In this document: piece by piece, positions 1-33,347 of the stretch
Layout of the letters: every line of letters starts with the position of its first letter
Numbering within the stretch: position 1 is the first letter of the stretch
Assembly (NCBI RefSeq): GCF_000455285.1
Contig: NZ_HG005287.1
Span: forward strand, 250,214-283,560
Direction of reading: 5' to 3'
DNA from: Candidatus Stoquefichus massiliensis AP9
Lineage (GTDB): Bacteria; Bacillota_I; Bacilli_A; Erysipelotrichales; Coprobacillaceae
Length of the DNA stretch: 33,347 bases
The notes under the pieces: generated by a model
Databases searched by the model: none
Told to the model about the DNA's origin: nothing
What the model saw: only the letters and a program-made list of their open reading frames with translations
Program-made: the position numbers and the translations under genes

Positions 1-6
1 ATAATA

Positions 7-666
7 ATGAATATGATAAAAAGAGGACTTATGATTATATTGATAATGATACTTGTGGGAGTCATGAGTATTGCTGGTATAAATATATATATGTGTCAAT
101 CAACCCAAAAACAAATGACAAGTGAAATGGAAAATGCAGACTGTATTCTTGTTTTAGGCGCTGGTATCAGAAATAACAAACCAACACCTATGCTCAATGA
201 TAGACTAGAACAAGCAATCTCTTTATACAATGAGAAAAAAGCTCCTAAAATCATTATGAGTGGAGATCATGGTAAAGCTGATTACAATGAAGTAGGTGTT
301 ATGAAAAAGTTTACAATGGATAAAGGTGTTCCTTCATCAGATATCTTTATGGATCATGCAGGTTTCTCTACATATGAAAGTCTCTATCGTGCTAAGGAAA
401 TCTTTCAGGCAAAAAAGATAATTATTGTCACACAGGATTATCATTTATACAGAGCTTTATATATCGCCAATCAGTTAGGACTTGAAGCTGTAGGCGTTGC
501 ATCTAATCCAAGAGAATATAGTGGTCAGACAATGCGTGATATACGTGAAGTTGCAGCCAGATGCAAAGATTTTATCACTTGCATTTTTAAACCAGAACCA
601 ACATATCTTGGTGATACAATTCCTGTATCTGGTGATGGTGATATAACAAACGATCAAGCGATTTAA
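7..666 (+). CDS. SanA/YdcF/ElyC-like DUF218 membrane protein
   Basis: A 219-residue protein with one N-terminal membrane segment (about residues 8-29) followed by a DUF218 domain. The family signatures are visible: ADCILVLGAG after the anchor, MLNDRLEQAI, the MSGDHG and NEVGVM stretch, GFSTYESLYRAKEIF, and TQDYHLYRALYIA. Family members (SanA, YdcF, ElyC) affect envelope integrity or vancomycin exclusion, but their reaction is not firmly known, so no substrate is proposed. The first ATG is at 7, with another at 13. Only six bases of upstream sequence are in the window and they stay open in frame, so a slightly longer protein cannot be excluded. The gene converges on the ABC permease and ends at a shared hairpin terminator. 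Confident in family, not in role. Confidence 0.85.
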   Translation: MNMIKRGLMIILIMILVGVMSIAGINIYMCQSTQKQMTSEMENADCILVLGAGIRNNKPTPMLNDRLEQAISLYNEKKAPKIIMSGDHGKADYNEVGVMKKFTMDKGVPSSDIFMDHAGFSTYESLYRAKEIFQAKKIIIVTQDYHLYRALYIANQLGLEAVGVASNPREYSGQTMRDIREVAARCKDFITCIFKPEPTYLGDTIPVSGDGDITNDQAI

Positions 667-695
667 AAACTCATCAATTATTTTGATGAGCTTTT
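665..695. terminator. Bidirectional terminator hairpin
   Basis: CTCATCAA (670-677) pairs with TTGATGAG (683-690) around a 5-nt loop. An A run precedes it and a T run follows it, so it can end transcription from both the SanA-like gene (plus) and the ABC permease operon (minus). It overlaps the stop codon of the permease. Confidence 0.75.
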
Positions 696-3002
696 TCTTG
701 TCTTAAACAACAAGCCATTTACTATGAATAAACCTATCCATAAATAAATTGGTATATCAAAAATATAATTTTTTAAAATATGCAAAAGATGAAAGCCTTC
801 TATTCCAATGATATCTGTTAAATAATAATTTTGTATCCAAAGACAAACCATGATGAAACTTATTAACAAGGCAAGTAAATATATAATTATTTCATTTGTT
901 CTGTCTATTTGATTTAATTGTTGTTGCGAAGCACCTAATGCATTCATAACTTTATAATATTTATTCATAGTTCTTTCATAGCTTTGATTCAAATAGATAA
1001 AAACTATCTTAAATCCAATAAGGATAGTACTCAATATTATTGATGTGACAAACAATGATGTCCACATATTTAATAGAATTGTTTCTCTTTCATGATGATC
1101 ATTAGTTAAAGTCATATCATTCATATGAATACGACTTAATTCTGCTTCAGTCTGTTCAAAATTAATATGATCATATGTTTCAATACTCACAAACTGATAA
1201 GTATCAAGATCTGTTATCTTCTGGTAAAGATTTTGATTACATATCATTCCATAAGGTCGGCTAATATTACCATACCATGATTCTACATCATCATAAATAA
1301 TCGCTGATATTGTTAAAGATTGATGATTAATTGTGATTTGATCTCCAATATGAATCATTTCTTCTTTATACATTTTTGAATAGTTCTTATCTCTTTGTGC
1401 ATCATAAATTGTTTTCCAGCCATCTTGATATTGATAATAAGTCGGTAGATGTAAAATAACATGATTGCTTTGAAATTCTTCTTTGGTGATTTGACCTACT
1501 TGTACGAATGATTGATATTCATCAAATAATGAATCACTAATACCATATAGTGATCCTAATAATTCTTGTTGTCCTGAGTAAAGTGACATGACTTCATTTT
1601 TAATAAATTGTGCATACTCACTTTGATCTCCTTTATAAGAGATAGGATAGTATGGAGATTGACTTATTGAATTGATTTGTTTAACTCCATAAACACCTTG
1701 TAATTGCTGATACTCTTGTAATGTCATTCCATTCTTATTTTCGTACGGCATAGCTAAATCACCATAAGAATACTGATACTGATATGTTTCTTTCATAAAA
1801 TGATAATCTTGATACTGATGATAGACATCAATGAAACCTATAGCACATATAGATAAAGAAGACGCAATCAAAAGACAACGTATAATAAATCGAAATGGAT
1901 AAGTTCGATTAAAAATATAAAGAATACGCCACTGATTTATAGGTTTTCTTTTTCTTTTTATAACTTTGACTTTTTTGACAGGATTATGATTCATTTGAAT
2001 AGTGTCCATCAATGACAATATACAATGCAAAAGAATATAAATGAGAATAATATCTATTAATTTTGAATAAGGTATGATAATTGGATATTGATAGAATTGT
2101 AAACATAAAGTGATCAAACATATGATAATAAGAGATGATATCACCGATAAGATAAAGACGATTGTTTTTTCAATCCATAACATAAGTATTAATTGACTTT
2201 TTAATAAACCTAATTGATACATAATAGATAATTGCTTCATTCTTGTCTGATACATATATCTAGAAATACTACCCATAGCTATAAAGGCAAAGATAACAAT
2301 ATAGAAGACAAGTAGAAAATATGGGGACTGATTATCATTTAAAGATATATAAGTATAATCATTTGTTATAAAGTGTTCGCCATATAATGTAAAATCTGGC
2401 AAAGAATCTAAGAAACCATCCTTCAATGTAAAATAACAATTCCTATCCTTAACATCAAAGCCTTTTGTGATAATGTTAACCATCATTTGATCATCTGTTT
2501 TATGAAGATGGGAAAAATTATAACAGATTCCTACTAATTGAAATGAATAGGTTTGATGATCAATTTTTAAATCAATTGTTTGATTTAAATCATAACTTAT
2601 TTTTAACTGATCCAACAAACTCATTTCCATCACAATTTCTTGTTTGTTTTCTGGCATCCTACCCTTATACATCCTTATCTTCATGAGTTCAGTATTCTCA
2701 TATTCGCCTAATTGTCCTAATAGAACTCCATCTTTCATAACATTCCCATAATTTTTTGAAATATTGACCTGATCAATCATTTGATTATGTTGCAGTGTTT
2801 TTAAATTTTCTAATTGAATATGGTAGATTGCACCGTGATACTTCCCATATAATTCTTGTCGCTGATTCTGTTGAAATTCCTGATATGAATAAACACCTAT
2901 AATTGCACAAAAACATAATAATAGCGTTGTAACAATAAGAATACAATAGTGCTGGTAAGCCTTACGATAAGCTTTCAAGTTAGTTATTATTAATTTAAAC
3001 AT
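678..3002 (-). CDS. ABC transporter permease, FtsX/MacB type, 8 TM segments
   Basis: About 774 residues. I place the start at the ATG at 3002 (protein begins MFKLIITNLK). The upstream in-frame codons lie inside the ATPase gene, while a GGGTG site sits at good distance before this ATG. The start overlaps the ATPase stop codon by 8 bases, which suggests translational coupling. Topology by eye: TM1 near residues 13-35, a large outer domain to about 225, three TM segments, a basic cytoplasmic linker (KKVKVIKRKRKP), then a second half with one TM, a second outer domain and three TM. This duplicated FtsX plan differs from the 10-TM, single-loop BceB plan. With the adjacent ATPase and two-component genes it probably moves, or senses removal of, a peptide or lipid at the membrane. 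The substrate is unknown. Confidence 0.85.
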   Translation of the reverse strand: MFKLIITNLKAYRKAYQHYCILIVTTLLLCFCAIIGVYSYQEFQQNQRQELYGKYHGAIYHIQLENLKTLQHNQMIDQVNISKNYGNVMKDGVLLGQLGEYENTELMKIRMYKGRMPENKQEIVMEMSLLDQLKISYDLNQTIDLKIDHQTYSFQLVGICYNFSHLHKTDDQMMVNIITKGFDVKDRNCYFTLKDGFLDSLPDFTLYGEHFITNDYTYISLNDNQSPYFLLVFYIVIFAFIAMGSISRYMYQTRMKQLSIMYQLGLLKSQLILMLWIEKTIVFILSVISSLIIICLITLCLQFYQYPIIIPYSKLIDIILIYILLHCILSLMDTIQMNHNPVKKVKVIKRKRKPINQWRILYIFNRTYPFRFIIRCLLIASSLSICAIGFIDVYHQYQDYHFMKETYQYQYSYGDLAMPYENKNGMTLQEYQQLQGVYGVKQINSISQSPYYPISYKGDQSEYAQFIKNEVMSLYSGQQELLGSLYGISDSLFDEYQSFVQVGQITKEEFQSNHVILHLPTYYQYQDGWKTIYDAQRDKNYSKMYKEEMIHIGDQITINHQSLTISAIIYDDVESWYGNISRPYGMICNQNLYQKITDLDTYQFVSIETYDHINFEQTEAELSRIHMNDMTLTNDHHERETILLNMWTSLFVTSIILSTILIGFKIVFIYLNQSYERTMNKYYKVMNALGASQQQLNQIDRTNEIIIYLLALLISFIMVCLWIQNYYLTDIIGIEGFHLLHILKNYIFDIPIYLWIGLFIVNGLLFKTRKSSSK

Positions 3003-3672
3003 CTTGATCACCCGCTTGATCAAAATCGATGATACCATCCTTAATCCTTATCATTCTATTCATAGATCTCGCAATATCTAAGTCATGTGTTACAAGTAAA
3101 ATAGTCTGATGAAATTGTGAATGACAAGTCTTGAGTATTTGTAAAAGTTCTTGAGTATTTTTTTGATCAAGGTTACCTGTTGGTTCATCACATAATAAAA
3201 TATCTGGTTTTTGTAGTATCGCACGCAATGCACATACTCGCTGTTTTTGTCCACCTGATAATTGTTCAGGAAACTTATCAAGAATATCTTCGATATCCAT
3301 TAACTTTAATAAATCATGAAAATACTGTTGGTCATAATCTTCTTTTTTAATGTAGAATGGAAGCTGTATATTCTCATACACAGTGAATTCTTCAATCAAA
3401 TGATAGTCCTGAAAAATACATGCAACCCTATCTCTCATAAAGATTTTTCTATCTTTTTGGGACATTGAAAAAATATCCTGATGATCAATATAAACATGAC
3501 CATGAGTTGGTTCAAGCATACCACCTGCAATATTTAATAAAGTTGTTTTTCCACTTCCACTTTTCCCAATAATAGCTAAATACTCACCTCTATCAATACA
3601 TAAATTAATGCCCCTAAGAACTTTCTCTTGTCCATATTGATGTTTAATATCTTTGATCTCAATAATATGCAT
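2995..3672 (-). CDS. ABC transporter ATP-binding protein (LolD/MacB/BceA type)
   Basis: A 225-residue ATPase of usual length. Walker A is GKSGSGKT at residues 36-43, the Q-loop is in IFQDYHLIEE, the signature is LSGGQKQRV at about 138-146, Walker B with catalytic Glu is LLCDEPTGNLD near 159-169, and the H-loop is in LLVTHDLD. The GNLD run after Walker B is typical of the MacB/LolD/BceA group that partners FtsX-like permeases. It is third in the operon: kinase, a 51-bp gap, this gene, then the permease overlapping by 8 bp. It powers the permease from the cytoplasmic face. Confidence 0.92.
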   Translation of the reverse strand: MHIIEIKDIKHQYGQEKVLRGINLCIDRGEYLAIIGKSGSGKTTLLNIAGGMLEPTHGHVYIDHQDIFSMSQKDRKIFMRDRVACIFQDYHLIEEFTVYENIQLPFYIKKEDYDQQYFHDLLKLMDIEDILDKFPEQLSGGQKQRVCALRAILQKPDILLCDEPTGNLDQKNTQELLQILKTCHSQFHQTILLVTHDLDIARSMNRMIRIKDGIIDFDQAGDQDV

Positions 3673-3723
3673 ATCATTTCACCCCCCCTATCCATACTAT
3701 ACAAAACAATCCTTGCATTTTTA

Positions 3724-4863
3724 TTACATAATTAACTGATCAGGTATATTGATTATAAATAGAGTTCCAGATTCAATATTTTCCACTTTCAATTCTCCAA
3801 AATGCTTAGAAATAATAAGATGGCTTAAATAAAGTCCTAACCCCACTCCCTTAACATAATCTGTTGTATAATAACGTTCAAAAAGATGATTTAAGTCTGC
3901 AATTCCACCTGCATAATCACGAATAGATATATTAATTTGAGAATCTTTTTTTACCTTGAGTTCAATAGACTGTTGGGGTTTAGAATGCTCAATACAATTC
4001 TTGATTATATTTTCTATAGCCTCTTTTAACCAATAACTATCATAATATCCTATATCTGCTAAACATTCTACTTCCAGTTCAATTTGATAAGAATATAAGA
4101 GTTCATCTAAATCACTCATCATATCATCAATAAGTTCTTCAAAACAGTTCTTTTCAATATGCATTTCAATCTTCCCCGCTTGAAGTTTTCCTTGATTTAA
4201 TAACTGAGTCATTATTGTATTCATTTTCTGTATTTGATTTTCTAGTTTTGATGCATCCAATTGTTTTTCATATTTTTGATTTTCAATCATGAGTTGTAAT
4301 GATGATAACGGTGTTTTTAATTGATGTGTAACGTCCATTATAAATTGATACATAAATTCTTTTTCTTTGGTTATTTTATCTATTTGGTATTGAATGTATT
4401 GTTGATGTTTTTGAAATGATATATTCAAAGGATAAGTAATTGTTATTGGTAATTGGTTTTCAGTATTATAAATATTATCATTGATTAATTTTTGATACTT
4501 TTTAAAGTGATAGTTATATAAAATCATTAAACTTGTTATAAATAAATAGATGCTTATACCAATGAAAACTCTATTTCTATCACTGTCCTTGAGATGTTCA
4601 TTGATAAAATACTGATAATTTTTTTGATAACTACTCTGTATAATAATTTCCTTTCCATGCTGATAATAATCGTTATCCTCAGCAAAATTTTGATTAAAGT
4701 AGTCTTCTACACCAGATGATTTATCTGTATATAAATAACCAACCTGTGATAAAAACATATACTCATAATCTTTATGCTGAATAAAAATCATAAAATAAGT
4801 GAAAGCAGCACATATGATAAGAACTCCTATATTCATAATAATCAAATATTTTTTATTTATCAT
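3724..4863 (-). CDS. Sensor histidine kinase
   Basis: About 379 residues from the ATG at 4863. An in-frame ATG at 4869 and a TTG at 4872 are alternatives; AGGAGAG lies 10 nt before 4863 and 4 nt before 4869, so the start is uncertain. TM1 spans about residues 5-26, an outer region of about 65-70 residues follows, and TM2 is near 98-116. The H-box is DVTHQLKTPLSS with phospho-His near residue 180. The N-box is ENIIKNCIEHS, and ATP-lid motifs are DYAGGI and GVGLGLYLS. Bce-type kinases have almost no outer loop, so this one likely senses with its own outer domain rather than only through the ABC permease. It overlaps the response regulator gene by 11 bases. Confidence 0.9.
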   Translation of the reverse strand: MINKKYLIIMNIGVLIICAAFTYFMIFIQHKDYEYMFLSQVGYLYTDKSSGVEDYFNQNFAEDNDYYQHGKEIIIQSSYQKNYQYFINEHLKDSDRNRVFIGISIYLFITSLMILYNYHFKKYQKLINDNIYNTENQLPITITYPLNISFQKHQQYIQYQIDKITKEKEFMYQFIMDVTHQLKTPLSSLQLMIENQKYEKQLDASKLENQIQKMNTIMTQLLNQGKLQAGKIEMHIEKNCFEELIDDMMSDLDELLYSYQIELEVECLADIGYYDSYWLKEAIENIIKNCIEHSKPQQSIELKVKKDSQINISIRDYAGGIADLNHLFERYYTTDYVKGVGLGLYLSHLIISKHFGELKVENIESGTLFIINIPDQLIM

Positions 4864-5527
4864 ACACATCAATCTCTCCTATCCAGCGATATCCAAATCC
4901 ATAAACAGTTTCTATATATGATTTTCCAATTGCCTTTCTTAATCTTGACATATGGACTGTCAATGTAGAAGGGTCAATATCTTCAAATGCATATAAACAT
5001 TCTAATAAATAATCACGTTGGCAGATCTTTCCTGCATTCTTTATTAAGATATTTAAGATTTCAAATTCTATTTTTCTTAATTTTATTTCTTCTTGATTTT
5101 TCATTATCACATGATTATTTAAATCTATTATAAGATCATGACATATGATTCTATGATCATTTTTTCTTTGATAAAGATTTAATAATGCTCTTATACGCAT
5201 ATGTAATATATTGAAAGAAAATGGTTTTATAACATAATCATTAGCTCCCTTTTCAAAACCATATATGATATCTTTTTCATTATCTAAGGCTGTTAAGATA
5301 ATAATCGGAGAACCAGTTTTTTCTCTTATGCTTGCACATAGATCAAACCCCGATATATCTGGTAACATGATATCTAAAAGATAGATATCTGCTTTTTCAT
5401 AGCGACTATAATTGAGTGCATCTTTTCCATTTTGAAACCATTGAACATGATATTGAAAATATTCTAACATTTTCTTTAACTCTGTTCCTAATGCCATATC
5501 ATCTTCTACCATAATAACTGATATCAC
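4853..5527 (-). CDS. OmpR/PhoB-type response regulator
   Basis: About 224 residues: a receiver domain (1-115) and a winged-helix DNA-binding domain (about 125-224). Receiver residues are E8-D9-D10, phospho-acceptor D52 in YLLDIMLPD, T79 and K101 in VIKPF. The C-terminal TVHMSRLRKAIG and ETVYGFGYRW runs are the recognition helix and wing of the OmpR family. The start is decided by the ribosome site: AAAAGGAG touches an ATG at 5536 with no spacing but lies 9 nt before the GTG at 5527, so GTG is preferred. It is the first gene of the regulator-kinase-ATPase-permease operon and likely controls its own transporter. Confidence 0.9.
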   Translation of the reverse strand: MISVIMVEDDMALGTELKKMLEYFQYHVQWFQNGKDALNYSRYEKADIYLLDIMLPDISGFDLCASIREKTGSPIIILTALDNEKDIIYGFEKGANDYVIKPFSFNILHMRIRALLNLYQRKNDHRIICHDLIIDLNNHVIMKNQEEIKLRKIEFEILNILIKNAGKICQRDYLLECLYAFEDIDPSTLTVHMSRLRKAIGKSYIETVYGFGYRWIGEIDVYDK

Positions 5528-5549
5528 ATAAATCATCTCCTTTTGTGTG

Positions 5550-5573
5550 AAAAGTGGAGTTAAAAAACTCCAC
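5550..5573 (-). terminator. Hairpin between the acetyltransferase gene and the response regulator gene
   Basis: GTGGAGTT (5554-5561) and AACTCCAC (5566-5573) form a perfect 8-bp stem with a 4-nt loop. On the minus strand the stem is followed by TTTT. It may end the acetyltransferase transcript. It also lies directly before the ribosome site of the response regulator, so any promoter upstream of it would place the hairpin in that gene's leader. Confidence 0.55.
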
Positions 5574-5613
5574 CTTGATATATTTATTTTAACTGATAAT
5601 CCTTACATCAATG

Positions 5614-6042
5614 TTACAATTTTAAATCTTTCGTGTAATTATAATGATCTTTTTTATATCCATGTGCTTCATAGAATTGATGTGCTTTCTTACGATATGT
5701 TGAAGTTGAAAGTTCAATTTGTTCTAAATGACATTCTTTTGCAAACTCTTCAATTCTCGTGATTAAACGTTCACCAATACGTAATCCCCGATAATTTGGT
5801 TTTACAACCAATTCTACAATTTCTCCTGTATCATCATCATGATGTAAATAATGATGGATATAAAGACTGATAAACCCTAATATTTGATTTTCTTTTTTGT
5901 AAACCAACATTTCAACATCATTGTTTTCAAGTCCATTCTGAAACACTTTCATGAAATGATCTTTATTGATTTCTTTGTCTTCTAATATACATATTAACTG
6001 ATAAATTTCTTCTTGATCATGTAACTTTGCCTGTTCAATCAT
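5614..6042 (-). CDS. GNAT-family N-acetyltransferase
   Basis: A 142-residue single-domain protein. The acetyl-CoA site is the ELVVKPNYRGLRIGERLI stretch, matching the family pattern of beta-strand 4 followed by R/Q-x-x-G-x-G/A. An FYEAHGY run near the C terminus (AHQFYEAHGYKKD) is the usual last motif. The acceptor cannot be read from sequence. It is a monocistronic gene between two hairpins and has a recognisable promoter of its own. It is not clearly linked to the two-component/ABC module downstream, apart from orientation. Confidence 0.85.
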   Translation of the reverse strand: MIEQAKLHDQEEIYQLICILEDKEINKDHFMKVFQNGLENNDVEMLVYKKENQILGFISLYIHHYLHHDDDTGEIVELVVKPNYRGLRIGERLITRIEEFAKECHLEQIELSTSTYRKKAHQFYEAHGYKKDHYNYTKDLKL

Positions 6043-6068
6043 ATTCTATCCTCATTTCTTATAAATAT

Positions 6069-6096
6069 ATTTTACCAAATGACAATGATATTTCAA
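6069..6096 (-). promoter_or_regulatory. Predicted sigma-A promoter of the acetyltransferase gene
   Basis: Minus-strand TTGAAA (6091-6096), 16-nt spacer, TAAAAT (6069-6074), placed 27 bases upstream of the ATG at 6042. Confidence 0.45.
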
Positions 6097-7565
<1,469 letters not shown>

Positions 7566-7589
7566 TTATTCCTCCTTCTATTTTCTTCT

Positions 7590-7618
7590 ATTATATAGAT
7601 TGTTTCTTTTTTCACATA
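7590..7618 (-). promoter_or_regulatory. Predicted promoter of the GH1 gene
   Basis: A consensus TATAAT -10 (7590-7595, minus strand) lies 28 bases before the GH1 start. The -35 position (7613-7618, TATGTG) is poor, so activation or another sigma contact may be needed. Confidence 0.45.
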
Positions 7619-7632
7619 ATAATTTTCACAAC

Positions 7633-7649
7633 ATGAAAGTTATTTTCAT
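7633..7649. promoter_or_regulatory. Palindrome in the divergent GH1/CapA spacer
   Basis: ATGAAA and TTTCAT arms separated by 5 bases. It lies 15 bases upstream of the GH1 -35 position and just before the CapA-side promoter candidate. It resembles a cre or LacI-type half-site pair but lacks the central CG, so the binding protein is unknown. Confidence 0.3.
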
Positions 7650-7661
7650 ATTTTAAAAATC

Positions 7662-7690
7662 TTGTTTTCGGTTCGACTTTATTCTACAAT
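7662..7690 (+). promoter_or_regulatory. Candidate promoter of the CapA-like gene
   Basis: TTGTTT (7662-7667), 17-nt spacer, TACAAT (7685-7690). It would give a leader of only about 10 bases before the ATG at 7707, which is short, so it is tentative. Confidence 0.35.
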
Positions 7691-7706
7691 AAATATGGTG
7701 ATGATT

Positions 7707-8852
7707 ATGAAAAAAATATGTTTATGTTTTTTGCTTCTTCTTACTGCTTGTCAAAGCCAAGAAACCGATAAAACAATTGAAACGAAATCAACAAATGTTC
7801 ATTGTACATTTGTTGGTGATCTATTATATGAACAACCCTATTATGATTGGATAGAAAATGATTCTCAAGATAAAGGTTATTATGATCTTGTGAGACCTTA
7901 TTTTCAAAAAGATGACTTATCTATTGCCAATTTAGAGACACCAATTGGAGGAACTGAATTAAAAACTTCTGGAGTAGGTTATTCTTTTAATGCTTCTAAA
8001 GAAATTGGTGAACAAGTTGCATCTTTAGATTTAGAAGTGGTTTCGACTGCCAATAATCATGCAAATGATAGAGGCAATAAAGGTATCGATAACACACTCA
8101 AATTCTTACAAGAGAAAAACATCTTATCTGTTGGAACATATAAAAATGAAGAAGATCGTAAACAAGGAAGGTATCAAACAATTAATGGTATTAAATTTGG
8201 CTATGTTGCTTATACATATGCAACGAATCAGATTGTAAGTAAACAAAATCAGCATAAGATTAGTCTCTTTAATCAGCCAAGCAATCGTCAATTTACACAA
8301 GAATATAAAGATTTACTCACAAAAGAAATTACTGAAACAAGAAAGAACTGTGATGTCTTAATTGCAATGATGCATTGGGGAACTGAATTCACATACGATA
8401 TTTCAGCACAACAAAAAGAAGTCTCAAAATTTATCAGTGATTTAGGTGTTGATATCATTATTGGCAATCATCCCCATTGTTCACAAACAATGGAATGGAT
8501 CAACAACAATAAAACGCTTTGTATGTATTCATTAGGAAACTTTGTTTCAGCTGATCATATTGTTGATAGAACAAACCAGGAATTTAAGAATGCTTATAAT
8601 GTTTCCATGATGGTCACTTTAGATATCAAAAAAGACAATGATCACTTATCTATTGAAGACATTCAATATATTCCTATTATCAATTACTATGATAAAAAAC
8701 TCAAGAACTTCAAACTCGTTCCTTATGACCAATATACACAAGAATTAGAAAAAACACATTATCACTATAAAAATGGTTTTACAAAAGATTGGATTCAAAA
8801 AACATATCAAAAATTAATACCTAAAGCAATTCCTAATCATCAGTTAACATAA
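7707..8852 (+). CDS. CapA/PGA_cap-family putative lipoprotein
   Basis: About 381 residues from the ATG at 7707, which gives a clean lipoprotein signal: MKK, a short hydrophobic stretch and an L-T-A-C lipobox with Cys15. Earlier in-frame codons would place about 15 unlikely residues before it. The CapA/metallophosphatase-like core has LSIANLETPIGG, STANNHANDRG, MMHWGTEF, IIGNHPHCSQ and YSLGNFVS, so the His/Asn metal-site residues of this superfamily are present. CapA homologues take part in poly-gamma-glutamate capsule assembly, but no capBC genes are nearby, so a capsule role is not supported. It may be an extracytoplasmic phosphoesterase-like enzyme of unknown substrate. It is a single gene, convergent with the sulfatase maturase gene. 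Confidence 0.82.
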   Translation: MKKICLCFLLLLTACQSQETDKTIETKSTNVHCTFVGDLLYEQPYYDWIENDSQDKGYYDLVRPYFQKDDLSIANLETPIGGTELKTSGVGYSFNASKEIGEQVASLDLEVVSTANNHANDRGNKGIDNTLKFLQEKNILSVGTYKNEEDRKQGRYQTINGIKFGYVAYTYATNQIVSKQNQHKISLFNQPSNRQFTQEYKDLLTKEITETRKNCDVLIAMMHWGTEFTYDISAQQKEVSKFISDLGVDIIIGNHPHCSQTMEWINNNKTLCMYSLGNFVSADHIVDRTNQEFKNAYNVSMMVTLDIKKDNDHLSIEDIQYIPIINYYDKKLKNFKLVPYDQYTQELEKTHYHYKNGFTKDWIQKTYQKLIPKAIPNHQLT

Positions 8853-8877
8853 AAAACCCAGAAATTCTGGGTTTTTA
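8851..8877. terminator. Bidirectional terminator between the CapA-like gene and the maturase gene
   Basis: A CCCAGAA / TTCTGGG stem flanked by an A run on the left and a T run on the right. It sits exactly between the two convergent stop codons and can serve both strands. Confidence 0.88.
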
Positions 8878-9948
8878 TAATGAATACAATTTTGGTAATA
8901 GACTTTTTAATAGATCCTGATATCCACAATACTCATTTTGAACATAAACATCCCTCATTCTTTTACAGTTTCCATGACAAAAGGAAATAAACTGACATGA
9001 CTTACATATATCCATTTGTTCATTAACAATACGAGAGAAGTTCAAGAAAATTTTATGCTTTGCCATCTCTTGAAAATCATTTTCAAGCACATTTCCAATT
9101 TTATATTCATCTAAAGCATAAAAATCACATGGATAAGCCATCCCATTGGCTTCAATAATAAAGTTAGGCTGACACTGTCCCATCATACCACATGTCATTG
9201 GAGCTTGTCTGTGTAATATGGCAAGCAAATCTTCAAAGAGAGTGATATGCATATAGTAACCTGATTGATAATCTTTGATCCATAGTTTAAAGAGTTGTTT
9301 ATAGAATTCTGCAAATAAATGACTATCTAAGGCATAAGGATTTTCATAGTCAAAATCAGGTAAACAGGGAATGAATTGAATATATTCAAAGTTTTGTTTT
9401 TTATAGAATTGATAGACTTTTTGAGGGTGTTTAGCAAGTTGATTCGTGAGGACTGTTAAGATATTAAAATCAATCTTATTTTTCTTCAATAGATCTATAA
9501 ATTTGATAACGGAAGAAAAAGACGCTTTTTGATCTATTGTTCGAAAATAATCATGGTTATCTTTATATCCATCTAATGAAACACCAACTAAAAAATGATA
9601 TTTTACAAATAAGTCACACCATTCTTGAGTCACTGCTATAGCATTTGTTTGTATTAAATATTGTCTTTTTTGAGTTTTTAATTTGATTTCATCTACTTTT
9701 TGACAAAAATATTGAAAAAATTCAAGACCTGCCAAAGTCGGTTCGCCACCTTGAAATCCAAAAGTTATCAAACCATTTTCACCAACATAATCACAAGCTT
9801 TTTTGATAAGCTCATCAACTGTTTCATGTTTCATGATTATGGCATCATATTCTTTTCTATGCCTAGCAACATCTTTATAAAAACAATAACGACATTCCAT
9901 CTGACATAAAGATGAAGCAGGTTTAATTAATAAATGAATGGATTTCAA
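8875..9948 (-). CDS. Anaerobic sulfatase-maturating enzyme (radical SAM/SPASM)
   Basis: 357 residues. It oxidises the active-site Cys of a sulfatase to formylglycine in the cytoplasm, using SAM and iron-sulfur clusters. The radical SAM motif is C15-x3-C19-x2-C22 (LCQMECRYCF), with FQGGEP as the SAM-binding GGE. The C-terminal SPASM region has multiple Cys: TCGMMGQC, YPCDFYALD, ICKSCQFISFCHGNC and EYCGY. The start is a TTG at 9948, 8 nt after AAAGGAGG, with no better ATG near. It lies 16 bases downstream of a sulfatase gene whose active site is of the Cys type, the exact substrate this enzyme needs. It is the last gene of the EIIC-LacI-sulfatase operon. Confidence 0.93.
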   Translation of the reverse strand: MKSIHLLIKPASSLCQMECRYCFYKDVARHRKEYDAIIMKHETVDELIKKACDYVGENGLITFGFQGGEPTLAGLEFFQYFCQKVDEIKLKTQKRQYLIQTNAIAVTQEWCDLFVKYHFLVGVSLDGYKDNHDYFRTIDQKASFSSVIKFIDLLKKNKIDFNILTVLTNQLAKHPQKVYQFYKKQNFEYIQFIPCLPDFDYENPYALDSHLFAEFYKQLFKLWIKDYQSGYYMHITLFEDLLAILHRQAPMTCGMMGQCQPNFIIEANGMAYPCDFYALDEYKIGNVLENDFQEMAKHKIFLNFSRIVNEQMDICKSCQFISFCHGNCKRMRDVYVQNEYCGYQDLLKSLLPKLYSL

Positions 9949-9964
9949 GATAGTTCCTCCTTTA

Positions 9965-11407
9965 TCAATGATTCAATCCTAAACGCTTAAATTCTTCTTG
10001 TGGTGCATCAACAGCTTTCATCATATCGATCATAGCATTTTCTAATCGATTTTGGATTTCTTGATTATCAATTTGTATTTCTTTTTCTCTCACATCAAAT
10101 AGGAGATTTCCAAACAGATAAGACTGCATATATGATTTCCCTCTCATTTTTAAATAAGGAATTCCATGACTCAATTGATCACCATCAACAATTTGCATTG
10201 TTTCTAAAACATCTTTTGGAAAGAAACTACGCATTTGAGTTGGCATCAGTGTGCATTCTACAAAAGGCTGGTTCGTCTTATCATGACTTGCTTTCATATA
10301 AACATAATCACCATCTGTAATATTGACATGTCCACCATGCATTCCAAACAATGCATAATCATGAATTTTTTGATTTTCTTTCACCACTGGCAATAAAGAT
10401 TTTCCTTCCATATTCTCAGGTTTTTCTAATCCAAAATAATCTAATAGTGTCGGTGCAATATCAATAGTTTGACATAAAGCATCTCTTCTCCCTATGGATT
10501 GCTTAGGAACATGAATATAAAAAGGTATATGAATGATTTCCTGATGCATTGGCCAGAAGTTCTTTCCTAAATAATTGTGTTCTCCTAACAAGAATCCATG
10601 ATCCGTATTGACAATTAACATAGTATCATCCCACATATGATATGCATCCATCATATCCAGAACTTTTCCTAAATAAGTATCACACATTGCAATTAAAGAA
10701 GCATATTCTTTTCGCAACGCACTGACATCTAAATCATCATCCATTGGCATATATGCTGGCCAATTTAATTCCACTTCATCAGGAAGATCATACATTTTTC
10801 GATATTTATCTGGAACATAGAAAGGTTCATGAGGGTCAAATGATTCAATAGTTAAAAACCAGTTATCATTATCTTTATTTTCCTCAATAAATTTCATACC
10901 AGCATGAAAAGTCTTAACAGATGACATATCTTCTTCTACTCGCTGTGCTAATTTATTTGCAGCATGCTGAGTCACTGATATTCCTTTTTTACCATATTTT
11001 GATACGTCTGGCGTTTGTACATTTAAACGTGGTATCCAACGATCCCCTTCTTGTCCTCTAAACCCTTCCCAAGAAGAATATCGATTATGATAAGTACATC
11101 CACCATCCTCAAAATAATGTGAATGATCTGTACAAAGATGGGTATAAATCCCTGCAGCACTCAGTGCTTCAACGACCGAAAAATCGAACGGTTCCAATGG
11201 TCCCCAACTTCTATGCAAAAAATTATATTTCCCAGTATGAAGTTCTCGTCTCGCTGGCATACATGGCATACTGCCACCATAAAACCTATCCATCACACAA
11301 CATTTCTCTTCTAATCTTTTGAAATTGGGTGTATGACACCAATCATTTCCATAAGTTGAAAGATAATTTCTTGTTAATGTATCAAACATGACCATTATGG
11401 CTTTCAT
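9965..11407 (-). CDS. Cytosolic type I sulfatase, Cys-type formylglycine site
   Basis: 480 residues of the alkaline-phosphatase-like sulfatase family. The active-site signature is SMPCMPARRELHTG at residues 46-59. Cys49 in C-x-P-x-R is the residue converted to formylglycine, and R53 follows. Metal-binding residues are suggested by D9 near the N terminus and by NTDHGFLLGEH in the second half. There is no signal peptide (MKAIMVMFDTL starts directly on the first beta strand), so it acts inside the cell on a substrate that has been imported. Its ribosome site AAAGGAG lies in the end of the lacI-type gene, 2 bases before which translation stops, so the two are coupled. The sulfated substrate is not identifiable; linkage to a PTS permease suggests a sulfated mono- or disaccharide. 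Confidence 0.92.
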   Translation of the reverse strand: MKAIMVMFDTLTRNYLSTYGNDWCHTPNFKRLEEKCCVMDRFYGGSMPCMPARRELHTGKYNFLHRSWGPLEPFDFSVVEALSAAGIYTHLCTDHSHYFEDGGCTYHNRYSSWEGFRGQEGDRWIPRLNVQTPDVSKYGKKGISVTQHAANKLAQRVEEDMSSVKTFHAGMKFIEENKDNDNWFLTIESFDPHEPFYVPDKYRKMYDLPDEVELNWPAYMPMDDDLDVSALRKEYASLIAMCDTYLGKVLDMMDAYHMWDDTMLIVNTDHGFLLGEHNYLGKNFWPMHQEIIHIPFYIHVPKQSIGRRDALCQTIDIAPTLLDYFGLEKPENMEGKSLLPVVKENQKIHDYALFGMHGGHVNITDGDYVYMKASHDKTNQPFVECTLMPTQMRSFFPKDVLETMQIVDGDQLSHGIPYLKMRGKSYMQSYLFGNLLFDVREKEIQIDNQEIQNRLENAMIDMMKAVDAPQEEFKRLGLNH

Positions 11408-11409
11408 AC

Positions 11410-12453
11410 TTATTCTCCTTTCTTTAGGAGTTTTACTGTTTCTCTTTCTATAATGACTTCTTTATGATTCTCAAATCTCTCATGATATTCTTGCTCAACA
11501 ATAGAAACATCTTGTTTTAGTATTGATGCAACCAAATAATCTACTGCATAATGATATGACAATGACTCATCACTAGAACCTAAAGTACTCAATGCAGGTT
11601 TGACAAACTTTGATTGAACCAAATTGGTTCCACCAATAATAGATATATCATCTGGAACTTTAATTCCATGATCAGTTAAACATAATAACCCACCAATCGC
11701 AATATCATCATTGGCATATATAATTGAATCAATCTCTCCTTGATGGATACAATCTATCATTGTTTTTGTCACTTCATAACCTGCTTCATAAGTACTGGCT
11801 TCAGCATAAAACAACTTACTCTCATCAATATCCAAATGTGCACGATGTAATGATTGTAAATAATTTTCTAATCGCCTAATTGATCCTAATGTATCTAAAG
11901 ACCCTAATACAAAGGCAATCTTAGAAAAATGATGTTGCAACAAATATTCTGTAATCTTGCATGATTTATCATGTTTAGAATTGAATTGTGGCAATGATTT
12001 CACATAGTCTCCCTGTATTTCCCTTCCCATGACAATAATAGGAAAGTCAGGTGAAGCATACTGTAATATAAAATCATCATCAATATTCACTGTATAAATG
12101 ATAGCTCCTGCTGCACGATGTTCAGATATATATTTTTTTGCTGTATGATCATGTTTAAGATATGTTGTTGAAATTAATAAATCAAAATTATGATAAGCTA
12201 CTCTTCTTTGAATAAAATCAATAACCTTAGAAAAGAAAGGTCGAGAAGCATCTTCAACAACTAATAAAATAAGTTTAGAATGACCTTGCTGTAAATCCAC
12301 AGCAAGACCATTCTTCACATATCCTAATTCTCTTGCAGCATTCAAAACGAGAGTTCTTGTTTCTTCTTTGATTTTAGAATTTCCATTTAAAGCCATGGAA
12401 ACAGTCGATACTCCTAAATTTAATTTTTTTGCTATATCTTTAATTGTTACCAT
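11410..12453 (-). CDS. LacI-family transcriptional regulator
   Basis: 347 residues. The N-terminal helix-turn-helix is TIKDIAKKLNLGVSTVSMALNG (residues 3-24), followed by the hinge helix region ending near ELGYVKN and a periplasmic-binding-like sugar domain (about 60-335). Start ATG at 12453 follows AAGGTGATTAT. It lies inside the operon between the PTS EIIC gene (63-bp gap) and the sulfatase gene (2-bp gap), so it is autoregulated if it binds the operon promoter. The two TGAAACGTTTCA palindromes at that promoter have the central CG typical of LacI-family operators and are the obvious candidate sites. The inducer is presumably the sulfated sugar or its phosphate, which is inference. Confidence 0.93.
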   Translation of the reverse strand: MVTIKDIAKKLNLGVSTVSMALNGNSKIKEETRTLVLNAARELGYVKNGLAVDLQQGHSKLILLVVEDASRPFFSKVIDFIQRRVAYHNFDLLISTTYLKHDHTAKKYISEHRAAGAIIYTVNIDDDFILQYASPDFPIIVMGREIQGDYVKSLPQFNSKHDKSCKITEYLLQHHFSKIAFVLGSLDTLGSIRRLENYLQSLHRAHLDIDESKLFYAEASTYEAGYEVTKTMIDCIHQGEIDSIIYANDDIAIGGLLCLTDHGIKVPDDISIIGGTNLVQSKFVKPALSTLGSSDESLSYHYAVDYLVASILKQDVSIVEQEYHERFENHKEVIIERETVKLLKKGE

Positions 12454-12516
12454 ATAATCACCTTATTTCCCTAATAATAGTCATTATATCATAACTTATT
12501 TCATTAATCTTCCTTT

Positions 12517-13821
12517 TTATTGATCTAGACTTGCATTTTCCTCCTGAAGGAGTTGTTTATCATACATTTTTACAAATGGGAATAAAATGACAACATCAAT
12601 GGCAAACATAATTAACCACATGAAGATTGTTTTCACATCACCTGTTGATAAGAATAAATTCAAGATTCCAGGACAAGTAAATGGTAAACTGATATAAATA
12701 CTTCCTATCACTCCAGAATCCATTAATATATAAGCAGCTGTACACATAATTACATTACAAATCATAATTGGTAATGCTAGTAAAACGTTCATAACAATTG
12801 GTACACCAAATGTTAATGGTTCATTGATATTAAACATATCTGGTACCAATGCTAATTTTCTTAATGATTTTAACTGAGCTGATTTTGCAACTAAGAAGAA
12901 AACTAACATCATTGCTGGATAAGACATCCAGTTTCCAAAGATTGTCATAAATGCTCCAGCTAAAGGTGTAGGTGTTCCTTGCCCTGTCATAATAAATTGA
13001 GCATTGATTGCTAAGTTTGCAGTTGTAATAGGTGTTAAAACAGATCCTACTAAGTTATTTCCATGAATCCCCATGAACCAGAATAAACTTAATAAAATAC
13101 TAATCATAATCACTGATGGTAAAGAACCAGAAGCAGATAATAATGGTTGAATTAACGCATAAATTAATTTACAAAGATTTGTATCCATCAGACTTAAACT
13201 AATCACATTGGCAATTAAGAATAAGATTGTTGAGATTGTAAACGGTATTAATGCTTCAAATGGCGCTGAAACATTAGGTGGAACTTGTTCAGGTAATTTA
13301 ATCTTAAAGTTTCTCACTTTGCAGAAGCGATAGATTTCACATACCACAAAAGCCACAATAATTGCATAGAACATTCCTACTCCACCTAGATTCCCAGCAG
13401 AGATAACTGTCCCAAGTTCTTTTGTCGTAAAAGGTGCAGCAGATGTTAAAAAGAAAATAAACAATGAACAAAATCCAACAGCTAATCTATCAATTTCATA
13501 ATCCTTAGCAAGTTCATATGCGACTCCAAAAGCCACATAAACTGCAATAAAGTTAATTGTTAAGTTAAAAACAGATAGTAAAACCTCTCCATTCGTTGTT
13601 GCCCATGCTTTCCATGACAATAAGAATGAATAAAAGAAATTTGTTGCTTCCATTGTTGCAGGTACTGGTGGTTGTGCTAACAAACAAAAGATTCCTCCAA
13701 TAATCATAAATGGAATAGTAAACATCATTGCATTCTTTACAGCAGTCAAATGTTTATTATTGTTCAATACATTCGAAACAGGTAGTAATAAATCAGTTAG
13801 TTTTTCAGTCAATGTCTCCAT
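12517..13821 (-). CDS. PTS EIIC permease, cellobiose/lichenan (Lac) family
   Basis: 434 residues, multi-spanning. Family marks are KNAMMFTIPFMIIGG near the N terminus, IKLPEQVPPNVS before the second half, FWFMGIHGNN, and FNINEPLTFGVPIVMN with the conserved Glu of the sugar site. It is the membrane channel that imports and phosphorylates a beta-glycoside with help from EIIA and EIIB, neither of which is encoded nearby. Start ATG at 13821 follows GGGAGG at 7 nt. It is the first gene of an operon with the LacI regulator, sulfatase and maturase, which hints at a sulfated glycoside as substrate. If so, C6 of the sugar being phosphorylated cannot carry the sulfate. Confidence 0.92.
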   Translation of the reverse strand: METLTEKLTDLLLPVSNVLNNNKHLTAVKNAMMFTIPFMIIGGIFCLLAQPPVPATMEATNFFYSFLLSWKAWATTNGEVLLSVFNLTINFIAVYVAFGVAYELAKDYEIDRLAVGFCSLFIFFLTSAAPFTTKELGTVISAGNLGGVGMFYAIIVAFVVCEIYRFCKVRNFKIKLPEQVPPNVSAPFEALIPFTISTILFLIANVISLSLMDTNLCKLIYALIQPLLSASGSLPSVIMISILLSLFWFMGIHGNNLVGSVLTPITTANLAINAQFIMTGQGTPTPLAGAFMTIFGNWMSYPAMMLVFFLVAKSAQLKSLRKLALVPDMFNINEPLTFGVPIVMNVLLALPIMICNVIMCTAAYILMDSGVIGSIYISLPFTCPGILNLFLSTGDVKTIFMWLIMFAIDVVILFPFVKMYDKQLLQEENASLDQ

Positions 13822-13844
13822 TTTAATTCCTCCCTAGATGTTTT

Positions 13845-13856
13845 TGAAACGTTTCA
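13845..13856. promoter_or_regulatory. Operator palindrome O1 (TGAAACGTTTCA)
   Basis: A perfect 12-bp palindrome with central CG, located at the predicted transcription start of the EIIC-LacI-sulfatase operon. It is identical to the copy at 13902-13913. It matches the general form of LacI-family sites. Confidence 0.75.
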
Positions 13857-13863
13857 CAATTAT

Positions 13864-13892
13864 AATATACATAATATATATACGTTTGTCAA
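13864..13892 (-). promoter_or_regulatory. Sigma-A promoter of the EIIC-lacI-sulfatase-maturase operon
   Basis: Minus-strand consensus TTGACA (13887-13892), 17-nt spacer, TATATT (13864-13869). The predicted start near 13857 falls on operator O1, and operator O2 lies directly upstream of the -35, so both can block polymerase. Confidence 0.8.
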
Positions 13893-13901
13893 TCGTTTTT
13901 T

Positions 13902-13913
13902 TGAAACGTTTCA
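13902..13913. promoter_or_regulatory. Operator palindrome O2 (TGAAACGTTTCA)
   Basis: Second perfect copy of the 12-bp palindrome, centred 57 bp from the first, about 10 bases upstream of the -35 box. Confidence 0.75.
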
Positions 13914-13923
13914 ATATTTTTTC

Positions 13924-13948
13924 AAAAAAATAACATCTTTCGATGTTA
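13924..13948 (-). terminator. Terminator of the DegV gene
   Basis: TAACATC / GATGTTA stem with a 4-nt loop, followed on the minus strand by seven T residues. It overlaps the DegV stop codon and insulates DegV from the sulfatase operon promoter. Confidence 0.8.
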
Positions 13949-14779
13949 CTTCTTTATTGTTTGAATTGCAATACACCCAGGACCACCTTGAGTAATAAAT
14001 GCTGGAGATAGTTTATATAATTCAATTTCTACATTTGCAAAAGCCTCCTGTATTTGAACTATTGCTGATTTTGCCTGTTCTAACACACCTGCATGAGTGA
14101 CATATATCTTATAATCTTCATTCACTCCCATTTCCTGAAAAGCTTTAATAATTTCCTTGATTGCACTTTTAAATGTTTTTTTCATACCATATTTTTCTAA
14201 ACGTTTTGCATCTTTTGTTGTTGTCATAATAGGTGTAATTCTTAACATTCCACCTACCGTTGCTGCTAAAGGGGTTAAACGCCCACCACGCTTTAAAAAT
14301 CCAAAATCCTGAGGAATTAAAAACGATTTCTCTGTTGCAATACTTTTATGTAATTCTTTCATAATATTATCTAAAGATAATCCTTCATTCTTTAGTTTAA
14401 CAGCTTTTTCAACTAAATATCTTTCAGGTCCACATAGTGTCATTGAGTTAATTACATGTATATTATCATTATTTTCAACACTTTCTTTAGCACCTAAAGT
14501 ACTTTGATAAGTCCCTGATAATCCATCAGCCATATTAATAACCAATAACTCTTCATCTTTATTATTTTCAAATAATTCCATAGTTACCCCTATTGATGGT
14601 TGTGATGAACTTGGAACATGCCCTTGCTTAACAATTTCTAAAAATTCATCGCTTTCTATATCAACAAATTCACGATAACTTTTTTTATTGACAACAACAT
14701 TCAATGGTAAAACTTCAATTCCTAATTTTTTTCCTTCTTCAGGTGAATATAAAGAACCTGTATCTGTTATAATCTTCAT
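13946..14779 (-). CDS. DegV-family fatty-acid-binding protein
   Basis: 277 residues, normal for the family. DegV/FakB proteins bind a fatty acid and present it to FakA kinase for phosphorylation. Visible features are the N-terminal ITDTGSLYSPEEG strand-loop, the PSSSQPSIG loop that contacts the carboxylate, the ADGLSGTYQS motif, and a C-terminal TQGGPGCIAI. No FakA gene is in the window, so this is probably one of several FakB-like proteins. Start ATG at 14779 follows AAGGAGAAAAGTT. Monocistronic, with its own terminator. Confidence 0.9.
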   Translation of the reverse strand: MKIITDTGSLYSPEEGKKLGIEVLPLNVVVNKKSYREFVDIESDEFLEIVKQGHVPSSSQPSIGVTMELFENNKDEELLVINMADGLSGTYQSTLGAKESVENNDNIHVINSMTLCGPERYLVEKAVKLKNEGLSLDNIMKELHKSIATEKSFLIPQDFGFLKRGGRLTPLAATVGGMLRITPIMTTTKDAKRLEKYGMKKTFKSAIKEIIKAFQEMGVNEDYKIYVTHAGVLEQAKSAIVQIQEAFANVEIELYKLSPAFITQGGPGCIAIQTIKK

Positions 14780-14814
14780 AACTTTTCTCCTTGTAAAATA
14801 TTCCTCTTACATAT

Positions 14815-14843
14815 AAGTTATCAAATATGTAGAAATATGTCAA
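14815..14843 (-). promoter_or_regulatory. Candidate promoter of the DegV gene
   Basis: A perfect TTGACA (14838-14843, minus strand) is followed after 17 nt by a weak TAACTT (14815-14820). The -35 is convincing; the -10 is not. Confidence 0.4.
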
Positions 14844-14967
14844 TAAAAACGTAGTTTTTAAAACCACATTCAATAGAGAAAAAATCTATTTTGGTAATAA
14901 TTTTTTATAAATATCATGTTATTATTTTAATTATTTTTATTCTGTGGTATTATATATGTAGATAAAT

Positions 14968-14989
14968 GATATGTCATTGATGACACATC
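14968..14989. promoter_or_regulatory. Inverted repeat upstream of the ABC permease-ATPase pair
   Basis: GATATGTCAT and ATGACACATC are 10-bp arms separated by TG, with 9 of 10 positions matching. It lies 23 bases upstream of the predicted -35. It could be an operator or a structured element. Otherwise the 281-base spacer 14780-15060 is AT-rich and holds only this repeat and the two promoters. Confidence 0.4.
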
Positions 14990-15011
14990 TATGTTGTTTA
15001 TGCCATATATA

Positions 15012-15039
15012 TTGTCTTACTTATATAAGGGAATATAAT
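15012..15039 (+). promoter_or_regulatory. Predicted promoter of the ABC permease-ATPase pair
   Basis: TTGTCT (15012-15017), 16-nt spacer, TATAAT (15034-15039), 21 bases before the permease ATG. Confidence 0.55.
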
Positions 15040-15060
15040 AAAATTGAGAGGTGAAAGAAT

Positions 15061-16386
15061 ATGTTTACATTTATCAAAAAGATTTACAAGAATCAAAGGA
15101 AAGATTATGTAATGCTGTTAATTATACTGATATTTCTTTCTTCATTTGAATTTACGTTTTTAGCTATGTATGATGCTTTTACACAATTCAATCTTCACTG
15201 GACAGTACGTTCCGCATTGCATGGTATTCCTGTACTCGCTTCGCTAGTAGCATTGGTATTAAATATTTTTGTTACAAAATATTTTATAGAAAATAAAAAA
15301 CAAGAATTTTCTATATTGTTACTTTCTGGAAGAAAACCTAAAGATTTACTTATTTATTTATTGTTACAATTTTTACCATTAATGGTTATAGCTTACATCA
15401 TTGCCGCTATCATTGGTTCAGCTTTTATGTATTTGATTAATTGGTTCCCTCAAATACAAAACAGTACCTTAATATTAAATTATTCATTCATTAATGTTTG
15501 TTTCTATAGTTTTATGTATTTTGTTTTCGCATTTATTGTTATTTTAGCACTGTGTGCTCACCAATTTGTGAATTTAGATAAAGACTTAGCAAAATATCTC
15601 TCACAAAAAGCATCGATAAGTAAACCTGCATATATAATTAAAGCAAGTGCAGTATCTTCTAAAAGAAAAATACCTTGGTTAATGATTATTTTCAGTCTTG
15701 GAGCAATTTACTTAACAGTGGCTTCACTATTAAACCTTTTGCAGACGAATTTATCGACAACAGATTTATTAATGTCATTTACTTATGCTTTAGCAGGTAT
15801 CTTCATGTTAGTGATGACAGTGATTCCATTATTATATGATCTATTACATCACCGACTACTTAAACATCCTATACTTATGAATGCTTTATCTAGTTTTAAT
15901 GAATTTGCCAGAGTTATGGTCGTACTAGCAACACTAAACATGATTATCTTACCTATTCAGTTATTCTTGATTTTCTTCGGAGCCAAACAAGAATTGATAC
16001 AGGCAATAACACTTCCATGTTTTATCATGATGATTATTATGATTGCTTTAAGTTTCATATTAAGATTCTTTATCTATAATCAAGAATCACGTTCAACATT
16101 CGCAAAATTAAACGCTATAGGGTATAGCCCACATATTTTAAATCAAATAACTCTTATTAAAAATATTTTATTTCTATTTTTAATCTTTATAATTCCTTTA
16201 TTGTTTATGGGAGAATTATTTTATAGGGCATATAATCAAGGTTTATTATCTATAAATATTATTAGTATAATGATGATTACTTATCTAATCATTAATTGTT
16301 TAGTATTTATTTACACTTGTGTTCAAGAAAGAATTTCATTAAAGGAGGTAACACAAAATGTCAAATATCTTAATAGAGGCCAGTAA
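15061..16386 (+). CDS. ABC transporter permease, FtsX-like, 10 TM, no large outer domain
   Basis: 441 residues. By eye there are about ten hydrophobic segments (near 17-38, 53-73, 95-127, 141-168, 205-226, 235-258, 281-308, 313-331, 362-388 and 397-418). The N-terminal MFTFIKKIYKNQRKDY and the KKQEFSILLLSGRK segment after TM2 resemble BceB/FtsX-type permeases, whose cytoplasmic coupling helix lies there. Typical BceB is about 650 residues with a ~200-residue outer loop between TM7 and TM8; here that loop is missing. The next gene overlaps its 3' end by 29 bases and encodes an ATPase, so the two form a transporter. No kinase/regulator pair is adjacent. Substrate unknown. GAGAGGTGA supplies the ribosome site. 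Confidence 0.82.
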   Translation: MFTFIKKIYKNQRKDYVMLLIILIFLSSFEFTFLAMYDAFTQFNLHWTVRSALHGIPVLASLVALVLNIFVTKYFIENKKQEFSILLLSGRKPKDLLIYLLLQFLPLMVIAYIIAAIIGSAFMYLINWFPQIQNSTLILNYSFINVCFYSFMYFVFAFIVILALCAHQFVNLDKDLAKYLSQKASISKPAYIIKASAVSSKRKIPWLMIIFSLGAIYLTVASLLNLLQTNLSTTDLLMSFTYALAGIFMLVMTVIPLLYDLLHHRLLKHPILMNALSSFNEFARVMVVLATLNMIILPIQLFLIFFGAKQELIQAITLPCFIMMIIMIALSFILRFFIYNQESRSTFAKLNAIGYSPHILNQITLIKNILFLFLIFIIPLLFMGELFYRAYNQGLLSINIISIMMITYLIINCLVFIYTCVQERISLKEVTQNVKYLNRGQ

Positions 16387-17707
16387 TATTTCAAAAATAT
16401 ATGATCCTGATATTTATTTAAAAAGAGGTAAAAATTTTTATGCTTTGAATAATGTTAATTTTCAATTAGAAGAAGGAGATTTTACTTGTGTTATGGGGCC
16501 TTCTGGTTCAGGAAAAAGTACTTTATTAAATTGTTTATCTACATTAGATAAAATTTCATTAGGTAGTGTTAAAATTATGGACACAGATATTTCAACCCTT
16601 AATAAAGATCAGCTATGTCAATTCAGATATGAATATTTAGGATATATATTCCAAAATCATAACTTAGTTCCTTATTTATCAATATTTGATAATATTGCAG
16701 CACCTATTCTTTTAGCCAATCAAGACACGTTAACAATTAAAGCAAAAGTTATAGATCTAGCAAAAACATTGAATATTGAAAAACTTCTTGATAAGTTCCC
16801 AAGCGAGTGTTCTGGTGGCGAATGTCAAAGAGCCGCTATTGCAAGAGCATTAATCAATGATCCTAAGATTATATTCTGTGATGAACCAACTGGTAACTTA
16901 GATTCTAAAAATTCACACCTTGTCTTAAAATTATTATCACAATTAAACAAACAAGGTACAACAATTCTTTTAGTTACACATGATGCAATGATTGCTAGTT
17001 ATGCTAAAAAAATGATGTATCTTTATGATGGTGGTATTCAGTCCGTTATCTACAGACATCAAGGTTCACAAATGGATTTCTTTAAGAAGATTAATGATAT
17101 CACAACTCAGGATAGTATTCTTAAACAATTTTCAGAAGAACCTCTTGAAGAAATACAAGAAAAAAAAGAAGTTGAAGAAGAAAAAACGCAAGAGGATATA
17201 GAAACTATAAAAATCATCAATAAGGAAAGAGCTTTTATTTCAAGACAAGATGTTTATATGATTATTGATGGTCAACCATATGATAAAGAAATTGCTAAAA
17301 GAAATACATTATTCCATATCAATGATACGCATGTTCATTATACAAATCAAAGAAATGATAAGGTAGAATTTGATTTAACAACTATACAAGAGGTTCATTT
17401 CAATTTAAAAGCTCAATTTGTTAATTTTGGATTATTTAGTCAATATATTTTCCATCCTACTGTTGATATGGTTAGTCCTCAAGGAACATATCTCTTTAAA
17501 GTTAAAAACAAAGATGACTTTATAAACATTATTCAATTATTCCATCAACTTCATATTCTTATTGATGATCCACGTCATATTGAAGAAGCTTATAAAAAAT
17601 ATCCGAAAGATTATGAACGTACAAAATTCTTCCAAAGGACTCATAAAGATCTTATTCAATATGATAAAGCAGAAAATATTAATGGCATAACAGGAAATAA
17701 AATTTAA
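16358..17707 (+). CDS. ABC ATPase with unusual C-terminal extension
   Basis: 449 residues, about twice a standard ATPase. Residues 1-232 are a MacB/BceA-type ATPase: Walker A GPSGSGKST at 47-55, signature CSGGECQRAA at 151-160, Walker B IIFCDEPTGNLD with D175-E176, and H-loop His208. An acidic, Glu-rich, probably coiled linker (about 255-285) follows, then a region at about 310-400 with alternating beta-like strands ending in an amphipathic helix (DDFINIIQLFHQLHI). This looks like a PH-like fold, which is inference. A charged tail (401-449) closes the protein. The start is set by AAAGGAGG 9 nt before the ATG at 16358, inside the permease gene, so the two are translated together. The extension may link ATPase activity to a membrane lipid or partner. 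Confidence 0.88.
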   Translation: MSNILIEASNISKIYDPDIYLKRGKNFYALNNVNFQLEEGDFTCVMGPSGSGKSTLLNCLSTLDKISLGSVKIMDTDISTLNKDQLCQFRYEYLGYIFQNHNLVPYLSIFDNIAAPILLANQDTLTIKAKVIDLAKTLNIEKLLDKFPSECSGGECQRAAIARALINDPKIIFCDEPTGNLDSKNSHLVLKLLSQLNKQGTTILLVTHDAMIASYAKKMMYLYDGGIQSVIYRHQGSQMDFFKKINDITTQDSILKQFSEEPLEEIQEKKEVEEEKTQEDIETIKIINKERAFISRQDVYMIIDGQPYDKEIAKRNTLFHINDTHVHYTNQRNDKVEFDLTTIQEVHFNLKAQFVNFGLFSQYIFHPTVDMVSPQGTYLFKVKNKDDFINIIQLFHQLHILIDDPRHIEEAYKKYPKDYERTKFFQRTHKDLIQYDKAENINGITGNKI

Positions 17708-17710
17708 AGA

Positions 17711-17745
17711 TAAAGCTATAATCGAATGATTATAGCTTTATTCTT
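17711..17745. terminator. Bidirectional terminator between the ABC ATPase and ROK genes
   Basis: A perfect 13-bp stem (17711-17723 with 17728-17740) around a GAAT loop, with T-rich sequence on both sides. It overlaps the ROK stop codon. Confidence 0.8.
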
Positions 17746-18620
17746 TCGTATGCATTTGATATAGCACCTAAAATATTTGCATCATTTTGATATGCACATC
17801 GTTCTATTTTGGTTGTAATTAAATGAGAAAAACGTTGAGGCAATGATTCATTAAACAATGTTTGTATCTTTTCAATAAACCAATCTTCTTCTGAAATACC
17901 TCCACCAATACATATAATCTCAGGGTTATAACAGATGACCATTGTATTTAAGGCAAAGATAATATTTTGACACCATTCTTCAATAGATTCACTTGCAAGA
18001 TGATGGCCTTTTAAATACAAATCACAAATATCTTTTCCAAATTGCAAGTGTTGATCAGTAGAAACTTTCATATTATAAATGTCAACTAATGCTGGCATAG
18101 ACGCATAATGTGACAAACTCATCATCTTCCCATCTTTCATACTAAATGGGAGACACGAAAACTCTCCAGCTAAATGATTGACCCCAGTGATATCATTTTC
18201 CCCTTGATAAACACAGCCACCAACACCTGTTCCAATAATCAGAAAAGCACTCATCCGACTACCTTTTGCATTACCAAAGCGTAGTTCACATAGTCCTGCT
18301 GCCTTCGCATCATTCATAGCAAAGACAGGCTTAAATAAACGTTGGCTCATTTCAGAGTTGATATTCGTTTGAAACATCACACTTACTGTATCAGCTGCTT
18401 TTGATAAGACATTTGAATCATTATCAATGATTCCTGGAGCACTCACACCCACATAATCAATATGTTGCATATCAATCCCTTGACAAAGGCTATCATAAAA
18501 ATCATCCTTTGTATTCATTTTCCTTGTTTCCTTTTTCCATTTCTTAATAATATGAAAATCTTGATCAACAAGTGCATACTTAATATATGTCCCACCAATA
18601 TCAATTCCTAAATGATTCAT
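17730..18620 (-). CDS. ROK-family sugar kinase (BglK-like)
   Basis: About 296 residues from the ATG at 18620, which lies 8 nt after AGGAGG; a GTG one codon earlier is less well placed. The ATP/phosphate site is GIDIGGTYIKYAL at the N terminus, NDAKAAGLCE carries the catalytic Asp of ROK kinases, and IGTGVGGCV is the second phosphate loop. The CxCGxxGCxE zinc motif of many ROK proteins is absent. There is no DNA-binding domain, so it is a kinase rather than a NagC-type repressor. It follows a GH4 6-phospho-beta-glucosidase gene by 22 bases in an operon; ROK beta-glucoside kinases phosphorylate unphosphorylated cellobiose-type sugars so that GH4 can cleave them. It might instead phosphorylate the glucose released. 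Specificity is inferred. Confidence 0.87.
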   Translation of the reverse strand: MNHLGIDIGGTYIKYALVDQDFHIIKKWKKETRKMNTKDDFYDSLCQGIDMQHIDYVGVSAPGIIDNDSNVLSKAADTVSVMFQTNINSEMSQRLFKPVFAMNDAKAAGLCELRFGNAKGSRMSAFLIIGTGVGGCVYQGENDITGVNHLAGEFSCLPFSMKDGKMMSLSHYASMPALVDIYNMKVSTDQHLQFGKDICDLYLKGHHLASESIEEWCQNIIFALNTMVICYNPEIICIGGGISEEDWFIEKIQTLFNESLPQRFSHLITTKIERCAYQNDANILGAISNAYERIKL

Positions 18621-18642
18621 CACGATAACCTCCTATTTTTTA

Positions 18643-20034
18643 TTATAAACCTTTTTCAGTTAATTCTCTAGCCACATCATCTTTAATTGTGACACCTGCT
18701 GCTTCTAATTCTGTAATTTTATCAGCAAATTGTGGTAAGTATTTTTTATGAGCAATTAATAATTCATCTAAAACTCTTTTTGCATTTTCTCCAGAAGGGA
18801 CTTGAGGATTTAAGATAAATGCTTGTAAAGCTAATCCATAATCTCCTGTTACTGCTGCTTCTTCAACACACATTTCCATGTTCTTCATGCATTGTAACCA
18901 TCCTCTTTCAGCTGGCTCTAATGATCCAAATGCAATGGCTCTTGCTCCTGCTGAACCAATAAATGCAGAAACTTCTACTGCACAGTCAGCTGGTAAATCA
19001 GGAACTGCTCCATTATTTTTAGTTGTAACAACCATATGAGTATTACTATTTGCATAAATAGATGCAATTGTTTCACATGCTGCATCTGAGTAATGAGTTC
19101 CACCACGTTTTGTTAATTGTTCTGGTTTGTAGTTCAAAGCAGGGTCTTTATATAATTCAAATAGTTCTTCTTCTGTTTGTTTCACTTGTTGTCCACGTGT
19201 TCCAATTGTATTAAATTCTTCAATACCATGAGCTAACATTTCTTGTTGACGATAATAGTATCTATGATATCCACAAGGTAACATTTTCATTGCATTTAAT
19301 TGTTCTTTAAAATAAGAAACTGCATGAATATTAGCAGGAATTCCACCATCTTTACCTTCATACATTGCATCAATGATTTGTTGTGTTACATCATTACCAT
19401 TTAAATCAAAGACTTTATGCCAATGGAAATGGTTCAATCCAGCAAATTTATAAACCAATTCATCTAAAGTTTTACCAATCATTTCTGGTTCTTTCATCAT
19501 AGCACTTACTGGTACATTACATAATCCAATGACTTTATCCCATTGACCATATTTCATAACAGCTTCAGTAACCATACCACTTGGATTTGTAAAGTTGACT
19601 AACCATGCATCTGGACATAATTCTTTCATATCTTCTACAATACTTAAGATAACAGGAATTGTTCTCAATGCTTTAAACATTCCTCCAGCACCATTTGTTT
19701 CTTGTCCTAACATTCCATAAGAGAAAGGAATTCTTTCGTCTTTAATACGTGCATTTAATAAACCAACTCTAAATTGAGTAGTTACGAAGTCTGCATCTTT
19801 TAAAGCTTCTCTTCTGTCTAATGTTAAATGAACTTTCACATCATAAGGAGATGCATCCCACATACGTTGAGCCATAGCACCAACGATTTCTAATTTTTCT
19901 TTACCATCTTCAATGTCAACTAACCACATTTCTTTAATTGGAAGTTTTTCATATCTTTTGATAAATCCTTCCATTAATTCTGGAGTATAACTGCTTCCTC
20001 CACCAATTGTTACAATCTTTACTGCATTTTTCAT
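18643..20034 (-). CDS. GH4 6-phospho-beta-glucosidase
   Basis: 463 residues. This NAD- and Mn-dependent hydrolase cleaves 6-phospho-beta-glucosides by an oxidation-elimination route in the cytoplasm. The Rossmann motif is VTIGGGSSYTPELM at the N terminus. NPSGMVTEA (N150) and the metal site with Cys172 and His202 (LCNVP, AGLNHF) are present. The CNVP motif after LC is the one associated with 6-phospho-beta-glucosidases in GH4, so substrate class is well supported. It lies between a Lac-family EIIC gene and the ROK kinase gene on the same strand. It has a 185-base upstream spacer full of inverted repeats and may be transcribed both from its own promoter and by readthrough from EIIC. Confidence 0.93.
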   Translation of the reverse strand: MKNAVKIVTIGGGSSYTPELMEGFIKRYEKLPIKEMWLVDIEDGKEKLEIVGAMAQRMWDASPYDVKVHLTLDRREALKDADFVTTQFRVGLLNARIKDERIPFSYGMLGQETNGAGGMFKALRTIPVILSIVEDMKELCPDAWLVNFTNPSGMVTEAVMKYGQWDKVIGLCNVPVSAMMKEPEMIGKTLDELVYKFAGLNHFHWHKVFDLNGNDVTQQIIDAMYEGKDGGIPANIHAVSYFKEQLNAMKMLPCGYHRYYYRQQEMLAHGIEEFNTIGTRGQQVKQTEEELFELYKDPALNYKPEQLTKRGGTHYSDAACETIASIYANSNTHMVVTTKNNGAVPDLPADCAVEVSAFIGSAGARAIAFGSLEPAERGWLQCMKNMEMCVEEAAVTGDYGLALQAFILNPQVPSGENAKRVLDELLIAHKKYLPQFADKITELEAAGVTIKDDVARELTEKGL

Positions 20035-20087
20035 GTTAAAACCACCTTTCTATTTTATAAACATATCATAATTGATTTTATAAAGAA

Positions 20088-20101
20088 GTAAATGCATTTA
20101 C
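20088..20101. promoter_or_regulatory. Palindrome GTAAATGCATTTAC upstream of the GH4 gene
   Basis: A perfect 14-bp palindrome 54 bases upstream of the GH4 start, the first of several inverted repeats in this spacer. Possible operator. Confidence 0.4.
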
Positions 20102-20110
20102 ATACACTTT

Positions 20111-20121
20111 GTACACTGTAC
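20111..20121. promoter_or_regulatory. Palindrome GTACACTGTAC (candidate RpiR site)
   Basis: An 11-bp inverted repeat. Its TACACTGT core differs by one base from the TACAATGT core found in the 20-bp repeat at the EIIC/RpiR promoter region. Confidence 0.45.
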
Positions 20122-20122
20122 C

Positions 20123-20138
20123 CTTTTATCCATAAAAG
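20123..20138. repeat. Palindrome CTTTTATCCATAAAAG
   Basis: 7-bp arms around CC, directly beside the GTACACTGTAC element. Function unknown. Confidence 0.35.
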
Positions 20139-20154
20139 ATAGAGATAATAGTGT

Positions 20155-20162
20155 TACAATGT
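20155..20162. promoter_or_regulatory. TACAATGT motif copy upstream of the GH4 gene
   Basis: Exact match to the 8-base core of the inverted repeat at 21694-21749. Candidate half-site of the RpiR regulator, by shared sequence only. Confidence 0.4.
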
Positions 20163-20164
20163 TC

Positions 20165-20192
20165 CAAAAGTACAAGGATTGATCCTTGTACT
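20165..20192 (-). terminator. Hairpin after EIIC, possible partial terminator
   Basis: Perfect 11-bp arms (AGTACAAGGAT at 20169-20179 and its complement at 20182-20192) with a 2-base centre, 28 bases past the EIIC stop. Only four T residues follow on the minus strand, so readthrough into the GH4-ROK genes is likely. Confidence 0.6.
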
Positions 20193-20219
20193 CAATGTCA
20201 AAAATATTCTACTGGATAT

Positions 20220-21617
20220 CTAATCAACCATTTCTGATTGTTTGTTTTGATACTTTTCATATACCACTAAGAATGGTGCATAAATAACAACACAAGTAAC
20301 AATAACGATTAATTGTGAAACAGCACCCATGATGTTTCCACCAGTTGCTAAGAATCCCATTAATAGTGGGGGCATTGTCCAAGGGACTTCTAAAACGACT
20401 TTTGGACAGAAGCCAATCATTGTTAAAACATAACCAATTGTTATAGATATACATGGCGCTAAGATAAATGGAATCCCAAGTATTGGATTTAAAACAATAG
20501 GTAATCCAAATGTCACAGTTTCATTAATATTAAATAATCCTGGTACAACAGATAAAGCCGCAATCGCACGATTATCCTCTCTCTTGCCAAAGATAAAAAT
20601 AGCAATAATCAATGATAATGTCAGACCTGACCCTCCCCATTTACCAAACATTTCCAACATTGTTAAATTGAGAATATTAGGAATATCTTGCGGTCCACTG
20701 TAATTCGCAGATGTACAGGCAGCAGTGTTAGCATATAATAATGGTCTAAAAATTGATTGATTAACTGCCTCAACCATGTTATTACCATGAATACCAACTA
20801 ACCAAAACAATGAAATGACAACAAACAACAACAATACTGCAAGTAGATTATTCCCAATAATTTGCCCTAATGGTTCCTGAACCAGCGTGAAAATCAAATC
20901 ATTGACATAACTTCCTGTCACACTATGCACTGCAAATCCAATTCCACCGATCACAACAACTGTTAAAAATGCTGGAATTAAAACTTCAAAAGATTTGGCC
21001 ACCCCAGGTGGGACTTGTTCAGGCATTCTTATCTTCAATGCATCCATCTTTCTTAATAATCCAAAAATTTCTAAAGCAACTATACCAATAATTAATGCTG
21101 TAAACAGACCAGTCGCACCAGTATAAGATGATGAAATTCCACCAAAATCAGCAACTGTTGCTCCTTGTGGTAAAAAGTCAGCAACTGTCTTTGTTGTAGA
21201 ATCAGCTAACATTACAGTTTGTCCACTTAAACTATAACTATTAGGTGTCACAACCATCCATGATATAAATCCTAAAACACCACTAAATATACCTGTCTCA
21301 CCATTCATTTCCCCAATTTCTTGTGCAACCAAAATCACAATTCCAATTGAAATACATGAAATTGTTGCAAATTGAATAGCAGAGAATATAGTATTCAATG
21401 GTTCTAATTTCATCACAACTGGTAAGAGACTTCCTAAACCTTGAGGTGCTCCATTAACAACATTGTCATTAATGAAAACATTTGTCCAAAGTACTCCAAT
21501 AGCACCAGCAATTGTTGCTGGCATGAAGTTTTGAAACGCATTTTTGATAGCTGACAAATATTTATTTTGTCCACACCATGCCCCAATGCGCCCTAGCTTA
21601 TCAGCAAAAGCATCCAT
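20220..21617 (-). CDS. PTS EIIC permease, cellobiose/lichenan (Lac) family
   Basis: 465 residues, about ten membrane segments. Marks of the family are IKNAFQNFMPATIAGAIG near the N terminus, IRMPEQVPPGVAKS, FWLVGIHGNNM, and FNINETVTFGLPIVLN. It imports a beta-glucoside, probably cellobiose or a related disaccharide, with phosphorylation by EIIB and EIIA that are not encoded here. It is about 30 residues longer than the EIIC of the sulfatase operon. The extra length is mostly in an outer or loop region near residues 120-165. GGGAGGAAAGAAT precedes the ATG. It is expressed from a promoter divergent from the RpiR gene and is followed by the GH4 and ROK genes. Confidence 0.92.
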   Translation of the reverse strand: MDAFADKLGRIGAWCGQNKYLSAIKNAFQNFMPATIAGAIGVLWTNVFINDNVVNGAPQGLGSLLPVVMKLEPLNTIFSAIQFATISCISIGIVILVAQEIGEMNGETGIFSGVLGFISWMVVTPNSYSLSGQTVMLADSTTKTVADFLPQGATVADFGGISSSYTGATGLFTALIIGIVALEIFGLLRKMDALKIRMPEQVPPGVAKSFEVLIPAFLTVVVIGGIGFAVHSVTGSYVNDLIFTLVQEPLGQIIGNNLLAVLLLFVVISLFWLVGIHGNNMVEAVNQSIFRPLLYANTAACTSANYSGPQDIPNILNLTMLEMFGKWGGSGLTLSLIIAIFIFGKREDNRAIAALSVVPGLFNINETVTFGLPIVLNPILGIPFILAPCISITIGYVLTMIGFCPKVVLEVPWTMPPLLMGFLATGGNIMGAVSQLIVIVTCVVIYAPFLVVYEKYQNKQSEMVD

Positions 21618-21648
21618 ATTCTTTCCTCCCTTTTTTGAATATGCTTAC

Positions 21649-21676
21649 ATTATATTAATTTTATCTTTAGAAACAA
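21649..21676 (-). promoter_or_regulatory. Promoter of EIIC (GH4/ROK module)
   Basis: Minus-strand TTGTTT (21671-21676), 16-nt spacer, consensus TATAAT (21649-21654), 31 bases before the ATG. Confidence 0.6.
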
Positions 21677-21693
21677 TCGTTTATAAATGAACA

Positions 21694-21749
21694 GGTACAA
21701 TGTATCTTGAAAAGAAAAATAACTTCATGTTTTCAAGAAACATTGTACC
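21694..21749. promoter_or_regulatory. Large inverted repeat between EIIC and the RpiR gene
   Basis: Two 20-bp arms (21694-21713 and 21730-21749) match at 19 of 20 positions in inverted orientation across a 16-base spacer. Each arm begins GGTACAATGT. It lies upstream of the EIIC -35 and upstream of the RpiR -10, so it is the prime candidate for RpiR binding. Confidence 0.7.
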
Positions 21750-21787
21750 AAATAAGAAAATATCTCAAATAAACACAAAAAGCATTA

Positions 21788-21793
21788 TATAAT
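21788..21793 (+). promoter_or_regulatory. -10 element of the RpiR gene
   Basis: Consensus TATAAT 22 bases before the ATG. No good -35 is seen at the expected distance. Confidence 0.4.
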
Positions 21794-21815
21794 AGAAATA
21801 AATGAGGTGAGATCA

Positions 21816-22697
21816 ATGTTAATACAAGAGAAACTGAAAGAAAAAGATGCATTTTCTGATATTGAAAAGAATATTGCAGAATATATTTTAAAAATTGATA
21901 TGAAAATAAAAAAAGAAAGTGTCCGTCATATTGCTGAGCATACTTATACCTCTCCTTCTTCTGTGATGCGATTTTGTCAAAAATTAGGTTTTGAAGGATA
22001 TGTTGATTTTAAGGAAGCTTATATTCAAGAAATTGAATATTTATCTTCTCATTTTCAAGATGTAGATGCGAACTATCCTTTTTTACCTAATGATAAAAAT
22101 GTTGTGATTGCTAATAAGATTGGCATACTGTATGAAGAAACGATTAAGGATACTCTTAGTTTAATTCATCATGATTCTCTACAACAAGCTGCAAATATGC
22201 TAGATAAAGCAAAAAATATCTATGTATGTTCATCAGGTGCTTCTAAAGATATTGCAAAAGTGTTTAAAGACAATATGTTAAAAATCGGTAAAACAGTTAT
22301 TTCTTATCATAATACAAGTGATATTTATTATGAAGCATGTTTTTGTGACCAAACAAATTGTTTTATTATCATTTCTTATTCTGGAGAAACTGCTCGTGCC
22401 ATTAAAGTAGCTCAAAAACTAAAAGAACGTCATATTCCTATGATTGCTATTACATCATATGGTCATAATACACTTACAAATTTATCTAAATGTTGTCTAC
22501 ATATTTCTACTAGGCAAAAATTAATCTCTAACCTTGGCAACTTTTCTATCAATTTATCAATTCTTTATATTCTAGATATTCTTTATGCAAATTGTTTTCA
22601 TTTTCATTATCATCAATATCTAGAAGATAAAATAAAATATTCTCATGAAATGGAAATTGACCGAAAATCAGATAATCCCATTCTCAAAGAAGAATAA
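21816..22697 (+). CDS. RpiR-family transcriptional regulator
   Basis: About 293 residues from the ATG at 21816; the GAGGTGA ribosome site at 21804-21810 contains the earlier in-frame GTG, so that codon is not the start. The N-terminal domain (1-77) is the RpiR helix-turn-helix: SVRHIAEHTYTSPSSVMRFCQ and LGFEGYVDFK. A SIS sugar-phosphate domain (about 110-245) contains YVCSSGASKDIAKVF and IIISYSGETARAIKVA. RpiR regulators sense sugar phosphates. It is divergent from the EIIC gene and likely controls the EIIC-GH4-ROK group through the inverted repeat between them. Confidence 0.92.
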   Translation: MLIQEKLKEKDAFSDIEKNIAEYILKIDMKIKKESVRHIAEHTYTSPSSVMRFCQKLGFEGYVDFKEAYIQEIEYLSSHFQDVDANYPFLPNDKNVVIANKIGILYEETIKDTLSLIHHDSLQQAANMLDKAKNIYVCSSGASKDIAKVFKDNMLKIGKTVISYHNTSDIYYEACFCDQTNCFIIISYSGETARAIKVAQKLKERHIPMIAITSYGHNTLTNLSKCCLHISTRQKLISNLGNFSINLSILYILDILYANCFHFHYHQYLEDKIKYSHEMEIDRKSDNPILKEE

Positions 22698-22702
22698 CAA
22701 AA

Positions 22703-22748
22703 GAGATTTCATAACTATATCCTCATAGTTGTGAAATCTCCTATTTTT
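22703..22748. terminator. Bidirectional terminator between RpiR and MATE genes
   Basis: 16-base arms GAGATTTCATAACTAT (22703-22718) and 22725-22740, with one mismatch, followed by a T run on the plus strand and by TTTTGTT on the minus strand. Confidence 0.8.
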
Positions 22749-24090
22749 ATTGTCTAATAAGATATATTTTTTTCATTACAAAATAATAGCAAATTGCAAT
22801 GACTAATCCTTTGGCTATACTTGAAATAGAAATAGCCCACCAAATTCCATTTAATGCCAGTACTGTTGACGATAATATCATGACAAGTGGAATTCTAGCT
22901 GCTGTTAATATAACTGATACACTTGACGGAATAAAAGTCTTTCCTAAGCCATTTAATGTTCCTGCAAGGGTACTTTCAATACACATAAATAATTGTGAAA
23001 AAGCAAGAATCTGTAAATAATCTACCCCTAAAGGAATAACATCTTTTTCTGTAATAAAAATTTGGAATATCATTTGTGGAAATATGAAGAGAACAGCAGT
23101 TGTGAAGATACCCCATATGATACATGTCTTTAAAGCAGAATATGTTCCTTTTTTAACACGTTCAATATTATTAGCCCCATAGTTTTGTGCTACAAAAGCA
23201 TTTAACGCATTTCCAAATCCTTCAGCACTCATCCATGATATAGATTCTATTTGTGACCCAACTTTCTGAACTGCTATCGCAACATCACCATATCCTGCGA
23301 TAAATCTCGCAATAACCATAGAAATAAAAGTAAAGCATAAACTTTGTAATCCTGTTGGTAATCCAATCTTCATAATTTTAGAATAAATTGAATAAGGATT
23401 CATAACCCAAATTTTCATTTCATCAAATAAAATACTATCTTTTCTTGCATAATAAATCATCATTAACATAACAATGATCTGTGAAATAACTGTAGCAATT
23501 GCTGCTCCAGGAACTCCCATGTTAAAAGTGAAAATTAATAAAGGATCTAATATGATATTTAAAATAAGTCCAACTGTTGTTGCTATAAAAGGATGATGAC
23601 TATTTCCAATAGCTGTCATTAAACTTGTAAATATCTGATTTATAAAATTAACGACTACAAACCCACATGTCACAATAAGATAAATTTCTGCTTGATAAAT
23701 CACTTCTGTAGATGTTAGATTAAAAAATCCTATCATTGGTTTGTAAAAAAGAAGTGTCAAAATTCCATATAATAGACCAAAAATGATTCCTAATTGAATT
23801 GTAGCTGAAGCATATTGTGTTGCCTGTTTTTTCTGGTTAGAACCGATAGCCTGTCCAACACAAACTTGTCCACCCATCTTAGCAAGAGTACTAATCCCAT
23901 TAGATAACCACATATACATTCCAGCACTTCCTACTGCTGCAACAGCACTTGCACCAATTCTTCCAATCCAAATCATATCAATCAAATTATAAGCCATCTG
24001 TATTAATGATGTTCCCATTATTGGTAAAGCTAATTTCATCAAGGTTTTAAATATAGGTCCTTCTAATAAATTCATTGATTTCTTCATCAT
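22747..24090 (-). CDS. MATE-family multidrug/cation antiporter
   Basis: 447 residues with twelve hydrophobic segments and the two-fold repeat of MATE proteins. N-terminal LMKLALPIMGTSLIQMAYNLIDMIWIG is the classic first-helix motif, repeated in the second half as LPTGLQSLCFTFISMVIARF. NALNAFVAQNYGANN and the earlier KMGGQVCVGQAIGSNQ are the paired loop motifs. It probably exports drugs or metabolites using a sodium or proton gradient; the substrate is unknown. It lies downstream of parB but is separated from it by a strong terminator, so it likely has its own promoter. Confidence 0.92.
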   Translation of the reverse strand: MMKKSMNLLEGPIFKTLMKLALPIMGTSLIQMAYNLIDMIWIGRIGASAVAAVGSAGMYMWLSNGISTLAKMGGQVCVGQAIGSNQKKQATQYASATIQLGIIFGLLYGILTLLFYKPMIGFFNLTSTEVIYQAEIYLIVTCGFVVVNFINQIFTSLMTAIGNSHHPFIATTVGLILNIILDPLLIFTFNMGVPGAAIATVISQIIVMLMMIYYARKDSILFDEMKIWVMNPYSIYSKIMKIGLPTGLQSLCFTFISMVIARFIAGYGDVAIAVQKVGSQIESISWMSAEGFGNALNAFVAQNYGANNIERVKKGTYSALKTCIIWGIFTTAVLFIFPQMIFQIFITEKDVIPLGVDYLQILAFSQLFMCIESTLAGTLNGLGKTFIPSSVSVILTAARIPLVMILSSTVLALNGIWWAISISSIAKGLVIAICYYFVMKKIYLIRQ

Positions 24091-24102
24091 TTTACTCCTA
24101 TC

Positions 24103-24129
24103 AAAAAGAAGAACTTACTAAAGTTCTTC
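24103..24129 (-). terminator. Terminator of the parAB genes
   Basis: GAAGAACTT (24108-24116) pairs with AAGTTCTTC (24121-24129) around a 4-nt loop, followed on the minus strand by TTTTTG. It overlaps the parB stop codon. Confidence 0.85.
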
Positions 24130-25014
24130 CTCTATAACTCCCATCAATTCTAAAATTCTATTTAAATCTTTTATATCTGTATATTTAATTGTAATTGAAT
24201 TATCAGCTACTTTTATCTTAGTACGATATTTCTTTCTTAATAAACCTTCGACATAAACATATTCTTTTGGTTTTGGCTCTTTTGGTTTTGCTATTCTTGC
24301 AGCCTGTAACTTAATTCCTTTAACAATATCTTCAACTTCTCTTACTGATAATTGTTGATCTATTGCTTTTTGAGCAACTTCTAAAGCTTTCTTTTCATCA
24401 ATTGTAATCAAAGGTTTAATATGTCCCATAGTTAATTGACCATCTAAAACATAATCTTGCATCTTTTTAGGCATTTTTAGTAGTCTAACAGTATTCGCAA
24501 TATGTGCTCTTGATTTGCCAACACGTTTTGACAATTCTTCTTGTGTCAGCTTTAATTTTTTCATCATTGTTGCATAAGCTTGTGCCTCTTCAATTGCATT
24601 TAAATCCTCACGTTGAATATTCTCTAACAGTGCAATTTCCATCATTTGCTGATCAGTAAATTCTACAATAATAGCAGGAACATCAGGCAAGCCAACAATA
24701 GAAGCTGCTCTAAAACGTCTTTCCCCAGCAACAATTTCATAACCCTGAACAGATTGTTTGACAATAATTGGCTGAAAGATACCATGTTCTTTAATTGACT
24801 GTGCAAGTTCATTAAGCTTTTCTTCATCAAAATGCTTTCTAGGCTGATATGGATTTGGTCTGATTTCATTTAAAGGAATTTGAACTTGAGATAAAGTTGG
24901 TGCTTTCTTTTCAATAGCATCAATAACGGATTGTAAATCTCCACCTTGAGAAGCATCTCCAAAAATAGCATCTAATCCTTTTCCTAATTTTTTTGACTTC
25001 TTACTTGTTGCCAT
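24118..25014 (-). CDS. parB: ParB/Spo0J chromosome-partitioning protein
   Basis: 298 residues. It binds parS sites, slides as a CTP clamp and loads SMC. The basic N-terminal KKSKKLGKGLDAIFG tail is typical of Spo0J-type ParB and contacts ParA. The CTP-binding domain (about 40-130) includes IRPNPYQPRKHFDE and the GERRFRAA motif. The helix-turn-helix (about 140-185) is LTQEELSKRVGKSRAHIANTVRLL. The C-terminal dimer domain ends the protein. It overlaps parA by 14 bases. No parS palindrome of the usual TGTTTCACGTGAAACA form was seen in this window. Confidence 0.95.
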   Translation of the reverse strand: MATSKKSKKLGKGLDAIFGDASQGGDLQSVIDAIEKKAPTLSQVQIPLNEIRPNPYQPRKHFDEEKLNELAQSIKEHGIFQPIIVKQSVQGYEIVAGERRFRAASIVGLPDVPAIIVEFTDQQMMEIALLENIQREDLNAIEEAQAYATMMKKLKLTQEELSKRVGKSRAHIANTVRLLKMPKKMQDYVLDGQLTMGHIKPLITIDEKKALEVAQKAIDQQLSVREVEDIVKGIKLQAARIAKPKEPKPKEYVYVEGLLRKKYRTKIKVADNSITIKYTDIKDLNRILELMGVIEEEL

Positions 25015-25774
25015 TGCGTTTCACCACTTCCTTTGCCAACTTTGCATATGATTTTGCCCCTTCTGAACTACTATCATAATCAAAAATATTTAATCCTTCT
25101 GATGGTGCCTCTGATAACTTAATATTCCGAGGAATCACAACATCATAAACCTTCTCTCTAAAGTATTTTCTAACTTCTTGAGACACTTCAATCCCTAAAT
25201 TCGTACGTGAATCAAGCATAGTTAATAAGACTCCTTCAATTGTTAAATCTTCATTAAAAACTTTCTGAGTTAATAAAATTGTATTTAATAACTGAGTTAA
25301 TCCTTCCAATGCATAATACTCACATTGTACAGGTATTAAAACAGAATCAGATGCTGTTAAAGCATTTGTATTCAATAACCCTAAAGCTGGAGGACAGTCA
25401 ACGATCACATAATCATATCTATCTCTCACTAACTCTAGTGCATTCTTTAATCTTTGTTCTCTCCCTGTCTTTACCTGAGATAATTCTATCTCTACTCCTG
25501 CTAAATCAATATTTGCAGGAACAATATCTAAACGCTCTACATCTGTAGAGACAATAATATCTTTTAGTGGTGTATTTTGAGTAATTGCATCATAAACAGT
25601 TAAATCTAATGCAGAACGATCTACTCCAATTCCTTGAGTTGCATTCGCCTGAGGATCAATATCAATTAATAGCACTTTCTTACCCATATATGCAAGTGCA
25701 GCACTTAAATTAACACTTGTTGTGGTTTTTCCAACTCCACCTTTTTGATTTGTAACGGCTATAACTTTTGACAT
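25001..25774 (-). CDS. parA: ParA/Soj chromosome-partitioning ATPase
   Basis: About 257 residues from the ATG at 25774. AAGGAGG lies 8 nt before this ATG but only 2 nt before an in-frame ATG at 25780, so the inner start is better. The deviant Walker A motif is QKGGVGKTT (residues 10-18), including the signature first Lys. Walker A' is DIDPQANAT, and Walker B is DYVIVDCPPALGLL. It has no N-terminal helix-turn-helix, so it is the chromosomal Soj type, not the plasmid P1 type. It works with ParB in origin segregation. It lies 46 bases after psd on the same strand and may be partly cotranscribed with the phospholipid genes. Confidence 0.95.
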   Translation of the reverse strand: MSKVIAVTNQKGGVGKTTTSVNLSAALAYMGKKVLLIDIDPQANATQGIGVDRSALDLTVYDAITQNTPLKDIIVSTDVERLDIVPANIDLAGVEIELSQVKTGREQRLKNALELVRDRYDYVIVDCPPALGLLNTNALTASDSVLIPVQCEYYALEGLTQLLNTILLTQKVFNEDLTIEGVLLTMLDSRTNLGIEVSQEVRKYFREKVYDVVIPRNIKLSEAPSEGLNIFDYDSSSEGAKSYAKLAKEVVKRNGNK

Positions 25775-25820
25775 CTTCATTTCCTCCTTGATAACATATG
25801 CGTGATTATTCTATCACAAC

Positions 25821-26684
25821 TCATACTCTTTTTACACCTATTTTTTCACCCATTAAAACTCTCGTTTCATCATGAGTCTTTGAATTCTTTATAATATCTA
25901 TATCAATATCAACAATATCCTTTTTAAAAAACATAACAATCGTCGATCCACCAAACTCAAAATATCCTTTTTCATCACCCTTGCAAAATGATTGAAGATG
26001 ATGATTTACGATTTTTCCCACCATCATTGCACCAACTTCCATATAAATAACATCGTTAAAATTCTTTGTATGTAGTACAGAATAAGAACGTGAATTTTGT
26101 TTATATATAGGATAATAATCATTAGCAATTGGATTCACGGTATGAAAAACTCCTGAAATATAACGATCTTCTTCTTTTGTTCCATCATCGATAAAACAAT
26201 AACGATGGTAATCATCTACTGTTAATCTAAAAATCAAACATATTCCATCTTGATAGACACTCGCTAATTCTTTACTTTGTAAAAGATCCTCCATAGAATA
26301 AAAAGAATCTTTAATTTGAACATGTAAATCTTCAGAAATAGAATAATATGTCAGTTTTGAATCTGCAGGAGCAATCAATATATGACTTTCCTTGGCAATT
26401 GGACGCTGTCCAATTTTTATTTTCCTTGTAAAAAAATCATTGTAGCTATGATAATCTTGAGCAATATACTGATCCATATCAATATGATTCTTATTAATAA
26501 ATGGTTCAATTTTACGTTTAGACAAAAAACTATTCATATACATTCCACCTAAGTGGGTAATAAAAGGAAGGGTTAGCACTTTCAGCATACATCTTCCTAA
26601 TAAATGACTATATAACATTTTCAAGAAATTATTTTGGCTTTGATCAACAATAAGTTCCTGACCCTTTCTATCATAGATTTTCAT
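25821..26684 (-). CDS. psd: Phosphatidylserine decarboxylase
   Basis: 287-residue proenzyme that converts phosphatidylserine to phosphatidylethanolamine at the membrane. The self-cleavage motif is GGST at residues 245-248 (FEFGGSTIV), so cleavage before Ser247 makes the pyruvoyl group. Conserved family parts include PADSKL, FRLTVDDYHRYCF with the catalytic Asp-x-x-His and His region, the HTVNP motif and MEVGAMMVGKI. GGST rather than LGST is usual for the longer Gram-positive-type enzymes. The start codon shares one base with the pssA stop (TAATG), so translation is coupled to the gene that makes its substrate. Confidence 0.95.
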   Translation of the reverse strand: MKIYDRKGQELIVDQSQNNFLKMLYSHLLGRCMLKVLTLPFITHLGGMYMNSFLSKRKIEPFINKNHIDMDQYIAQDYHSYNDFFTRKIKIGQRPIAKESHILIAPADSKLTYYSISEDLHVQIKDSFYSMEDLLQSKELASVYQDGICLIFRLTVDDYHRYCFIDDGTKEEDRYISGVFHTVNPIANDYYPIYKQNSRSYSVLHTKNFNDVIYMEVGAMMVGKIVNHHLQSFCKGDEKGYFEFGGSTIVMFFKKDIVDIDIDIIKNSKTHDETRVLMGEKIGVKRV

Positions 26685-27301
26685 TATAACAATACCAATC
26701 CTACCAAAACGAATGCTCCAATACCTATCATTCCCATAATTCCCTTAAAACCAGGTTTAGGAACAGCAAAATCAACAACAAATGCAATCGCTACAATCCC
26801 CATAATCCATCCATAGATACTATAAGTCAATAAAGGACTTAAAAAATATCTTAATAAATAAATCATAGGAAATATTAATGAAGAACTTGTGACTGGTAAT
26901 CCTTGATAATATTTTCTCTTTTCAGCAGTCTCTTTTTGGCGCATTTCTTCTGCTACATTAAAATAACCTAATCTGCTCACTGCACAAATCGCATACAAAG
27001 CAAAAATGAAAAACCAAATATACCCATTCAATCCCATTGTATAGCCAATAATAGCTGGGAATATTCCAAAACTAAACATATCTGCTAAAGAATCAATTTG
27101 AATACCAAATTTCTTTTCTTCTTCAGTCCGATTCTTTTTTGTACGTGCCACCATTCCATCAAAAGAGTCAAATGCTCCACATAATAATAAACAGATTAAA
27201 GCTCCGACTGTGTTCCCTTTAAACGCCAAATGCGTCCCAAATAAAGCACTTATTAGACTTAAATATGTTAATATCACCGTATAATTATAGTAACCAATCA
27301 T
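26684..27301 (-). CDS. pssA: CDP-diacylglycerol-serine O-phosphatidyltransferase
   Basis: 205-residue membrane enzyme that makes phosphatidylserine from CDP-diacylglycerol and serine. The CDP-alcohol transferase motif is complete: D45, D48-G49, A52-R53, G66, D70 and D74. The gap between AR and G is 12 residues, longer than the common 8, due to the RTEEEKKF stretch, which I regard as normal for this PssA group. About six membrane segments surround it. It is the first gene of a pssA-psd pair giving the full route to phosphatidylethanolamine. Confidence 0.94.
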   Translation of the reverse strand: MIGYYNYTVILTYLSLISALFGTHLAFKGNTVGALICLLLCGAFDSFDGMVARTKKNRTEEEKKFGIQIDSLADMFSFGIFPAIIGYTMGLNGYIWFFIFALYAICAVSRLGYFNVAEEMRQKETAEKRKYYQGLPVTSSSLIFPMIYLLRYFLSPLLTYSIYGWIMGIVAIAFVVDFAVPKPGFKGIMGMIGIGAFVLVGLVLL

Positions 27302-27333
27302 ATCTTTCTCCCATTTTCTAGTTTAACGACTGT

Positions 27334-27342
27334 ATTATAGCA
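27334..27342 (-). promoter_or_regulatory. Extended -10 promoter of pssA-psd
   Basis: TGCTATAAT on the minus strand, an extended -10 element, 32 bases upstream of the pssA ATG. The -35 region is weak, as is common with extended -10 promoters. Confidence 0.55.
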
Positions 27343-27399
27343 TACTTCTACAATTTTTTATAGGACTTTTCTTTATTAGTAAAAATTTCAAATTCCCAC

Positions 27400-27428
27400 C
27401 CAAACCAAAAACGACCATAAGGTCGTTT
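27400..27428 (-). terminator. Terminator of the EIIC-GH4-SIS operon
   Basis: AAACGACC (27409-27416) pairs with GGTCGTTT (27421-27428) around a 4-nt loop, followed on the minus strand by TTTTGGTTTGG. It lies just past the SIS gene stop. Confidence 0.65.
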
Positions 27429-27433
27429 AAATA

Positions 27434-28477
27434 TTACTGAAAACGAGTTCCCGCTTTGACTGCAAACTCTTGAAATACAGGTTCTGATGGGTTAATACCT
27501 TTATATTCCGGGAGGATGGAAGCCATAACCTGTAAGACCACAGTTACATTAAAAAGCGCTTTTGTTAAGGAATGATAAGGAATCATAATATCAGCTAAAT
27601 GTGAATCTGTATCTTCAATAACGCAAATATGTGCATCTTGTTTTCTAGCAAATTCAATGAGATGACTCATTAAATCATATCCTACACCATTAGTATGTAT
27701 AAATACCAAATAACTATCTTTATGTATAGTACGATGAGGCCCATGCATGAATTCTTCTAATTCATAATTCATAGCTGGAATTTGCAAAGTTTCTAATAAT
27801 TTTAAATTTCCTTCGCATGCAGTTCCATAATGCAATCCATATCCAATAACTGAAATACAATTTGCTTGAGACCATTCTTGATGCGAAACTATATATTGTT
27901 GTGTTTGCAGAATTGTTTGATCAATTGTATCTAATTGATTTAGCCATTCTGTTTTATATTCATTTAAAGAATATATATAATCTTGATTATTTTGTAAAAT
28001 CTGAAAAATAATCATGTATAAAGTTAAACATGTTGCTGTATAACCTTTTGTTTTTGGTCCAATTGTTTCTTCTCCACATTGTAAATCTACATTAACATTA
28101 CAGTATTGTGTCAGTGGTGATGTCATATCTCCACATACTCCAATGACTGGTATATGATGATGACGAGCTATTTTAGCACAATCTATTGTTCCTTTGCTTT
28201 TGCCAGTTTGTGATACAGCAATGATAAGATCTGACGTTTCTAATAAACTGGAATAATGTTTTAACTGAAAAGGTGTTTCTATATTGATTTGTAAATGAGC
28301 TTTTGCAAACGATGATTGAATAACTTGTGCTGCATTATGAGATGAACCAGAAGCTGCAATTGTAATTCTATGAATATGAACTATATCTTTTAAAATAGAT
28401 AAATCACTATTAGTAAGGATATGAGACAGTACATCTTTTTGCTGTAAAATGTACTGTTTCATGATATTATCTGTCAT
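27434..28477 (-). CDS. Double-SIS-domain sugar-phosphate isomerase/deaminase-like protein
   Basis: 347 residues with two SIS domains (about 25-165 and 195-335). The first has TIAASGSSHNAAQVI and IIAVSQTGKSKGTI; the second has ISVIGYGLHYGTACEGNLKL. The GPKTKGYTATCLT and MNYELEEFMHGPHRT stretches resemble the isomerase half of GlmS and the FrlB-type deglycases, where the Glu and His take part in catalysis. There is no HTH, so it is an enzyme, not a regulator. It overlaps the GH4 gene by 11 bases and closes the operon. The likely job is to convert an amino-sugar phosphate or glycosylamine phosphate released by the GH4 enzyme into a glycolytic hexose phosphate. The exact substrate is not readable. 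Confidence 0.85.
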   Translation of the reverse strand: MTDNIMKQYILQQKDVLSHILTNSDLSILKDIVHIHRITIAASGSSHNAAQVIQSSFAKAHLQINIETPFQLKHYSSLLETSDLIIAVSQTGKSKGTIDCAKIARHHHIPVIGVCGDMTSPLTQYCNVNVDLQCGEETIGPKTKGYTATCLTLYMIIFQILQNNQDYIYSLNEYKTEWLNQLDTIDQTILQTQQYIVSHQEWSQANCISVIGYGLHYGTACEGNLKLLETLQIPAMNYELEEFMHGPHRTIHKDSYLVFIHTNGVGYDLMSHLIEFARKQDAHICVIEDTDSHLADIMIPYHSLTKALFNVTVVLQVMASILPEYKGINPSEPVFQEFAVKAGTRFQ

Positions 28478-29744
28478 TTTTAAAGAACTGAGGTAAATAA
28501 TCTTTATGTACTTCTAACATTTCATCTAATAGTGGTTTTGCAATATCATATTCTCTCACGAGTGGATGTGCTAACATTGCTTTTAAGGCTATATTATAAT
28601 CTCCACTTAATGCCGCTTCAACTGTTAATGATTCATAATTTTTAACAGCAGCAATTAATCCACAAACTGATTGAGGATAATCTCTTAAATTTAATGGTTT
28701 TATTCCATCACGGCTTACAAAACATGCCGTTTCTATTACTGCATCATCATTTAAAAAACGAATTGTACCATTATTAGGAACATTAATAACCATCCATTTC
28801 CCACTGTCATTATATACTGCTTCCATAACGCCAACAGCTATCTTTGAATAACCGCCGCCGCCACGCTTAGCCAATGTTTTTGGTTTACTACTATTTTCAG
28901 GATTAGAATATTCACGCCAAATTTGTTTTTCTAATTCTAAAATAGCTTCTCCACGTGTTTTATCCTGGCTCTTTAATTGAGATAATATTTTTGATGTATG
29001 GAAATAATATTGGGTATATTGGCTTGGAATAAGATGTAATGTTTGAATTAAATCTTGTGAAACTGTAGCACATTTTTTGGCAACTAAACTGAACTGTTCA
29101 TCTGTTATTGGTTTCCCATCTACTGTCATATTATAAGTAAAATTCATATGATTTAAGCCAATATAATCATAATATATAGATTCTTCTGGAACTTGTAATG
29201 CTTCTTCTGCCCACCAGCGTGGTCTCATTCCACCTGCACATAATCCCGCCATATTAACATCACAAACTTTTAAAACAGCTTCAGTTACTAATCCTGTTGG
29301 ATTAGAATAATTGACAATCCATGCATCTGGACAATATTTTTCAACATCTTTAGCTATATCTATCATCACTGGAATTGTTCTTAATGCATTAAACATACCA
29401 CCTACACCAGTTGTTTCTTGTCCAATCACACCATATTTTAACGGAATTTTTTCATCATATATACGTTGTTTGTTTCCACCTACTCTTATCTGGCAAGCAA
29501 TAAAATCAGCACCTGGGAATGCTTCTTCACGAGATGTTGTTGAAGCAATTGAAACATGATAATCTAAATGATGACAGTAACGATGAACAAATCCATCCAT
29601 AATTTTTAATCTATCCTCATCAATATCTACTAATACAATCTCTTTAACTGGCAATACATCTCTATGTTCACTTAAACCTTCAATTAATTCAGGAGTATAA
29701 GAACTCCCTGCTCCAACAATAACTATTTTCAATTCTTTATTCAT
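28467..29744 (-). CDS. GH4-family glycosidase with atypical metal-site motif
   Basis: 425 residues, clearly GH4: VIVGAGSSYTPELIEGL as the NAD-binding loop, IGQETTGVGGMFNALRTIP, SNPTGLVTEAV with N148, and IGLNHM with His199. The segment that names specificity in this family reads C169-A-G-G, whereas 6-phospho-beta-glucosidases have C-N-V-P, 6-phospho-alpha-glucosidases C-D-M-P, alpha-glucosidases C-H-E and alpha-galactosidases C-H-S. The metal Cys is kept but the following residue is not a standard ligand. It overlaps EIIC by 8 bases and the SIS gene by 11 bases. It probably acts on a phosphorylated glycoside brought in by that EIIC, but the sugar is likely not plain cellobiose. A broken enzyme is unlikely because the reading frame and the other motifs are intact. 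Confidence 0.88.
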   Translation of the reverse strand: MNKELKIVIVGAGSSYTPELIEGLSEHRDVLPVKEIVLVDIDEDRLKIMDGFVHRYCHHLDYHVSIASTTSREEAFPGADFIACQIRVGGNKQRIYDEKIPLKYGVIGQETTGVGGMFNALRTIPVMIDIAKDVEKYCPDAWIVNYSNPTGLVTEAVLKVCDVNMAGLCAGGMRPRWWAEEALQVPEESIYYDYIGLNHMNFTYNMTVDGKPITDEQFSLVAKKCATVSQDLIQTLHLIPSQYTQYYFHTSKILSQLKSQDKTRGEAILELEKQIWREYSNPENSSKPKTLAKRGGGGYSKIAVGVMEAVYNDSGKWMVINVPNNGTIRFLNDDAVIETACFVSRDGIKPLNLRDYPQSVCGLIAAVKNYESLTVEAALSGDYNIALKAMLAHPLVREYDIAKPLLDEMLEVHKDYLPQFFKNDR

Positions 29745-30990
29745 CCTCTATCATTCCTTTCTCATTTTCAATATTTAATCGTTGTTTTTCCATTATTTTA
29801 AAGAATGGATAATAAATAGCACCTGCAACAAACAATGATATAACTCCCCAAATAGCAGCACGCCAATCACCACCTGTTAAAAAATATTGAGCTAAAACTG
29901 GTGGCATAGTCCAAGGAATATTCACTAACGGACGGGCAATCAGATTAAAATACATTAATCCATATGTAATAATTGATAATACTTCAGTGGCTAATACATA
30001 AGGTATTATCATTAATGGATTCATAACCAATGGAACACCAAAAACAACTGGTTCATTAATTTCAAATATACCTGGAGCTAAACAAAGTTTACCTAATGAT
30101 CTAAATCCCTTTTCTTTTGAACGCATCATTAGGAATACCAATGGCAATGTTGCTCCACCTCCACCAAGAAATACAAAATACATAAATCCTGATGCTGTAA
30201 TATAAGGCAATGGTGCACCAGCTGCTGCTGCAGCAATATTGTCGCCTAACATAACTAAGAATATAGGATCAGCAATTGCTAAAACCGCTCCGCCATGAAT
30301 ACCAACACACCATAATAAAGATCTAATTAACATAAAAATGAGGAAACCTGGTAAAGTATTCAAAGCAAAAACTGCTGGTTCAAAAATTTTAATAAGTGTT
30401 GCATTAATATCAAATCCTAAAATAACTCTTAATAACCATACAATTAATAATACTGCTAAAGCTGGTACCAAAGACATGAATGACTCTGACACAAGGGGTG
30501 GTACTGAATCTGGAAAATGAATAACCAAATTACGCTGATAGAAAAAGTGTAATATCGTGGTTGAAAGCAAAGCAATCACAACAGCTGTAAATAACCCCTT
30601 TGTACCAAACAAAGATGCATTAATAACCCACTCATCATTTAATGTAGCTAGAAGGAAAGCTGTCATAGAAATAACACTGCATGTCAATGAATTGAGGTTA
30701 ATATCTTTATATGTTTTTGCAAAGTAATAAGCAACAGTCCCAGCTGCTACAATACCAACAATATCAATTGTAATAGCTGAAACTGCATTAAACAATGGTG
30801 CATAGGGTTCAATAAATTTCATCCATGCATCAATTGGAAAGTTAGGAATCAAAACAAAGAAACTACCAATAATAGTCAATGGAATAACACTTATCATTCC
30901 ATCTTTAATAGCACTTAAGTGCCTTTGATTTCCCAATTTCTCTAATGGTGGTGCTAATTTTAATTCAATAAAATCCATAAATTTTTTCAT
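29737..30990 (-). CDS. PTS EIIC permease, Lac family, divergent
   Basis: 417 residues. Family marks are AIKDGMISVIPLTIIGSFF, IHFPDSVPPLVSES, and FEINEPVVFGVPLVMN. The central motif reads LWCVGIHGGAV rather than GIHGNN as in the other two EIIC proteins of this window, suggesting a different sugar. It imports and phosphorylates a beta-linked sugar with EIIA and EIIB that are not encoded in the window. Start ATG at 30990 follows AAAGGAGAAAGGAT. It is the first gene of the EIIC-GH4-SIS operon, with an 8-base overlap with GH4. A PRD-type regulator lies upstream across the IS remnant. Confidence 0.9.
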   Translation of the reverse strand: MKKFMDFIELKLAPPLEKLGNQRHLSAIKDGMISVIPLTIIGSFFVLIPNFPIDAWMKFIEPYAPLFNAVSAITIDIVGIVAAGTVAYYFAKTYKDINLNSLTCSVISMTAFLLATLNDEWVINASLFGTKGLFTAVVIALLSTTILHFFYQRNLVIHFPDSVPPLVSESFMSLVPALAVLLIVWLLRVILGFDINATLIKIFEPAVFALNTLPGFLIFMLIRSLLWCVGIHGGAVLAIADPIFLVMLGDNIAAAAAGAPLPYITASGFMYFVFLGGGGATLPLVFLMMRSKEKGFRSLGKLCLAPGIFEINEPVVFGVPLVMNPLMIIPYVLATEVLSIITYGLMYFNLIARPLVNIPWTMPPVLAQYFLTGGDWRAAIWGVISLFVAGAIYYPFFKIMEKQRLNIENEKGMIEDE

Positions 30991-31028
30991 ATTCTTATCC
31001 TTTCTCCTTTCCCTCTTTTGACACCCTT

Positions 31029-31057
31029 ATCATACAAAATAATCATATTTAGTTGAA
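31029..31057 (-). promoter_or_regulatory. Candidate promoter of the EIIC-GH4-SIS operon
   Basis: TTCAAC (31052-31057), 17-nt spacer, TATGAT (31029-31034) on the minus strand, 39 bases before the ATG. The poor -35 fits an activator-dependent promoter, as expected for a LicR/MtlR-type regulator. The promoter lies between the IS remnant and EIIC, so the insertion did not remove it. Confidence 0.5.
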
Positions 31058-31099
31058 TAGCGCATTTGTTCGTTTCAAAGGGGAAATCAATGCACAAAA

Positions 31100-32074
31100 G
31101 AGGCTGTAACGAAATAACTTTCTAAGAGGTTTATTTTGTTAAGTCTCTTTTTTTCTTATTCATTTTTAGAAATTTATGCAATAAAAAAACATCATTGCCT
31201 ATTTTCAACATGTTGTGTACATTATTTCTAACTTTTTTCCTGCTTTTGGGCGCAATAAGGCTATCTTCCTTTTTGGGATCTTTTTGCATGTGCATAACTT
31301 TTAGCTTGGGAGACTTTCCATCATTGCATTTTTCTCATTTCTTAGTCTGTATTTATGATATTTTCTGAGATTATATCCTATACACACAATAAGAAATTCC
31401 ATTTTTGTATTTACCAGTCCTCTTCTATTGAATCTTATGAACTTCATATCCTGCTTGATCACCCCAAATGTTCCTTCTGCCTGTATGCTTCTCTATTTTT
31501 TGAGCTCTTTTCCAAATTCGCTTGACAATATTTCCTCTACTTCTGCATAAAACTCATGAAGCACAGCATTTCTCGTTACTATTCTGTGTTTATTATTGCA
31601 ACACTCCTTTGCCTGTTCACAACCTTTACATTGATCTTTGTTTCCATAGTGTTGTGTTATTCTCAGATATTCTCCACTTTCATCATATCTGTCATACAGA
31701 TGCTCATTAAAAATCTGCTCGCCTGGACAGATCCTATATCCTTCTTCTGTCTCCTCCCGGTTGTGTGTATTGTATTTCTTTTTCTTGAATTCAGGTGTGT
31801 TTTTCTTTGCATACATATTATACTTCATGACAATGTTCATTCCATTGCTTATGCAGTACATATAATTGTCATAGCTTCCATAGGCTGAATCTGCCATTGT
31901 ATATACTGGTAGTTCCCCTGCATATTTCTTATATCCCTCCATAAATAGGATATATGTCAATGGATCTCCTAGTCTTTGAAACAGGTCTGCATTGACAATG
32001 ATTATCATCACTGATTTCATTGTCTTTTTGGTTTTATTGAGTCTATAATGAAAGATTTATTTCGTTACTGCCCC
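31100..32074. mobile_element. IS1182-like element, internally deleted
   Basis: Imperfect terminal inverted repeats: 31100-31117 (GAGGCTGTAACGAAATAA) and the complement of 32057-32074, matching at 16 of 18 positions. The interval is about 975 bp, shorter than the about 1.6 kb of full IS1182-type elements. Inside lies only the C-terminal part of a transposase. No target-site duplication is evident by eye. The right end touches the stop codon of the PRD regulator gene. Confidence 0.78.
31131..32020 (-). pseudogene. IS1182-family transposase, decayed fragment
   Basis: The intact part (31493-32020, 175 codons) has DPLTYILFMEGYKKYAGELP, YTMADSAYGSYDNYMYC with a DDE Asp, and the Cys cluster CKGCEQAKECC of IS1182-like transposases. 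After the stop TAG at 31493-31495 the same frame continues with RSIQAEGTFGVIKQDMKF and GLVNTKMEFLIVCIGYNLRKY, the usual C-terminal block, up to 31301. A shift of one frame near 31303-31310 then gives a Lys-rich tail ending at 31131. The N-terminal half is missing: the fragment begins within about 55 bases of the right terminal repeat. So the gene has an internal deletion, a nonsense codon and a probable frameshift, and cannot make active transposase. Confidence 0.8.
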
Positions 32075-33347
32075 TAATGATATGATTTTAAAAAATGAAT
32101 AATTTGTATTTCATCATCAAGAGATATAATCTTTTCAATAGCATCACTATCATTGACTAGCTTCTGCAATAAATTATAAAGTTCCTGATATTTAAAAAAG
32201 AATTGTTTTGGCCATAATATAAACAATATACACTGCACAAATTCCTGATCCCAAACAATAGGTTTATCTAAAGTTATTAATAATTCTTGAACATTATTTA
32301 TATCAGCTATCATCTGTGGTACAGCAATATGTCCTTCCATTGCCATGTTTCCAACATCTTCTTTTAATTGAAAATGATTATAATCAATTTGAAAAGTATC
32401 AGATATAAATCTTAAAATATCTTGTTTAGATTCAAATTTTGCTTTGATAAAAATATTCTCTATTACTAGAAAATCTGCTAATGAACGATATCCGATTTCT
32501 GTAAAAAATGTTCTTATTTTATGAATTGAAGTTTGATCAAGAATGGGTGCAATCTGAATAACAGGAATATTCTGAGATGTTATAGATGCTGTTGATATAA
32601 TCAAATCATAGTGTTTAATATTCATTTCAGATAATTCACGAATATGAATACTGTCTGTTATTTCCATATATTCATTAAATTCCTGAAGCAATTCATAACT
32701 CAATAATTCTGTTGATGATGAATTTAAATTATTAACTAATAAAACACTCTTTTTTCTCTGAAAATGATTTCTCATTAATGAATATTGAATATGAATGGTA
32801 AAATAGGCAATTTCATCCTCACTATAAACAACATTTAATTCAGGATGCAAAAATAGCCAAATATCTACACTTATAAGATAAGCTAATACATAATTCTTCT
32901 TTATCATCTTCAACATTGGATTCTTCAGATAAGTATCAAATCTCATTCTATTTTCCATCGCTAAAATATGTACACCCAAAGCTTTTTTTAAATAAAAATC
33001 ATTTGAAAAATCAATACCATAAAGATCATTTAAAAAACAAAATAAATCATTCATCAATTGTTCAATACGTTCAGGCAAAACATCAACTAAACAACTTTCA
33101 ATATCACTAATATAGTTAATTCTTTTACCAATTATATGCACTGTCAAAAAACAAATCTCTTCCTCATTCATGACACACATATCTTCATTTTTTAAATAGT
33201 CCGCAATATCTTTAGCAACTTGATATTCATATTCATGACTCAGTGTTTCTTTTTCTTCATTAGACATTCTTACATAATGTCCCTCTTCCATTCGCATCAT
33301 CATAATTTCCAAATATTTAATAAGATCATCAAGAGAAGCATCAACCA
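32074..33347 (-). CDS. PRD-domain transcriptional regulator (LicR/BglG-like), 5' end outside window
   Basis: The frame is open to the window end, so the N-terminal helix-turn-helix part is missing here and about 424 codons are visible. The end of one PRD (EEEICFLTVHIIGKR) is followed by a whole PRD with LKKALGVHILAMENRMRF and EDEIAYFTIHIQYSL, each with its His. Then comes an EIIB-like domain (SVLLVNNLNSSSTELL) lacking the phospho-Cys, and an EIIA-fructose-like domain at the C terminus (GHIAVPQM) in which Gln (codon 32314-32316) replaces the phospho-His. Regulation by phosphorylation would therefore rely on the PRD His residues. It points toward the EIIC-GH4-SIS operon and is its likely activator. 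The stop TAG uses the first base of the IS element. Confidence 0.85.
   Translation of the reverse strand, partial: VDASLDDLIKYLEIMMMRMEEGHYVRMSNEEKETLSHEYEYQVAKDIADYLKNEDMCVMNEEEICFLTVHIIGKRINYISDIESCLVDVLPERIEQLMNDLFCFLNDLYGIDFSNDFYLKKALGVHILAMENRMRFDTYLKNPMLKMIKKNYVLAYLISVDIWLFLHPELNVVYSEDEIAYFTIHIQYSLMRNHFQRKKSVLLVNNLNSSSTELLSYELLQEFNEYMEITDSIHIRELSEMNIKHYDLIISTASITSQNIPVIQIAPILDQTSIHKIRTFFTEIGYRSLADFLVIENIFIKAKFESKQDILRFISDTFQIDYNHFQLKEDVGNMAMEGHIAVPQMIADINNVQELLITLDKPIVWDQEFVQCILFILWPKQFFFKYQELYNLLQKLVNDSDAIEKIISLDDEIQIIHFLKSYH

Follow-up and report, generated by a model that had tools for sequence, protein, structure and literature searches.

Carbohydrate sulfatases known so far act mostly outside the inner membrane. 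Loci combining PTS and sulfatase genes have already been described: in the pneumococcus, the accessory island sph1922-sph1930 was published in 2012 (McAllister 2012, PMC3283741; Bidossi 2012, PMC3302838), and in that work no sulfatase activity was seen with 4-methylumbelliferyl sulfate, nor did growth in the media used reveal a phenotype (PMC3283741). In their study of the Streptobacillus moniliformis GAG cluster, the authors of Oiki 2017 considered sugars sulfated at C6 a poor fit as PTS substrates (PMC5430744). In glucosinolates it is the aglycone that bears the sulfate; their bacterial use has been linked to PTS and 6-phospho-beta-glucosidases, whereas no sulfatase has yet been assigned to it (PMC6767122). 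PTS import followed by cytosolic desulfation has been suggested for relatives, but in the literature searched, mainly open-access papers, we found no biochemical demonstration of a PTS-linked cytosolic sulfatase. Here, we describe an operon that differs in detail from the pneumococcal island, found in a 33,347-nucleotide stretch of the Candidatus Stoquefichus massiliensis AP9 genome (the window).

Organization and predicted regulation of the operon

The initial annotation had read an EIIC, a LacI regulator, a sulfatase and a radical SAM maturase as one minus-strand set. All four genes were found where it had placed them, in the order EIIC, LacI, sulfatase, anSME, with the following features.

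6120..7562, minus strand: GH1 of 6-phospho-beta-glucosidase type with an STGEMAKRY motif, outside the operon, a possible trans partner (domain/profile matches; no operator)
8846..8876, minus strand: terminator at the operon end (z -4.52)
8875..9948, minus strand: radical SAM/SPASM anSME-like maturase, TTG start (PF04055, PF13186, TIGR03942)
9965..11407, minus strand: predicted cytosolic S1-type sulfatase, formylglycine precursor Cys49 (PF00884, 5e-31)
11410..12453, minus strand: LacI-family regulator (domain/profile matches)
12483..12488, minus strand: candidate weak internal promoter ahead of LacI, in the EIIC-LacI gap, extended -10 TGATATAAT, TATAAT (consensus match only)
12517..13821, minus strand: orphan PTS EIIC of the lactose/cellobiose (TIGR00410) family (PF02378, 7e-52; TIGR00410, 297 bits)
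13844..13857, no strand: predicted LacI operator 2, GTGAAACGTTTCAA on the operon strand, immediately downstream of the -10 (palindrome, kept in relatives)
13864..13892, minus strand: operon promoter, TTGACA-17-TATATT (11/12 consensus positions)
13901..13914, no strand: predicted LacI operator 1, TTGAAACGTTTCAA, immediately upstream of the -35 (palindrome, kept in relatives)
13923..13956, minus strand: terminator of the upstream DegV gene, isolating the operon promoter (z -4.97)

The intergenic gaps were 63 bp (EIIC-LacI), 2 bp (LacI-sulfatase) and 16 bp (sulfatase-anSME). The gene set of this gut-type bacterium is self-contained and locally regulated: it has a promoter to itself and a terminator on either side. 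A single good promoter had been proposed; the operon promoter is indeed strong, but the weak internal candidate means that "single" is not strictly certain.

Both predicted operators are palindromes with a central CG, as in LacI-regulated operons. Throughout the 3.51 Mb genome, the sequence TGAAACGTTTCA occurred just twice, at the two sites flanking the operon promoter. The operator pattern was found in five relatives, L005, L017, L171 (one copy), L173 and L177 (diverged), ahead of EIIC or sulfatase genes, and LacI counterparts 46-50% identical were present in the same five. The gene order in L173 is different, yet the operators still precede the sulfatase-EIIC genes. A CcpA cre site was rejected as the identity of the palindrome, since TGAAACGTTTCA was confined to two genome sites, both at this operon; the palindrome is also missing the additional base that the cre consensus contains.

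Predicted properties of the encoded proteins

PF00884 spanned the whole catalytic domain of the sulfatase (108.7 bits; cut-off, 25), and the formylglycine motif C/S-x-P-x-R was present as CMPAR at residues 49-53. The metal/catalytic residues D9, R53, H193, D269, H270 and K282 are intact and were near-invariant across 104 relatives. The place of the canonical K-x-H (GKWHxG) was taken by T-D-H-x-H-Y at residues 93-98, with D94, H95, H97 and Y98 invariant across the family. The AF2 model (pLDDT 90) matched S1 sulfatases with Z of 29-34, and in a structure search many S1 subfamilies and PMH tied with one another. The sulfatase had been described as devoid of a signal peptide, and this was borne out: the catalytic Asp comes as early as residue 9, the in-frame ORF reaches no more than 18 codons further upstream, and the gene starts 2 bp after LacI. 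Because the protein begins at the first core strand, it is predicted to be cytosolic.

The maturase contained the radical SAM CX3CX2C motif as CQMECRYC and matched both PF04055 and the SPASM domain PF13186. On TIGR03942 it reached 305 bits, short of the 349 bits that the strict equivalog cut-off demands; the two other anSMEs of the genome scored 341 and 293 bits. Its closest solved relative was the Clostridium perfringens anaerobic sulfatase-maturating enzyme 4k37 (E 4e-69). On the basis of context and this similarity, it probably works like an anSME, and we named it anSME-like.

The EIIC scored above the TIGR00410 cut-off (236 bits), aligned with the solved structure 3qnq (E 9e-62) and contained the GIHG and NEPLTFG motifs. 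No EIIA or EIIB gene was found within the window, and hence none in the operon; eight EIIA and more than 30 EIIB genes are present elsewhere in the genome. The EIIC is thus an orphan that has to rely on EIIA and EIIB encoded at other loci.

Linkage of the sulfatase to PTS genes

The initial annotation had suggested a search for EIIC-sulfatase-anSME neighborhoods. Each of the three S1 sulfatases of the genome adjoins its own lac-family EIIC and an anSME, and all three anSMEs are likewise paired with an EIIC; the three clusters represent three sulfatase subfamilies. A same-strand PTS permease lay within 2.5 kb of the sulfatase in 17 of 20 close relatives, versus 5 of 72 background windows. The EIIC shared 66%, 60% and 60% identity with the EIICs adjoining the orthologous sulfatase in L005, L171 and L017, respectively, versus at most 32% with the paralogues compared from its own genome. 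It thus appears to travel with the sulfatase.

In a tree of 96 sulfatases, all 39 PTS-linked members fell into a single clade (SH-aLRT 100%), within which two unrelated EII superfamilies occur and eight members had no PTS gene in the surrounding DNA examined. The other half of the tree contained no PTS-linked members and was partly ABC-linked, with one PTS-to-ABC change on the tree. The ABC-linked sister half speaks for a sulfatase that goes along with its importer. A chance neighborhood was rejected by the tree, operator and EIIC paralogue comparisons, and relatives repeat the arrangement. Arg123 was present in 41 of 41 PTS-clade sulfatases, with K/R in 2 of 49 elsewhere, and is a candidate phosphate contact.

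TauE/SafE or chromate-transporter genes adjoin the sulfatase in 10 of the 20 close relatives, consistent with sulfate being set free inside the cell. No sulfate exporter was found beside the cluster in the window; TauE and chromate-transporter genes are present elsewhere in the genome.

The core of the earlier proposal, PTS import followed by intracellular desulfation, is well supported. The three clusters, dedicated EIICs, shared operators and PTS-only clade strongly support, at the level of sequence comparison, a coupling of the cytosolic sulfatase to PTS uptake; the interpretation as a whole is partly supported.

Proposed pathway and comparison with known systems

With a probability of about 0.72, we read the operon as a substrate-induced, PTS-linked module for intracellular desulfation of a sulfated sugar compound. 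The EIIC, with EIIA and EIIB encoded elsewhere, would import the compound with phosphorylation, most likely of a beta-linked glucosyl or galactosyl residue at its C6. In the cytosol, the anSME would turn Cys49 into formylglycine, and the matured sulfatase would strip a sulfate from another position of the sugar, from a second sugar or from an aglycone. The premise that the phosphorylated C6 cannot be the sulfated position is logically sound and has been put forward before for GAG disaccharides (PMC5430744). The desulfated 6-phospho-glycoside would then be split by a 6-phospho-glycosidase, for example a GH1, feeding glycolysis. The LacI repressor would hold the two operators around the strong promoter until a substrate-derived inducer frees them.

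The nearby GH1 had been suggested to finish the pathway. It is a separate unit, set apart from the operon by an intervening plus-strand gene, and has no LacI operator, which is found nowhere else in the genome; what speaks for such a role is that the operons of L007 and L173 include a GH1 of 6-phospho-beta-glucosidase type. A TIGR01995 beta-glucoside EII scored above its cut-off in L021, L022 and L174. The linked permeases, together with the GH1 genes of two relatives, point to a sulfated beta-glycoside as substrate. Sulfated beta-glucosides such as glucosinolates are a tentative candidate class: a review names Enterococcus casseliflavus CP1 as a glucosinolate degrader (PMC6767122), and the sulfatase cluster is present in a different E. 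casseliflavus strain (L015). Tentatively too, and with the odds somewhat against it, the PTS clade may consist of sugar-phosphate sulfatases that act only after PTS 6-phosphorylation, with Arg123 reading that phosphate. The clean PTS/ABC split and this diagnostic Arg make the module directly testable.

It is possible, although unlikely, that the two activities share a promoter and an inducer while handling different molecules: the PTS would take up an unsulfated beta-disaccharide that had been released from sulfated glycans of a host or plant, while a different small molecule, the target of the sulfatase, would enter by another route. The EIIC alone resembles an ordinary cellobiose/lactose-type transporter, no sulfate-bearing PTS substrate has been demonstrated, and PMC5430744 knows no PTS sugar modified at C6. 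However, the PTS link is seen again across the whole clade, where it involves two unrelated EII superfamilies, and this genome shows it for three sulfatase subfamilies; the ABC-linked sister half also speaks against this reading. We consider it quite improbable that the enzyme is instead a PMH/PehA-like phosphonate/phosphodiester hydrolase, which would share the fold but have a phosphodiester-linked sugar as its substrate. Top sequence matches include the PMH enzymes 4upk, 2w8s and 2vqr as well as PehA, the usual KxH is swapped for TDHxHY, and the PMH family also uses formylglycine; yet many carbohydrate sulfatases (S1_7, S1_25, S1_46) are structural neighbors at equal Z, and sulfite/sulfate exporter-type genes adjoin the relatives' sulfatases. 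A route for unsaturated GAG disaccharides by PTS import, desulfation and GH88 cleavage, modeled on the documented streptococcal PTS import of unsaturated hyaluronan disaccharides (PMC9067506), is very improbable, as the whole genome contains no GH88 and no lyase or GH88 was noticed adjoining the sulfatase in relatives.

If desulfation does follow PTS uptake, Bacillota would import intact sulfated sugars or glycosides, with phosphorylation and desulfation both taking place in the cell, so that competitors have no access to the product. This would explain why Bacillota of the gut and of animals retain maturases and sulfatases although few of their sulfatases are extracellular, and would offer a substrate class for the unexplained pneumococcal island that affects mouse fitness.

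Like the operon in the window, the pneumococcal island combines a lactose-type EIIC, a sulfatase and a sulfatase-modifying enzyme in one locus, where a local sugar-type repressor governs both EIIC and sulfatase transcripts. In the island, EIIA and EIIB accompany two EIICs, a TauE-type exporter and a ROK regulator, whereas the window has an orphan EIIC and a LacI with mapped predicted operators. Its sulfatase, judged from a published primer, reads DQMRADAL, like the second cluster of our genome (L149), in contrast to FDTLTRNYL in the window. The S. moniliformis cluster shares a predicted cytosolic sulfatase acting after sulfated-sugar import, but it uses an ABC transporter and has GH88 and lyases (Oiki 2017, PMC5430744). 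The C. perfringens anSME (4k36-4k39) is likewise a radical SAM/SPASM maturase, aligned over residues 3-354, although the window enzyme falls under the strict equivalog cut-off. Clusters of Enterococcus, Listeria and Streptococcus moroccensis (L014-L015, L018-L022), arranged as LicT-EIIBCA-sulfatase-anSME-TauE-FGE, share an orthologous sulfatase (52-56% identity), an anSME and a same-strand PTS permease with the window. They differ in using a glucose-superfamily EIIBCA and a LicT antiterminator instead of a lac EIIC and LacI, and most also include an exporter and an FGE-domain gene.

A minus-strand operon with a predicted cytosolic sulfatase

The four minus-strand genes named in the initial annotation were all recovered at the same positions:

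12517-13821, minus strand, PTS EIIC of the lactose/cellobiose family (TIGR00410, 297 bits, cut-off 236)
11410-12453, minus strand, LacI regulator (Pfam and NCBIfam)
9965-11407, minus strand, sulfatase (PF00884)
8875-9948, minus strand, radical SAM/SPASM anSME-like maturase (Pfam and NCBIfam; TIGR03942, 305 bits, below the strict cut-off of 349)

The gaps between them are 63 bp (EIIC/LacI), 2 bp (LacI/sulfatase), and 16 bp (sulfatase/maturase). The operon is insulated, since the DegV terminator lies upstream and another terminator lies 3' of the maturase gene; a promoter (TTGACA-17-TATATT) is located between the DegV terminator and the operon. The closest solved relative of the maturase is the Clostridium perfringens anSME (E 4e-69, residues 3-354 aligned). 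A lipoprotein-like PGA_cap (capsule synthesis-type) gene on the plus strand (7662-8852), convergent with the operon end, sits between the operon and a GH1 gene and has no evident link to the operon.

The sulfatase had been proposed to lack a signal peptide, and this was borne out. The catalytic Asp is residue 9, with the first core strand at the protein start, the open frame extends only 18 further codons upstream, and the start is 2 bp past the LacI stop, which together leave too little space for a signal peptide. The CMPAR motif contains Cys49; D9, R53, H193, D269, H270, and K282 were near-invariant in an alignment of 104 relatives, and T-D-H-x-H-Y, largely invariant across the family, replaces the usual K-x-H motif. 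The protein is thus predicted to be cytosolic and intact. Several carbohydrate sulfatase subfamilies and phosphonate monoester hydrolases were equally close to its predicted fold (pLDDT 90), and the substrate therefore cannot be named from the fold.

Putative operators and coupled clusters

Two copies of the palindrome TGAAACGTTTCA flank the operon promoter, at 13901-13914 and 13844-13857, and its 12-mer has just these two occurrences in the whole 3.51 Mb genome. Among relatives' loci with the order EIIC-LacI-sulfatase, L005 and L017 carry two copies ahead of the EIIC gene and L171 carries one. L173 starts with LacI and has the sulfatase ahead of EIIC; there, two copies occupy the LacI-sulfatase interval. 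A diverged pair lies 5' of sulfatase-EIIC in L177, facing a divergent LacI. This comparative evidence suggests that LacI controls EIIC and the sulfatase jointly, and little else, through putative operators. The window GH1 (6120-7562), which had been suggested as a gene that could complete the pathway, has no operator palindrome and is separated from the operon by a plus-strand gene; it therefore falls outside the regulon by this test, and that specific role is unsupported.

A neighborhood search for EIIC-sulfatase-anSME, as initially suggested, found three such clusters in this genome, as well as EIIC-sulfatase operons in relatives. The genome encodes three S1 sulfatases and three anSME-like enzymes, and each pair adjoins a lac-family EIIC (3/3); one additional, larger PF00884 protein (675-residue frame) is taken to be lipoteichoic acid synthase-like. 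The other two clusters are on contig C3:

L148, 5.6-16 kb (L148:5586-16046), EIIC, sulfatase, RpiR regulator, anSME, EIIA, second EIIC, PRD regulator, EIIB, YdjC
L149, 185-190 kb (L149:7425-12309), anSME, RpiR, EIIC, sulfatase

The YdjC of L148 is a deacetylase, and the EIIC and sulfatase frames of this cluster share 17 bp. Because the three sulfatases are just 28-30% alike over partial alignments, the coupling does not reflect one duplicated cassette. Identity of the operon's EIIC reaches 66%, 60%, and 60% with its counterparts in the L005, L171, and L017 operons, versus at most 32% with its own-genome paralogues (about 30 compared), indicating that the genes for transporter, regulator, and sulfatase travel as a set. 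The genome has more than 35 lac-family EIIC matches versus only 8 EIIA. Two more orphan EIIC genes in the window adjoin GH4 phospho-glycosidase-type genes (17730-21617 and 27434-30990), one locus also with a SIS-domain protein, and, as for the operon's EIIC, the window contains no EIIA or EIIB for them.

PTS linkage across the sulfatase family

Of 20 close relatives, sharing about 50% identity or better and mostly with long flanks, 17 encoded a PTS permease no more than 2.5 kb from the sulfatase on its strand and none had an ABC permease nearby, whereas 11 of 21 distant Bacillota had ABC permeases and 0 of 21 had a PTS. Background windows of the close set contained a PTS in 5/72 cases. A 96-sulfatase tree placed the 39 PTS-linked proteins without exception in a single clade of 47 (SH-aLRT, 100%), and the other 49 included 16 ABC-linked and no PTS-linked members; "no PTS" labels are soft for L084-L112, which have short flanks. 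One change on the tree suffices for PTS versus ABC, and the association should thus be read with caution, as a single evolutionary event. The PTS clade includes links to both lac-family EIIC and glucose-superfamily EIIBC(A) permeases, which ties the sulfatase to PTS uptake and not to one permease.

Arg123 was present in 41/41 PTS-clade sulfatases, versus Lys or Arg in 2/49 others, mostly Pro; Lys125 showed the opposite distribution (42/49 others versus 0/41). Both positions adjoin the invariant RGQEGD segment. We hypothesize that this pattern could reflect a pocket adapted to a 6-phosphate, but shared ancestry alone could explain it, since the contrast is between two clades.

Clusters from Enterococcus, Listeria, and Streptococcus (L015 and L018-L022) have an anSME plus an FGE-sulfatase-domain protein (PF03781) per one sulfatase. 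In Erysipelotrichales sulfatase operons, a hydrophobic protein of about 150 aa, absent from the window, follows EIIC (L024:10771-11238, L173:8829-9293, L176:4327-4782, and L177:4218-4691; also L095, L097, L098, L101, L102, L104, and L105), 16-29 bp downstream in the 8 loci measured. It had no significant match in a Pfam search and may be an unrecognized PTS-associated membrane protein.

Candidate substrates and known systems

The EII proteins linked to the sulfatase are of the cellobiose/lactose type or of the beta-glucoside type (TIGR01995, above cut-off; L021, L022, and L174). A 6-phospho-beta-glucosidase-type GH1 is inside the operon in two relatives, L007 (TauE-GH1-EIIC-sulfatase) and L173 (sulfatase-EIIC-...-EIIB-EIIA-GH1). 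TauE/SafE or chromate-transporter genes next to the sulfatase in 10/20 close relatives fit with cytosolic sulfate release. A sulfated beta-glycoside is our best inference for the substrate. It would be either a sulfated disaccharide, with the phosphate on one sugar and the sulfate elsewhere, or a glycoside carrying sulfate on the aglycone. The unsaturated GAG route is disfavored, as the host genome has no GH88. Glucosinolates are a lead only: according to a review, the sulfatases of bacterial glucosinolate use are yet to be identified, sinigrin induces a glucose PTS in E. coli, where 6-phospho-beta-glucosidases matter, and Enterococcus casseliflavus CP1 is a degrader (PMC6767122). The sulfatase cluster is present in another E. 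casseliflavus strain (L015), not CP1. For the initially proposed PTS-coupled cytosolic desulfation, the clusters, operators, dedicated EIIC, and PTS clade support the core, while the substrate is unproven.

The pneumococcal island sph1922-1930 encodes a lac-type EIIC, EIIA, EIIB, a sulfatase, a sulfatase-modifying enzyme, and a TauE-type protein; EIIC and sulfatase transcripts rose on deletion of its ROK regulator, partial deletions lowered fitness in mice, no activity on 4-methylumbelliferyl sulfate was detected, and the authors left joint action of PTS and sulfatase open (PMC3283741, PMC3302838). Judged from a published primer, its sulfatase (DQMRADAL) resembles the L149 type, not the window sulfatase. 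For sulfated GAG disaccharides, Streptobacillus relies on an ABC importer together with a sulfatase predicted to be cytosolic, and a PTS was argued to be ill-suited to C6-sulfated sugars (PMC5430744); the window operon, in contrast, has a PTS EIIC. PTS-sulfatase systems are therefore known by gene content, with function unproven, and the window operon differs in make-up from those described.
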